The position numbers and the translations under genes are program-made. A stretch of 64,000 nt of DNA from Paramacrobiotus metropolitanus (taxonomy: Eukaryota > Tardigrada > Eutardigrada > Parachela > Macrobiotidae), in NCBI RefSeq assembly GCF_019649055.1, contig NW_026570319.1, forward strand, positions 372,001-436,000. The letters are read 5' to 3'. Each line of letters opens with the position of its first letter. Within the stretch, counting starts at the first letter, position 1. A model generated the notes under the pieces. The model had not been told where the DNA came from. It saw only the letters and a list, made by a program, of their open reading frames with translations, and ran no database searches. Below, piece by piece: positions 1-64,000 of this stretch.

Positions 1-2710
1 ACAAAGACAACCGAGCTCGGACGGCATTCACCCAACAGGACGGAAGAGGTGCCGAAGCCGACTTCGCCCAACATGGACGTTCCGACTAACCAAGTCGGAA
101 GGAAATCGCCGACCACACAGGCCGAGCGAAAATCTCCGACTAAGCAAGTCGGTGAACAACAACCTACAGCGGCCGACCAACAAATGGTCGACAAGCCGCC
201 GGCAAAAGAAGTCGGTCAACAGCAGGCCGACCTGCCACAAACTCAAGGGGCCGAACAACCGACTTCGACCGGAAGGGATAAGCCGACAACAGAAGGCGGC
301 AATGTCCAACCGACCACACAGGTCGGAAGGATTTCACCGACCTCGAAAGTCGGAGAAAGGAAGTCGGCAACAAGCAACCGACTTCCCTGGAACGGCAACC
401 AACCGACACAAAGTCGGATACGGCCGTCCAGCCGAATAAAATACCAACCAGAACGGAAGATTCCGAGGTACCGCCACGAAGCGGCCCTCGCCCAGCTGGA
501 TCGCCGACCAGCATACCAGCACCCAATGAAAGGGTTATTTCACCGTTGAGCCGACCTTCGCCAACCGGAAGCGAGTCGACTCGAGTAACCGAAGCTCAAC
601 AAACGGAGAAGCCGACCAAGGCGACACAAAGTCGACCAGTCGACCTGAAGATCCGACCATCACCGTTAATGTTCGAACCTGGCGAACTTGGTAGTGAAAG
701 AACCCCGACACCGAACGACGAAGTCTTTGACACAACAAAGGTGTCAAGACCGAACAGTGCGGACGGATTCTTCACAACACCGGTGAAGTCCAACCAGGAC
801 GACCTCACCTACCAGGCCAGTACACTCGAATATACGGCCGAGAGGTGGATAGCGGCAACACCGCCCGAAAGGATCGTAGACGTCGACCTACTCCGCTCGA
901 GATGCCGTAGATTGATCACTCAGATCGCTTTGGCAGACAGAATTATCGACTCGGCGGGAAAATCGCTCCGAAACTCGGAAGATACCCATCGGCTCGAACG
1001 AAGCAAATGGGAACGCGAAATGGCCGACGCCAACAAAGGCATCGCCATCCAACAACGGGAGATCGATCGGCTCAATGCCATACTGAAGCGTACCGACCAA
1101 CCGTGTCGGCATGACATCGACGAAGCTACTACACTCAAGGGCATGTTGGATCGATCCATGGATGCGGTTCACGAGCTGAACCGAGAACTCGCCGAAGCGA
1201 ACAAAGCGCTCGAAGAAGCCCAAAAAGACCTGGCCGATGTGCAGACCGCACTGGTCGAGTCGGAGCAGGCAGCTGGAGCGTTCCACCAGCAACTCAACAC
1301 GGCCAACGAAGAAGCCGAGGTCTATCGAAACGAAGTCGATAGATATGTGGTGGAACTGAAGAAGGCCGATGACGAGATCGACCGCCTAACGCACAGAGTA
1401 GAAGAGCTCGAGTCGGAAATTGAACTCGTCTTCACCAGAATGGGACGACGGTTCATCGACGAGAACGCTCGGGACATGGGCTTTCCTAACCAAAGGACAG
1501 CCGATGTCGACCTGGTGGAAGCAAACGCCCAGCTGGCTGACCAGGTCCATGGACTGAACCAAGTCCTTAAGGAGGAACAGAAACTCCGAGCTCAACTCGA
1601 GTACAACTTGAACGAGGCCCAAAAGGTAAACGAGGCGCAACACAGTCGCATCCTTTACCTGGAGGCCCGTGAAGTCGAACTGTACGACTTCGGCGAACAG
1701 GCTGCCCGTAATCTCACAGATATGATGCGGCAAATGGACGAAATGGACATCGAAACAAGATGTCTGAGGGAAGAAAAGAAACACCTGGAACAAAGCCAGG
1801 TCGAACTTCCCCCATACCAAGAACATAGTCGGGTTGAACCTCCCTCATACCGGACGTCCATGGCACAGGATCAACAGCCGTCACGAACAATCAGTGACAT
1901 CCTGTGGGGAATTAACCCGACCCAGGAAATGGTGAAGAAGGAGAACAACACCTCCTACTTCGTCGGAGTCGTAACAACCGACCCGAGTGTGGGAACAATC
2001 CCACAACCACCAGCAGTACCGAGTGCTCCGGAACCGGAACACAATACGTCGACTGCGGCACCACGAGTGCCAACGACGAACGTGGCAACAACGACGTCGA
2101 CAGGTGCATATACCAGCACCTCGTACGCGACGCGGACAACAATGTACGCGCCGGTACCTAATGCCAGAGGAGACCGGACGACGAACGCCGAACGTCTCCC
2201 AATTCAGCCACCAAGACCTGGCATGGAGGCATATCGCCCACCACGGACGAACTCCAATCCAAACTTCATCCGCCAGAACCCGCATTCCGACTCAGAACGC
2301 GGACGAGCTCGGTCATTCAACACGACTGACCAGCATCAGGACGGACGAAACGGAGAAGATAGCTCCGACCAACAAGGTCGGAGGCCCCCAAACCGACCTA
2401 CACAAAGTCGGATGCCGGCTCAGGAACACAGCCCGACCGGTACGGAAGAGTCTACGACCAGCCAAGTGGATTCTACCCGCAGGCGCCGAGACAAAATCGA
2501 GCGCCTCCACCACAACAGTATGAAGGACAGCCCCAACAGCCTCGTCACACAGACCAGGCTCAGGCTCGACATCCGCAACAGGACGGATACGAAGGCCATG
2601 ACGACGATGCCTACCAACAGGAGGCGTACGAAGACCAACAAGGTCACATGCCATACGTCAACCCACCACCCGCCCCGGCTGCACAACAAGCTGCGCCGGC
2701 GGCACACTAA
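1..2710 (+). CDS. Retroelement coiled-coil ORF upstream of gag (5' end outside window, frameshifted)
   Basis: A long coding stretch precedes the gag-like ORF of a Ty3/Gypsy-type element. The first ~130 residues are low-complexity and rich in Lys, Pro, Thr and Gln, with a recurrent PTTQVGR-like unit. From about 900 to 1790 the protein is strongly heptad-like, rich in Glu, Leu, Ala and Lys, and so probably a long coiled coil. The rest is Pro/Thr/Gln-rich and ends at the TAA at 2708-2710. The frame changes near 390 and again near 2470; in both cases amino-acid composition continues smoothly in the new frame, so these are indels rather than separate genes. No enzymatic motif is seen. A structural or assembly role beside Gag is inferred only from position and the coiled coil. 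It could also be an unusually long N-terminal part of Gag. Confidence 0.6.
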
Positions 2711-2712
2711 AT

Positions 2713-4177
2713 CCCTTGGAACAAAATCCAGCACACGTTGCTTTGGTACGAGCAATAGCCCACGGACGTCGGCAACCCTTACCACCGTTCGACGGGGACC
2801 ACACCAAACTTCATGGGTGGCTTAAGCAAATCCGAAGCCTGTATCGTCAAGCCCAACGATGGTATGAAGACGATCAGACCTTCATGTCCGACTTGATAGC
2901 CGAACTGGACGGCCAAGCGAAAGAATGGCATACCCTCGAAGCCGCCGGAGAACCACTCGGCGGATGGCCAGTCAACTTATGGCTGACCAAATTCGAGCAG
3001 AGATTTGCGGACAAAAACAAAGAAGTGAACATGATATCCAGGATTAACAAACGGATATTCCGTTTCGGCGAAGAAACGCCGGAACAATACTACGACGCAA
3101 TGATGTTCATGAAGTCCCAAGTCCCGACGGTCACAGACCAAATCATACTGTACCACCTTAAGGAGAACGTTCACGAGCCCCAACTGCGGGCGGCCCTGGA
3201 AATCAGGATGCCGTCAACGCCGATCGAGTTCCGCGACTATTTACGGGACTTCGTTAACGGCAAGGAAATGTACGAGGTACGCAAGTCGCGTGACAGCGAC
3301 TACGCTAGAGTTCGGGCAGCAACACCTGCACCTGTCCCGACTCCACCTCCGGTGATACCGCAACAGACCGGATATCAGCCCCACATGATGCCGGGATACC
3401 AGACTCCAACGGCACAATACGGACAACTAAGTCCGGCTCCGACGCCACCGGTGCAACAAGCACCAGTCCAGCAACAGACGTGGGCAGGCGCGGCAGCAGC
3501 GAACCTGAATTCCCCGGCACCTGGAATTGGAGCCCCCGTTAACAACTACGGCGGCCCAGGTTATAGCTCGGGCGGTAACCAAAACAACACAGGTTTTGGT
3601 TACGGACAGAACTCGAACCAGGGGTACTCCGCATACGGACAGTATCCTCCACAAGGATACGGCGGCGGAGGTTATGGTCGCGGAAAAGGACGCGGCGGCG
3701 GGAATCGCGGCCGTGGGAACTTCCTAACCGCGGCAGTGGCGTACGTCGATAAGATGGGCGGCCTTCTTCCAGTGGACGAAGGACAAGACCTTCCGGTGCA
3801 GGCACTGCATGTTCAATAACCATGACGAGTCGCGCTGCATCTATGGCTCGGATAACAATCCGAACCTTCGGTGGTACGACGACTGGTACCGCCGATACTC
3901 GACGAATGGCCCGGTAGGCTCGGTGAATCCCTTCTGGAAGGACATCGTGCCGCCGCCACGCCAACGCCAACAGGCAGGAGGCTCGGGTAGCCCGGTAACG
4001 AAACCGGTCGCCCGGCCAGGGAATGGCGGAAACCGCAACAATAGCGGTGGGAACCAGCAAGGTTCCCCGGCATACAGAAACCGTTGCCGCCCGCCAGTCG
4101 TTAAACTCGACGCCACCCAACAATGGGCCGGCTCAGGTAACTCCCGGGAAACGCCCAAGGTCGATGAGCTCCGGTGA
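2713..4177 (+). CDS. gag: Gag-like polyprotein with capsid domain, RGG-rich tail and CCHC knuckle (frameshifted)
   Basis: The first ~210 codons resemble retrotransposon Gag capsid domains, with an alpha-helical pattern including WPVNLWLTKFEQRF and YYDAMMFM segments. A Pro/Gln-rich stretch and a Gly-rich RGG-type tail (about 3550-3720), typical of nucleic-acid-binding Gag regions, follow. That frame stops at 3819. In another frame, from about 3770, lies a CCHC zinc knuckle with spacing C-x2-C-x4-H-x4-C at roughly 3794-3836, which belongs to Gag. The capsid and the knuckle are therefore separated by a one-base frame change near 3765. The ORF begins five bases after the stop of the upstream coiled-coil ORF, with no clear ATG at the start. 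Family-level identity as Gag is well supported by the knuckle and by the pol that follows. Confidence 0.75.
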
Positions 4178-4935
4178 CTCATTCGACCTCCAACATCCGA
4201 CCGAACCACCGGACAAGGATAACCCCACTAACCAGCCGCTTACTTCCGGAACGAACCGAACTTCCCGACGATTGAGGAAGGCTACCAACAGGTAGCCACC
4301 ATCCTCAACTACTCGGACTGAACGAAAACAGCTCCGAGGAGGACTTCGCAAAGGCGATATCGGCCTCCACAAAGGAGGCGGAGACGGCTCGGAAGTTAGC
4401 CGCTCAGTTCGGCGTGTACGCCAACAACGGCACCGTCGAAGCGTGGCCCGGGATGCAACAAGCACTCGAGGCGACCGACCCAGCCCCTCGATTCGAAGCT
4501 GGAACGTCGGAGGTCGGAACGCAGAAATTGCCCGACCTAAGCAGCGCGAACAAAGCGACTGCGCCGTCCGTCACACAAAGTGACGTAGTACGGCCCGGCC
4601 ACGGAAGTTGGACCGGATTGCCGGTGAGGATAAACTCAACCGAGCAGGCCAGACGATGCCCAAGACGCGGAGGACCGGGACGCCGATTCACGCACCGGGG
4701 CAACAGAAACTTCCCAATGTATCATCCGGACGCGCAACGGATAGATACGCTGCGACAATGGCAGCCATCGACCTCACCGAAGAATCGGAAGGAGAAGTCG
4801 AAGAATGGGAAACAGTCCCATTGGGAGCACAGGTACCCGTTTACTCTCGGCCGGGAGAAGCGGACCTCTTCCAGCCAAAGAGCGACCAGCTAGAACGATA
4901 GCCAGTTCTCGAACATTCCTGAACCTCGACTATAT
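4178..4935 (+). other. Gag-Pol spacer, coding in mixed frames
   Basis: This stretch between the zinc-knuckle region and the protease is open in pieces of different frames (4023-4295, 4414-4893, 4608-4901) and ends with a stop at 4899-4901. Composition is hydrophilic, Pro/Thr/Arg-rich. The piece 4740-4901 is acidic and contains IDLTEESE, which resembles a SUMO-interacting motif; that may be chance. No known domain is seen. Confidence 0.4.
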
Positions 4936-5690
4936 GTGGTCAGAGTGAGGCCAACAGACACCTCAATAGAGGAACGGATACTGGCACAGGCACAACGGTT
5001 CCGAACCGCCAAATTACCGGAGGACGGAGTAGCTAACCGACCTGAGGTACAGGAAGCGGGTGAAGTCGGAGTCGAACTTACACAAAGTTCAACTCAACAG
5101 CCAGCCGACCACGGACCGGTGTCACTAATTCCCATCAAACCAACGATACGGGAAGTAACCTTTGAGAAGGGAACGCATAAGAAACCGAAAACAGTTCGAG
5201 CTTGGACACACGAAATCCAAGTCGGATCCACGCCCACAATGGCGATGTTAGATACCGGAGCGGAGACTTCGCTCATCGAACAACGGTTTTGCGAGAGGAA
5301 CGGTTTAACGATGCAACCCTCGGACATTACACCAAAATACTTGGAGTGGGCGGACAAGTCGCCTTTGTAGTGTCACACTGCTGTACGGCACCTGTAACAA
5401 TGCAGGGCTTTACTAGCCATCACACATTCCATGTCCAGCCGACCGAAGCGGATATCCCAGTGCTACTCGGATGCGACTACCTGCATTCGAAGTTCACCTT
5501 TATTCTTACACCGATTCCAATTCCGGAACAACCGGAAGGAAAGACGGTAGTGCAGTCTATCCCGATACCAGAGGCATCGGACACGGTAGAAACGAAGCTC
5601 GGATTAGTCGGCTTGATCACCCGGCGAACTCCACACGTAAAATCTGCCGCGATTGCCGGGATACGAACCGCACTCTGTTGGAGGAACTAG
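4936..5690 (+). CDS. Retropepsin-type aspartic protease region of pol (frameshifted)
   Basis: The active-site motif LDTGAETS (near 5250-5273) identifies a retroviral-type aspartic protease, the enzyme that cleaves Gag-Pol during particle maturation. The frame stops at 5370, but the protease continues in another frame. There a DIPVLLGCDYL segment (about 5450-5485) matches the conserved C-terminal LLG-D region of these proteases. A single frame change near 5335 separates the halves. The conserved start and end show a complete domain of about 100 residues. It follows Gag and precedes RT, the usual Ty3/Gypsy order. Confidence 0.8.
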
Positions 5691-7968
5691 CACTCCACAA
5701 CGTGATAGAGCACTATCAGAAACGGATACGCAACGGTACACTACGAACGGCAAGGACGGTACTGAAGTCTATCCCGATACCAGAGGCACCCGCTGAAGCG
5801 GATGCCCAGAACCTAGAACGAGTACGACAAAAGTACCGAACTTGGTTCTCGGGAGCTCGACACTTTCTCGACCAACGGACGTTGGAGATGGTGACCACTC
5901 TGCGACAGAACGGAGCGGTAACTTACGAGCAAATACGGGACGCACAACAAACGTGTGAACCTGTAATCGCCCTCATGAACGACATAGAGGACGAAGCATG
6001 GGAATGGGAAGATGAACGAATTCCGATCCATCGACAGTACATGGAATACGGACTTCCCCGTCCCACGACCTTTGGAAATGCCCTGCCAGGAACTAGGCTT
6101 TCAACTTTTGCCTATATGCAGCGAGTTCAGTTGCACGGAGAATCGTCAACGACCGCATTCTGGCAACGGTATGGCGAAGACACCGCTATAACGCGACATG
6201 TTCCCGACCCATTGCCGCCAATTGAGGAGCATACTCCGACCACAGTGCAATTCGTGAGTAGCCCGGCGAAACCCCAGGACGACGTAATCCTGGAGGAAAC
6301 TGATAAACCTTATCAGTGTACCATCTGTAAGGACAACATTGACGGAGTGGTACGGGCCATAAAGGCTCATCACGACTTAACTTGGTCGGACGACAGACCG
6401 TCGTCACCGTCACCTCCGCAACAGGAACGGAAGGTAGACCGCTTTCGGAAGCCCCAACAGACGAGCATCCGATGGCTGAGCGACATAGGCTCACAGCCAA
6501 CCGACCTTGAGAATCAGGATGAAGCAAGTCGACCTACCCAACCGACGGAGCAAGTCGACCAAGCCGAAACGACCACACAGGTCGAAGTCGGCAATATACC
6601 GCAAGTTGGACAGGAAGACGGAACAACCGTCGAAAACGAAGATTACCAGTCGGACGACTCGGATATACAGAGTACGAGTGATTCGGCGGACACAGACTCC
6701 GATAACCGACCTTCGGAAGAATCCGAGGAAGAAGACGACGAAGAATTCGATCTGTCAGTCCGACACTGTAAGACGGATAAACCGAGCATAAACGACTCGG
6801 ATGATTCGTCATCGGAGGACGAAGAACCGACCTACGATGTCCGACTAACCACGGCATTGCGGACTATAGTTCACACAGAATTTATAGTCGAGCAACCGGA
6901 ACAAACCGAACAACCGAAGCCAGTCGACTCCGAACAACAGGAGAACTTGACCAACTTAAGGTTTTGTGGGAATTCGGAGGAGGTAAACCGGAGGAAGACG
7001 ATCTCCGACCTCCAACTTTAGTCGTCCAGCAGTTGTCAACCGAACAACCGACCTTGGCTAACTTAACCGACCAACAGAAGTCGGAGCATTTCAACACATG
7101 GAAGGCACGAGTCGCCAAAATAACGATGATTGAGGAGTTGGACCTGGACAACAAATGCCCAGAAGTCCACCACCTAAAGCTGGATCCCCACATAGAGACA
7201 AAAGCGTTAGACCGACAAGTTGTCTTTAACAGCGAGCGAGTCTCTCTCCCAGCATGGTCAACATGTTCGATAAAGGTACGGACGGCCAAACCAATGGACC
7301 CGAGAAGGCCAATTTACTTCTCCACCCTACAACGGGTAGTCCGACCTATCCGGCCAATCGAAGCCAAGATCGACATCCGACCGACAAACGATACGGCATG
7401 GATAAACATCCAGAACACGACTCACCAAACAAAGGTGCTGAAGAAAGGTGTTCGACTCGGACATATGCAATACGCCGATGTCTATGAACCGGAAATCAAC
7501 AATGCATTCGTCGAATGGGAACTCCCACACAGAGTGGCGAAGACTTGGCCCCCGACTCGGGAAGCAAAGCCAAAACCCCAATTCGAAGTTTTCGAGGCAA
7601 CAGGAGTTCGAGCCCAACGGAAGGTCAAACTCATCCCTCGAGCCGTAACCATGGTAGAAGTCGTCCTGGACGTACCGGTATCCAAGGACCAGAAATTGAT
7701 GTACCTAGGAGAATCCGACCCCAAACGAGACGGAGTCGAATTCATGGACGGCGTAACCAAGCATGACGGGAAACGATTCACCGTCATGGTGGCAAACCAC
7801 ACTCATCGCGAGGTGACCTTACGCAAAGGTGCCCCGATGGGTCGAGCCGAAGCATTTACAATGATGACGGACGACCAAAAGTCGAAGAAGCACGAGTCAA
7901 CACGGCTGAAGTCGAGCAGGAAGACGCGGAATCCCAAGAGGAGCGACGAAGAATCATCGACTCCATGA
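5471..7968 (+). CDS. Long Pol spacer between protease and reverse transcriptase, function unknown
   Basis: About 2.5 kb of coding sequence lies between protease and RT in two frames (5471-7021 and 6964-7968). The first half contains a CTIC pair with a downstream HH near 6318-6373, a possible but incomplete zinc site, and then a very acidic stretch (about 6640-6830) of Asp, Glu and Ser. The second half (about 7130-7860) reads as a folded, beta-rich domain with repeated patterns such as LPAWSTCSIKV and RVVRPIRPIEA; I do not recognise it with certainty. Most Ty3/Gypsy elements have only a short linker here, so this spacer is unusual. The overlap near 6964-7021 is a frame change. Confidence 0.5.
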
Positions 7969-7981
7969 ACTTCGGTAAAAC

Positions 7982-8990
7982 TTAACCGACGAGGAACTAG
8001 CCAAACTGAAGGCCGTTGCATGGGATTACCGGACCGTATTTCCGACCTCGAAGAAACCTTACGGAGACGTCAAAGGGGTAACACATACCATTGATGTCCA
8101 AGGGGCGCAGCCGATTAAGATGAACCCCACCAGGACAAGCTGGAAGGGACGGGAATTCATCCAGAAACACGTACAGGTGATGCTCGACCAAGGAGTCATC
8201 GAACCGTCATCGGCTGCATGGAGCTTCCCCGTCGTCTTAGCCGCGAAACGGAACGGAGACGGCACGGTAGGAACACGCTTCTGCATCAACTATATCAAGT
8301 TGAATGCAGTTACGAAAGAACAACTACCCACTACCGAACCCGGACGAACTACTGGACCGATGTGCCGGAATGGAATACTACGGCAAGGTAGACTGTCAGT
8401 CCGGCTTTTGGCAAATCCCCATGGATGAACAGTCCAAGGACTACACGACCTTCGTAACACCCGAAGGCATGTGGCGATTTAACCGTATGCCGTTTGGAGT
8501 CTGCAACGGACCAGCAACTTTCCAAATGCATATGGACAAGATCACGGCATCAGCTCGGAAGAAGGGTGTGTTCGCCTACATTGACGATATCATCTTCTTC
8601 GGCAAAACGTTCGAAGACTTCCTTGAGGCTTTCCGAGCAACCCTCGAATGCCTCCGTGATGCTGGATTTACGGTCAAACCCTCCAAATGCGAGGTCGGAA
8701 CGGACAGACTGCTGTTCCTGGGACATGTTCTTAGTAAAAACGGAGTCCAGACCGACGATGAGAAAGTGGCCTGTATTGCAGAACAAAGCTGCCCGAGAAC
8801 TGAACGGCAACTCAGGTCGTTCCTCGGACTGGCCAACTACTATCGGAAATTCATCCGAGGATACGCTCAGAAAACTTCAAAAATGTACGAGCTCCTCCGG
8901 AAGGATAAGAATATCAAGCTCGATTGGACGGAAGCCCACACGGCTGAGTTCAACGACATTAAGAAGGCGCTAACCGAAGCACCTGTACTG
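7982..8990 (+). CDS. Reverse transcriptase domain of Ty3/Gypsy-type pol (frameshifted)
   Basis: The polymerase domain is recognised by its ordered motifs: WSFPVVLA with FCINYIKLN (near 8215-8310), a YGKVDCQSGFWQIP motif A (near 8380-8420), FNRMPFGVCNGPATFQ (near 8477-8528) and the catalytic YIDDI (near 8577-8591). The thumb-like region with FLGHVLSKNGV follows. It copies element RNA into cDNA. The frame changes once near 8310, between the first motifs and motif A, with no loss of conserved residues. The pattern FLGLANYYRKFI and the order RT-RNaseH-integrase place it in Ty3/Gypsy rather than Ty1/Copia. Confidence 0.9.
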
Positions 8991-9417
8991 GCGAAGTTCG
9001 ACCCGACCAAGAAAACCGTCATCGAATGTGACGCAAGCGGAGCCGGACTTGGCGCGGTGATCTCACAAGACGATCACCCAATCGCCTACGCCAGTCGAGT
9101 CCTACGTGGACCGGAACTCAACTATGGAGTTACCGAATGGGAATGCTTTGGCCGTGGTATGGGCCGTGCAGAAATTTAAACACTTCATCGACCACGGACC
9201 ATTCACCGTAAGAACGGATCACCGAGCACTGCAGAACCTGCTCCGATGCGAGTCAAACCGACCTGGCATCAACCCTCGACTAACGAGATGGGCACTGGCT
9301 TTACAAGGACGGGACATAACCATCGAGTATAAGCCAGGAGTTTTCTGCGACAATGCGGACGCCCTGTCGAGATGGCCACTCGAACGTAGTGACGACAAAG
9401 ATCCACACGAAGAGTTG
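8991..9417 (+). CDS. RNase H domain of Ty3/Gypsy-type pol (frameshifted)
   Basis: The motif TVIECDASGAGLGAVISQ (near 9017-9070) carries the first catalytic Asp of the RNase H that removes the RNA strand during reverse transcription. It is followed by IAYASRVLRGPELNYGVTEWE and, after a one-base frame change near 9150, by AVQKFKHFI and VRTDHRAL with the later Asp. Both halves are well conserved apart from the frame change. It sits directly C-terminal to RT, as expected. Confidence 0.88.
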
Positions 9418-11095
9418 GACCAAGTCCCCAACTTCGAGGACTTCAAGGACGAAATTAAGGTCTGCACAATACGGACTCTTAGACGTCTGAAGGCAAATGC
9501 CTCAAAGAAAAGGAAGAAGGATCTGAAGGAACCACCGAAAATCCCCCTTCCACCGGTTCTCCCCGGATGCAATGTCATAACCGACTGGGACGACTTGAGT
9601 ACCACAGAGGTCCGAGTCATTAATATCCCAGCATCGGAGACACCGGAACCGACCATTCGGACCGTCAACACGGCGGAAGATGACGAGTTGGAAGTCGAAA
9701 AGACACTCCCACCTCCACCCGAACCGAACGTAGAACTTCGGAAAGCGCAGTTGCGAGACCCACAACTACGCAAAATCATTGATGAACTGGAACACCCAGA
9801 GAACCTTGACCATAAGTCGCAACATCTGGAACATTACCAGATGGCGCAAGGAGTCTTGTACAGATTGAAGACCATCAACACAAAGTTGGAACGGTGCTTC
9901 GTCGTACCACTCTTTATGCGTAATCAAATCATCCGATCACTCCACGATGGAAAAACCGGAAACCATTTCGGACGGGAGAAGACGATCGAAGCGCTGAAGC
10001 TGCGTTACTATTGGCCACGGATGAACACCGACGCCATTGCCTACATTGAGAAATGCCGACAGTGCATCATGACCAATAAGCAACGACGCCCACCACCTGG
10101 TAAACTCCAGAAGATGGAAGTCGGTGAAGCCTGGTATCGCATCTACGCGGACTTCAAAGGTCCTCTTCCTCGGACGGAGACGAAGGGATACCAGTACATC
10201 GCAGTGGTAACCGACCAGCTGACCAAGTTCACCGTAGCCCGAGCAACGAAGACGAACACCGCGAGGGAATTCGAACGGTTCTTCGTCAAAGACGTCCTCT
10301 AAAGTACGGAATGCCGACCTTCATCCACTCGGACAGAGGACACACTTCACAGCGAAGACGTTCGCTAAGGTCGCACGGATCTTCGGCATCCAACATACGC
10401 TCGGAACCGCCCATCATCCGGAAGGACAAGGACAAGTCGAACGGCAAATGCAAACGATTTGGGACGGAATAAGGAAGTTCTGCGATGTAAAAGACGGACA
10501 CCGATGGCACAGAGCCTTGGATTATGTCGTCTGCGGAATGAACCGAGCCGTCCATGCCGCGACTAAGTTCTCACCGTTCTACATGTTGTATGGTCGACAA
10601 ATGACCATGCCACAGGACATAGTGGCCGGAACGAATACACCGGAAACCTTTACGGATAAGGAACAATATATCCGACGGATTAAAGAACGACTTCAACGCT
10701 CGCACGAGATTGCTCGCATCAACATTGATGAAGCGTTCGAACGGAACGCCGAGCACTACAACAAGAAGAAGTCGAATCCGACCTTCAAACCGAGGGACAA
10801 GGTAACGGTGGAATTCCCGACCAAGGATCCAGCTCGGAAGGAACGCTATGACGGAGTTTGGACGGTCATCAACTACGTTGGCCCAAACAACTTGTTCCTC
10901 CGATGCGAAGACGGACGTGAAGATACGGTAGCCGTCGACCGAGTTAAACATTGCCGAGTCGAGACAAGTCGACCAGCAACTCGGTCAACTGGCCCGGTAG
11001 CCGACCCGACAGAAGGGGAAAGCTACTCGGAAGCCGAAGAAAAAAACGGAAGAAACCGTCGCAAATCCTTCGAATCCGACCAACGATGCGGATAA
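9418..11095 (+). CDS. Integrase of Ty3/Gypsy-type pol: HHCC, DDE core and C-terminal domain (frameshifted)
   Basis: After an ~300-bp linker, an N-terminal zinc domain is visible: histidines in HDGKTGNHFG (near 9943-9972) and the cysteine pair CRQC (near 10054-10065). The catalytic core has Asp in IYADFKGP (near 10150), Asp in HSDRGHT (near 10332) and Glu in GQVERQM (near 10438), a complete DDE triad. The C-terminal part has an FKPRDKV segment like that of other integrases. It inserts the cDNA into the genome. The frame changes near 10300, between the two aspartates. No chromodomain is recognised. Confidence 0.88.
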
Positions 11096-11741
11096 AACCG
11101 AACCGAAGGTGAAGAACAAGCGAGGTCGACCTCGGAAGAAACCTCCGACCGACTTCGAGACACCGGCACTGAAGGAACTTCAGAAGCAAGATGTGATAGC
11201 TGCCGACCCAGCACCGACCTCGGAGGAAGTCGACGAGCACAAAGCTCAGCCGACCACCGAGCAACCGAAGAAGTCGGATGATAAGTCGGAAACGCCGGTC
11301 CAGCCAGCCAACCAACTAACAGAGGAACCGAAGTCGGCAACAAAGCCAGCTCGGAAAAAGAGGACGGTAAAGCAAACCGACTCGTCGGCACCGACCACAG
11401 AGGCCGTTGTAGCCGACTCGGCAGTCCAACCGACCAAGCCAAAGCGCAAGTATACAAAGCGGAAGGTCGACTTACCTAGTACATCGGCGCCGACCACGGA
11501 AGTCGTAGCAGCCGACCAGGCAGTCGAACCGACTAAGCCGAAGCGGAAATACGGAACAGCTAAGAAACCAAAGCTGACAGCACAACAGATGCTGGAAGAA
11601 ACAGAAGTCGCTGAAGATGAAGCCCATAAGGAAATCCTTGAACGAATTACCGAAGGACGGGCGGACTCGGAGAAACCAGTCAAAACAGCAAAACCTAAGA
11701 CACCCAAAACAGCAGTCACAACAGAACAGACTCAGTCATAG
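11096..11741 (+). CDS. Basic Lys/Pro-rich C-terminal tail after integrase
   Basis: A 210-codon ORF (11109-11741) in a frame different from the integrase frame. It is low-complexity and Lys/Pro/Thr-rich, with three similar basic units of the type KPKRKY (near 11442, 11541 and variants), each preceded by a PTTE-like unit. This looks like a histone-H1-like or AT-hook-like tail produced by internal repeat expansion. It is probably the end of Pol, reached after a small indel near 11095. A role in chromatin binding is inference only. Confidence 0.5.
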
Positions 11742-11917
11742 GGCCATAGGCGTAAAACTTAGAATAAGTTTTAGGTAGCTTAACAGTAGCCAGATATAGA
11801 TGGACCTTTGGTGTCGAAATGGAACCTCTTCAGTTGACCGGAACATCTTCAGTTGAATGTACGGGAGTTGGTAGAATTCTAACGCGCCGTATTTCCTTTC
11901 CTTGACAGCAAGCGACA
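11742..11917 (+). other. Non-coding gap before the 3' ORFs, with possible splice acceptor
   Basis: No ORF is seen. The stretch ends with a pyrimidine-rich tract and TTGACAG just upstream of the next ATG at 11918. This could serve as a 3' splice site for a subgenomic mRNA, as used for accessory ORFs downstream of pol in some elements. Only the motif is seen; use is unproven. Confidence 0.3.
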
Positions 11918-12863
11918 ATGTCAGGCCGTCACCGACACGACCCACCTTCCAGCGGATCAAATAGCGGACGTAGTGGCAGCGGATCGAACCGATCACAGCC
12001 CTACCCGACTTCATACACGAGTCATCGCTCGACATCGCGATCGGATAATTCGCGGTCGGCCACACAGACGCCTTTACCGCAGACTCGTACGGAAGAGCCC
12101 CGAACGGAAGCCTTTACGGTGGACTGCCAACAGTGCATGGACAACGCGACAAGGGACAACAACAGAATGCCCTGCGCGCTGTGCATCGTATCCTTCACGA
12201 ACGAACGAATTTCCGGCACCGGAGCGCAACACCGTGCTCAGGCGGCGGCACTTTACCTAAACGTTGTCGCTGGCAATTTGAGCGCATACCGGTACTTGGC
12301 CGGCAGAGAATACTTGATTAATCAACTGGAGTCATATGAACAGGACAACGGCTACAATTCAGCGACAACGAGCTCGCGACCCGAGATGGGAAGAAACTCG
12401 ACCACCAGTCCTAACAAATAGGCTGTTCGAGTACCGTCAGATGTTGGACCTGCAACGTCAACTTGACGACCAGAAGAAGATAAAGGAGGTCGATAGGAAG
12501 ATCGCCACAATGCGAGTCCATCCACCACCGACCGACTTCGAACCGGAAATAAAGATTCGGGTACAGACACCCACAGGGTCTCCCGACAGTCGGAGAATAA
12601 CTCACAATACGCGATGTTTTCGTCGGAGATCCGAACCGACCGATGACCAGCGCATCTATAACGATGATGATGAATATGCCGGACGGAACTCAACAGCCAG
12701 TTACCTTCACACCGGCAACTCAGGAACAGTTGATGGCAATCCCACACAGGGCAATGCCAGTGGTCACAGGCCCGTCAACTGTTTCTCAGCAGATTCCTCA
12801 ACCCGGAATCACAAATCGCGCTCAACAGCAGCGCCGACCGAGCAAAAACGTTGCGGGACATGA
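11918..12863 (+). CDS. Accessory ORF 1 downstream of pol, CxxC-x12-CxxC zinc-type motif
   Basis: Starts at the ATG at 11918. The first 60 residues are Ser/Arg-rich and probably disordered. They are followed by a C-x2-C-x12-C-x2-C pattern (CQQC ... CALC, near 12127-12186) that could bind one zinc ion. The frame ends at 12421 and the sequence continues in the overlapping frame from 12336, with a helical, heptad-like stretch (LQRQLDDQKKIKEVDRKI) and a Pro-rich tail. Neither part shows signal-peptide or transmembrane segments, so it does not look like an envelope gene. Function unknown. Confidence 0.5.
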
Positions 12864-14254
12864 TCTTAGACACCGGATCGGCCCAGTTGACCTTCGAGAC
12901 AGAATCGAAGCGCAACGAGCCGTTATCCATGAAGCAGGAAAGGAGCCAACCAGAGCTCCACCAGGAAACGTACTGGATCTGGAGAAACGGGATCGGACTT
13001 ACGGTCGACTTAACAAATAAGTCGAAACGTAACGTCATCCCACCTGAACAACGGCCGGAAGCCCAACAAGCGGAACCGCCGGCCGAAGTCCAATCTGAAC
13101 TGGCAGCTCAACAGGGAGCAGATGGACGTCGACGTAGCCGACCAGATGGCACAACTGCCACAGGTGGAAGTGCCGATCCGAGAAGACCCTCGCTGACCGA
13201 GCTCGACAACAAGGAATCGAGGTCGTCATGCCACCCTACCGAAAGGACGAACCACATTATGAACGTCATGAATTACGAGGAACGGTACCGACCACAAATC
13301 TGGCGGATGGTAGAAAACCTTCGTCAATTCCTCGTCCGATCCGGATACCAGGCGCTGTTCGAACAACATCAGTGGCGGTCCGACTTCAACATGAACGCGC
13401 ACACAGCGCCGAATGTTGAACACCCGTACACCAGATCGAATGCGTTGCCGTCGATGACCGACCCGGTCTTGCTCAATGTACCATTGTACAGCCCGGACGG
13501 AACACGTGCGAGCCAACTAGGAGCTCGGGAATACTCCCATGACGAGTTGGAGAGTGTTGCCCAGTTCGTCATCACGGACGCACACCCAGCCTTTGTAATC
13601 ACCGCGGCTCGGGCAGCACTGGATTTAACCCAGTACCTTCCGGAAGGGAGAAGTCGACATGGCCCAGGACGGAGCCACGGCATTCCTGCGATTCATCTTC
13701 GCAGCTCGACTCGGCAATTACTTTTGCCATTACACCTGTACGGACTGTACCACAATGAAGCGATACCAGCAGCTGTGGAAACCCTCGTAGCCCAACTCGG
13801 CACACCAATGAGAAGTGTTATCCTAGCTGTCTGGATGCGTGACTTGCTGTACACCCACGAACGGTATGCGACAAAGTATGCCTTTCGTGAGGATCACGTA
13901 GATCCCAGCGACGATGCAACCCGATTCATCAGCTGGTACCGCGAAAAGAAAACTTTGCCTAGCGGATTCAACTCGTCGCCCTACGAACCTTGGATGTCGG
14001 ATGACATAGCACCCGGCGCACGACCGTTCGCGCTGCGGCTCCGCAAACAAGCGGCCAAGGAATCGAGGAAGAGCAGAGCGGAGCGCCCAGGCCAGGAAAC
14101 AGATGAGACCGACGAGATGTCTCAACGGAGCGGCCCGGCGACTTGTAAACCTAGGGACCCGAACATACGGCCACATAACCGACCTGGCCCGGACGATGAT
14201 GAAGAAGAAGATTACTTCGGCGGCGATAAACCCGTCGAAGTTCCACTCAGTTAA
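12851..14254 (+). CDS. Accessory ORF 2 downstream of pol, 467 codons, function unknown
   Basis: Open from 12851 to the stop at 14252-14254. From about 13258 it has an ordered, mainly helical look, with repeated Tyr, Arg and Trp (ERYRPQIWRMVENLRQFL and similar), and ends in a basic stretch followed by an acidic Asp/Glu tail with YFGG. No membrane helix or signal peptide is seen, so it is not an obvious envelope protein. The first ~130 codons may be a different frame of the upstream ORF. It lies in the position where some large Gypsy elements keep an extra gene. I do not recognise a family. Confidence 0.5.
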   Translation: MRDMILDTGSAQLTFETESKRNEPLSMKQERSQPELHQETYWIWRNGIGLTVDLTNKSKRNVIPPEQRPEAQQAEPPAEVQSELAAQQGADGRRRSRPDGTTATGGSADPRRPSLTELDNKESRSSCHPTERTNHIMNVMNYEERYRPQIWRMVENLRQFLVRSGYQALFEQHQWRSDFNMNAHTAPNVEHPYTRSNALPSMTDPVLLNVPLYSPDGTRASQLGAREYSHDELESVAQFVITDAHPAFVITAARAALDLTQYLPEGRSRHGPGRSHGIPAIHLRSSTRQLLLPLHLYGLYHNEAIPAAVETLVAQLGTPMRSVILAVWMRDLLYTHERYATKYAFREDHVDPSDDATRFISWYREKKTLPSGFNSSPYEPWMSDDIAPGARPFALRLRKQAAKESRKSRAERPGQETDETDEMSQRSGPATCKPRDPNIRPHNRPGPDDDEEEDYFGGDKPVEVPLS

Positions 14255-17096
14255 GATCGAGCTCCCACACTGGAACTCGATCCCCCATTGGAATAACTTT
14301 AAGGAGGCATTGCCGAGAAACGGCACGGTCGAGAACCGACCTTCCGACTGAGAAACAGTCTAGCTAAGAATCAGCGCCGTCGAGAACCGACTTTGGAATG
14401 GACACTTTTCTTCAGTTCTTTTCACGGAAACCGACCAACCATGTACGCGGCGGACGTCAACGACGATTTTGCCAGAAAAGCCGACTGCACAAGTCGGCCG
14501 GATTCTTTGGTCGGACCCGGAAACGCGTGGTTAGACCCGGGTATTTCGGCTCTTTCACCGTACCGGTACGTCCCCCAAGGAATCCCCTGGAACGAACTGG
14601 GCAATCGACCCCAGTTCACCAGCCTGGCAAAGACAGATCGTAACCACATCTGCTAACAAAGCAGATCGTCAACCACGTTCTGCGACCATCGGAGCCAACA
14701 GAAGCCCCAATCCGCGTTACATGGAGATCGATACTCCGGCCAACCGACTCCGGAGAAGAAACCGAGAGGATTACGCTAACATGGCGCGAAACACGTGACT
14801 GCGCGCGTTTCACGCCATGTTTGCCAAGCACCCGTGGCCAACTTCGGAACCGGGTAGCCGAGCAGCCTTCACCATTGTAAACAGCGGAAATCCCTCGGCC
14901 GAGCCGCCAACAGTGCAGGAAGACTCGGATTTGACTAGGTACGGGAACCGACCACAAAGGTCGACTTCGTACTTTGCCCATAACTGGGAGACATAATGGA
15001 TACCGCTGCGCAAGTCGACCACAAAGGTCGGTTGTGCAAGCCGATCACAAAGATCGGTTTTGAAAACTGTTCGACCTGTAACGACGCAGATCGTTAGAAC
15101 CACGACTCGCTACCTTTAGACGATCACACAGATCGACGGAGTATTTGGTAGCCGACCAACAAGAAGTCGACCATGGACGGAAGCTGGCAGTAGCAACGTG
15201 GTAACTTAACCGGATTCTCCGTTTGAATCCAGACCTACAGGCTCTGTACCTGGAGATCAACCGCAGTCTCCCCGGACGACATCGGGTAAACCAGCCGATT
15301 CACCGGTGACCACGACTACGCGCGTCTTCGAACGTGCTGCCATTCCCTGAAGAGGAACAGCGACGGTGATTTGGATACTGGTGTACCAACGACTCCGCCG
15401 CGACCTGCTTCCCCATGTCTCCAATGGAACATCCTAGGCAGACCGTGTTAGAATACGCGATCTGCACCCTCTTAATGAACCCCGCTGACAAGGATCATGC
15501 GGCCGCAACAAAAGTGGCAGCATGGCCTGTCAGCAACGAAAATTCCCCGTGGACATGAGTCGTCTACCCCAACAGAAGCGGCTAGGCGTCACAGGTTCGC
15601 GACAAAACAGAATGGAAAATCGGATCTGACGACCTCAGGGACTTGCATGTGCATGAAGTTTAAACCAAAGAGCTCGGCTCGGCAACCGGGGCCACAAAGA
15701 CCCTTAGCGTTGTGAGCGAGCGCAGTGCATGATGAAACGCCAGTCAATCGGCCAACAGATGCCGGAGGAAAACCTTACCTCGCAGGACTGGGCGACCCAG
15801 AAGCAAGCAATTCGGATTGACCGACCTCAACAGTAGCTCGGATCCGACCTGGAGTTCACGTCAGAGATCACAGAAGGAACGGAGTTGTGCTGCCGAACAT
15901 CCCTCTGCCAGTCCGAACTGACCGAAGGATGTCCTGACACTACGGACCCGGCCAACTGTAGCCGAACGCACAGAACTCCTAAAATGAAGTCAACAACCAC
16001 CAGATGGAGGTCGGAAGTAAGCGACAACAGCTCGGAAAACCAACCAGAAGTACGAAATCGACCTCTCAGTGGAAGAACTTACATTCCCGGCGGATAGACA
16101 CAAAGTTTATCCGACCTTGGGAAGTCGGAAAATAGCCGACCTCCGAACTCGGACATGGATATCCGACCTCAAGCCGAGGTCGGAAGTGACCGTACACAAG
16201 TCGGTAGGGTACGACAACAAGTCGGCAAAGACATTCAGAAGTCGAGAACCGACCTCCTAACGGAAAAATCCGACCTTCGGACGGATGGAAACATAGTTCA
16301 TCCGACCTTCCGAAGTCGACTATAACCGACCACATGTCGGAAGTCGGCAACTTAGTCAACACGACGGAAGAAGAACGACAGATATCTGCGGTGGACGAAT
16401 TCGACTTGAAGGAACTTGTTTAGCCCTACATGGGCATGTTATTGCAGGTTAACCCTAGTCGACCACTGACGGACAGGATAACCGAAGTCGACTGGACACT
16501 TCCATCGCCGAAACTCATAAATTCCGACCGGACCTTCGAGCCAGTTCGACTCGGATTACTACAAACCAGGCTCGTGGTAGCAGATTGAACGGTTGTAACC
16601 GACCACTTTTGAACGGAACTGCTGTACATGACGACCACACAGGCCGCATGACTCACATACAGCTTTTTCCGACCTGGACTTTAGCAATTCGGAACATAGC
16701 CGAATTCCCCTAGCCGCCGGTCGACTTACCGGTAGGCCGACCTTGGTCAAACCGACCTCGGTTCTATTCCCCATTCAGAGAGGATGCCTCGGCATTTGCA
16801 ATTGCAACAGTGCCTCTCTATCCCGAACGGACGGATACGAGTCGGAAGTAAGTGTTTAACCGTGCTTATCCGACCTCGGTGAACGTAACCGGTTACGACG
16901 GGTAACCCGGGAACCGATGCCCCAGACCCAACTTACCGGATGAGAGTGGACAGGAGACCCCGTGGAGACTCAACCGCCCCGTGGACGTCATCCTAGTCGG
17001 AATAGGACCCCCGGACAGATTTTTGCATTTTTTTAGCATTTTTCCTAACAAACGGAATTGTATTTTTCTAGTTCCATCTCTTTGACAGATCTGTTT
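14255..17096 (+). other. Retroelement 3' untranslated region, rich in short interrupted palindromes
   Basis: No long ORF. The plus strand stays T-poor until about 17020 and then turns abruptly T-rich. Between 14940 and 15140 the motif CGACC-ACAAA-GGTCG and variants (CGATC-ACAAA-GATCG) occur at least four times, and related CCGACCT/AGTCGG pairs recur to 16400. Each can form a small hairpin. No clear polypurine tract is seen directly before the candidate LTR. Confidence 0.5.
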
Positions 17097-17890
17097 TGTA
17101 ACCCCTTTTGCTCACTGGAATTGTGATTAAACTTTATTTCATACTTTCTTTCGCGCTGTATACAACTTTCATTACACTTTTCTTTCACATTGTTCTCCGT
17201 TGCCAACAGAAGCAAGAAGCCAGCCAACAGAAGCAACACCGGTCCAACGAAACGCCCGAGCGGCTTCCGGATTTTTCGGCCGTGAGTGGCTTCCACTCAT
17301 GGGTTCGGAAGTGAAGAAGGGACGGTCGACCAGACACCGGACTCCCACTGCCAGAGGACGCGTACCAGCGACCCCACATTGGGTCCGACTGGAGAGTTGT
17401 GCGGTACTGGTGCGGTACTGAGTCGGACCATCCTTCGCAGGAGCTCGGATTCCCGCCCAGAGGCATGTCAGAGGCACATGACTGCGCCTGGTGCATACGG
17501 CCCACCATGGACGTACTTGCACTCATGCTTGCCATATCGCCTCTCTCGCTGTACGTACGTGTGCTGCTGCACTGCACTCATATCCGCTGAAGCGGATATA
17601 TGCGGCGCACACTGAGCATACTTGCTCTCTCGTCCTCTCTGCATGACTCAGCGTACGCTCGCGTTGGATTGAGTCCAGTCTGCGCATCATCACACAGCTG
17701 ATGGCACACAGCACGTGCTTGCCGCCAGTTGCTTTTTTGACGCCTTGACGAACGCTCAAGAGCTCTTCTAGCATTCACTTGCTTGTTAGCCATCAGTGCT
17801 TTGTTTTGCTTTCCCTGCTATTACGCAGCATTGTTCCCTTTATTTGTACAATAAAGCACACTCGTGATCTCCTCGCGCTTGCCTGTTACA
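17097..17890 (+). repeat. Candidate 3' LTR of the large Gypsy-type element
   Basis: The stretch starts with TGTAAC and ends with GTTACA, a perfect 6-bp terminal inversion of the TG...CA type. It contains a TATA-like GGATATATG (near 17594) within a perfect 9-bp-arm palindrome (17580-17599), and a poly(A) signal AATAAA near 17850, about 40 bp before its end. That order (promoter, poly(A) signal, end) is as in an LTR. The matching 5' LTR lies outside the window, so identity cannot be proven, and the upstream side lacks an obvious polypurine tract. Confidence 0.4.
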
Positions 17891-18535
17891 CGGTATAAAT
17901 GTAATAATCCGAATAATAATAAATTTTGTTACGATGTGTCGATTCGTATCCACCTAATAATTCCGGTTCGCTGCGAGTTCGGGACAAACTGCCCATCGAC
18001 AATACCGTATTTAGCTGTACGAGAGCATTATATTTATTTGAAATTTATCATTTAAAATTTTTTGCCATAATAGCAGCGCATTAATTCTTAGAAATGCCTG
18101 TTTGACGTGGTGTTGCAGAATGCGAAGCAGCCCCCAGGCAATCGGTCAAACTGAAAATTCGCCATGTTTATTAAATCTTATTAAACCGTATTAAATTTTA
18201 TGCAAGTGCTGCGCTAAATTTTATGTAAGTGCGCCCATCAATCATCCAGAGTTATTCAGTTAACTCAAAATTTTTCACGAAAATCTCCCAATAAATTACT
18301 TTCAGCCAAGACAAACAAACATTAAACAGAGCTGAAACAAAAAAAAAACGAAAACCAGATAAACAGAAAGCAACCAAACTGACCAATGGCCAAACACATC
18401 CACCCGGCAGGTTTCATTACAAATCCGGAAGCGCAAACTGCTCTCCATCAGAGAAATCATTCAAACAGTTTTTTTATACTCGACGTCACACCATCGTGAA
18501 AACAATTATACCGACTACAAAAAGCAAAATACCTC
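17891..18535. other. AT-rich intergenic stretch, nothing recognised
   Basis: AT-rich sequence between the retroelement and the end of the GMP synthase copy. No ORF, repeat or RNA gene is seen. It probably includes the GMP synthase 3' UTR. Confidence 0.5.
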
Positions 18536-19633
18536 TTATTCCCACTCCGTCGTCCCCGGCGGTTTGCAGGTCAGGTCGTAGACAACGCGCGACACCCCGC
18601 CCACCTCGGTTATGGCACTCACCATATCCAGTATCGTCTGCAAAAAACCATAGAAAATTAAAATTGAACTGAAATTTTAGTTTCGGCGTCTGTTGGATTC
18701 AGTAAACAATATACCAAAATTCAAATTAATTTCATAACAAATCTTCGAAAACAAGCATGTTCCGACAAACTCACATTCCTCTGAAAACCACAACCGTCGC
18801 ACAGTCGAACAACAAATAATCGCAGCCGAAAACAATTCAAGTTTTTCGTGCGAATCATAATTTTAAAAAATCAGATTTTTCAACGAAAATAAAACAAAAT
18901 AAAACCGATAAAATTATTCAAAAATCTAATCGGGTTTTTCTGAAAACCCTATCTGTCGCCAAATCGAGCCACAATTAAAACCACAAGAAAAAATTAAAAA
19001 AAGAAACCACAAGAAATTTTTAGTTCTGCAAGAAAATATGTTGAAAAAATAAATAATAAAATTAGCGAAACCAATATATATCTACTACTATCCCGATAAT
19101 TTTCTCACGAAAACTAGCGTTGCGAACTTACACTTTCGGGTAGGTGTACATCGGGTATAGCGAAAATGAAAAATCCCTGTCATGAAATCATTGGTGATGA
19201 AGGGCCGCAGCACCACCGAATGCTGCCGTCCGGCATAATTGGGATCCACCGTGTCCACGTCGAACACGACAGGAATGAGTATTACCGGCATTTGAGCAAC
19301 TGCATTGTAGTGTCCACTCTCCCATAATATCTGCCATCACACAAAAAATCCCATACAACAAATGTATTAGCGTTCTGATACAAAAAAAATCATTTTCATA
19401 AATACAGTAATTATTTTGCAAGTCCGTATAAAGCACGATATATACTGATCGTTGCAGCAAGCTGCGAAGCAAATGTTCATACGCCCATTACACTACGCTC
19501 TTGTCTAATAATACATCACCTCCCTCACAAGTAAAAAATCAAAGACATAAATTGTTTAAAAGCGAAACAAACTCAGAATTCTGCTGCAGTAATATACTAA
19601 ATTTTAAAATCTGGTATTCAGAAGAATTCGCAA

Positions 19634-19640
19634 CTGTAAC
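19634..19640. repeat. 7-bp target-site duplication, left copy
   Basis: CTGTAAC directly before the left terminal repeat of the P-like element; the identical 7 bp follow the right end at 24952-24958. Confidence 0.85.
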
Positions 19641-19739
19641 GAGTGCACACTATGTTATTGTGCAGAAGTGGAATTTTAATCAATTTTATTGCTGATTTTA
19701 CTGCCATTGCACCATCTGTGGACCCGTTTATCCACGTAG
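19641..19739 (+). repeat. Left terminal inverted repeat of P-like element
   Basis: 99 bp, perfect reverse complement of 24853-24951. Imperfect pairing continues to about 19766. This is much longer than the ~31-bp TIR of the Drosophila P element. Confidence 0.92.
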
Positions 19740-20114
19740 AAGCGCATAAGGGGGACAGCATGGCGACAGGTTCTGGATTGAGTTTATTGACGCAATAGCT
19801 GCAGACAGCGACCGATGAAGTAAGTACTGTAGTAAGAACTTACAATTAATTTAATACTTCTATCGAAGTTAATTAAATTTTAAGCTGAATTTTGTACAGT
19901 TTTGTAAACTGCCGCAGTTGCAAAAGATGTGAGATGATTGTTAAAGTCAATTTGTACTTCAGCATTGCATCATTATGTGGCCAGCATTAGATCATTATGA
20001 CACAATGTCATTATCTCATGGCGCTTTGAAGAGGAACACGGGTCGGTGCAGACTGTGCAGTCCCCGTCGTTAAACAGTATTCCAGAGACTGAAGTGGAAG
20101 AGCACCTACTTGTT

Positions 20115-23100
20115 ATGGAGACAACTTCTTTGGGCTATGCCACTGATGGTAGGTAGACTTAAAATTATGACGGTATTTATAGCAACAATACTTCTCGAGC
20201 ATTCTAATAAATACTCGTAGTCTCGTACGTAACCAAACTACAATAGCATTCTGTACAGTGTAAATGTTCGCTTTCTAAAATAGTCGGTCTGATTTATGTA
20301 TTGCTGCTCGTCATTCTAGCTATTGCAGATTAATTAAAATTTGTCGCGCTCCTTGATGTACACTACGATAAGCGCTAGGAAAACTATTTGCAGGGAAACT
20401 AGAGACCTGCTGTGCCGTTTGTTTGAAATCCCCATGCGCAATGAATTACGGCGTCCTTACTTGCGATTCGTGCAGAAAATTTTTCAGGACAAACTGCAAC
20501 AGGCTGGTGAGTGTATGGCTTTCATGCATTTATAACGCTGTTGCTACCTGTCTTATTTAGAAATTGAAATGCAAAGGAAGAAAAGGCGACTGTGTGGTGC
20601 AAAATGTTTACCAGCCATGCAGTTCGTGTCGTATGAAGAAGTGTCGGGCACTTGGTATGGACCTTTTGGCTAAACGAAATGTACACCAACAACTGGACCG
20701 AGCTACCCTTGAATCGAGGCTCATCAGTTTGCGGAATCATCGAACTCCCAATGTTTATGTACTGAAGGCTGTCAAGGCTGTTGTTCGCAAGTGCGAAAGT
20801 GCGGACGACGTGAACAAACTGCTTCACGCAGTGGAAAACGGAGAAGTGGAGGAGACAGAATGTGTGCGGTTTCCACACAAGTCCATTAAGGTAACGAATA
20901 ATACTTTTAATTCAGATGTTTTGAGTTTTGCATTTATTTGTATTTAATTTTATTTTCGTTTCACATTTATGACTGTTTAGATCGACAAACATGAACATCT
21001 TAGTCATGTGCTTGTGGCTAAAGCGTTTCGCTGGAACCGAGTCAGTGAAGATAAAGTCGTTTCTTCGCACAGCTGCAAAGTTGATCCCGGATATGTGTGC
21101 ATTAATCCGTACCATTACCGCAACAAGAAGCAAGGACCAGCTGGAACTGTTTGCGTTGTTACTAACTGCAACTTTTCTACAGTAATAAATCCCACTGTTG
21201 GATTTTTTCGACTGCCGGACAGAGAACAAAGCAGAGAGCGGTATCTGAAATTTTTCTCCGCATGTGCCCGACAAGATCTGGACAAATCGGGTTTCAGGAA
21301 GCATCACCGAATTTGCGGAAGGCACTTTTTGGAATCCGACTTTAATATTACGTATGACTTTAAATTATCTGTTTGTATTAATTACTAGTTTTTATTTTTT
21401 TAGTGGCGAAAAGCGAATGCTAAACGAATCTGCGCTTCCGACTCTCTACATGCCTAAGCCAATTAATAATATTTCGCGCCGTCGGGATATTGTTCGGCTT
21501 ACCCAAGAGGAATCAAAAGAGCACGAGAAAAAGCGTTTTTGGAAATCTTTGTTGTCTTATAAGTACCAGTGCGTGATCGGCAGACCGGAGTGGAGGCGAC
21601 TGCTTTGGAGTGATTCGGTTGTAGCTTTTGGACGCATGCGCATTTTGTCCACAGAAACCCTCGAAGTTGCGGCGGACACCTTGATTATTCGCGCAAATTT
21701 TACTGCACAGCTGAAAGTCGGATTGCACTTTGTGTCTAAGGAAGTATTGGATCGCTTAGTAGGAACGGATGTAATCGCTTGCACCCGCAGCTTGCAGACT
21801 GTATGTGATTTGGATCCAGCACTTTTTGCGCTGCAAGGCCTGCAAAACCAGATTGATGCTCAGTGCCAACACGCGATTACCTGCTGTAAGCAAGTCATTC
21901 AAACTCTTGAAATGGAGCAAGATGCCGAGCATGTGGATACCGATAATGCGTTTATAGAGGAAGAAATAGAGGAAGACTGTCAACGCCAGCAAAAATTGTT
22001 ATGTATTTTCCGATTTGCTACGGAGTTACTTGAACATTCCCTTGTGAAAAGCCGACACGCGTTGCGACATTCTGATAACCTGCTTCGTATCTGCGGAGTA
22101 TTTCGAAGTATATCTACAGCCGCCTATGTGTATTTTCGAAATTTTTTGTTTGGAATTTTACCTCACGTCAGTTATTTACGTGACTGTTCGGCTGGTAATG
22201 CTTTAAGCGACGGAATCCAGGAGGATAATCTCAGAAAGTTACAAGCTATAGCTGAATCTCTGGATGACAAACACTTGGATGTTGAAATTATCAGTGATCA
22301 AACCTTCACTGACGAAAAGCTGGAATATCGGGGAGGAGAAATTATTGGTGTAGCCACAAATCAAGATGAAATCGTTGCAGCCAAGCATGTACTGCTGATA
22401 ATTTTACAAAGCTTCACTGGTAAAGTTCGGAAAATTGTAGCGTTTTATTTTGTGAAAAATCTGAAGGGAGCGGAAATGGCAGATATTTTGGAAAGAATTC
22501 TTGTTGAAATTGCCTTAAGAACAAAGTTTCGGGCTCTGGTTTGGTCTGCAGATAATGGAGCTGAAAATATGGGATGCCACTCACACTTTATTACTGATAA
22601 AAGCCAGTTTCCTTGGAAATTCCCACACCCTTGTGTAAAAGGCGCGTATGTTTACGTGTTATTGGACATAATTCATTTGCTAAAAAGGATCTGGACAAAT
22701 TGTATCCGAGAAAATAATTCATTCGTCATTGAAGTAAGTAATGAATGTATTGAAGAAACATTTAGACAGGTGCTGTCTCTCATATAAAATTAAAACGTGT
22801 CGTGTCCCTGTAATATTTGTTTTTTCACTCGTACTTTTAGGTTGGATGTCATAGAGTGGATTTAACGTTGCTGCTTCAGATCTATGAAATTGAACGCGGA
22901 TGTGTGGTAAAAAACGCTCCTGATTTGACAGCAAAATTGTTTTATCCAAATGGATTTGAAAAAATGGACGTTTCGAACGCAGAAAAAGTTAGTACTTAGT
23001 ATACACATTAGAAATGTAGTTTGAATTTGGGACATTTTTTATTTTCTCTACATGTGCCTTTGTAGATTTTCTGTTCGGACCGCACCTTAGGAACCCTGAG

Positions 23101-24751
23101 GATGTTAATAGTAGATCAAGATCATGCACTCTTTAAGGCATTAGCAGAAATCCGTAAAGAATCGGCGGAGCAGTGTGTAAATGGCCTGAAAGTGTTAGCG
23201 TGGTTTATTGAAACTGTAAGAAAAATTGTCATGCCGCTTACCGTTCTAAGCCCGAGACAAGCGGCGCACCTGAAGCAGCCTTTGTACGAAGCGCTCACTC
23301 TGGAGAATATTGACAAAATATTTAGCGTAAGTTTTTCTTTTGTTCTAATATCACGGACAGCGATGGTTTATTCAGAGAAATTAACTAATATTTAACTTTC
23401 AGGAGATGAAGCAAGCTTTGTCAGAGTTGCAGCCGTCTTCTAACTGGAGAAAATCTTTGCCAAAACCTACATGGACTGGCCTGCACGTTACGGTATACGG
23501 GTCCGAAGAAGTGGCCAGGCGACTTTTAAATTCAGGCTTCCAGTTTGTTCTGCCCGGTAAAATGACCAGTGACCCAATAGAGGTAATTAATAACAAGAAA
23601 ACCAGTTTTTGTTTCATCTTGTCAAGAAGTTTCAGTTTATATGCATTTATTTATATATCATTATGTAATACGCATGTAATACTATGTATTTATTTATGTC
23701 TTTTGTATTTATTCATGTTTCATTTTATCAGATTGCTGATTTGCAACTGTTTTTAATCTTGCAAAACTATTTTTGTTCGATTTTAACAGAGGCTGTTTTC
23801 GACATTTAAATACGGCTCCGGAAAGGTGACAGTTGGGAAAGTCAAAGAAGAAGTTAAAAGGATGGAAACACTGCAGCACCTTACGGGCACTACTAATGTT
23901 AGTCGAATGGGGCGCCAAAAGCGGAAAAATAATGGAGTGAATTTTTCAACTTCCCCGCTGAAGAAAAAACGTAGACTGGACCAGCCACTACGTACTGCGG
24001 CTTTTAATTTTGAAACAGAACTCAATTACTTGCGCTCGCTTGGAGATTTTTCTGTTCAGTCGCCGTCCGATATTTTTGGGGAACTGCAGAATTTAAATGC
24101 CGAGCTGTGGACTTCAGTTCAACTTGTCACACTAACCTTTGAAAATCCGGTCACACTAAGCAGTTCCAAGAAAGGTAGAAGAAATGCATAGTTTAGAAAT
24201 ATCTATAGTTATTATTTTTGTATTTTTCAGACCTTGTCACTACTGGGTTGACTGATCTGGGAGGTTACATCGTTTCAAAAATTCAGAAAGGAAAATTTTC
24301 CTGCACCTCTTGCAAGGCCGGTATTGGCAACATGTTTGGAGTGATTTTTTCGGAGAGTGGCGGATTAGTCACGGCACGGTCGCGTACTGATTTTGGTGGT
24401 TTAAGCTTGCCATGTCCGCAACTAAGCGCGCTGTTGCAGTATGCACTTGGATTTTTCGAAAAGTTGCAAGAGATTAATGATTTTTACAGAGGTGATCGGC
24501 ATTTGGAAAGAGCACTCAAGTTGACTCTGTTAAATATGGAATTACATAGCTTTCATCCGCTTGGTGATATTTGTTTATGCGATCTTACGAAATATTTAGA
24601 GTACGAATGTTTGAAGCGTTTTTATAATACTGCCTTTAAAAATGATGTAAATGAGCGCCGAGCACTTGCTCTGAAGAGAACATACGGTGCTCGAAAAGCG
24701 GTACCGATGTCTACAGATCCCAGTAAGTTGAAAAAATTAAAGCAGAATTAA
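20115..24751 (+). CDS. Chimeric P-type transposase: nuclear-receptor fingers + SMAD MH1 + THAP + RNase H-like core
   Basis: Ten exons: 20115-20148, 20394-20506, 20561-20890, 20981-21351, 21404-22733, 22841-22987, 23066-23326, 23403-23582, 23790-24174, 24231-24751. All junctions are GT-AG with matching phases, giving 1,223 codons. (1) Residues 17-82 form a nuclear-receptor DNA-binding domain: C18-x2-C21-x13-C35-x2-C38, then C53-x6-C60-x8-C69-x2-C72 and CSSCRMKKCRALGM. (2) Residues ~112-209 are a SMAD MH1 domain, with AVKAVVRK, HVLVAKAFRW and YVCINPYHY; zinc ligands C150, C191, C199 and H204 are all present. (3) Residues 217-299 are a THAP domain, C217-x4-C222-x48-C271-x2-H274, ending ALPTLYM. 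(4) The transposase core has candidate catalytic D581 (SDQTF), D666 (SADNGAENMG), D704 with H707 (LDIIHLLKR) and E922 (SDPIERLF). The first ATG is provisional; an upstream exon is possible. Substrate DNA is presumably the 99-bp TIRs. Confidence 0.88.
20408..20653 (+). other. Nuclear-receptor-type DNA-binding domain coding segment, split by a 54-bp intron
   Basis: The first finger is in exon 20394-20506 and the second in exon 20561-20890; intron 20507-20560 lies between them, phase 0. The first-finger pattern C-x2-C-x13-C-x2-C with NYGVLTC and CRKFF fits the nuclear-receptor signature except for the last Arg. The second finger has one residue more between its first two cysteines and one fewer before the second pair than the usual x5/x9. 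The P-box reads CDSCR where steroid/thyroid receptors have CEGCK or CGSCK. Confidence 0.88.
20747..21130 (+). other. SMAD MH1 domain coding segment
   Basis: Spans the intron 20891-20980. The order helix (VLKAVKAVVRK), Cys (ETECVRFP), HVLVAKAFRW, Cys (SHSC), Cys and His (VCINPYHY) follows SMAD MH1 throughout; C-x4-H at the end is exact. The DNA-contacting beta-hairpin between FPHKS and HVLVAKAFRW is several residues shorter than in receptor SMADs. MH1 domains bind GTCT/GGC-type sites in SMADs. Outside SMAD and NFI proteins the fold is rare. Confidence 0.85.
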
Positions 24752-24852
24752 AACTCAATAGTTTCTTATGATAGAAAAACTGAAGTAGTGATTACTAATT
24801 CCAAACGCCGAGCGGGAAAGGCTAGTCGCGATGCTGTCCGCCTTGTGAGCGG

Positions 24853-24951
24853 CTACGTGGATAAACGGGTCCACAGATGGTGCAATGGCAGTAAAATCAG
24901 CAATAAAATTGATTAAAATTCCACTTCTGCACAATAACATAGTGTGCACTC
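24853..24951 (-). repeat. Right terminal inverted repeat of P-like element
   Basis: 99 bp, perfect reverse complement of 19641-19739. Confidence 0.92.
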
Positions 24952-24958
24952 CTGTAAC
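24952..24958. repeat. 7-bp target-site duplication, right copy
   Basis: CTGTAAC directly after the right terminal repeat of the P-like element, matching the copy at 19634-19640. Confidence 0.85.
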
Positions 24959-25053
24959 ATCTTCTCAGTGCGCGACAGCACTTCGTACCGTTTGAGCACG
25001 TGAATCAATTTCCTGCAGTTTGGCCACGACATGCTGCGGCAGGAGCGTCGTCT

Positions 25054-27145
25054 GGCCAGGTGCTTATGGCGGGCACCCGCCTTGGCGGGTGCGATGAGGC
25101 GGGTCTTAACCATCAGGCGGGCATTGCAGAAATGCATTTGCACAGCGCACTTTCCCGCTAGAGCGCATCCTTGCCGCAGTGCAATTCATATACACTCTAT
25201 TTGCTCCCGCTGCTGCACGCTTTATAACTTTGAGACCTTCAAAAATCACCCCTTGTAACATTGTTTACAAAAAAATATGCAGATCTTTCTAAATCGTTTT
25301 GTTGGGCAACTTGGTAGTAATTTGAAAAAATGCGTAATGCAAGATGCAGGTCTTGTCCCCAGTGACTGCTACTTTGGTAAACCACTTATTTTAATGGCTT
25401 CAAGAAACTCACTTAAGTTGCCAGAGAATTTTTATGCCTCCAATTTCAGAAAACCTATTTCTTTTACACGATTGTTACCGTAAAAGGCATAGTTGCAAAA
25501 TATTTAAATAGATATAGTTTGCCTACATAAGTTACCAGCCGTCTGTGAAAGCGATTAAATCTATGACATTAAGACAAGCAGTACAAAACTACTAAATAAA
25601 TTCAAAGCCCGCATTTAAAAAAGAAAGCAACTTCAGGTGACTTGACCACACAAACCAATATCTACGACTATTGTTTGCAGCGACGTCCTTTTAATTTTGC
25701 CTTCTAATATAGTTGTCTGATTAAAAAGCAACAATTAAAAAATGCCAACAGTTTTCGATAAAGCCGAAGAAAGAAGTACTTTGACTCACAAAGAATATCC
25801 TACTTCAGCTTAAAGGTAGTCTCACCGTTGAAAATTACATATGCGGAAGAAAATAAGTCGCAGCTTCTATTGACACAGAAAAGGGAAAGCTTGTAGTATA
25901 CCGCAATAAAATAGGCTGCAACCTAAATTCAAAAGAATGTTTTGGAAAACAATAAAATAGCAGCTTAGGCTACAGCCTAAATCAATAATTGTGTCTTGAT
26001 ATCAAGGAATGCATACCAAATAATTCTTTCTTATTTCGCTTGTACTCTGAGATAGAATCAGTTGGGAGAAAGGTTTTGTGAATGAAGTGAACGGAAGTCA
26101 GAAAACTTAGGCTGTAGCCTCAGTTAATAAAAAAAATCGAAACGTTACAGCGTAAAATCGCGCTTTACTCACCTCATCTAATTCATACAGATGTAACCTC
26201 TTTTAATTTGTGTTTCGAAACCATTGTGGGTGTAAACCAAGTTGTATGGGGACTATTGGGCATCGCAAAAACTACATATTATATATAAACTGTTAATAGA
26301 TCGATTTGCGTTTTTGGTTTGCATTTCACTGACTGTTCGATTGAATGTCTCGCAGATTTTTACGGCATGGTTAGAAGGCCTCTTGAAGTTTTCCTATTAG
26401 CAATAGAAAACTAAGATTATTAGAGAAATAACTCCTTAACCTTCCGGCATTACGATATTGACGAGATTCGGAGAAAATAGGGTCAATAGTTTTTTGAGCA
26501 TTTAAATGCATTATGCTTGGTAAATTGCTAACATCTATAATATCGTTCTGTACGTATTGCGGCTAATTTACGGTACCTACTGTTATGTTTAAATGTGGTC
26601 ACTTTTTCTGATCTGCGTGACTTACTATTTTTAATTTACCGTTAATTTTTCACAAAAGTTCTTTTATTTTGTTAGGTGCTTTGGAGTAGATAACTATTAA
26701 CGGCTGCTTCGAAAAATTAGGATGCTGTCAGGATATGGTGTCTCTCGTGTTTAACTTTTTTAAATCTTATTTAAAAATCTGAAAGTGTAAAGCGATCTAT
26801 GTCAAATAGCTTTCCATTATTTTGGCTTTTAATCGGTCTTCTGCGTTAACGTAAAACGTGTATGAAGCTGCTCCTTAGATGTATGAATGTCAAGAAATGT
26901 GTAAACGTTCGTTTTTATGACTTAGAAATTGAAAAAACTGTTCAGCCACGAAAAACAAAAAGGCGAATACACATAGCTGTTTAAATCGAAAAGGCTCGTG
27001 ACACAGTAGAAGTGCACTAGCGATTAGGCAAGTGCAGCGCAACTGATGCCTCAGTGCAGTGTGCAATTCGTCTGTGCCCGCCACTGATATTGATGCCCGC
27101 CTTATCGCACCCGCCAAGGCGGGGGCCCGCCATAAGCACCTGGCC
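25054..27145. mobile_element. Non-autonomous DNA transposon, 2.1 kb, 8-bp target duplication
   Basis: Inverted ends beginning GGCCAGGTGCTTATGGCGGG are similar over ~45 bp (about three mismatches). The 8-bp CGTCGTCT lies outside both ends (25046-25053 and 27146-27153). The ends contain an internal CCCGCC/GGCGGG hairpin and further subterminal GGCGGG copies. No transposase ORF lies inside; the core is AT-rich. An 8-bp duplication with subterminal repeats is typical of hAT-type elements, but P-type elements also make 8 bp and the terminal bases are not classic hAT. It splits a GMP synthase exon. Removing it with one duplicate restores an open 81-codon exon exactly. Confidence 0.85.
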
Positions 27146-27879
27146 CGTCGTCTCGGTGATGAACTCGATCTCGTGTTCGACGCGCGACCCGAACACGTAC
27201 ACCACCCGGCTGATCTGCTTGCTGATGCGCGGGATAATTTCGGCTAAACGGAACAGCACTTTCCAAGGGATCTTGCCGGTTTCTAGCTCCATCGACAGGG
27301 CGGCGACATGCTTGAACGAACGACCATCGCCCTGCAAGTGCAAACGTAGTGCAATGGAATTAGACACTAAATATTCATCCAAAGTCGGCTCTAAATTCGT
27401 GACTAATGACTAGCATACCACGCGAAATAATCTTTAGAAGAAATTAAAATTTCGAATTTAGAAGATACTTTAAATTTTTTAATTTGATTCAGTGCATTAA
27501 ATTACTGAAAACATACAATAAAATGCCTGTGAAATTGAAAGAAATTCACATTTTTCAGTCAAACCCGACGTTTTCATACGAGGTAATTTCCCCTTATCAT
27601 ATTGTTTTCTATTTGTTTTAAACCAACTGACTTCATTTTCACTTGTTTAATAAATTTATGTTATATATTTATTTTATCAAGTTCTGTACACAATTTTGCA
27701 AGTTTTCGTCCGCCGTGCACTGACCTGTACTCCAACGGAGCGGATGGGAAGCACATGTCCGGCAATATTGTAGTCACTGACCTCGTATAGAAAGTCGAGT
27801 TCTTGAATAAAATGCATTTTTGTTGCAAAAAAACTGGCTTACAAAAAACAGTGATAAATTACAGAAACTCTAAGCTACT

Positions 27880-28760
27880 TCTCATAGCCGCCACAATCCG
27901 GATTTTACATCAGGTTGTACTGCAGGATGTACATTAAGTAGGATTACAGGGTGTGATACAGAACGTTCATTTAATAACAAATGATATTTTAATGTACTTA
28001 ATTATAAAAAAAACAAATACTGTTACATCTACATTAAATATACACGAGAAAAAACATTAACATGAGAAATTACTAGAAGTATACAAAAAACTTTGGCACA
28101 ACGTTTTTAAGAACAAGTTATCGTTAACCCAGACATGCACAGCTTTATGGTGCATTCTAATGTACGATGGCTAACCTTTTAATATGACTGTAGTACGCTG
28201 CCCTGTAATGCTATAAAACAACTTCATCATAAATTAACGAGTTAAGACACCACAAATGTATTTGTTGATTTCACTAACAAACTTATTAGCATACAGCATT
28301 TCTAAAATTAAGAATTTAGCATTTCTGAGGTTTGGCATTTCTAAAATACCCATACCGGCAGAACTGTATTGTTTAAAGTAAAAACAAATATAGATATAAA
28401 TTTGTCACAAACTAGTTTATAAAAGCAAATAATGGCAAAATACAGAAATTCGAAGGATTTCTCGTAGCCTCTCCCAACAGGTTAAGCTCTGCAGATGGTG
28501 CATCAGGGTGTACTACAGGTTTTACATCAGGCTGCACTTCGGGCTGTACTGTGGGGTGTACATCAAGAAGTACTACAGGATGTACCTTAGGTTGTACTAC
28601 AGGACGTGCTGGACGTTTATTTACAGTATTAAAAAAAATAATGTTAAAATTCGAAATAATAAATATTGTTATATCTGTATTAAAGAAAGCACGAGATAAA
28701 AAACTGTCATAAAAACCACTATACAAAACTTCAGCACTACGTTTTTAGAACATGGTTGAA
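27880..28760. repeat. Pair of diverged direct repeats containing a short TGTAC-type minisatellite
   Basis: Segments at about 27890-28110 and 28500-28755 share a TGTAC(A/T)-CAGG-type short repeat followed by similar AT-rich sequence (a TACATTAAA/TGTATTAAAG stretch, ACGAGA, ACGTTTTTA). In the second copy about eight ~12-bp units (28500-28620) read on the minus strand as Val-Pro repeats. This looks like a diverged repeat family or an old segmental duplication, not a gene. Confidence 0.6.
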
Positions 28761-29900
28761 GTTGCTGGTATGGAGTGCATTAATATAGTATTACATATAT
28801 AGATATAGATATACATCATCGTAACAGTGAACTTCTGTATTAATAATTCCCTTTTAAAAGTAAAATTTTAGTTTTAGTTTGTCAAAAATATGTTCGTGAA
28901 AATTGGTTTAAGTTATTTCTTCAATGCTACCTAAACAGTTTAATTGCTTTTTACAGTAATGTCCAGTTTTAAAAACGGTGGAGTGAATTTTGTGACCCAT
29001 TAAAAGTTATCAATAACTTATTATCTACAAGGAGAACACGGCGACAACCAGTCAATAACAACATAAACAGGAATAGTGAAATTCAGCGAAACCGTTATCG
29101 ACAGAAACAAAACGTGAAAATGGTCTTTCATAAAAGAAAAACGAAAACTCTGACGCTGGGATTTAAAAACGTTTAAACGATCGCATGTATGGTTAGTTAC
29201 TAATGATATCTATAATTACACCTTTTGTAATTTGGATTTGAATCGGAGAAAATTTCCTTAAGTTTCTGTTTGCAATTAGGATTCGTTGGCTAGAAAACTG
29301 CTGATTGGCTGTGGGTGGGGTTCGTTATAGCGTTAGGTCTACGAGGAGCAATTTTCCCGTCAGCCGCGCGTCATTTAGAATGTCGTCTTCAAAAACTTTT
29401 AACTTTTGTTTCTTTCTGCGTTAAAATTTGTATGTGGAACCCTGAAAAATTAAGAATAGTTAAGCGGGCGAGCGTGGCGAGCCCGCGTTTCTAAATGAAG
29501 ATATTTGAGTTTCTGTAACGGAGATTACCCATTACCTTTGGGTCACCGCGTGACCTTTGGGTAGCCGACGATTTTTTTCGTGATTCCTATACAATTCAAC
29601 ATGCTGAGTCGAACTAAAGTACTGGGGAACCTCGAACCCGGGTCCCCGAGGTCGCCACTATGGCTTTCACTGAACACACCCAGTTTGAAATGCTGAGGTA
29701 CGCGCACTGCACACAGTTCCTCGAGGTGACTTTATGTTATGCATTTTTAAAGCACTTTAAAAACGCAAGTTTAACCGTTCGCGTTAATCCAACTCAAAAT
29801 AACCAGATTAGATTTTTAAACAATTTTCAAACGCTAGCTTCAATTATTTTGTAATATTCCTTTACATTTTAAAAAATTTCTAAATAATTTTAAAAAAAGT
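28761..29900. other. Non-coding stretch
   Basis: No convincing gene. A GC hairpin GCGGGC...GCCCGC lies near 29464-29486, with ACCTTTGGGT twice near 29534-29570. A short T-arm-like GGTTCGAGG on the minus strand near 29630 has no matching tRNA fold around it. Confidence 0.4.
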
Positions 29901-30507
29901 TCTAAATAATTCTAAATAATTCTAAATAATTCTAAATAATTCTAAATAATTCTAAATAATTCTAAATAATTCTAAATAATTCTAAATAATTCTAAATAAT
30001 TCTAAATAATTCTAAATAATTCTAAATAATTCTAAATAATTCTAAATAATTCTAAATAATTCTAAATAATTCTAAATAATTCTAAATAATTCTAAATAAT
30101 TCTAAATAATTCTAAATAATTCTAAATAATTCTAAATAATTCTAAATAATTCTAAATAATTCTAAATAATTCTAAATAATTCTAAATAATTCTAAATAAT
30201 TCTAAATAATTCTAAATAATGCTAAATAATGCTAAATAATGCTAAATAATGCTAAATAATTCTAAATAATTCTAAATAATTCTAAATAATGCTAAATAAT
30301 TCTAAATAATTCTAAATAATGCTAAATAATGCTAAATAATGCTAAATAATGCTAAATAATGCTAAATAATGCTAAATAATGCTAAATAATGCTAAATAAT
30401 GCTAAATAATGCTAAATAATGCTAAATAATGCTAAATAATTCTAAATAATTCTAAATAATTCTAAATAATGCTAAATAATTCTAAATAATTCTAAATAAT
30501 TCTAAAT
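29901..30507. repeat. 10-bp minisatellite, about 61 copies of TCTAAATAAT
   Basis: Nearly perfect tandem 10-mers; the only variation is T or G at the first base. The first ~32 units are all T. After that G and T units form blocks: 4 G, 3 T, 1 G, 2 T, 12 G, 3 T, 1 G and about 3 T. This indicates expansion by unequal exchange or slippage in groups. A short flank (29880-29900) has decayed copies. Confidence 0.97.
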
Positions 30508-30630
30508 GTTAGATCCAGCGTAGGGACGCGATGTGCGTTTAGCCTTCAGCTCTACCGGAAGCAGATTTACATGAACAACCCTCTTGTCATAGACCTGCAC
30601 GTGTGTAATACCTTCAATCCGGCACTTCCC
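30502..30630 (-). CDS. Possible terminal exon of an unrecognised gene
   Basis: On the minus strand an open reading frame with coding-like composition (THVQVYDKRVVHVNLLPVEL and a basic tail) ends at a TAG that lies in the last decayed minisatellite unit (30502-30504). A CACAAG that could act as acceptor lies near 30636. Further upstream another frame is also open, so the exon start is uncertain. I do not recognise the protein. Confidence 0.3.
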   Translation of the reverse strand, partial: GKCRIEGITHVQVYDKRVVHVNLLPVELKAKRTSRPYAGSNI

Positions 30631-30689
30631 TTGTGAATTGCCAAAGCAATAATGTTGCTGGAAGTGCTCGAAATTGCATGCGAAAGAAT

Positions 30690-30755
30690 TTCGATACCAA
30701 TTCCGAGTAATTGGAACTGGAATGACGGCAATTTAATTCCGATTACTCGGAATTC
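30690..30755. repeat. Inverted repeat (hairpin) with AATTCCGAGTAATT arms
   Basis: A left arm near 30697-30715 and a right arm near 30735-30754 are reverse complements over about 18-20 bp with few mismatches, separated by ~20 bp. A cruciform or a remnant of a small element is possible. Confidence 0.6.
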
Positions 30756-33700
30756 AAAATGACAGTGTTCTTGATTTTCGAATATTCGAAATTTATTTTA
30801 GACTGCAGCACTAGTTCTAAATTCAGACCTGCGTAAAGATTCAGCTGATGTTTTGTCCGAAGTGGGGCACAACGCTCCGTTGCGCGCCCGTGAAAGATAA
30901 CGCGAGTTAGTCACCCCAGCATTATCAAGCCGAACTCTACCGGCTGCGCTCATTGGTCCGCTACCGGCTACGTGATCCACAGATGAATTACAAAACGTAG
31001 CTTCGAAGCTGCGTTTTCTATTTCACACTTTCACCTCCGTTGTTCCGCATAGTCAACAGAGCTTTACACAGTGGTCACCCGTAACATGATGAAGCGTTTT
31101 AATTTTATTAGCTAATAAAAATTAATGTGATTGAGTATCAATCTGTATTAGTGATTAGCCCCATTAGCTTAAAATTTGCTAGTAGTACCAGACTGATTGC
31201 TAATTTAGTAATTACGATTACTAATTAAAGTAATTATTATTGGTGTTTCTTATTAGGATTAATATTAAATAATTATATCAACAATGTTGTTTAGGTTGCG
31301 TTACTGCATAATTAAGTCTAATTACGCTGAGTAATTAGTTGAGCTACACTGAGGAAATGAAATTACATTAGTCAGTAAAGTTACCAATTATTTATTAAAT
31401 TAATCAATAATTACCATCAAGCATGCTGCATGCGAATTTATATGCTTTTGCGGCCCTGCATTAAATTCATTTGTGTTTATGCAGAACGATTCATTTAGCA
31501 GTCAGTGCTAGCGATTCATTTGGATGATCCACTACTTATAACTGGTCCAACGCACTCTCATTTTTTTCAGTGCGTCATCCAACAATGACGCATACTGCTT
31601 TCACATTTTATTTCGCGATATTTTTCTCGAGAAGTTTAGCTAAATCTTTAAAGGTTTTTAAATTAAAATTCTAAAATTTCCACTTCAGATTTTTTTTAAT
31701 TTTAACTCTAAATGTCATCTTGAAGTTGAACTTAAAATTTCAACTTGAAATTTCAAATTGGAATTTTTTAAGGGCCAGTTTAAAATTTGAAATTGAAAAC
31801 CTTGTTTAAAAGCGGATTAAAATAATTGCCGGAAAATAGTGTTAATGCACCTAGGTCCTAGAAATCGGCTTGCCATAGTACTTACGTACGTATCTATAAT
31901 ATCTGACATTTGTGATATCGGTGATTCGGTACATCTATGTCGGCTTGCCATACGTCTAATATCGGCTTGCCATACATCTAATATCGGCTTGCCATATAGC
32001 CAAAGTAACACGTCGCCTTGAGCGCCTGAGCGGTAGTCGGCTACCGGAAGTGGGCGGAAGCTGCTGTCGCTACCTACCGACACTGTTGGGCGGTTGACGG
32101 TTACGGTAACACTGGGCGGGTGTTGTGTAGTCGTAGCAGACCGCATGAACTGCCTTCCCTCTTGCTACCAGCTGGAAGAGTGCAAGTTGGCGACCAGTTC
32201 ATCAGCGAGCAACCTAGCATTTGTGCATTAGGCACGTAGTCACATAGTTCTATGTAAATTCGTAGTTACGGAATCCTTCTATGTAAAATCACGAAGCGAT
32301 GTTTTTCTACAACTAAGTAATTCGATTTCGAAGCGACTGATTTCCGTGTCGTCTGTCGCAAGCACATTACTTATTTTCTTAACTGTTTATCATTCATATC
32401 TTGCTACCATGGACGTAAGTAAGGACCTACTGTTGCACCCCGAGCATGGTGAGTGAGATTCAGATATCCTAAAAACTGCGTTGTTAAATTGCTAATTTAT
32501 CAGTACTTCAGAGTTCAGACTTCAGTGGCCTTCAAAACCTTGATGCTTTCAGAAATTAATGCCATACATTAGTAAGTTCTGATAAGTACTTGTACTGTCG
32601 TACACTCGTACATTAAACTAGCGGTGGTTGTTAACCACATTATTGCACGAGCGCGAGCGCCAATACCACTGAGTAGTGTACTGGGTTTATGGAACTGAAA
32701 AGTTAGTCGTGACGCTCTTCGTGGCGTCAGACAGATTTATGCTCTTGACGATCAGTTAATTGCAGCACCAAATAATATTGCAAAATATTAAATTTTGCAA
32801 AAGATTGCAAAATTATTACTAATACATAACTCGTTATGGATACAACGTGTCGTACAGGTACTTTTAGCTACTGCTCAGTGCTCACTGCTGTGACTGCCCA
32901 GTTCAGATTAATTTAACCGCCAACCGTGGTTAGTTGCACTAACCAGCATCTGTGTATTTGTCAGGCTGACTCAAGCATATACCGGTACTTGTATAATTAC
33001 TTATAAGAACAAATGAACAATATATAATTATTTTGCATACCAGTATCTGACGCATATTAAGTATGTGTAAATTATAAATTTTATGATTTAAAAGAGTACA
33101 AAATGTTTGCCCACAATTAAACAAAAAAGACAACCCTGCGGATTGAAAAAGACAATCTCATGGCGCTAATGGATTGTACAGGTAAGTTATCTGACACTGC
33201 CATCTAACACGGTTGGCGGTTACGCATACTGGACAGTTCTGACTGGACCCCTTCATCACTATTCACTAGTGCTGGAACATCGCGATACTGGAGCCCCGGC
33301 TGCTGGGAAACCGGATGGTGCTCTCTGTGATCGGCTGTGCGGTGACCGTGGGTCATCCTGAAGCCGGTCGACCGGGGGTCGGCGGTGTCGCATACTGGTT
33401 AGGGCAACCATCCACGGTTGACATCCAGATCAACCTCTAGCGACGAAAGTCAGGAAACGCGGCATGTATAATGGGAACAGCACCACCGGCGACGAATTTA
33501 GGCGAAATCTTTGGTGTTATTCGCGCGCCTGGGTTTGTAGACGTTGCTGTGATGAGTGAGTGTGATCTGTCTCAGGTTTTATGTGTGAAAAATTTTGTAG
33601 CACATAACGTGAATAGAAAAAACCTATAGTGCATTTGGGTGTTCAATTTAACTCGAGGCTGTAAGTTCGTTACCGGCTCAACGCTAGAAATCCTCCTCGT

Positions 33701-34652
33701 AGCAAAAAAAATGTTACAAATGAAAATACTCGTTCGCAGTTCTGTTTTTGAAAACATGTTTCTCGTTCAGACGCTCAAGTTGGTGTTAACGATTGAACAG
33801 ACTTTAAAATAGATACAATAATGAATAGTGGCGGACGAATAACAACTGTTGGAAATTTAACGGGAATTAACGTTTCGCGATCTTCAGACCAGAACATTTT
33901 GCCGTAAATACATGTAGGGTTGATCGGCAGAGGTCGTAAGTGCAGACCGATGTCCGAACTTGGCAACTGAGAGGCCAAGCTGGTCAGTCCACCGCTTGCA
34001 TAACCGTCCGCGACCAGACCCCTTTATTGATAATCCAGATAAATGACAAACGATAAACAATATGATGATAAACGATAAACAACGTGATACAAATAGCTAG
34101 ATGGGTGTGGAGGGCGGGTTTTCTCTTTCGACGGCAAGATCTTCAGCAAACGATTCCGAAATTACTTAAGTAAAATACAGTACATAACTAAAGCTCAATA
34201 TGCAACGTCCATTGGAAGTTTTGCATAACAACACGGTAACTTCCGATCGCACGTTAACGACAGTTATTGCTGTACAATAGATTGTTATCGCCCCACAGGC
34301 CCGGTAGACGGTAGCGATATACGGTATCGATGCCGGCCGCACCGGAAGCTCACCGGCACACACCTTGCGTGATCGGCTGATCGCAGCCGGGATAACACGG
34401 TGTACGGTGAATAACTATGCACTGATTAATCCATTTTTTGTTTACAAAAAAACGAAGTCAGTTTTCAACACTAGCGTTTTATTTTACGGAATTTACCGAT
34501 AGCTAGAATGCAGTGGTTTATAATTGCGAATCTACTGAGAACTGGTAGAATAGATAGAAAACGATTTACGGCCTTGAGACTGCTGAAAAAAAGACAGGAT
34601 GCGGCTCGATATCGTGAAACTCCATCAAATTGTGAATTCTGTTATTTTTTAG
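30756..34652. other. Long stretch without a confirmed gene
   Basis: AT-rich with many TTAAT/ATTAG words (31090-31430). Two ATG-bearing segments are followed by good donors: 32409-32451 (ACCATGGACGTAAG ... GCATG|GTGAGT) and 33162-33180 (ATGGCGCTAATGG ... ACAG|GTAAGT). Either could be a 5' exon of the gene starting at 34653, but splice phase to that exon is not matched by the second. Nothing else is supported. Confidence 0.35.
31860..32000. repeat. Short direct repeats with core ATCGGCTTGCCATA
   Basis: Four copies of a 14-bp core near 31865, 31937, 31961 and 31983; the last three are spaced ~21-24 bp and include a TCTAAT linker. A small local minisatellite of unknown role. Confidence 0.7.
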
Positions 34653-37600
34653 GTCCCTCTGGATGAGCTGGAAGCCATGTCGTGGTGTCAGACGATACTG
34701 GCAGACACTAATCAAGTGAGCTGCCGTAACACGGTCGCCGTTCGCAATCCTGACGACATTTGGTGGTTGGGTTACATTCAGGATATCAACGGCGACCACG
34801 CCTTCATCCATTTTAACTCCACAGTAGTCCATGCTCGCTGGATTCACATGAAAGACATCTGGCCTCTGCCATCGTATTTCGACTCTGATATTTACAGAAG
34901 GGAAGGTTATGAAAACACTAAAATATTTGCGGCACTGCGGGATGAATATAACGGTCCGTTTCGTATGCGGCCAGCCATTATACTACACAGACTTCCGGGA
35001 TGTAGCCCGTGTTGTTGGATGTTTTACATCAGAACCGACGGTTCTGGCAACGACGTCCCCGCACAAAAAAAATACGTTGACCTTGTCCACGAAAGTCAAG
35101 TGGCCAGTGAGATGCCACCAAGCGGTCCCTCGTTACTGGACCGTCGCAGCGGTTTCCTGTATACCAAGCACTTCATCCCTTTCCATCACGCGAAAGAGGT
35201 TTTTAGAGAGCCTTCCGATAAATTTCGCATCGTCCTGCATATGTCTGACGATCTTGGGCCCAAAATGAATGTAAAACATGAATATCTGACGAGCTGCTGC
35301 CGATTCCATCTGCGCACCGAACCCGAGGGTTGTATATTTGTCATCGGAAGTCTAGGAACTGACGCGGAACTGATGCGCGGAATGGCTACAACCTTGACGA
35401 AAATTCTGGAAACCCATCTTGCCAGCCGAGCCGATCTACCATCTATTAATAATCGAATATTTTCCGAAAGTGAACGTACCCTTGGCGAAGCTGGTTAGTA
35501 TATATAGGGTAGTGTTCGTTGTGAATGCCGTCTATCAAATTTTTATATTGTTGTACAGACTGTCAATGTACACGAATTTAGTGCTATGTACCGGGCCAAA
35601 TCCCTTAATAGCGATGCGTTGATAAGGAAAACGATGTATTCGGCTTTTGTGAGAAGGCCATACAACGGATGCGGCAGATTGCCATCACATTTTCAAATCA
35701 TCTAAATAAGAATAGCAGAAAAAGTATCCTCTTTGCGAGTACTGTGTAGCAGTATACATCACAACATTTTTTATCGTTCAAGCCAAAGCAACCGAAGTGT
35801 CGGAAGATCTATTACATGAAGACACCTTCCCGGCTGTTACCGATTAAACTGTGACCAAAGTCCATTTAATTCAGTTGCACCGTATCATTGCTACGAGTAT
35901 CACTACGAGTACTTTCACTTATGAGTTATGAACATCGTTAGGTGCACGTGCGTGTGTGTACTTGCTTATGAGTCAAAGTTATTGTGATAGTGTGATGACT
36001 TTGCTCCAACACCAACAGAATACAGAATATTTTGTGTTGAATGACTTGAGTCAACCTATATTCTTTCCTTAGATATCGAAGTTAATGGATTGCTGCGTCC
36101 GTCCGTGCCTGCTGTCTGTGTCCGTGATTTGACACCTTCGCTAATGAGCGACATCTTGTCACATTTGGACTTGCATTCACAGATGAGAGCTAAACGGTAC
36201 GCGATTAATCTTTGCGCTCTCTTAATTAAGTATTTAATATTCTTTTTGAGAGATACAGTACGAGAATGATACTTCTACAAATAATGAGCTCGATGTACCC
36301 GAGCATGAGCCAACAGCTCGTTAGTCGGGCCCGTGCCTGTGCAACACGGCCAGCTACCAAGGGATGGAATCATGGCAGCCCGTTCTATCTGTACAAAACA
36401 ACTACCGGTTGTAGATTTTTATCGCCAAACAGGTTATTAATTGTTAAAATTCTATTATGACAGGCACAAGTTATGGCCATTTATTTTTCTCGTAGATATA
36501 GCATAGGATCTAGATCCACGATCGGGTTCCACGCACATACGATCTGCTAGTTTGCTTCTATTATTATAAACAAGAACTTGTTCGGCATCGAAAATCTTGT
36601 GAATTTTTTCTCATTTTTTAGAAATGTAGGTTGATGCCCGTTGAGTGGTCTCGTTTCGAAATGTGCTAGACACAGTCACACAAGTGATTCTGTATAGCAT
36701 GCGAGTCTATGGAGGAAATGTCATTAGTCCGAAAGCTGAAATTTATCGTTAGGCTGTAAAAAACTAGAATTGAACCACACGATTGTTTGCAGTTAAACGC
36801 CCAGAATAAACGGACGTACCCAAATTAATCCTTAGTCCTACACTCCTACTAACGCGATTATAAGACTTAACTGAAGATTTGAATTATTGTTGTGCTGTTC
36901 GCAATCTATAGAAGTATTTATATTAGTCCATCGTGATTCGTACTGTTTTCGAATGCGAAAAACATTGCTCTCCAAGGTACATATCAGTGATATCACTATC
37001 AGGGTTCCGTTTTGCAACCACGTAAAAAATGAAGGAAGATCAGATCGTACTCGAATTGCATACAGTAAGTACTTATAGTAAAGGCACATGATTGAACTTC
37101 TACTCGTGACCTCTTTTGCTCGTGAGAAGTGCGCCGCCTTTCCAAGTTTTCACTGTACTTATGGTCTAATATGTTCATGTTGTTTTTAATGTTGATAAGG
37201 AGTGTACTAGTAAATGTATTTCCTACAGGGTGTGCGTCTTGTGGCAGTTGCTACTGAAAAGCTCCAGCATGATGGAACACGTTAGTATCTCTTTCGAAAG
37301 CTGTTGGCGCCTCAAAGTGGACACTGACAACTGCTTCAAAGCAGCCTCTCTGCTCAGCCGCTCATTAAGCTCAGCGACAATCTGTCTCACAGTGTTGAAT
37401 GTCTTCCCGCCAGAGCGCGGTTTTTTTTTGGGTTCGATGTTAGATGCCTTGGAAATTGAGCTACCGTTTCTCATGTTCAAAAACTTCATTAACGTCAAAC
37501 CACGAGGAGCGTTCCAAGAAAAAAAATCACGTTTAAAGCATGGGATGGCGGAACATTTAACTCCGTACAAGCACTACTGCAAGTTCCTCTTACTGCAGAA

Positions 37601-39347
37601 CTGGAAAGTTTCTGACCTTTTTGGACAACAAATGTATGCCGTCTTTAGCAAGCAGGTGGTTTGCCATCACCATGAGCCATTCCCCGGCGTGACTTCCCTT
37701 CCCCTGCCAGCGCACGAGCAGGAGTGGATGGTGCGTCTCACAAGCCAGCCGCTCGAACTGGCCATTGACAAACTGCAGATCACTATTCCCAAGCTCCTTC
37801 TGCGCTGCAGCGATGGCAAGATGCACATGGCCAGTCGTCTGATGTGCGCCTTGAACGACAACTTCCCTCCGGTCACGGAGGACATGTTGGCAAAGGTCAT
37901 GGCTGTCCATGTGCGTTGGCAGCGCACCCTCACCTACCCCGAGGACTGGCAGCGCATTCGCAACTACCTTCTTATGTAAGTAATCAGAGCCTTAGGATAT
38001 GACGTTAACAAAAATAATGACGTGTCACTTCACTCACTTGTGCTCTACATACTTCGGGTGGCTTATAACTACCCCTTTAATATGGCATCCGTGTTTGTGT
38101 GGATGCTGCATTCTCCGCAGTGAGACAGTACAAAACTTACAATTTAACAGCGCCGTGAAATTATTGTTGCGACGGTCACAAGTTAGACCACTGGCTGAAC
38201 CGGCTGCTGCTGGGCATTGCCAAGAAAATTAGACAAGGTACAGCCGACTATCGTTCTCGCCACCTTGAGTTCTTACGAGCCAATGGACAGCATGCCCGCC
38301 ACTTTCTCTGCCTCACCCGCTCCCAGACACAATACAAACCGGTGCGTATCGTTATTGGTCGGATTTGCTCCGTTCCAAACAAATTCTTGTTATTGACGTA
38401 TTGCTTTTCGGAGATAATGGTTTTTGCCCAAAAAAAACCAGTATTCAAAAGGCGCTTTGAATGGTGTGCGACAGGAACCAGTAATCCCCATCACTGATTA
38501 AAAACGCGGACAGTGAGTGAAAATGTCCGTAGAAGCACTCCACCCTCTGTGGTTTAACTTAAGGTCGTCGCTACAGCCTACAGGCTATGGCCGCTATGCA
38601 GTATAAAACCCATTCGTGTTTGTACAACAACGGCGGCTGCCAAAACGAGTTTTGGCAAATCCAAATCTTGTACCTCTCCAAATCTTGAAGGTTGAAGGTT
38701 TCAACAGTAAAGCAAGAAAGAAACCTACCCGCTCACACCACCTGTGGGGCCCTTGGGAGTTGGTATTTCCGTACGACGCGATGGACAACTAACGATTAAC
38801 ACAGTCAAGTGTAGAATCCCTCTGGCACTGAAGCCCGATCTTTCATTGCAGCAGTCATGCGTTCAATAGCACAACGCATCTTTGTCTTGACGATGTCCAG
38901 ACATTTTGACCACCCAGCTGGGCAATTGCTTTCTTGCTATTTTTGCTTGCTTATTGTTAATGTACTCGTATCTGTACCGACTGTACGTATGTACTACACT
39001 GCATACTGCAGATTGCAGAATCACAAACGTTGGTTGCTGTTGGTGGTATCAGGTATGCAAATTCGCATTTATTGAGAAGGGCGAATTTGCATAGCGCATG
39101 CGAAGAGATTCCTTTACGGATTTTACGGATGCAAACAAAAACGGAAACATTTGCTTTGTAATTTATTTGAAGGCGAGCCTAGCATCACCTACAGTGTACA
39201 GTACTTTAAATTAAGTTGTACAGGTTCAGCGGCTTTCACCCCGACGGAAGACCAAAAGTGTGGGACGATGTCGATCTGAGGGTTGTTGATGTACGCACAT
39301 GGAGTAAAATGGCCATATACGGGATACACGAGGTGTTCCGCTTGTGA
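34653..39347 (+). CDS. F-box protein with N-terminal Tudor/agenet-like domain
   Basis: Four exons with consistent phases: 34653-35493, 36073-36196, 37229-37975, 39224-39347. From the ATG at 34677 the protein is 603 residues; the same frame is open to the acceptor at 34652, so an upstream exon is likely. Residues ~22-62 (NPDDIWWLGYIQDINGDHAF and DIWPLP) look like a small Tudor/agenet-type beta barrel. Residues ~280-325 (LTPSLMSDILSHLDLHSQMR, then VLWQLLL) fit an F-box, which docks proteins to SKP1-CUL1 ubiquitin ligases. The C-terminal exon encodes FSGFHPDGRPKVW to the stop. A member of a lineage-specific F-box family is my inference. The last intron (1.25 kb) contains an unexplained coding-like segment. 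Confidence 0.7.
38173..38340 (+). other. Coding-like segment inside the last intron of the F-box gene
   Basis: One frame is open and has strongly protein-like composition (WLNRLLLGIAKKIRQGTADY, HARHFLCLTRSQ) and a donor GTGCGT at its end. Its phase does not fit the neighbouring F-box exons. It may be a mutually exclusive or dead exon, or a piece of another gene. Not recognised. Confidence 0.3.
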
Positions 39348-40424
39348 GACCATGTAAATGCTGCCACACTGATCTCGTTGGGGAATTATTTCGATTATGA
39401 GTGTCAGGATAACACTAGCATGGAGAGACGCCGGATAACCAGAGAAGAAAAGCATCGGCCATTCCGCTGTCAACTGTCATACATATCTTTAATCAATTTT
39501 AAATTAGAGCTGCTTTCACAATTTCTGTCCTCGAAATTCAACATCGATAAATGGAGTTATAGTTTTTTCTTCCTTTTGGATGTCCAATGAGATGTCCTTT
39601 GTGTGGCTGTTCACCGTTCAGCGCATTTCTTGCCTAAATCTTCTCGTTTTTGTTTTTTGCATGATTTAGAAGGAAGTTCGTTTCCTTCTGTTCTGTTTGC
39701 GTTGTTTGTTCAGTTCGGTGATTAAGCAATTGGGAGGTTCGTGAGTGTTTCGGTAACTTTCGTTAGGCACGACAATCCGCTTGTACTAGCGAAAGTAGGT
39801 AGTTGTATGTACTGTACCACTTACCGAGCAGATTCTCCAGTCCATAGCAGATTCCCACTTTACCGATTGAGTAGGTTAGGTCATCTATTGCGGTTGTTGC
39901 GGTGCGACTTTCGCACAGCATGTCCTTACTGTACTGTAGTGTGTATATTTTTATTGGTTTAGTTAGCAGCTATAGTTATAAACTTATAAGCATTACATTC
40001 CAAGACATTACAAAACAATTTAAAGTACCCTAACAGTTGTGAAGCTGCAAAACTCTGCACTATATATCGTCATACGAGCGAAATTTTGCAGCTCGAAGTT
40101 CGAAAACCGACTTTCTCGCAAGACCAGTTAGCAGGCATTTATTGCTTGTCCACTTTTAAAGCAGGCATTTATTGCTTGGATGCTCGTATTGATCATTGAT
40201 CTGAGTTGTCGAACTTATACGCGCGATATGTCCGGTTTGGCAGCCACTCGCAAAAGTCGAAATAATTTACAAATCGTTCTATTCTGCGTTTTACACAAGA
40301 TAAGAGAGTCATGAACTGCACACTGGTCACGTTCACAAAAATGACAGCTTGCACAAAAAGTGCCAGTGCGCTCAGAGGTCATCTGCCGTTGACACATGTC
40401 GTCGATGTCCTTCACGTTTCCGCG

Positions 40425-41058
40425 TTATCCAGGTCCTTCGCACGGATTCTTCTTGACGTATAGCCAACCGTTCGCCCTCTTCAGTACGTTAAGAGGCGCA
40501 CCCTTAATGGCTTCCGCTTCGCTCGATCCGGATTTGTCCGCAATTAAATTAATCTACAACGACATGTTAGTCGTATAAGTTACATAAGAGCAACAGGCAT
40601 CATCATGCTGCTGCACTGGAAGCCGTTACAGCCGCTGGCGTGTCGCACTTACGTTCATCTCGTACAGGGTTCCTTCATTGGTGGTTTTCTTGGTGTAGGA
40701 ATTGACGCCGATCTTGGCATGTAAAAACTTTAAACCGCACATCGAAATAGGCGGCGGTTTCCTATCGGCTCCTCCCGTGAATAAGGCATTCTAATACAGA
40801 AAACCCGTGACCCTTAACATTCTACACATAGGTGTTTAAAATTCAAAAGCGTGTAGAAATGTGTTGCTTGAGGACAGTATCTGATAAATAGTTTATACAG
40901 CTACGGGCTTTTGTACCGCATATATGACCAACATTTGCATTTTAAAGTTGTCTGTTCTATGAACTTACGGCAGCAACTTGGGTCGATTCGTTGTCACCCC
41001 TCAGTGCAGCCACACTGACCACTGCCATCGTCAGCAATGACAATTTTAGCAGCGACAT
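40425..41058 (-). CDS. Small secreted protein, copy A
   Basis: Three exons: 41058-40969, 40790-40653, 40553-40425, all phase 0, giving 118 residues. An N-terminal signal peptide is clear (MSLLKLSLLTMAVVSVAA). The mature part is hydrophilic, with two cysteines (near SMCGL and in NPCEGPG) that could form a disulfide, and a conserved NSYTKKTTNEGTLYEMN segment. Copy B at 46461-47075 has the same exon sizes and sequence. The promoter side shows TATATAAG on the minus strand (41152-41159). Function unknown; it does not look like a known heat-soluble or toxin family. Confidence 0.82.
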
Positions 41059-41151
41059 GATGCGAAACTGGCGAAAGACGAATTCAGGAGGAAGCAGGCC
41101 GGTACAGTAATCGCAACTGTTGTACTGCTGCAGTTTAGACTCAAACTGTAT

Positions 41152-41160
41152 CTTATATAC
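41152..41160 (-). promoter_or_regulatory. TATA box of secreted gene copy A
   Basis: TATATAAG on the minus strand, ~95 bp upstream of the start codon, conserved in copy B. Confidence 0.55.
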
Positions 41161-41659
41161 GACGCCAGGCGCGGCCTGGTTACAAAAATTATCCTTAGGG
41201 GCAATTTATTCACCGATTAAAAATAAACACTTCCGAGACGAATAGACTAATTGCAGGTTGTGTAGCTGACTGGACCGTGATATTCATCCTAAAGGCTGAC
41301 CATTAATTAGATTTTTATGTTTATCGAGAGACAGTGCCCAGGCCTGTCATAAAGATTTTGCTGCATCCTGTCTGTAAAAAGGCAACAACCGGTAATTTAA
41401 TGTATAGACGTCTATACATGCGACACCAAATTAATTGCATTTTAATGCGCTTGCTGATGATTACAGGGCTACTGCAACTACGGTGCGTTTTTAAAAATCG
41501 CGCGCGTATAGTGTTATTGACCGACGGCTTTTTATGCAAGCCACGTATCTTCAGAAATTAGATGTGGCTTTATATTGCTTAATGCTAATAAACCTAAATT
41601 AGGGATTGGTGTGCTTCTCGTGCTGCCACAGTATTCAGCTCTTTTGTCTATGATATATT

Positions 41660-43231
41660 ACAAGAGGCAAAAGAACAAGAAAACGGTAATCTCTTTAAAT
41701 TTAGCAGTTTGTATAGAAGTAGTTTAACTGCATAAGTCTGCATTGCATTCGGCAGCATAAACATACAGTACAGTACATACTGTATCTGGCGATGATACGC
41801 GTGTACCGAATATTGTTAAAACAGTTGTTCTGTCTGCAAGATTTGACCGACATATCTTTACCTTTATATATTGTAACAGTGGCCTATCTGGCTGCAGTTC
41901 TAGTGGGGTGGCGATCAGCCTTTACCACGATTATGCGGCTGTTGGTATGAAAGGTGGCACGGCCGGCAACGATGCTGACCGAGGACGCTCTTACAGATGT
42001 AACGCAATTACACAGGTGGCTCCGATTGGGATGACGCTAGTTCATCCCAAGCGGTCAAACGCAACAACGTAACTCAAGGCATGTTTAATGACAAGGGAAT
42101 CAAGAATGCGACAAGGTTGTAAGCAAGAGTTTCAACAAGAGGAACAATTAAGTAGATGCAAGCTGTAGCAAGCTGAGCACAAGACTGAATTCTAGAAATT
42201 CATGAGAAAGGAAACTAGCCGGTAAAGTGGACACAAATTCATGACGCGATGGAATGAATCATGACTGGGCGGTCTTATCGTTCGTACAAATACTATCGCT
42301 ACAATATATTCCTGCAGTAATAGTAAAGCAACAGTTTGCATTGTGACTGCTTCCTACGAAGAGGAACAGCGTCGACCTAATTCTGACTTTTTGCTTTGGC
42401 TTTTTCGCAGCTTTTATTCACTTACCGGTACTGGCTAATTTTAATAGTATGATGTAATTCTTACGGGAACTGCAGACGAACGATGGGTTTCCCAGGTGAC
42501 CTTTAACTGCATCGATACCATTCAACCAGACCAAAGCCATCCGCGGTAAGCTTGAACGCAACCGTAACTTATCCGAAATTTCTTAAGTTTTATATTTTTC
42601 GTCCTTCGACTGTTATTACCCCGTTTTGGTATACAAAGCTATGAACCAGCTTGAGGCGATTTCCGTTTTTTTCAGGCAATTTATGCAGAGAAAATTTCCC
42701 AAAAAAAACTGCTCTGAACAATCGTCGGACGTGGAAAGGCAGCAAATTGAACAGCTCTGGACTGTCAATTTTTAAATGCAAACATGCGTCGTCGACTGCA
42801 CCACCAAATAACTTACACAGTGCTCTGAGCCTCTGATGCCCCGCTTGGAAGACCGCGCGGTACGTATTCTTTTAAATGGACTTACTTACCTGCTTGTAGC
42901 ATGACAACCTTTAATTTATAGCCAGGTTGAGAATTTGTTGTGCGCCTTCGCGATCGGTTAGTCCTATTCTCAAAGTGCATTGGTTCAGTAAAAAGCTCAT
43001 GAGGAAGCTTATTTTGAACGCTTTCGGCGAGTCACGCCGGGCTTGTGACCGTAAAAATATTTCGTGGTGCGGCAATTTATACGCTTCGGTAACTACATTT
43101 CTATCCGTGCGCGTAGATTCCGGCTACTCTATTGCAGCGTTCAAATGTTGACCGGTCGTTCACAATATATGTACCTATATGCAGCGATTCGACTTATTGG
43201 TTAGAGAATAAAAACGTGTATAGAATGTGTA
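41660..43231. other. Intergenic stretch, no gene supported
   Basis: Only short ORFs on both strands, none with domain features. Confidence 0.4.
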
Positions 43232-43233
43232 TA

Positions 43234-43973
43234 CAGGGGTGCCAAGCCAAGTTGGGGCAGTTGTGTAAAATTAAATTTGAAAATTTGCCGTATGCAGTTC
43301 TGTTTTCGTTTACGCATTTTCTAGGTAAACTTTTTCCTGCCGATCCAGCAGTGTCAAAGTTGAAATCGTTTGCCGTGACAGTAAAGGGCAAGACTGGGAT
43401 TTTTGGGAAGGGGGAGTGGTCATTTTTCGGAGGCTTATAACTGCTCCTCTGGAAAATACGAAAACTGATACTTTTGTGTGGACATGTGTGAAACCTGTTG
43501 TGTGACCCAGAAGGTGTCCGTGAGGGGTCAACATAGGGACGTTATGCCATCATTGCTCGAGGTGACCTCGAAACAAGTTTAATATCCCATAGACGTGTAT
43601 GTTAAAAAGCACCTTCAGGAAAATGCGATTTCCCCGAGCACTGATCCCTTTAGACAAGATGTCAATGCTTAAACAAATGCTAGAAAGGTTCCGTGGCTAC
43701 GCTATCCACTAAAACTTCTCAGCTTCCTCTAATTTTTAAATAGTTGTCGAATAAACTTGATTATTTCTTAGTAAGCAGTGCCATTTTTTCACCAAAAATT
43801 AAATTATAAATTTGAATCCCGTTCCCTGACCATCAGCTTTTGGCATGGAAACAAAATCACTGAAGTTGCTAGAGACAAAGAACTATCATGGAAAGATTCG
43901 ATAAAAATCTTCCACTTCACTGGTAGAAGTGGAGGATTTTTTTTAACTGCCCCAACTTGGCTTGGCAGGGCTG
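43234..43973. mobile_element. Tc1/mariner-like MITE, 740 bp
   Basis: Terminal inverted repeats begin CAG and share GCCAAGCCAAGTTGGGGCAG at both ends (about 29 bp, three mismatches near the tip). TA lies immediately outside each end (43232-43233 and 43974-43975), the target duplication expected of Tc1/mariner elements. Short ORFs inside do not resemble a transposase. Confidence 0.78.
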
Positions 43974-43975
43974 TA

Positions 43976-46239
43976 GAAAGAAGTGTGTATGCCAAGAATT
44001 TTAACGTTTCGTAAGTAACAGCAAACAACCCCATTAATTACGTAGATCTAGATCCTAGACAAAACAGCGGGCATAAAACCAAGCTGCCAAAAGGTCATGA
44101 TCCAGATGCGCCAGATTGATTAAGATGGTGTGATAATTATGCTACTTTACGCACATCATAAATTGGTGAACATTGTGGAACAATTCAAACAAATCAATCG
44201 ATGGTTTTCCGCAGACCACCGGCGATAGCTACCGAGCGGAAATTCAAGTTGACAACAAAGTAATGATGCTAGGGAACGGTCCAAAACGAGATGCCTGCAA
44301 CTTGCAAGATCAGAGAAATCTGCACTTTGAATGAACCATGCGACAACACTCTATTGCTACGGCCACACTTCAAGGCCTTCGAACAGCGCGAAAACGAGTT
44401 TCCGCACTTTTTCTTAAAACGTGTGCGTAGAGCGCCTTCGAGTTCACACCGTTTTTGGTGGGAGGGGACTTTCTTACTTCTTCGCGCAAGGCGAAGGAAT
44501 GACCAGCACCATGCAGTCGGATGTGACGGCATACATTGCAAAACCGAGAAAATATAGCACTAAAGTATGTGTTATTCCTCGAGTAAACAAAGAAAGACCA
44601 TTTACAGTACTTTCACAACCAACGTGTATCCGTAAATATCTTATTTCTTTTGAATCATCTGTACTTTCAGTAACTTTTCTTAAGCATCCACAACGTTGTA
44701 CTAGCTGGGCACTGGCTAACTATCGGCCGAACAGCTTGAGTAGATCTTTGTTTCGCCATATGCACATACAGTACATGAGATTCGCTTACAAAAATACAAT
44801 TAACATTATCAAGTGGACCGATTATGAACAGCTTTCATTACTTCGACTTACCAACTTCAATTCGGGTCAAATATTTCAGTAAAACGGGAGAAAGATCGAC
44901 GATCGAGTTGAAGAGGTGAACTGTGAAGTGGAGCGGCTTGTTGGTTGTCCCTATTAAATTTTCAGGTTGTCAGGTAGTTGTTTCGGCATATACTCGTAAT
45001 CACATCCCGGCTCTAAGAAAAGTTAGCGATTTATCGTTAACTTAGGTTAACGTCGTCAAAAGAAACTGCCGATTTATCCGCAGGGTCTTCGCTACGGCAA
45101 GTGTTTGGTTGACCTTTTAGCCGGACGCCATCTTGCTTTGTTCATTACACCGCGTAGCATATATTATCGTTTGGTGGTTCAGTTAGATTTCATTCTTCGT
45201 CGTTTGCTGTGTACTGGAATTACACAGTCTGGAACGCATACAGCCGCAGTTTAACCTGATTCCCGCCCAGTTTGCTTCGTACTAATCGTACTGACCATTT
45301 TTTTGGTCACGAAATTGATACCTGATCAATCAACAGCTCATTTATACATACATGCTGGAAACTTCAAAAATCGTGAAACTACGAATTCAGCTTGCCGGTA
45401 GCTGCAGCAGCAAGTTTATTACCTGCTTTAGTCGGCGACATATCCTCTGGTAAATTTACCCTACGCACAGATACTGTACACGGCATTACGAAGTCACTTC
45501 TTCCGCATTCGGAAACCGAATTTGTTTTCTTTTGCTTTTGACGAGATAGAGTGGTGTGTGTTGAACAAGCTCGCATTTCTGTACCCCCACAGGTGCATTA
45601 CGGCACTTGAATGTCCTACAGAAAACGTACGAGCGTGACCTTTAGCGCTCTTTCAAGAAAAGCCTCGTATACAAAAACTGAGAATTTGATCTTTGGTGGT
45701 GGAATGATCAAGTAAACAGCAACCTGACATGTTCGATAAGGAAATACTGGTTTATAAAGTAAGTTTTCTACACATAGTACACGGTAATTCGTCTGCTACA
45801 TAGATTCTGTTGCATACACTTTTAAATTGTGCTTTAACTACTTGTACAGTGTGTATTCGTACACCTGAGGTTTTCTAACTGTGAAACTAGTCAAACTGTC
45901 GCTTTGAAAAACAACAATATTTTGTTTGAATAAAAGCGGCAAGTCTCCGAACCATAAAATTTATAGCAAATTTTCCCAGCTACCAAAAAGTCATGCAACG
46001 AAATTCCAAAACGAAATGGTTAGACAACAAAGTCGCATACCGTGTTAGAATGTCATGCGCTGAGTTGTCCCATCGTGAAATGTCGTATTACCACTCTCCG
46101 AATTCGCTCTACCAATCAGATTTCTTGAAATTTAATGCGCATACAGCAAGCAGTTGTTTAGTGTTTTTATAGTTGTACGCATCGAGAGTTGTACGAGTCT
46201 CAATGTTTTTATACATGTTTTTTAATGTCTCGTACATGT
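43976..46239. other. Intergenic stretch, no gene supported
   Basis: Short ORFs occur (for example 44421-44882 plus and 45379-45576 minus) but lack splice context or domains. Confidence 0.4.
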
Positions 46240-46460
46240 CCCAATGTTTTTTTAGTAAGATAACACAGTGCAGTTCGCTAGCCAATCGCAAAACAGTTTA
46301 CAAATCATTAGTTTTTACTCTGCGTTTCATACAGACAATGTCAAACATTATACTGGTCACATTTGCAGAACTAGCGTTTCACAAAATGCATCGCTACGTT
46401 CAAACGCATCGCCCGTTGGCATTTGCCGTTGCCGGTATCCACAGGCAACAGTGGTCAGAA

Positions 46461-47075
46461 TTATCCAGGTCCTTCGCAAGGATTTTTCTTGACGTAGAAT
46501 TTACCGTCCGCCTTCTTCAAGACGTTGAGAGGTCTGCCCTTCATGGATTCCGCTTCGCTCGATCCGGATTTTTTGGCATCCAAGTCAATCTGCAACGTGG
46601 GACTGGTATCATCATGCGTAAGGACTACTCATCGTTTCAGCCGCGGGCCGGTGACACTTACGTTCATCTCATACAGGGTTCCATCCTTGGTGGTTTTCTT
46701 GGTGTAGGAATTGACGGTGATCTTGGCATGCCCATACTTTCCACCGCACCAAGAAAGAGGTGGTGGTTTCATATCGGGTGTTCCCATGTATAAGGCGGTC
46801 TACATAAAGAAAACCCATGACCTTCAGCGCTCTAAACATAATTTAATATTGAAAAGCGTCTAAAAATTTGTTACTTGAAGACGTTATCTAATTAATAGTT
46901 TATACAGATACGAGCTTTTAAGGCAAACGTTTGCGTTGCAAAGGTCACTTTGAGGACAAAGTTGGCTTGTTTATGAACTTACGAAAGCAACTTGGTTCGA
47001 TTCGTCGTCACCCTTCAGTGCAGCGACACAGACCACCGCCAGCGCTAACAACAAGGACAACTTTAGCAGCGACAT
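46461..47075 (-). CDS. Small secreted protein, copy B
   Basis: Three exons: 47075-46983, 46799-46662, 46589-46461, phase 0, giving 119 residues. The signal peptide MSLLKLSLLLALAVVCVAA is followed by a mature part closely similar to copy A: SYTKKTTKDGTLYEMN and KNPCEGPG are shared, and exons 2 and 3 have identical lengths. Lys replaces several polar residues, so the product is more basic. A TATATAAG box is at 47168-47175 on the minus strand. Both genes read the same way, about 6 kb apart. Confidence 0.82.
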
Positions 47076-47167
47076 GGTGCGAAACTAGCGAAAGGCGAAT
47101 TCAGTAGAAAACAGGCCGGCACAATAATAGCAATGTTGTACTGCTGTATTTTATACTCAAACTGTGG

Positions 47168-47176
47168 CTTATATAC
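47168..47176 (-). promoter_or_regulatory. TATA box of secreted gene copy B
   Basis: TATATAAG on the minus strand, ~95 bp upstream of the start codon, at the same relative place as in copy A. Confidence 0.55.
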
Positions 47177-47700
47177 AACGCCTGAGTGGCGCAGGCTTGG
47201 TTGGTTGTTTGGGAGAAAAAGCATACAAAAATATCCTTTGGGCAATTTATTCACCGCTAAAAAGTAAACACTTCCGTGAAGTACAGACTAATTGCAGGTT
47301 GTGTAACTGACTAAAACGTGATGTCTCCCTGAAGGCTGATTATTAATGAAATTTTTATGCTTATCGAGAGACAAGCCCAGGCCTGTCATTAAGGTTTTGC
47401 TGCACCCTGTCTGCGAAAAGCAACCACCGCTGATTGTTGACATATGTCTAGACATACGACACCAAATTAAATGCATTTTTAATGCTCGGGCTAATGATGA
47501 TGCGCTTGGCTACTGCAATTCTGGTGCGTTTTTGAGAATCGCACGGTAGTGTTATTGACCGACGCCTTTTTATGAGAACCATGCATAGTATAAACGTTGG
47601 AAGTGGCGGTAATGAACCCATTTTAGGGTGTGGTGTTGTTCGTGTTGCTGAAAATGGATTCCCCAATGTTCAGCCGTTTGGTTTAGGACATATTACAAGA

Positions 47701-49552
47701 AGCAGAACGAACAAGAAAACATTTGTAATGCTGTAGAAGTAGTAAATTTCAGCACTGATGCATGTCCTGCTACCGTTTTTTGTTCGTACTGTAAATAGTG
47801 CAGTTGCATTACAATATTTATTGACTGCACAGACATGTGTAAGCCTAACGGAATCTTGTTACTTTAGTTTTAGTTTAGTTTGTTCATTTAGTTTATTCAC
47901 TGCGAGGCCAAATCGTTGAACCACTCACAAGTCGGATCATACACTGCTTTAATAATAACAAAAACATACAATTACAAAAATTATTTTGATTTTGACAAGG
48001 ACAGGTAAGTTTTGACAGAACCACTGTCAAGCAACTCGCTTAAGCAAGCCATTAAGCTTAATGGCTGCTCTGTCTGAAAGTAAGTATTTTTTGGGATAAG
48101 ACCGACACATCTTTATGTCTTCGGAATCAAAAATGAGCTGCAGTTTTCCTGTGTCTGCTTACTATGAACATCGTCGTCCTTGCAACTTTGACTTTAGGAT
48201 GTGCACTTATTTCAAGACAGCCTGATGTCTTCGCTTTGGCATTTTTGTAACTTTGAATGTTTTCAACGGAGCTGATTAATTATTTCAATACCCCATCGAG
48301 TTATTCTTATGGGAAATGTAAAACAATAAGTTTTTTAGGTTTTCCTATGATTTTTTAAGCATCCCGAGATTTCGTAATGCCGAAATGGTAGTGCTTCTTT
48401 CCCAACTCGATTCTCACGGATAAACCTTAATTTCTTTTTAAAATGCAAAAAAAGAACTTCTTTTTTTGCATATTACGAAGCCTGCCTGCATCGTGCTGTG
48501 CTTCGGTGATTTCTGCTGTCCCATCTCCGTCACACTTTCCGGTTACTCGCCATGTACTGTATGCGCTCAGCTTCCATCAATACCACCGTACGGCGATTAA
48601 AAGAAGAGCAATCAGTGTTGACTGGTTGTTCGAAGTGCGGAAATTCGGTCTCAAGAGTTTTCTAACTTTTATGCAATATCTGCCAAGATTTATAACACTT
48701 TATATCAACATATAAATAATAAAACAGTAAATAAAACCCTGCATACCCCAAGCAGTGTAACAAATACTGAGCAGTAATACCTCGTACTGCGTACATACCA
48801 ATTACCAACCAGTGTACAATACAGTATCACAAGGTTATGATCAGGATACTCCCAGGATGGTTAAAAAATGTGAAGAATATGTAGTATTCACGTCGTTTAC
48901 CCAAGATGCATTAATTTCTGAAGTCCTTAGAAACACCTCCAACAATCAATTCAGCAGCTTCTGGCAGGGGGCAGTTTTACCAAATGGAGTTTAAAGTGAG
49001 TCCGGCCACGGTGGTAGCAGACATGCAACAACATGCAACCCAAGTCAAAATGTCGTACTCGTACTTGCGAAGTACACAGAAAAGTTCTGGATTGGTTCGA
49101 ATGTGGTGTCAGTTTTCTGAGAAAACCGTAATCTTACTTAATTTTCCTCAAAGCTCTAAACCAGTTCTAAGTTCCAACCGGAAGTTGCTGCTTCTGCCGA
49201 ATTTTTATTTTTGTTGTTTACTACTGTGATAGTGTCTGATGTGATGCGTTCTTTTTGGAAACTTACGCAAACTTTCCGTTTGAAAAACTTTCCGTTTGAA
49301 AAAATAGCAGATTCAGCGTGTTTCAGTATTTTAATTCTGAACATACAAAACCGAACGGCTTTCAACTAGTCAGCACAGAATTACTCGAGCTACAAAAATA
49401 ATTTTAGCAAAAGTTGAACAGAGAGTAATATTTCCGATTATTTCGTCGGTCAGAAACAAGTTTATTTAAGCAGGAAAAAAGTAATATTTCGTTTAAAGCC
49501 TAAATCGTTTGCATGTTGAAACAAGTGCCGTAGTTATCCACTTTTTTCCGCA
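47701..49552. other. Intergenic stretch, no gene supported
   Basis: AT-rich; only short ORFs without features. Confidence 0.4.
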
Positions 49553-49989
49553 TTACTTCCTCTCCAAGCTGAGCACAATCCAATTGCGTCCATGCGGGCG
49601 TTCCACGACAAAGCGCTGCTTATTCTTTGAAACGGGGAACGGGAAGTGCGGTATTTCCTGACGAAGTGGAACATAGGGATCACGCCCTTCTCCAGCTGCG
49701 ATATGAAATGCCAATGGACAGCGTCGACGCGGACAGACGACAGCATGGGAAACTGACAAGCTGATAGGCCCAGACAAAGGAGCAAAACATTTTTCACACT
49801 GGATGTAAGTAGCGTTCTACAACACAAGTATTACGTGCATTAGTTACGGATCGGGTAACATCTGGCGCTAACTACCGTACCGGATGCTTCTGGAGCATAT
49901 GATTGCCAATTTCGTTGTAAATCGGCTTGTCTCGGCAGAAAGTACACTCCAACCAGTATTTGTAGTTTCCGGTTCGCCGTTCGTCTGCA
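49553..49989 (-). CDS. 3' exons of a zinc-finger gene
   Basis: Exon 49989-49881 and terminal exon 49798-49553 join with phase 0. The first encodes a C2H2-like finger, C-x2-C-x11-H-x4-H (ECTFCRD ... GNHMLQKHP). The second opens with CEKC and has further Cys and His (SHAVVCP, RRRCPLAFHI), suggesting a second, atypical finger, and ends LERK-stop. Upstream exons were not found with confidence. It is a nucleic-acid- or protein-binding protein of unknown role. Confidence 0.5.
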
Positions 49990-50384
49990 CTGAAAAAGCA
50001 ATGGATCCGTTATTTGTTCTTTTGTCGTTATAAACGTAAGATTCAGATAAAATAAATTCGGATAAGAATAAAAAGGTTTGAACTCGTTATAGATGATAGC
50101 ACTAGATCGCTTCAAATAGAAGAACATTTTTTACATAATAATTTAACTCCGGCTATTTACAGACTAATCGTTGTTCTATAAAGTTTAGCGTTACGATGTT
50201 TTTATTCAGCAATCGCGGCTTCAGATGCACGTGCAAATGGCTGCGCAGAACCCCGCTGAAGAATATCAAATACACTAATCCACATTGATCGGTATTCGAA
50301 TTCCTGTAGCTCGTATTTAGTGCTCTGCGAACGGCTACTGTATTTTGTCTAATTATTGCTAAATTTACGCTTTGTCTTGTAAAC

Positions 50385-50470
50385 GCCACCGACCAAGGCT
50401 CCACGGTAGTTTCACGGATCTCCCGGCCGATGAAACGAATTATTTCCTCAAAGACTGTAGCAGTGTTGGT
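50385..50470 (-). mobile_element. Small retroelement remnant
   Basis: On the minus strand VFEEIIRFIGREIRETT resembles VFAELIRFVGRKIHEVT in the decayed retroelement at 59930-60388; only this short piece remains. Confidence 0.4.
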
Positions 50471-51361
50471 GACATCGCTGTTAGTGCATAAAAACTATTC
50501 GTATTTGGCAGACGATAGCGTACTTCGCTGACAACTGCTTATACCAATTGTCGCTTTTCTATTGCGAACATAAACCCAAAATGCTAACCGTTGCGACACC
50601 CTAACCGTTCTGACACTGTTGCCGCAATCTGGGCTTCGGGGCTAGTTATAAGACTAATCAAACTCCACAAAGCATAGAGCTTGTGTAAGGCGACCGTAAG
50701 TGCTTACTCAAAACTTTAGTTCCTCTTGTTAGTTAAAACAAAACAAGGGATGCTGATTCTGTCTGGATAGTTTGGCACTGATAAGTGGCCGTCACCGACT
50801 GATTTAAATAACAGACTTCGTAAAAGATCAACGCTTAATGTAAACAGAAAAAAATTACCGATAGAAGTATTACTGATATACAGTACAAGAAGCAATCTGC
50901 GTTCTAGTTGCATACGTAGGCCTAGTAATTTTATGGTCTGAAGAGAGCTATTTAATCGTTTATAGGTGAACAACACCACGACCTTTCGCAATCAATGAAA
51001 ACAGTCCGTTACAACAGCGGCAGTTTCTTGTTTTTAAGGGTTCGAAGGTAAAATTCAAAAGGACAACCTGACAGTAGCTAAACAGTTAATAATATTGGCT
51101 TTACTTAGATGTTTTGTTTCCAGCGCAACAGTTACTAAGCGAAAACGACATCAATTTACATTGTGTGTCATAGAAATGCACTTACTGCAGTAGCAAGTGA
51201 AAACCTTCGGTGCGCATAGCACTCTTTACAGTGCAAGGAATGCTTTCGCACGGGCCCCAGTCTCCTTTTTTTCCCAATTAGTGCAGGCAGTCCGCAGCAT
51301 TGGAACACAGTGTCGACCAGCTGCGCAAACAAAATTAAATTTAAAAGCGCCTAGATCCGTA

Positions 51362-51905
51362 AGGAAGTGACCGATGCATTTCACCAATTTGGTGCACATT
51401 TATACAAACGTAATCTTTATTATCAACCTTTCTTACTCAAATTTAGCGTGAAAGCCTCATAAAATCAGTAGCGCTCTACGATTACAATTTTACACCGAAC
51501 CAGGTTCGCACCATTTTTTTATCGTTTGAAGTGAACCGTACTCACAATTTTTTGCAGTCCTGAAACAATAAAATTTTTTTCGGAAACATCGTGGAAACCT
51601 GGTTCGGTGTGACAACGGTCTGCACGTTCGTATTTTTTTTGGTGACTTTTTTGCTTAATTTGATGAAAATCGATCGCTCTACAATAAAGCTTCTGGTACG
51701 CCAAAATGCACTAAAAGTATTTTTTATTTTTTACAGCAATAACTCCCAAACGGACGTTACACCTCGAACGGTTCTCACGCCCATGTATATCAATAATCTG
51801 ACTACAAAATGTGATGGAGCAATGCAACAAGTGACTAGGAGAGTGCGAAAGTAAAAGTTTTCGTGAGTGTACACGAATTTGGTGTCGTGCACCGGGTCAC
51901 TTCGA
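51362..51905. mobile_element. Diverged MITE related to the TTAA family
   Basis: The left end (GGAAGTGACC..., 51362) and right end (...GGTCACTTC, near 51900) are imperfect inverted repeats over ~40 bp and resemble the ends of the 53191-53620 MITE. Inside lies a second inverted repeat with a 15-bp ACACCGAACCAGGTT arm (near 51493 and 51597). An 87-codon ORF (51591-51854) falls between and is probably incidental. Confidence 0.45.
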
Positions 51906-52099
51906 TAAACTGAGAGACTGCGACACAGGGTGATTGGTATTAAAAGTTATATCTTCTACTTAGTAGTATAACAAGTGTTTCACTTTTTTATCATTACAAG
52001 TTTTACACCAGTGGTATAAAGGTACTAAAAGCCCGGCTGTAATAAAAACACATGCACTGCCACTGATCCGCTAGGATAGCACAATATCTCAACGGCATC

Positions 52100-52940
52100 T
52101 AATCCTAGTTACCTTGCTTCCCCGCTGCAGTAGAGGTTCAGCCCACGAGCAGACATACTCGGCCGCAAGATACTCGTTCATTACGTGAAGTGGCTTTCTT
52201 AAATTCGGAGGCAGGACTGCACATTCGAAAACTCCTTCGACACGTTCATATCCGCCATGACGCCAGCGCAAGAACGCAAGAATTTGGGCGATTTTTCAAA
52301 ATCCCAGTCAGTACAGATAAAGCGATAGAAATTTGTACCCAGCGCTCTCGCAGCGGTTGCTGAATTTCTAGAAAATAATTAGGGTACTAAACGACAAATT
52401 TTTGGAAAACGCTGCAGTGCAGTGATAATAATTTATCAAAATCGAACGTTGAGAGCCAACTTTAAAATGGCAGCACAATAACTATAGCGCAGTACGCATG
52501 TACAAATGTACATACATGGTCATACCCGTATACCGAAGTTTATTTTGCTATTTCTTCAACGAAAATTTTAATAAGCGGTGAATTTAATTTGATATTTGAA
52601 GCGGCAGCAGAAACTGCTTACACGGTGAAATCCAAGTTTTGCCCAGATGGTCAACAAGCCACAGAAACTCCAAGTCACATCCGTCCAAAAGACAACTTTC
52701 CGTTTGCTCGGTCGTGCAGCCAGTTGGGCAAACGGCATTCAATGTGTCAAATGAAACGTAACCGCAGTAGGTAAGGCAGCTGACTTTTTCTCCCCCTTCT
52801 TGTGGCAGCAACATAAAAGCTGCGTTTAGGTTTTTGACGACTTCGGAAACCCAGCCAAGGGGCACGAGCTGTGTCGCCGCAACAAACGGCCCCTGCAGCA
52901 CGATTAAATCTGAGCCATGCACTATGTAAAACAACAACCA
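52100..52940 (-). other. Coding-like minus-strand segments, gene structure unresolved
   Basis: Two stretches look like exons. About 52903-52630 has an AG acceptor, ATQLVPLGWVSEVVKNLNAA, a Cys-rich middle and a donor GTAAGC. About 52290-52112 has PLHVMNEYLAAEYVCSWAEP and a donor GTAACT. More than one frame is open in each, so the product cannot be fixed. They may belong to the zinc-finger gene ending at 49553. Confidence 0.3.
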
Positions 52941-53190
52941 GTTGCAAAATTGATGTTTATAGCTAACGCCACTGCGCAGTGCGTATGAGAAATTACATTC
53001 GGTAAATGTTTCTGAAAGGCGCGTTGAAAATCCAGACTTTAAAACACTGGCTTTCAGTTTTAGGATCTAGCCGGACATCTGCCAAACTGACCTTCTGTTT
53101 ACACTAGCCTACGCATCTTTTGAATTTCTAAGTTAAAATCACAGATTTGCAGTAACCCCGCCTTTACGCACACCTTGTACATAAACTTAA

Positions 53191-53620
53191 GGAAATGGCC
53201 CGGTGCATGGTGCCAGAAATGGATACATACACTAAAACTTTCGCTGAGCACTGAATCACTTTTTTTGTCATACTTTATGTCATTCTAAAGCTAAATGATT
53301 TGTATACATTGTTCGGAAAACCGTGTGCCTTTTATAGTAAAGTTTCATAGCCATGTGCCTTTTATAGCAAAGTTTCAAAAAAGATCGGGTAATAACCAGA
53401 GTTTTGGTACACAATAGTGCTTTAAACTTTCCGCCCACTTTAGTACGCTATATCTCGGCAACCGGATGTTGCGCGCGCAAACGGTCTTCAGAACGATGTA
53501 TACAAATCATTTAGCTTTAGAATGACATAAAGTATTTCAAAAAAGCCTTCCGGAGTGCGCGAAAGCGAATGTTTTAGTTTATGTATCCCATTTCTGACAC
53601 TATGTACCGGGCCATTTTCC
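53191..53620. mobile_element. MITE with ~120-bp TIRs and TTAA target duplication
   Basis: Left arm 53191-53309 and right arm 53496-53620 are inverted repeats with moderate divergence, starting GGAAA(A)TGGCCCGG. TTAA flanks both ends (53187-53190 and 53621-53624), as for piggyBac-type insertions. Inside, GTGCCTTTTATAGYAAAGTTTC is tandemly repeated twice (near 53325 and 53354). A partial relative (TGTACCGGGCCAAATCCC then TTAA) lies at 35589-35609 in an F-box intron. Confidence 0.78.
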
Positions 53621-54372
53621 TTAACTGGAAAGAAATACGGTAAAGTTTTAACCTGGCCGTCCCATAGAGTACAACACAGAGCGACAGGCTTGGGTAATAG
53701 CTGCACATTTACTGCTTTCCAACTGGAATCGAAATAAATATAAAAATCTAAACCTAGTTACATACGGTCAAGCTTAGACCTACGCATTTACAGAACGAAG
53801 TTCGAACTGGCGCTCTCAGTAGCATTGCTAGCGGCAAAACGTTTAAATCGAGCGCCGAGGCAGTGCAAAAATGCCGCTCATTAGCGGTACTACTAAATTA
53901 AATATTTTGCGATACCACTAGAATGTTGAGAAAACGCTGGCGTCTACAGTATTTGTTAAAAACATGCGGAAATATATTACCTGCATCTCTAGAAGACAAA
54001 AGCAAATCACAATGCGGTACGATAAATATACCCGGAAAATAACGAAATTTGCTTAACCTTTGGCGTATTTATCTTTCAGGATTTACTGTACACCTTTCCT
54101 TCTAGTTGCGCAGATCGCAGCCTCAAAACGCACCAGGGTGCATTATTTTTCACCGATTTGTGCGGTTAAAATTTTTAAAAGTTTGTTTGGCAAAACGTAA
54201 TTGCTTTTGTTAAAAATTGTAATAAAACAAAACAGTTTACGAATACATGAAATAGTTTTCTTCATCAGAAATCAGAATTAAAGCCGGTGTAAAGCAATCG
54301 GCTTCGCCGGGCGACGTGCTTGAATTATCCACTAGATTTAAAGTACGCAAAAATGCTTATTTTTAACATGCC

Positions 54373-54561
54373 CTACCAGCGGCACTTAGGACAGGTTGGG
54401 TTAGCCCGGTCAGCTTCCGCAAGGGTATCGTTATTGCGAACGGAAGTAATCCACTGTTTCATGCAATCCATGTGAACGACGTTGCGACAACATACGGTGA
54501 TATGAGCGATAGCGTCATCGCTTTCATAGCAGATGAAACACTGAATCCAACCTTTGGCGTT
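54373..54561 (-). CDS. Terminal exon encoding a RING-type zinc finger
   Basis: The acceptor CTTCAG precedes 62 codons ending at TAG. The pattern CFIC, a C(C) in VCCRNVVH, H-x2-C (HMDC), then CPKC near the stop fits a C3HC4-type RING, the E2-binding module of ubiquitin ligases. The finger sits at the extreme C-terminus. The preceding exons are not identified. Confidence 0.65.
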   Translation of the reverse strand, partial: NAKGWIQCFICYESDDAIAHITVCCRNVVHMDCMKQWITSVRNNDTLAEADRANPTCPKCRW

Positions 54562-56029
54562 CTGAAGTGAAAACCGCCATGATGTAAAAAACGTACAGCT
54601 ACAAAAAACGCATATTCCATCCACAGTGCGAGCTCACTCACAGCTAAGCTGTAAATGAAAACAGTTTGACTACTTAGCGATGCCGGTCAGGTTTTCTTTG
54701 CCGCCCGTTTGCCTTTGCCTTTACAGTTTGCCTTTTTCAAATTTGCGTGTGCCTTTGCTTTTATCATCAAAAAAACCTTAACCGTTCTAATTTACCCTTA
54801 AACAACCTTTCTAATTATCTTTAAGGTTGACAATACAATTTTGTTCCACAGAATACCATCAAGAACCTTATCGATCAACCTCGAGCTGCTCAGTGTCTAT
54901 ACGTATTTATGCGCATGGCTGCATAAATTTTTGTTTAGCCACTTTGGGTCCGCGCTTTTGGTTTTACTTTGGTATTATCCGCAGTTTATTGCAATGCTGA
55001 AGTGAGTGAACTATGCACTGTAGGCAAACCCCAAAACGTGGTTCCGTTATGTCACTACAAAAGCGCCGATGACATCGACTTTTTGGATTCGCTGCCTCGC
55101 AAGCACTTCCGGTGGCGGCGCCTGGATGTTTGACCCGTTTACCGGAGAAAACTAGGTACGCGGTACGAACGCAAGCTAAATAAATGGAGTTTCTGTAACA
55201 GCTTTATGAATATTTCAGCCGACGTGTCCAGTAAGAACAGCGATCGACCGGCTGTTCACAATACTTCCGGCAAGTATTTCTAAATTTTGCTTAATCGTTT
55301 TATACGCACTGATTCAATGGCGCTGTAGCATATCGTGTTTGGTATAAACAGATTTACCAATTTCGTCTATCGTGTAAATGCAAGACATATTGCAGTATCT
55401 GTACATCTATTATTTGCTAACTAAATTTTGTACAGGCGAAGCTTTAGAATTTGTGTTGTAGTTACAGCTGTTTATTAAATTGAGATGGGGAACTGCAGCT
55501 ATTTGGCACATCTTTAGTCCTCGTCTGTTGCTAATATACTGTCGTGCAGCTTTTTAACCTGTTATACCGGAATCGGACACTTAGCTTATATGACTACCTA
55601 TTTTAATTACTAAATAGTACAGACGCCTCTGACCGCGGCTATAATTCTTTTGCGATTATTTGGGCGTCCGTACGAAACTTTCTAAAAATTAGCAGCAGGT
55701 GATTTTGTCTGAATCGCAAAAGACGTTTCTACGTAAACTACTCGGGCATTTCTGTACAAACGGCGTTTTAGAACACGCGGTCATATAGCCAAAGTGGCCG
55801 GTACGTCAGAAATACCACAGTAGAGATAGCACCTCCTATTTCTAAAGTTTCAACAGCCTTGCTAAAAATTGATTTAAATTATACAACATGTTGCCGTGTT
55901 ATTTATTCGTGGGATGACTAATAGCTGTTTTGCGGATGTAGAGGGCATTACTCGCAAAATGTTGGATATTGGAATCACCAGAAGGGAAACAGCAGAACTG
56001 TCTTAAAGCGCTTTCTGTTTTACTTGCAG

Positions 56030-57906
56030 AAAAACACGTTTCTTCTTGGAGCGACGGCACTGGTTATTCCAAATCTGCTAAAGCATCCCGGGGCATTCGA
56101 GTTATGGGTGAGATTCTTGCAGATTATTTACATTACATTTCGTAACCCGTCTATCAAACGCAGGCTTGTCATCTTAGCTATCGTTAATTGCTCTCGGTAC
56201 TCAACCTTTTTACGGCCTTCCTTATCTTCGGTAGTAGCATTTTTATGTTTCTTCATGACTAGCTTGTTTACAAAATGTCCGTTGATAAAAATGTTTTTAT
56301 TTTTCACGGTCTAAGATTTACTCGCAAAGAGTGCAATGTAAATCTGCATGCTATCGTGAGAAACATTAAAGAAACTGACTTAGTTAGATAAACTTGATAA
56401 CAAAATCAAAACCATACAGCAACAACCATTGCAATTACATCTTTCGCTGTTCTCTATCGTGCTCGATCTCCGGACCGGCTTGTACTTAATCTCAGCATGA
56501 ATTTTTTCAATATTATTATCTAGAATACCCGGACAGTGATTCGGAAAGTAAGGCAAACGAAGCAAACGAAGAGCGCACCTTAATCCCGAAAGGCAAAATC
56601 TGTCCCGGAATGCCTATATCCGGAATCCGGTCTGCAACTATGGCTGGCTTAAAACGGCGAATTGGAGAAGTCGCAGGTGGCACTTTCGCGGATGACGAGA
56701 CTTCGAATCTGGTAGGTGACACTCTAGTTTAGGCAGAATTTTGAATTAATCGTGAAATAAAAATAAAATACAGTTTCAAAAAAGTTTATTCTTTATGAAA
56801 CAGGCGAACCGGAAATGCAGTTGTTCGGTGAGGCGGCTCGTTCTGCAAAAGTGAATTTATCCATAATATACAGCTCTTATTTGTGTTCAAACCTGTTCTA
56901 ATTTTGCAGACAAGGTAGCCAGAAAGAACGCTTGAAGGTTCCACCAAAAACCTGAGGGTAAGCTGTGCACTGTAAACAAGTACATTCTCTTAAACTTGCT
57001 GTACATTGTTCGCATTAATATTTATTGTACTGCTGATATTATTTATCTATTTTGCACAGCCATCAAATATAAGGCGCTGAGTGAAATATCCACCGCTTAC
57101 TATCCACCACCGAATCGCAGTTCGATTTTTTTGCAGTGAACTACTGAATTTAATTAATAAAATAGAAGCCAGTGTAATTGTGAGCTGTTACAGATGGCAT
57201 CTTTAAAAGAAAGAGCAATCCACACTTCACGACGGGGAAACCGGCGGCCGGTAAGAACTGTTCGCGAAACGGTCTCTTGCCGTGGCTTGACTTTCAAACC
57301 CGTGTTGTATGCAGTATCTATGCCGCATGAAGTTTAACAAAACAGTTTCCTGGTTCTCTAATTATTTAGACAAGAAAGAGCTGCTGCACGGAATCAAGAT
57401 ATCGCTCAACACCAAAGGCGCGGATAAAATGGAGCTTTTCCGGGCGCCGCTCGTTACCTTCCTCGCGGGAGATTGATGAATTTCAAGGCCCACTGGCATC
57501 GTAGCCACCCGATGACCGACGCCGTCAATCTGGCATGTATGATCTTCGGAACGACCGAAAACATTCTGCTTCTGTTTGACGGAGCGCATTTTGGCCTGAA
57601 AGCGGCGCTCGGAGCTGACGTAGTGCGCGATTTGCTGGGTACGTAACAACGGAATCTACCCCGAATGATTAAATTACATGAATAAGCAATATATTTTGTT
57701 TTTATTTATGCCTAATTTTGCAAGCATTTTGGTTGCTCAGTAACGTTATCTTGGCTATCGATTTCAGCATTTATCAACAGCGAACACCCGGGTATCGTCT
57801 CTGGAAGCCAAGAAGCAGTCAAGGAGGAACTGTTAAGACCGGCACAAAAGATTCGACTCCGGAGCTCTGAAGCTGTACATAGTGCGATAGCGTTTAGAAA
57901 ACGCTG
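56030..57906 (+). CDS. Uncharacterised multi-exon gene (one apparent single-base frame break)
   Basis: Likely exons: 56030-56107, 56524-56715 (or 56711), 56803-56850, about 57195-57240, about 57370-57641 and 57768-57906, all with GT-AG borders; phases fit at most joins. The N-terminal exons are hydrophilic (DSDSESKANEANEER, LKRRIGEVAGG). The C-terminal ones encode a folded-looking domain (MELFRAPLVTFLA, NLACMIFGTTENILLLFDGA, LGADVVRDLL) ending FRKR-stop. In the fifth exon the frame breaks by one base at GCGGGA (near 57470); sequence on both sides is coding-like, so an indel is likely. The link between the 56.8-kb and 57.2-kb exons is unclear; this could be two genes. Not recognised. Confidence 0.4.
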
Positions 57907-58623
57907 AATTATCATAATCTGTGCGGCAATGTATTTCGTGCAACTGCTTTTCTATTAATTTCAAACTTTGCCGGCACGTTGCAATTTTCTTGAATTTCAC
58001 ACTTTGTAATGCATATATATGCTAATAAGCACATATTATCTCTTCGCCCTTGGATTATTTCTTTCTTGCATTTATGTTGCTCGAATGCTTTTGCGCTTAC
58101 TGAAACTATTCAGTGGTCAAAGATGGTAAGCACGCTTTTGCATTACTGTACCGAAAAGTTGTTATAAAGATCCAGTATTGTTCCTTAATTTGTTCACCGT
58201 AACACCCAAGTACGTACGCAAAACAGTGCGAAAAAACACCCCAATTTAGTAACCACACGAGGTGCAATCTGGAAGTTCAAAGTACTGATCAGGTCTTCAA
58301 ACCAGTTGCGAAATCGGTACTACTTTTTGACTTGGGCAACAGCAACATGCAACAGACACCGAACTGCTTGCCGAAGGAATCAATGAGGGTCAGTCAATCT
58401 TTGGCCGAACTGTGTCGAGAAATGGACAACAGCCAGCCATGCTAGGACCACACCGCAAGTGTGATGCCGAAATCGTCATACCTATTTTCCATACAGTCCG
58501 CCTTTGCATTAGGCACTATGCAAGGCAAATTGATCGCTGCAGCCTGTACAGTCTCTAGTAAAAGTTTTTATGGTTGAGGCTATATCCGACGAATTCCGAA
58601 GAATGCTTGCTTCAAGCGGATAA

Positions 58624-58858
58624 GTGACAAATAGTTCAACTGGCGGGTGTACAAATCGGCCATCCTGCGCGGATCATTTATCGGCCGACTACAACCTGTG
58701 TACCTTTGCTACCGGGGTTCCAATTGCTGAAATAAAACCTGCTGTGACAAGGTCACAAGAACACCACGCTGCCAACGCGATGGGCAGCACTGGCAGCATG
58801 GAAGTCGTGATCGAGCCCAGTAGCGCGCTGTTCACGTATGTAAAGATAGAAAACCAAG
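58624..58858 (+). CDS. Possible exon of an unknown gene
   Basis: An open, coding-like stretch with six early Cys/His residues (GGCTNRPSCADHLSADYNLC) ends at a donor GTATGT near 58837. No partner exon is assigned. Confidence 0.25.
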
Positions 58859-59929
58859 AAATTCCCAGTTTTATGTTAATCTGGTTAATTTTTCTGTCTA
58901 GATTTTTCGTATCAAATTATTTCTTGGTGAGATTCTCGGGTGTTTTTAGTCGTAATTCACATAACTCCGCGCCACTTTTCCTCCCACTTTCGCGGGCTTT
59001 TTCTTGCTGATTTTAAAAATTTATGGCAGTTTGGTGAACATCGCAGAGCAATGGTTTGTCGTATTACAGTACGCTTCCGATGTCAACCACTATTCGAGTT
59101 GTGTTGATGGTTTAAATTGTAAAATTCTCGCGAACATTCATTTTTTAACTTGCACAATAGCAAAATTACTATAAAATAGTCCATCCATAAAGTGAAATAC
59201 TCCATGGTGACCCATGGTGATTCGGTCATAGCAGCGATGTGAAACTGCCAACAGCAACAGCGTCTTAACGTTGCTAGCTACAACGGGGAAATGCGCTGTC
59301 CGTGGCGTCAACCGTTCCATGTTCTGACGGCCTTGGTGCTGCTTTCCTTGTTTTGTAATGTTTCGATTGCGATGTTTCGGAACTCTGGCTGATAAGTATA
59401 GATTCGGTCACTGAAGTTGAGGCGGAGCGGCTGCCAAAGTTGACACCATCGTATCTTGCACATAGTCGGTAACAGCAAAAGAAAACTAATGGGAATCGGT
59501 TGAGCCTGAGCAAACTTATGCGTCTCACTAAAAATTACAATACTACAAAAATCTATTTAATTCCAGCTGTGCCGGAAAAAAACACGAACAATGCGATGTG
59601 GCCACAAAAGTGTTAAGAGTTTTCTTCGCATTTCCGGCACTTTGCCGAACATCATGAAGCAGCGCAAGAAAGGACTGGCCAAATGTAGTACGGGTATCGT
59701 GTGTGTTAGAAAAGTGGTGTTGTAGTAGTCTTGTAATTACTCACTAATCCCTAGTAATCAGTAAGCATATTAGGATTAATTTTGAATTATTTAAATGAGA
59801 AGAAGCCTGCGCAAATTTAAACTAATTAAAATGATTGAATTTTAAACATTGAAAAAACATCCAAAATCGTTAGTATCATTACGAGGCGCGCAGCGTGCCC
59901 AAAACGGCTGCTGCGTTTCTCCTGACTAC

Positions 59930-60388
59930 TGCCAGGCTCAAACGTTGTCTCAAAAAGGCCGTGTAGATCGAGGTTCCCGGTTACTTCATGGATCTTCCGG
60001 CCGACGAATCGAATCAGCTCCGCAAAGACACTCCAAATGTCCCGAAAGTCTCGACTGCCAGAGGATAGAAGAGATATCCAACTCTTCTACGAAATCGTAT
60101 TTCCCGCGCTTACTGTTTTCGGCCATTTGGGCTACGCTCCCGGCTTTTTCTCGAGCTAGCGTTCACGTGAGACACGGCCACGGTGTCCCAGCATGTCGCA
60201 TCCCACACCACCGCCTTGCCGTCACGCACCGGAATCAGGGTCATACCGTCAGGTCGCTTGCCGTGGAGATCTGACAGTCCGGAAGGCTCGCTTTTACACG
60301 GATAGCCCGCGGTCTCCAAACCACGCTTAATCTCGTTGTTCATCTCGACATGGCGCGACCACCTACACGTGAGACATGGCGCGACCAC
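59930..60388 (-). mobile_element. Decayed retroelement 3' fragment with endonuclease-like motif
   Basis: Minus-strand reading gives KRPDGMTLIPVRDGKAVVWD and ATCWDTVAVSH, the pattern of the C-terminal, PD-(D/E)XK-like domain in a common class of animal reverse-transcriptase elements. VETFGTFGV and, after a frame shift, ELIRFVGRKIHEVTG follow. At least one frameshift is present. A 19-bp sequence CATGGCGCGACCACCTACA is tandemly duplicated at its edge (near 60350 and 60373). Confidence 0.55.
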
Positions 60389-60677
60389 CTACATTATTTA
60401 AATTAGTATGGTAGATATAGGCTCCTGTTGGATTCCTATATCCTGATTTACATTGTTCTGAATTTACAGGCTTTTTTCTAATATTATGTTTTTTACGGGA
60501 ATTTTTACATATGTTTTATTTGCGTTTTCGGATGTTTTCCCCTTCCTGATGTAACTTAATTAGATATGATATTTTAGATACTGATTTACGCTTTTTGGTT
60601 GCTAAAATATTTAAACAGAATGCAAATAACCGGAAGTAGCCAGGTTAACTCCACTTTAGGATTTAAAATTTTACATC

Positions 60678-60968
60678 ATGCTAGCAAAATGTCAGGCTCC
60701 AGGGTACAGTTTTAGACGCTGTACTAATCTGTACGATAGCTCGCACTTCTGTGTTCAGCATCCAATTACATTAACAGGTAAGCAACGGAAAAAATATGAT
60801 TGTGAATTCAACCATCATTATCCGTATCAATTTCCTCTAAAAAATCTCACCGTCTTAACCGCACCGGCAATTACGTCATGCATGCGTTATGATTTTAGTG
60901 AAGACGAGATAACTTGCAAAAGGGCAGCAAAAATAAGCAGTACGTATCGAAATGATGATCGTGCATAA
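60678..60968 (+). CDS. Small ORF of 96 codons with several Cys/His, uncertain
   Basis: Starts at an ATG at 60678 with AAAATTTTACATC before it. It contains Cys and His at intervals (CQAPGYSFRRC, HFCVQH, YDCEFNHHY). It could be a partial zinc-binding protein, since the CAPGYSFRRCTN/FCVQH pattern is like small potential-DNA-binding fingers, but it may be chance. No introns, no neighbours. Confidence 0.35.
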   Translation: MLAKCQAPGYSFRRCTNLYDSSHFCVQHPITLTGKQRKKYDCEFNHHYPYQFPLKNLTVLTAPAITSCMRYDFSEDEITCKRAAKISSTYRNDDRA

Positions 60969-61129
60969 GGTAAAAACAAAAACACATGAGTTGAAAATGA
61001 AAGCAGATTAATCATTTGTTGGTTTCAAATTCCATTTCAAGTCATTTGAAAAACAGCTTAAACGGTTTTGAAATTGTAACTATATGGGCGAGCCGACTGA
61101 TGTGTCAGCGTGCATAATAGACTAAGATT

Positions 61130-61360
61130 CCCCATGAGGGAATCTGTCCATTATTGGTCAGCGGCGCATCTGACCCCGCCCGCTTGGAGATTGGCCAGCG
61201 GTCAGTTTCTGGATGAGGTATATAAGCAACTGCCGCACAGCCAGTTGCCAATACCTTCCCAGTTCGCTTAGAAATTTTTTAGCCTGCTTGTTGCAGATAG
61301 CCTTGTAGCCTGCTTATTGCAGATAGATACGTGCCTTCTCTTGTAATACGTGCAATAACT
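61130..61360 (+). promoter_or_regulatory. Promoter and leader of the DIRS-like element
   Basis: A hairpin GATTCCC-CATGA-GGGAATC (about 61127-61145), a TATA box GGTATATAAGC (near 61218) and a tandem ~26-bp repeat GTAGCCTGCTTRTTGCAGAT (near 61280 and 61306) precede the first ORF. The order suggests a pol II promoter with a transcription start near 61250. Confidence 0.5.
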
Positions 61361-61397
61361 GTTTTTGCTCCCACTACTACCAACGGTCAATTCTACA

Positions 61398-62732
61398 ATG
61401 GTTTCCAAGAACGAGCTGAAGAAACTGAAGGTTCCGGAGCTTAAGAAAGCCTGTCGCGACGCTGGCCTTGACGACACCGGCGTACGCAAAACCCTACTGG
61501 CCCGACTTTACGCACACAATAGTATCCCACCTTCTCGCATGGAGGGCGTCGTGGAAGCCAACGGCGTGGTTGCCCCGAATGACCACCCTGTAGGACCTCC
61601 GGCCGGCATAGCTGCTGCTGGACCGATGGCCGAGCTGATTACTGTATGCGGCCTTGCACCAGCCACCTTGCTTGATTTGGAGGAAGCCGGCTTCACCAAC
61701 CTTGACAAACTCCTCCGCCTTCACCAAAGCAAATCGTACCCGAAGGATTTGGAGTTCATCAAGCTCCCCGCCGACCGCAACGAGATTCAGATTTTCATCA
61801 ATCAACGAGCGTCACTGGCTGTGTCCGATCTCCGCCAACTGTTACGTTCCCGCAACAGTAATGCCGGATCCGCGCAAGCCAATGTGCCGGTTACCATTAC
61901 CACCAACGCCCCGCATGGCACCGATCACCCGCAGCCAGTCCCGTCGACCAGTGCGGCCGGCAGCAACCGTGGAAGGGCCCGCTCTCGTGGCTACTCCGCC
62001 AACCGCTCGCATCACCACTACGGCCGCCAGCAGTCGACCACTGCGCATTCGGGTGAGTCAACAGATAGCGATAATTCTTCGCATTTTTCTCGTTCGCGCA
62101 AAAGGTCAAACTCGCGTAATCGGTGTAAATTGTCAGTTAATGCCCGTCATTTACCGTTGCCTCATAAGCAAGCACCAAAGGTCACTTTGCATAACGGTAA
62201 ACGTAGCCGGCCAACTGCGACCGATTTATCTCTCGATGAGTTTATGGTCTATAGTCTGCGTACCGCAGTTAAACTTGCTCGTACTGTATCCGGCAAGTAC
62301 CAACAGTCACTCTTAGAATACCTTGAGTATTTAGAGTTTTTGTCTATACGACGCCGTGACTACGAAGAGAAAGCAGTTTTAAGATTTGACGAAGAATTTC
62401 GCGAAACGGCAGACCATGATGGTTTAAATCTGTCCGATTCTCATGAACGTTCGGCGTTAGGCGATAAGTACTTCCACGCAAAAACACGGCGGCTGGATTT
62501 AGATGTTCATCGCAGAACATCTAATAAAAAACGACCGCTTTTTCGTGGAAATGCCGGCCAACGTGCCGGCACGCAGCGTTTCAAGTACACCTGTTGCCAT
62601 AACTGGCAGGAAAACAAGTGCCATAATAACGCCTCGTGTAGCTTTGACCATATCTGTGGACACTGCGGCGGCGACCATCAAGGCGCCAGCTGCAACACCA
62701 CATCAGGCAGAGGGAGACAGAATACACGCTAA
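61398..62732 (+). CDS. Gag-like protein of DIRS-type retrotransposon, SAP domain and Cys/His region
   Basis: From the ATG at 61398 the protein has 444 residues. Residues ~8-40 (LKVPELKKACRDAGLDDTG ... LLARL) are a SAP motif, a small DNA-binding helix-turn-helix. The middle is Ser/Arg/His-rich, with a clear Arg-Ser stretch near 62085-62110. The C-terminal ~45 residues hold a Cys/His array (CCHNW, C-x4-C-x5-C, HICGHCGGDHQGASC) like the zinc region in Gag of DIRS/Ngaro elements. The stop overlaps the start of the pol frame. Confidence 0.7.
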   Translation: MVSKNELKKLKVPELKKACRDAGLDDTGVRKTLLARLYAHNSIPPSRMEGVVEANGVVAPNDHPVGPPAGIAAAGPMAELITVCGLAPATLLDLEEAGFTNLDKLLRLHQSKSYPKDLEFIKLPADRNEIQIFINQRASLAVSDLRQLLRSRNSNAGSAQANVPVTITTNAPHGTDHPQPVPSTSAAGSNRGRARSRGYSANRSHHHYGRQQSTTAHSGESTDSDNSSHFSRSRKRSNSRNRCKLSVNARHLPLPHKQAPKVTLHNGKRSRPTATDLSLDEFMVYSLRTAVKLARTVSGKYQQSLLEYLEYLEFLSIRRRDYEEKAVLRFDEEFRETADHDGLNLSDSHERSALGDKYFHAKTRRLDLDVHRRTSNKKRPLFRGNAGQRAGTQRFKYTCCHNWQENKCHNNASCSFDHICGHCGGDHQGASCNTTSGRGRQNTR

Positions 62733-64000
62733 TGCGTCCATCCCATGTGGTTCTGACATCTCTCCTCTTTGTTCTCGCTCCTTGCCTAACATAGTTGTTG
62801 ATTCCGATCTCCAGTCGCGGTGTGCTTTAACAAGGCACATTCACACCTGGCAGAAGGAATTAATAGCTATTAATTCTCCAGATAGCCAGTTTATATTAGC
62901 TGGTATAGCGACCGGCTTTCGCATTGTTGATGACATTAACGCTATACCTCCATCAGACTGTCCCAATTACTCTTCAGCTTTGACTGACACTGCCAAGCCG
63001 ATGCTTGACAAACTGTTCAGAGAGGAGCTGGACAGTGGGAAGATTTCTATCCAGTCTAATAAACCTTGGCGTATTAATTCTATTGGAGCAGTGCCGAAAA
63101 AGGCTGCAACAGTTTGCGACCGATCACAGACTGTAGCCGACCTACCGGCAACTCCTTAAACGATTTTATCAACGCCAGTACTTTTACTTTTGAAACGATC
63201 GATGACGCTGTTGCTTGCAGCCGACGTAATTGCTTTTTCGCAATTATTGACATAAGAGCAGCTTACCGGTCAGTACCAATTTACCCACCACATCGTCAAT
63301 TGCAAGGTTTTCGCTGGCGATTTCCGGGTAGAAAGGAACAATTTTATGTAGACAATTTTTTGTGCTTCGGATTAGCCAACGCTCCGTATATATTTCAAAA
63401 GATTTCTTGCGCCATAGCTGAAATCATGCGAAAACGGGGATTTACCGTTATTGTCTATTTAGACGATTTTTTATTAATCGAGCCGACCTTTACGGCATGT
63501 TTAAACGCCCAAAACACTCTCATTGCGCTGCTTACTTCACTCGGTTTTGCCGTAAAGTGGGAGAAAGTTATAGGGCCAATTCAGAGAGTGAAATTTTTGG
63601 GAATAATTATTGATTCCGTCAAATGCACTCTTGAAATTCCTGCTGATAAGATTGCAGAGCTTTTACAAGACGTCAACATGTTGTCACAGTCTCAGTCAAT
63701 ATCTAAAAAGGAATTACAGAAACTTATCGGCAATATGTCATTCGTTTCAAAAGCAGTGTATAGTGCAAGAGTCTTTACAAGAGTGTTCATTGACATTCTG
63801 TGCAATCTTGAACATCTTAGTGACCGAATTCTTATTAACGATATTATTCGTTCAGAATTCTTATGGTGGTCAAAATACACTGCCGTTTTAAATGGCCTTG
63901 TTCCCTGTTCATTAGGTGCCGTATGGCCGGTAGTGACCGTATATACCGACGCGTCATTTTCCGGTTTGGCGCTAGCTGCGCGACAGTTATCTTGCCGGTA
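62503..64000 (+). CDS. Pol of DIRS-type retrotransposon: RT and start of RNase H (runs off window, one frameshift)
   Basis: The pol frame overlaps gag (62503-62732). RT begins around 62990, with KPWRINSIGAVPKK; the frame then changes by one base at the AAAAA run 63097-63101, and RT continues with RPITDCSRP, IIDIRAAYRSVPI, FGLANAPYIFQK and the catalytic YLDDFLLI (near 63455-63478). An RNase H start (VYTDASFSGLALAAR) lies at 63938-63985. The RT style matches DIRS-like (tyrosine-recombinase) elements; the recombinase would lie beyond the window. No integrase is seen. The frame break may be decay or a base-calling error. Confidence 0.7.

Follow-up and report, generated by a model that had tools for sequence, protein, structure and literature searches.

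The window analysed here, a 64,000-nt stretch of the genome of the tardigrade Paramacrobiotus metropolitanus, contains what appears to be a complete DNA transposon of the P/THAP9 superfamily, a cut-and-paste element that was probably mobile in the recent past and whose transposase has acquired host-type DNA-reading domains, most likely for use on the element's own long ends. The complete element extends from 19641 to 24951 (window positions throughout), with the transposase gene inside it.

Gene structure and domain content

Spliced in silico, the gene (20115–24751) has ten exons, all on the forward strand, and gives a frame of 1,223 residues without an internal stop. All nine introns are GT-AG, in keeping with the claim of an earlier note on this DNA that consistent GT-AG exons form a single protein. 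Exon 1 (20115–20148) supplies the start codon and residues 1–11, and exon 2 (20394–20506) the first nuclear-receptor finger (C18, C21, C35, C38). Exon 3 (20561–20890) holds the second finger (C53, C60, C69, C72), a linker, and the N-terminal half of an MH1 domain, with C150; exon 4 (20981–21351) continues with the C-terminal half of MH1 (C191, C199, H204) and most of a THAP domain (C217, C222, C271, H274). The end of THAP is in exon 5 (21404–22733), which runs on into the transposase core and includes the RNase H N-terminal domain with D581 (22296–22298) and D666. The remaining exons are 6 (22841–22987), 7 (23066–23326), 8 (23403–23582, with the presumed catalytic E922, in SDPIE, at its end), 9 (23790–24174), and 10 (24231–24751, stop codon included). 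Since the domain joins fall inside exons, the second finger with the first half of MH1 in exon 3 and the second half of MH1 with THAP in exon 4, the fusion cannot come from separate transcripts.

In a Pfam scan of the whole protein, with the curated cut-offs as thresholds for domain calls, matches were found to zf-C4 at residues 17–83 (E 1.5e-8, 35.4 bits against a cut-off of 21.1), MH1 at 118–206 (E 5.1e-12, 46.4 bits against 25), THAP at 217–297 (E 1.1e-10, 42.5 bits against 23.9), and TNP-like_RNaseH_N (PF21787) at 552–674 (E 3.8e-8, 34.2 bits against 24.6). The combination of receptor module, MH1, THAP and P/THAP9-type core that the earlier note described is thus recovered in one protein with all four parts over threshold, the finger and MH1 regions among them, and the zinc ligands it named have the stated residue at all 16 positions (eight in the fingers, four each in MH1 and THAP). 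All eight finger cysteines align with those of the glucocorticoid receptor. Taken by itself, exon 3 gives a zf-C4 match under the cut-off (E 0.012, 16.5 bits), with only one finger in the exon, and its MH1 half has no Pfam MH1 match. Neither a ligand-binding domain nor an MH2 domain is among the Pfam matches at E up to 1 over the 1,223 residues; of the receptor and SMAD families, the translation thus contains DNA-binding modules only.

The core is of P type. The only match to the full-length protein, among 7,999 scored candidates, is the THAP9-like P0001 (1.3e-8), which itself matches the P transposase 6p5a at 5.8e-9. D581, D666 and E922 align with residues of P0001, which match the P triad in turn in a phmmer alignment, and these three are presumed to be the catalytic D/D/E. 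The transposase and P0001 also have a D-x2-H-x2-K-x4-N stretch in common. No GTP-binding insertion domain was matched by Pfam at E up to 10 in residues 306–1223, and a structure prediction for exon 5, made from two sequences only, has a mean pLDDT of 35. The RNase H domain of P type, the THAP domain and the aligned D/D/E triad together place the protein, by transposase homology, in the P/THAP9 superfamily.

Ends of the element and related copies

The element is bounded by terminal inverted repeats of 127 nt, the left arm at 19641–19767 on the forward strand and the right at 24825–24951 on the reverse strand. The arms are 95% complementary, and their outer 84 nt are identical. The same seven bases, CTGTAAC, adjoin both ends (19634–19640 and 24952–24958) as a target-site duplication. 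The element thus extends beyond the 20115–24751 of the earlier note, with repeats and duplications outside the gene, and has relatives elsewhere in the genome.

An exact 7-bp duplication flanks all five of the large elements examined. Derivatives of 0.5–0.7 kb with the same ends as the element are also present; six of eight have an exact 7-bp duplication, one has a single mismatch, and one has no matching duplication. Internally deleted copies are 96–99% identical to the window element. Together with the inverted repeats and the duplications of the large elements, these copies agree with the earlier description of the gene as part of a mobile element. Among 20 aligned termini from 11 elements, separate conserved blocks are kept.

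The same order of domains recurs on contigs C89, C20 and C1, and partly on C2, C29 and C33. In two diverged lineages, C20 and C1, zf-C4, MH1 and THAP are all over the Pfam cut-offs. This recurrence bears on the simplest alternative, that the fusion is an artefact in which a misassembly or the exons of neighboring genes were wrongly joined. The joins inside exons and the copies on other contigs speak against both misassembly and wrong splicing, as does the position of the whole fusion within a single repeat pair that has a duplication on either side; we regard this explanation as extremely improbable. Some observations weigh against the element as read here: the C20 lineage has frame shifts at two places, and the C89 copy has lost finger ligand C21, although it lacks exons 5–7 as well.

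Between the window copy and one diverged lineage, synonymous sites are saturated, while the nonsynonymous difference is 0.19–0.31 across the three DNA-binding domains, which indicates an old fusion that has been under constraint. Constraint was detected in every module of the transposase. These values also bear on the suggestion that transposition does not need the fingers and MH1, which would then be passengers or would regulate expression of the element itself. In its favor, the genome has related MH1-THAP transposons in which no fingers were seen, and these still have inverted repeats and duplications. However, the nonsynonymous difference is just 0.24–0.31 within the fingers and MH1 despite the synonymous saturation, and all eight finger cysteines are retained in four lineages, so that such a dispensable role appears quite improbable.

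The MH1 type of the transposons is found at three host loci as well, joined to THAP-like and PR/SET-like regions. At a separate location in the same genome there is a cluster of many-THAP genes of ~200 kb, and the host genome also encodes CAHS-like proteins, which mark the host as a tardigrade; a nematode had been considered as well.

Possible origins of the finger and MH1 modules

The earlier note proposed that a mobile element had captured two animal DNA readers. For MH1 this is supported by gene structure, as its intron coincides in alignment place and in phase with one in the host's SMAD4-like gene. For the fingers the result is less specific. Their intron place is shared with one of 15 host receptors compared, the C23 receptor, but in pairwise score against the transposon fingers this receptor is no higher than sixth among 17 host rows, so the shared place has no backing from sequence likeness. 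In a tree with 15 host receptor rows (from a host set with 63 exon-level matches; L085 and L086 were dropped because of guessed junction residues), the transposon fingers cluster together, away from the host receptors, as they had with those two rows included, and the tree picks out no donor.

Because the MH1-THAP part is common to other transposons and to host loci, it may predate the acquisition of the fingers. In the likeliest history, a SMAD4-type gene was the source of the MH1 coding DNA and of its intron, this DNA became linked to THAP, and the receptor fingers were gained later, ahead of the split of the finger-bearing lineages. Alternatively, the MH1-THAP pair could have been born in a host gene of the MH1-THAP-PR/SET type and been taken ready-made by a transposon. 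The three host loci in which this MH1 type occurs together with a THAP-like region speak for such an origin, but in the THAP tree the two host rows fall apart from those of the transposons (the rooting of the trees is too poor for a decision) and the MH1-THAP spacing differs between host loci and transposons; on balance it seems rather doubtful.

A possible role in end recognition

The most likely use of the fingers and MH1, as far as can be read from sequence, is recognition of the element's ends. Acting jointly, the three zinc modules could recognise the long inverted repeats by their conserved blocks and assist in pairing the two ends, while cutting and insertion, with a 7-bp stagger, would fall to the RNase H core. 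Internally deleted copies, and the 0.5–0.7 kb derivatives that carry the ends of the element, could be moved by the same transposase as well.

Nuclear-receptor fingers and MH1 both come from families whose members recognise regulatory DNA, and they might instead direct insertion toward regulatory DNA or chromatin of the host, with the ends read by THAP alone. Apart from this family background, THAP in the Drosophila P element binds next to the ends, according to one account (PMC7776569). Against this, residues of the SMAD DNA-contact hairpin, at positions that we take to be the DNA contacts of SMADs, are replaced in the transposon MH1, with three lost, and the residues of the receptor recognition helix differ among the transposon lineages. 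With an altered hairpin and a variable helix, reading of the ancestral host sites is unlikely, and steering of this kind is accordingly an unlikely alternative to recognition of the ends.

Database and literature comparisons

In the protein database searched, which seems to have few animal proteins, so that absence from it counts for little, no fusion of fingers, MH1, THAP and transposase was found, and residues 105–300 as query gave no match among 235 candidates. A query built by aligning the protein with a second element matched one of 6,206, the Cooperia MH1 protein P0002, with 7% of the query covered. A two-sequence profile (A1) run against the PDB reached THAP chains only, through the THAP domain of P0001. 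Among the open-licence titles listed in literature searches, none was for a transposase with MH1 or receptor fingers.

Comparison with known systems

Transposases are known as donors of DNA-binding domains to their hosts. In this element it is a transposase that contains host-type domains; one of them has an intron footprint, and the domains have long been constrained. Transposons and host PR/SET loci have one MH1 type in common, and receptor fingers adjoin MH1 in a natural protein chain. This makes testable both how end specificity is gained by added readers and whether domains are transferred in both directions. More broadly, and quite tentatively, tardigrade P-type transposons may act as carriers that acquire entire DNA-binding modules from animal genes of SMAD4 and receptor type, together with their introns, maintain these under constraint over deep divergence, and exchange MH1-THAP with host MH1-THAP-PR/SET chromatin genes, the many-THAP cluster perhaps being the host's answer.

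The likeness to the P element and THAP9 lies in the THAP domain preceding the RNase H core, the D/D/E in matching columns by way of P0001, and the inverted repeats and target duplications. In Drosophila P, as described in PMC7776569, an N-terminal THAP is the site-specific reader, and the repeats are 31 bp and the duplications 8 bp. Here fingers and MH1 stand ahead of THAP, and with repeats of 127 bp and duplications of 7 bp the element falls outside the Drosophila P family proper.

With nuclear receptors the transposase has two C4 fingers and their eight cysteines in common; it differs in having no reported ligand-binding domain and a recognition helix that is variable between lineages. SMAD4-type SMADs have in common with it the MH1 signature, the four zinc ligands, and the intron place and phase, but no MH2 is reported here, and compared with SMADs its MH1 lacks three residues in the hairpin and has a shorter stretch ahead of the last zinc ligands.

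Transposon-derived transcription factors and host-transposase fusions likewise have DNA-binding domains common to transposons and host genes. In PMC10027918, whose text does not contain the terms "MH1", "nuclear receptor" and "tardigrad", the usual direction described is from a transposon domain to a host gene; in the present case, it is host-type domains that are found inside the element.

A single gene for the fusion transposase

The P-type transposon at 19641–24951 carries a forward-strand gene of ten exons, at 20115–20148, 20394–20506, 20561–20890 (second finger and N-terminal half of MH1), 20981–21351 (C-terminal half of MH1 and THAP domain), 21404–22733 (end of THAP and core), 22841–22987, 23066–23326, 23403–23582, 23790–24174, and 24231–24751. 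All nine introns are short (52–245 nt) and GT-AG, and the spliced product of 1,223 residues has no internal stop, in agreement with the earlier note's reading of one protein joined from GT-AG exons; all 16 of the nuclear-receptor, MH1 and THAP zinc-ligand positions it proposed hold the residue named. Pfam scores exceed the curated values for zf-C4 (the nuclear-receptor fingers), for MH1 and THAP, and for the TNP-like RNase H N-terminal domain. Residues 1–302 matched 103 sequences in the PDB; among the best 60 of these, the top ones (E = 1e-9) are DNA-binding domains of glucocorticoid receptors, with the eight cysteines aligned. Exon 4 alone matches THAP (4.1e-8) and MH1 (1.2e-6), and exon 3 alone matches zf-C4 below the cut-off (0.012) and has no MH1 match. 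Because the junctions between domains fall within exons, the fusion is read as one gene. As the earlier note had supposed, no description of such a fusion was found in the open-licence literature, nor any protein with it in the protein database searched.

Relatives with and without fingers

Two other lineages in the host genome, with exons joined by us, have all three domains above cut-off: one on contig C20 (zf-C4 1.5e-14, MH1 7.3e-13, THAP 1.2e-8) and one on C1 near 2.056 Mb (2.8e-14, 5e-13, and 4.7e-8, respectively). A relative on C33 has fingers (6.2e-16), but the middle part of the element is missing; a locus on C29 is closely similar to C20 but decayed; and in another core on C1, near 1.373 Mb, the piece read showed no N-terminal part. 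Between the window and C20, pS is saturated (0.70–0.79 across nine blocks), while pN is 0.289 for the fingers, 0.306 for the linker and N-terminal half of MH1, 0.244 for its C-terminal half, 0.185 for THAP, and 0.229 for the exon-5 core. Because pN is so far below pS, this sequence comparison shows constraint on each module, though ratios are unreliable at saturation. Against this, the C20 frame changes at two places, finger ligand C21 is lost in the C89 copy, and the window and C89 fingers differ by three nonsynonymous changes and one synonymous.

A second group of transposons (C5, C370, C21, C155, and C17) encodes MH1-THAP; visual inspection of those upstream frames that were read showed no finger module. 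Scans of two of them, C5 and C370, put MH1 and THAP above the Pfam cut-off, and a P-type core follows in each. Both elements checked are repeat-bounded: C5, where an in-frame stop lies close to its end, by repeats alike at 115 of 117 nt with duplication CCGTAAC, and C370 by repeats alike at 147 of 148 with duplication GTTGACT.

Host loci and origin of the modules

Three host loci have, partly by eye, MH1, then a THAP-like frame, then a PR/SET-like region; from this order we infer one gene at each. At C12:1829418 (L032), Pfam finds MH1 (5.6e-13, on joined exons), THAP (9.1e-8), and a PR domain (1.3e-18); at C12:1816662 (L059), where the scan covered the MH1 and THAP parts, MH1 (4.9e-12) and THAP (4.4e-7); and at C166:70390 (L062), where it covered the MH1 and PR parts, MH1 (4.9e-9) and a PR domain (6.2e-9). 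We know of no published example of this domain order.

A phase 0 MH1 intron with GT/AG ends is at the same alignment place in all eight transposon rows, of which three have fingers and five do not. The same place, phase, and end bases are found in two of the three host MH1-THAP loci and a SMAD4-like gene on C2; in the third locus, the acceptor would have to lie a few residues farther downstream. Human SMAD4 has an intron at the matching codon. Both R-SMAD-like genes read (C34, C4) have it about nine residues later, and in SMAD row C12:1832082 a single exon covers MH1. In the MH1 tree, eleven transposon and host-fusion rows, two of the host ones on long branches, split from four SMAD rows at 100/99, and the three fingered rows hold together weakly (59/52). 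The fusion's finger intron, in phase 0, precedes the third cysteine pair by three residues. Of 15 host receptor rows, one (C23) has an intron at that place, five lack any intron within the domain, and in nine it lies at another place, which is after CEGCK in six; the tree of these rows singles out no donor.

A cluster of about 200 kb (C17:1202474–1406957) contains some 80 of the host genome's 150 scored THAP matches (180 candidates), often several per frame; in one frame that was read (L112, 1,256 aa) there are nine. The cluster resembles an array of many-THAP genes in tandem, which are perhaps candidate repressors of P-type elements.

Element ends and proposed working

The inverted arms (19641–19767, forward; 24825–24951, reverse) are 127 nt each and 95% complementary, and the 7-bp target-site duplication CTGTAAC adjoins both ends. 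Two copies with internal deletions, one on C89 and one on C2, are 96–99% identical to the window element, each with its own exact 7-bp duplication. A genome search, whose counts are lower bounds, found at least 56 repeat-like places outside these three large copies, with at least 23 repeat pairs sitting together as short derivatives (0.46–0.66 kb end to end). Of eight pairs read at both ends, six have an exact 7-bp duplication, one has a duplication with a single mismatch, and one has none. Twenty aligned termini (two from the window, one each from C89 and C2, and 16 from eight short elements) share the blocks AGTGC, TGTGCAG-x-AGTGG, ATTTTATT, TGATTT, and CATTGCACCAT-x-TGTGGA. Termini of short derivatives (e.g., C33:1226800–1227439, C152:201339–201985) are of two sub-types, GAGTGCAATGC-like and GAGTGCACAATAAT-like, which may reflect more than one source transposase.

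A transposase that has several DNA readers would be well matched to long ends in which separate blocks are conserved: fingers and MH1 would supplement the specificity of THAP and assist in pairing the ends, and cutting would fall to the RNase H core. An alternative, which we think rather unlikely, is that fingers and MH1 direct insertion to host regulatory DNA or chromatin and THAP alone reads the ends. The SMAD hairpin is altered in MH1 and the receptor helix of the fingers varies between lineages; these changes suggest that, in their present sequence, neither module reads its ancestral host sites any longer.

Other features

Window positions 1–18000, with a strong A-over-T skew, contain long frames in which stretches resembling reverse transcriptase, RNase H, and integrase were seen by eye; this is probably a large Ty3/gypsy-type LTR element. 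At 29866–30507 an AT-rich unit of 10 bp is repeated in tandem (63.9 copies), and a 457-aa frame at 61359–62732, with a SAP-like motif by eye at its start, is perhaps part of another mobile element. CAHS-like proteins, which are tardigrade proteins, match 19 places in the host genome, the best with 66% identity across almost the full query.

Comparison with the P superfamily

The sole homologue found with the full-length protein was P0001 (E = 1.3e-8), a 943-aa protein that has THAP as well as P-type Pfam domains and that matches Drosophila P transposase (PDB 6p5a) at 5.8e-9. Along this chain, D581, D666, and E922 align through to P transposase, whose triad is given as D230, D303, and E531 in PMC7776569. 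Judged by its core sequence, the window element is a member of the P superfamily. It differs from Drosophila P proper, as described in PMC7776569, in the length of its duplication (7 bp vs. 8 bp) and repeats (127 nt vs. 31 bp), and in its domain make-up, having fingers and MH1 beyond the domain order given there.
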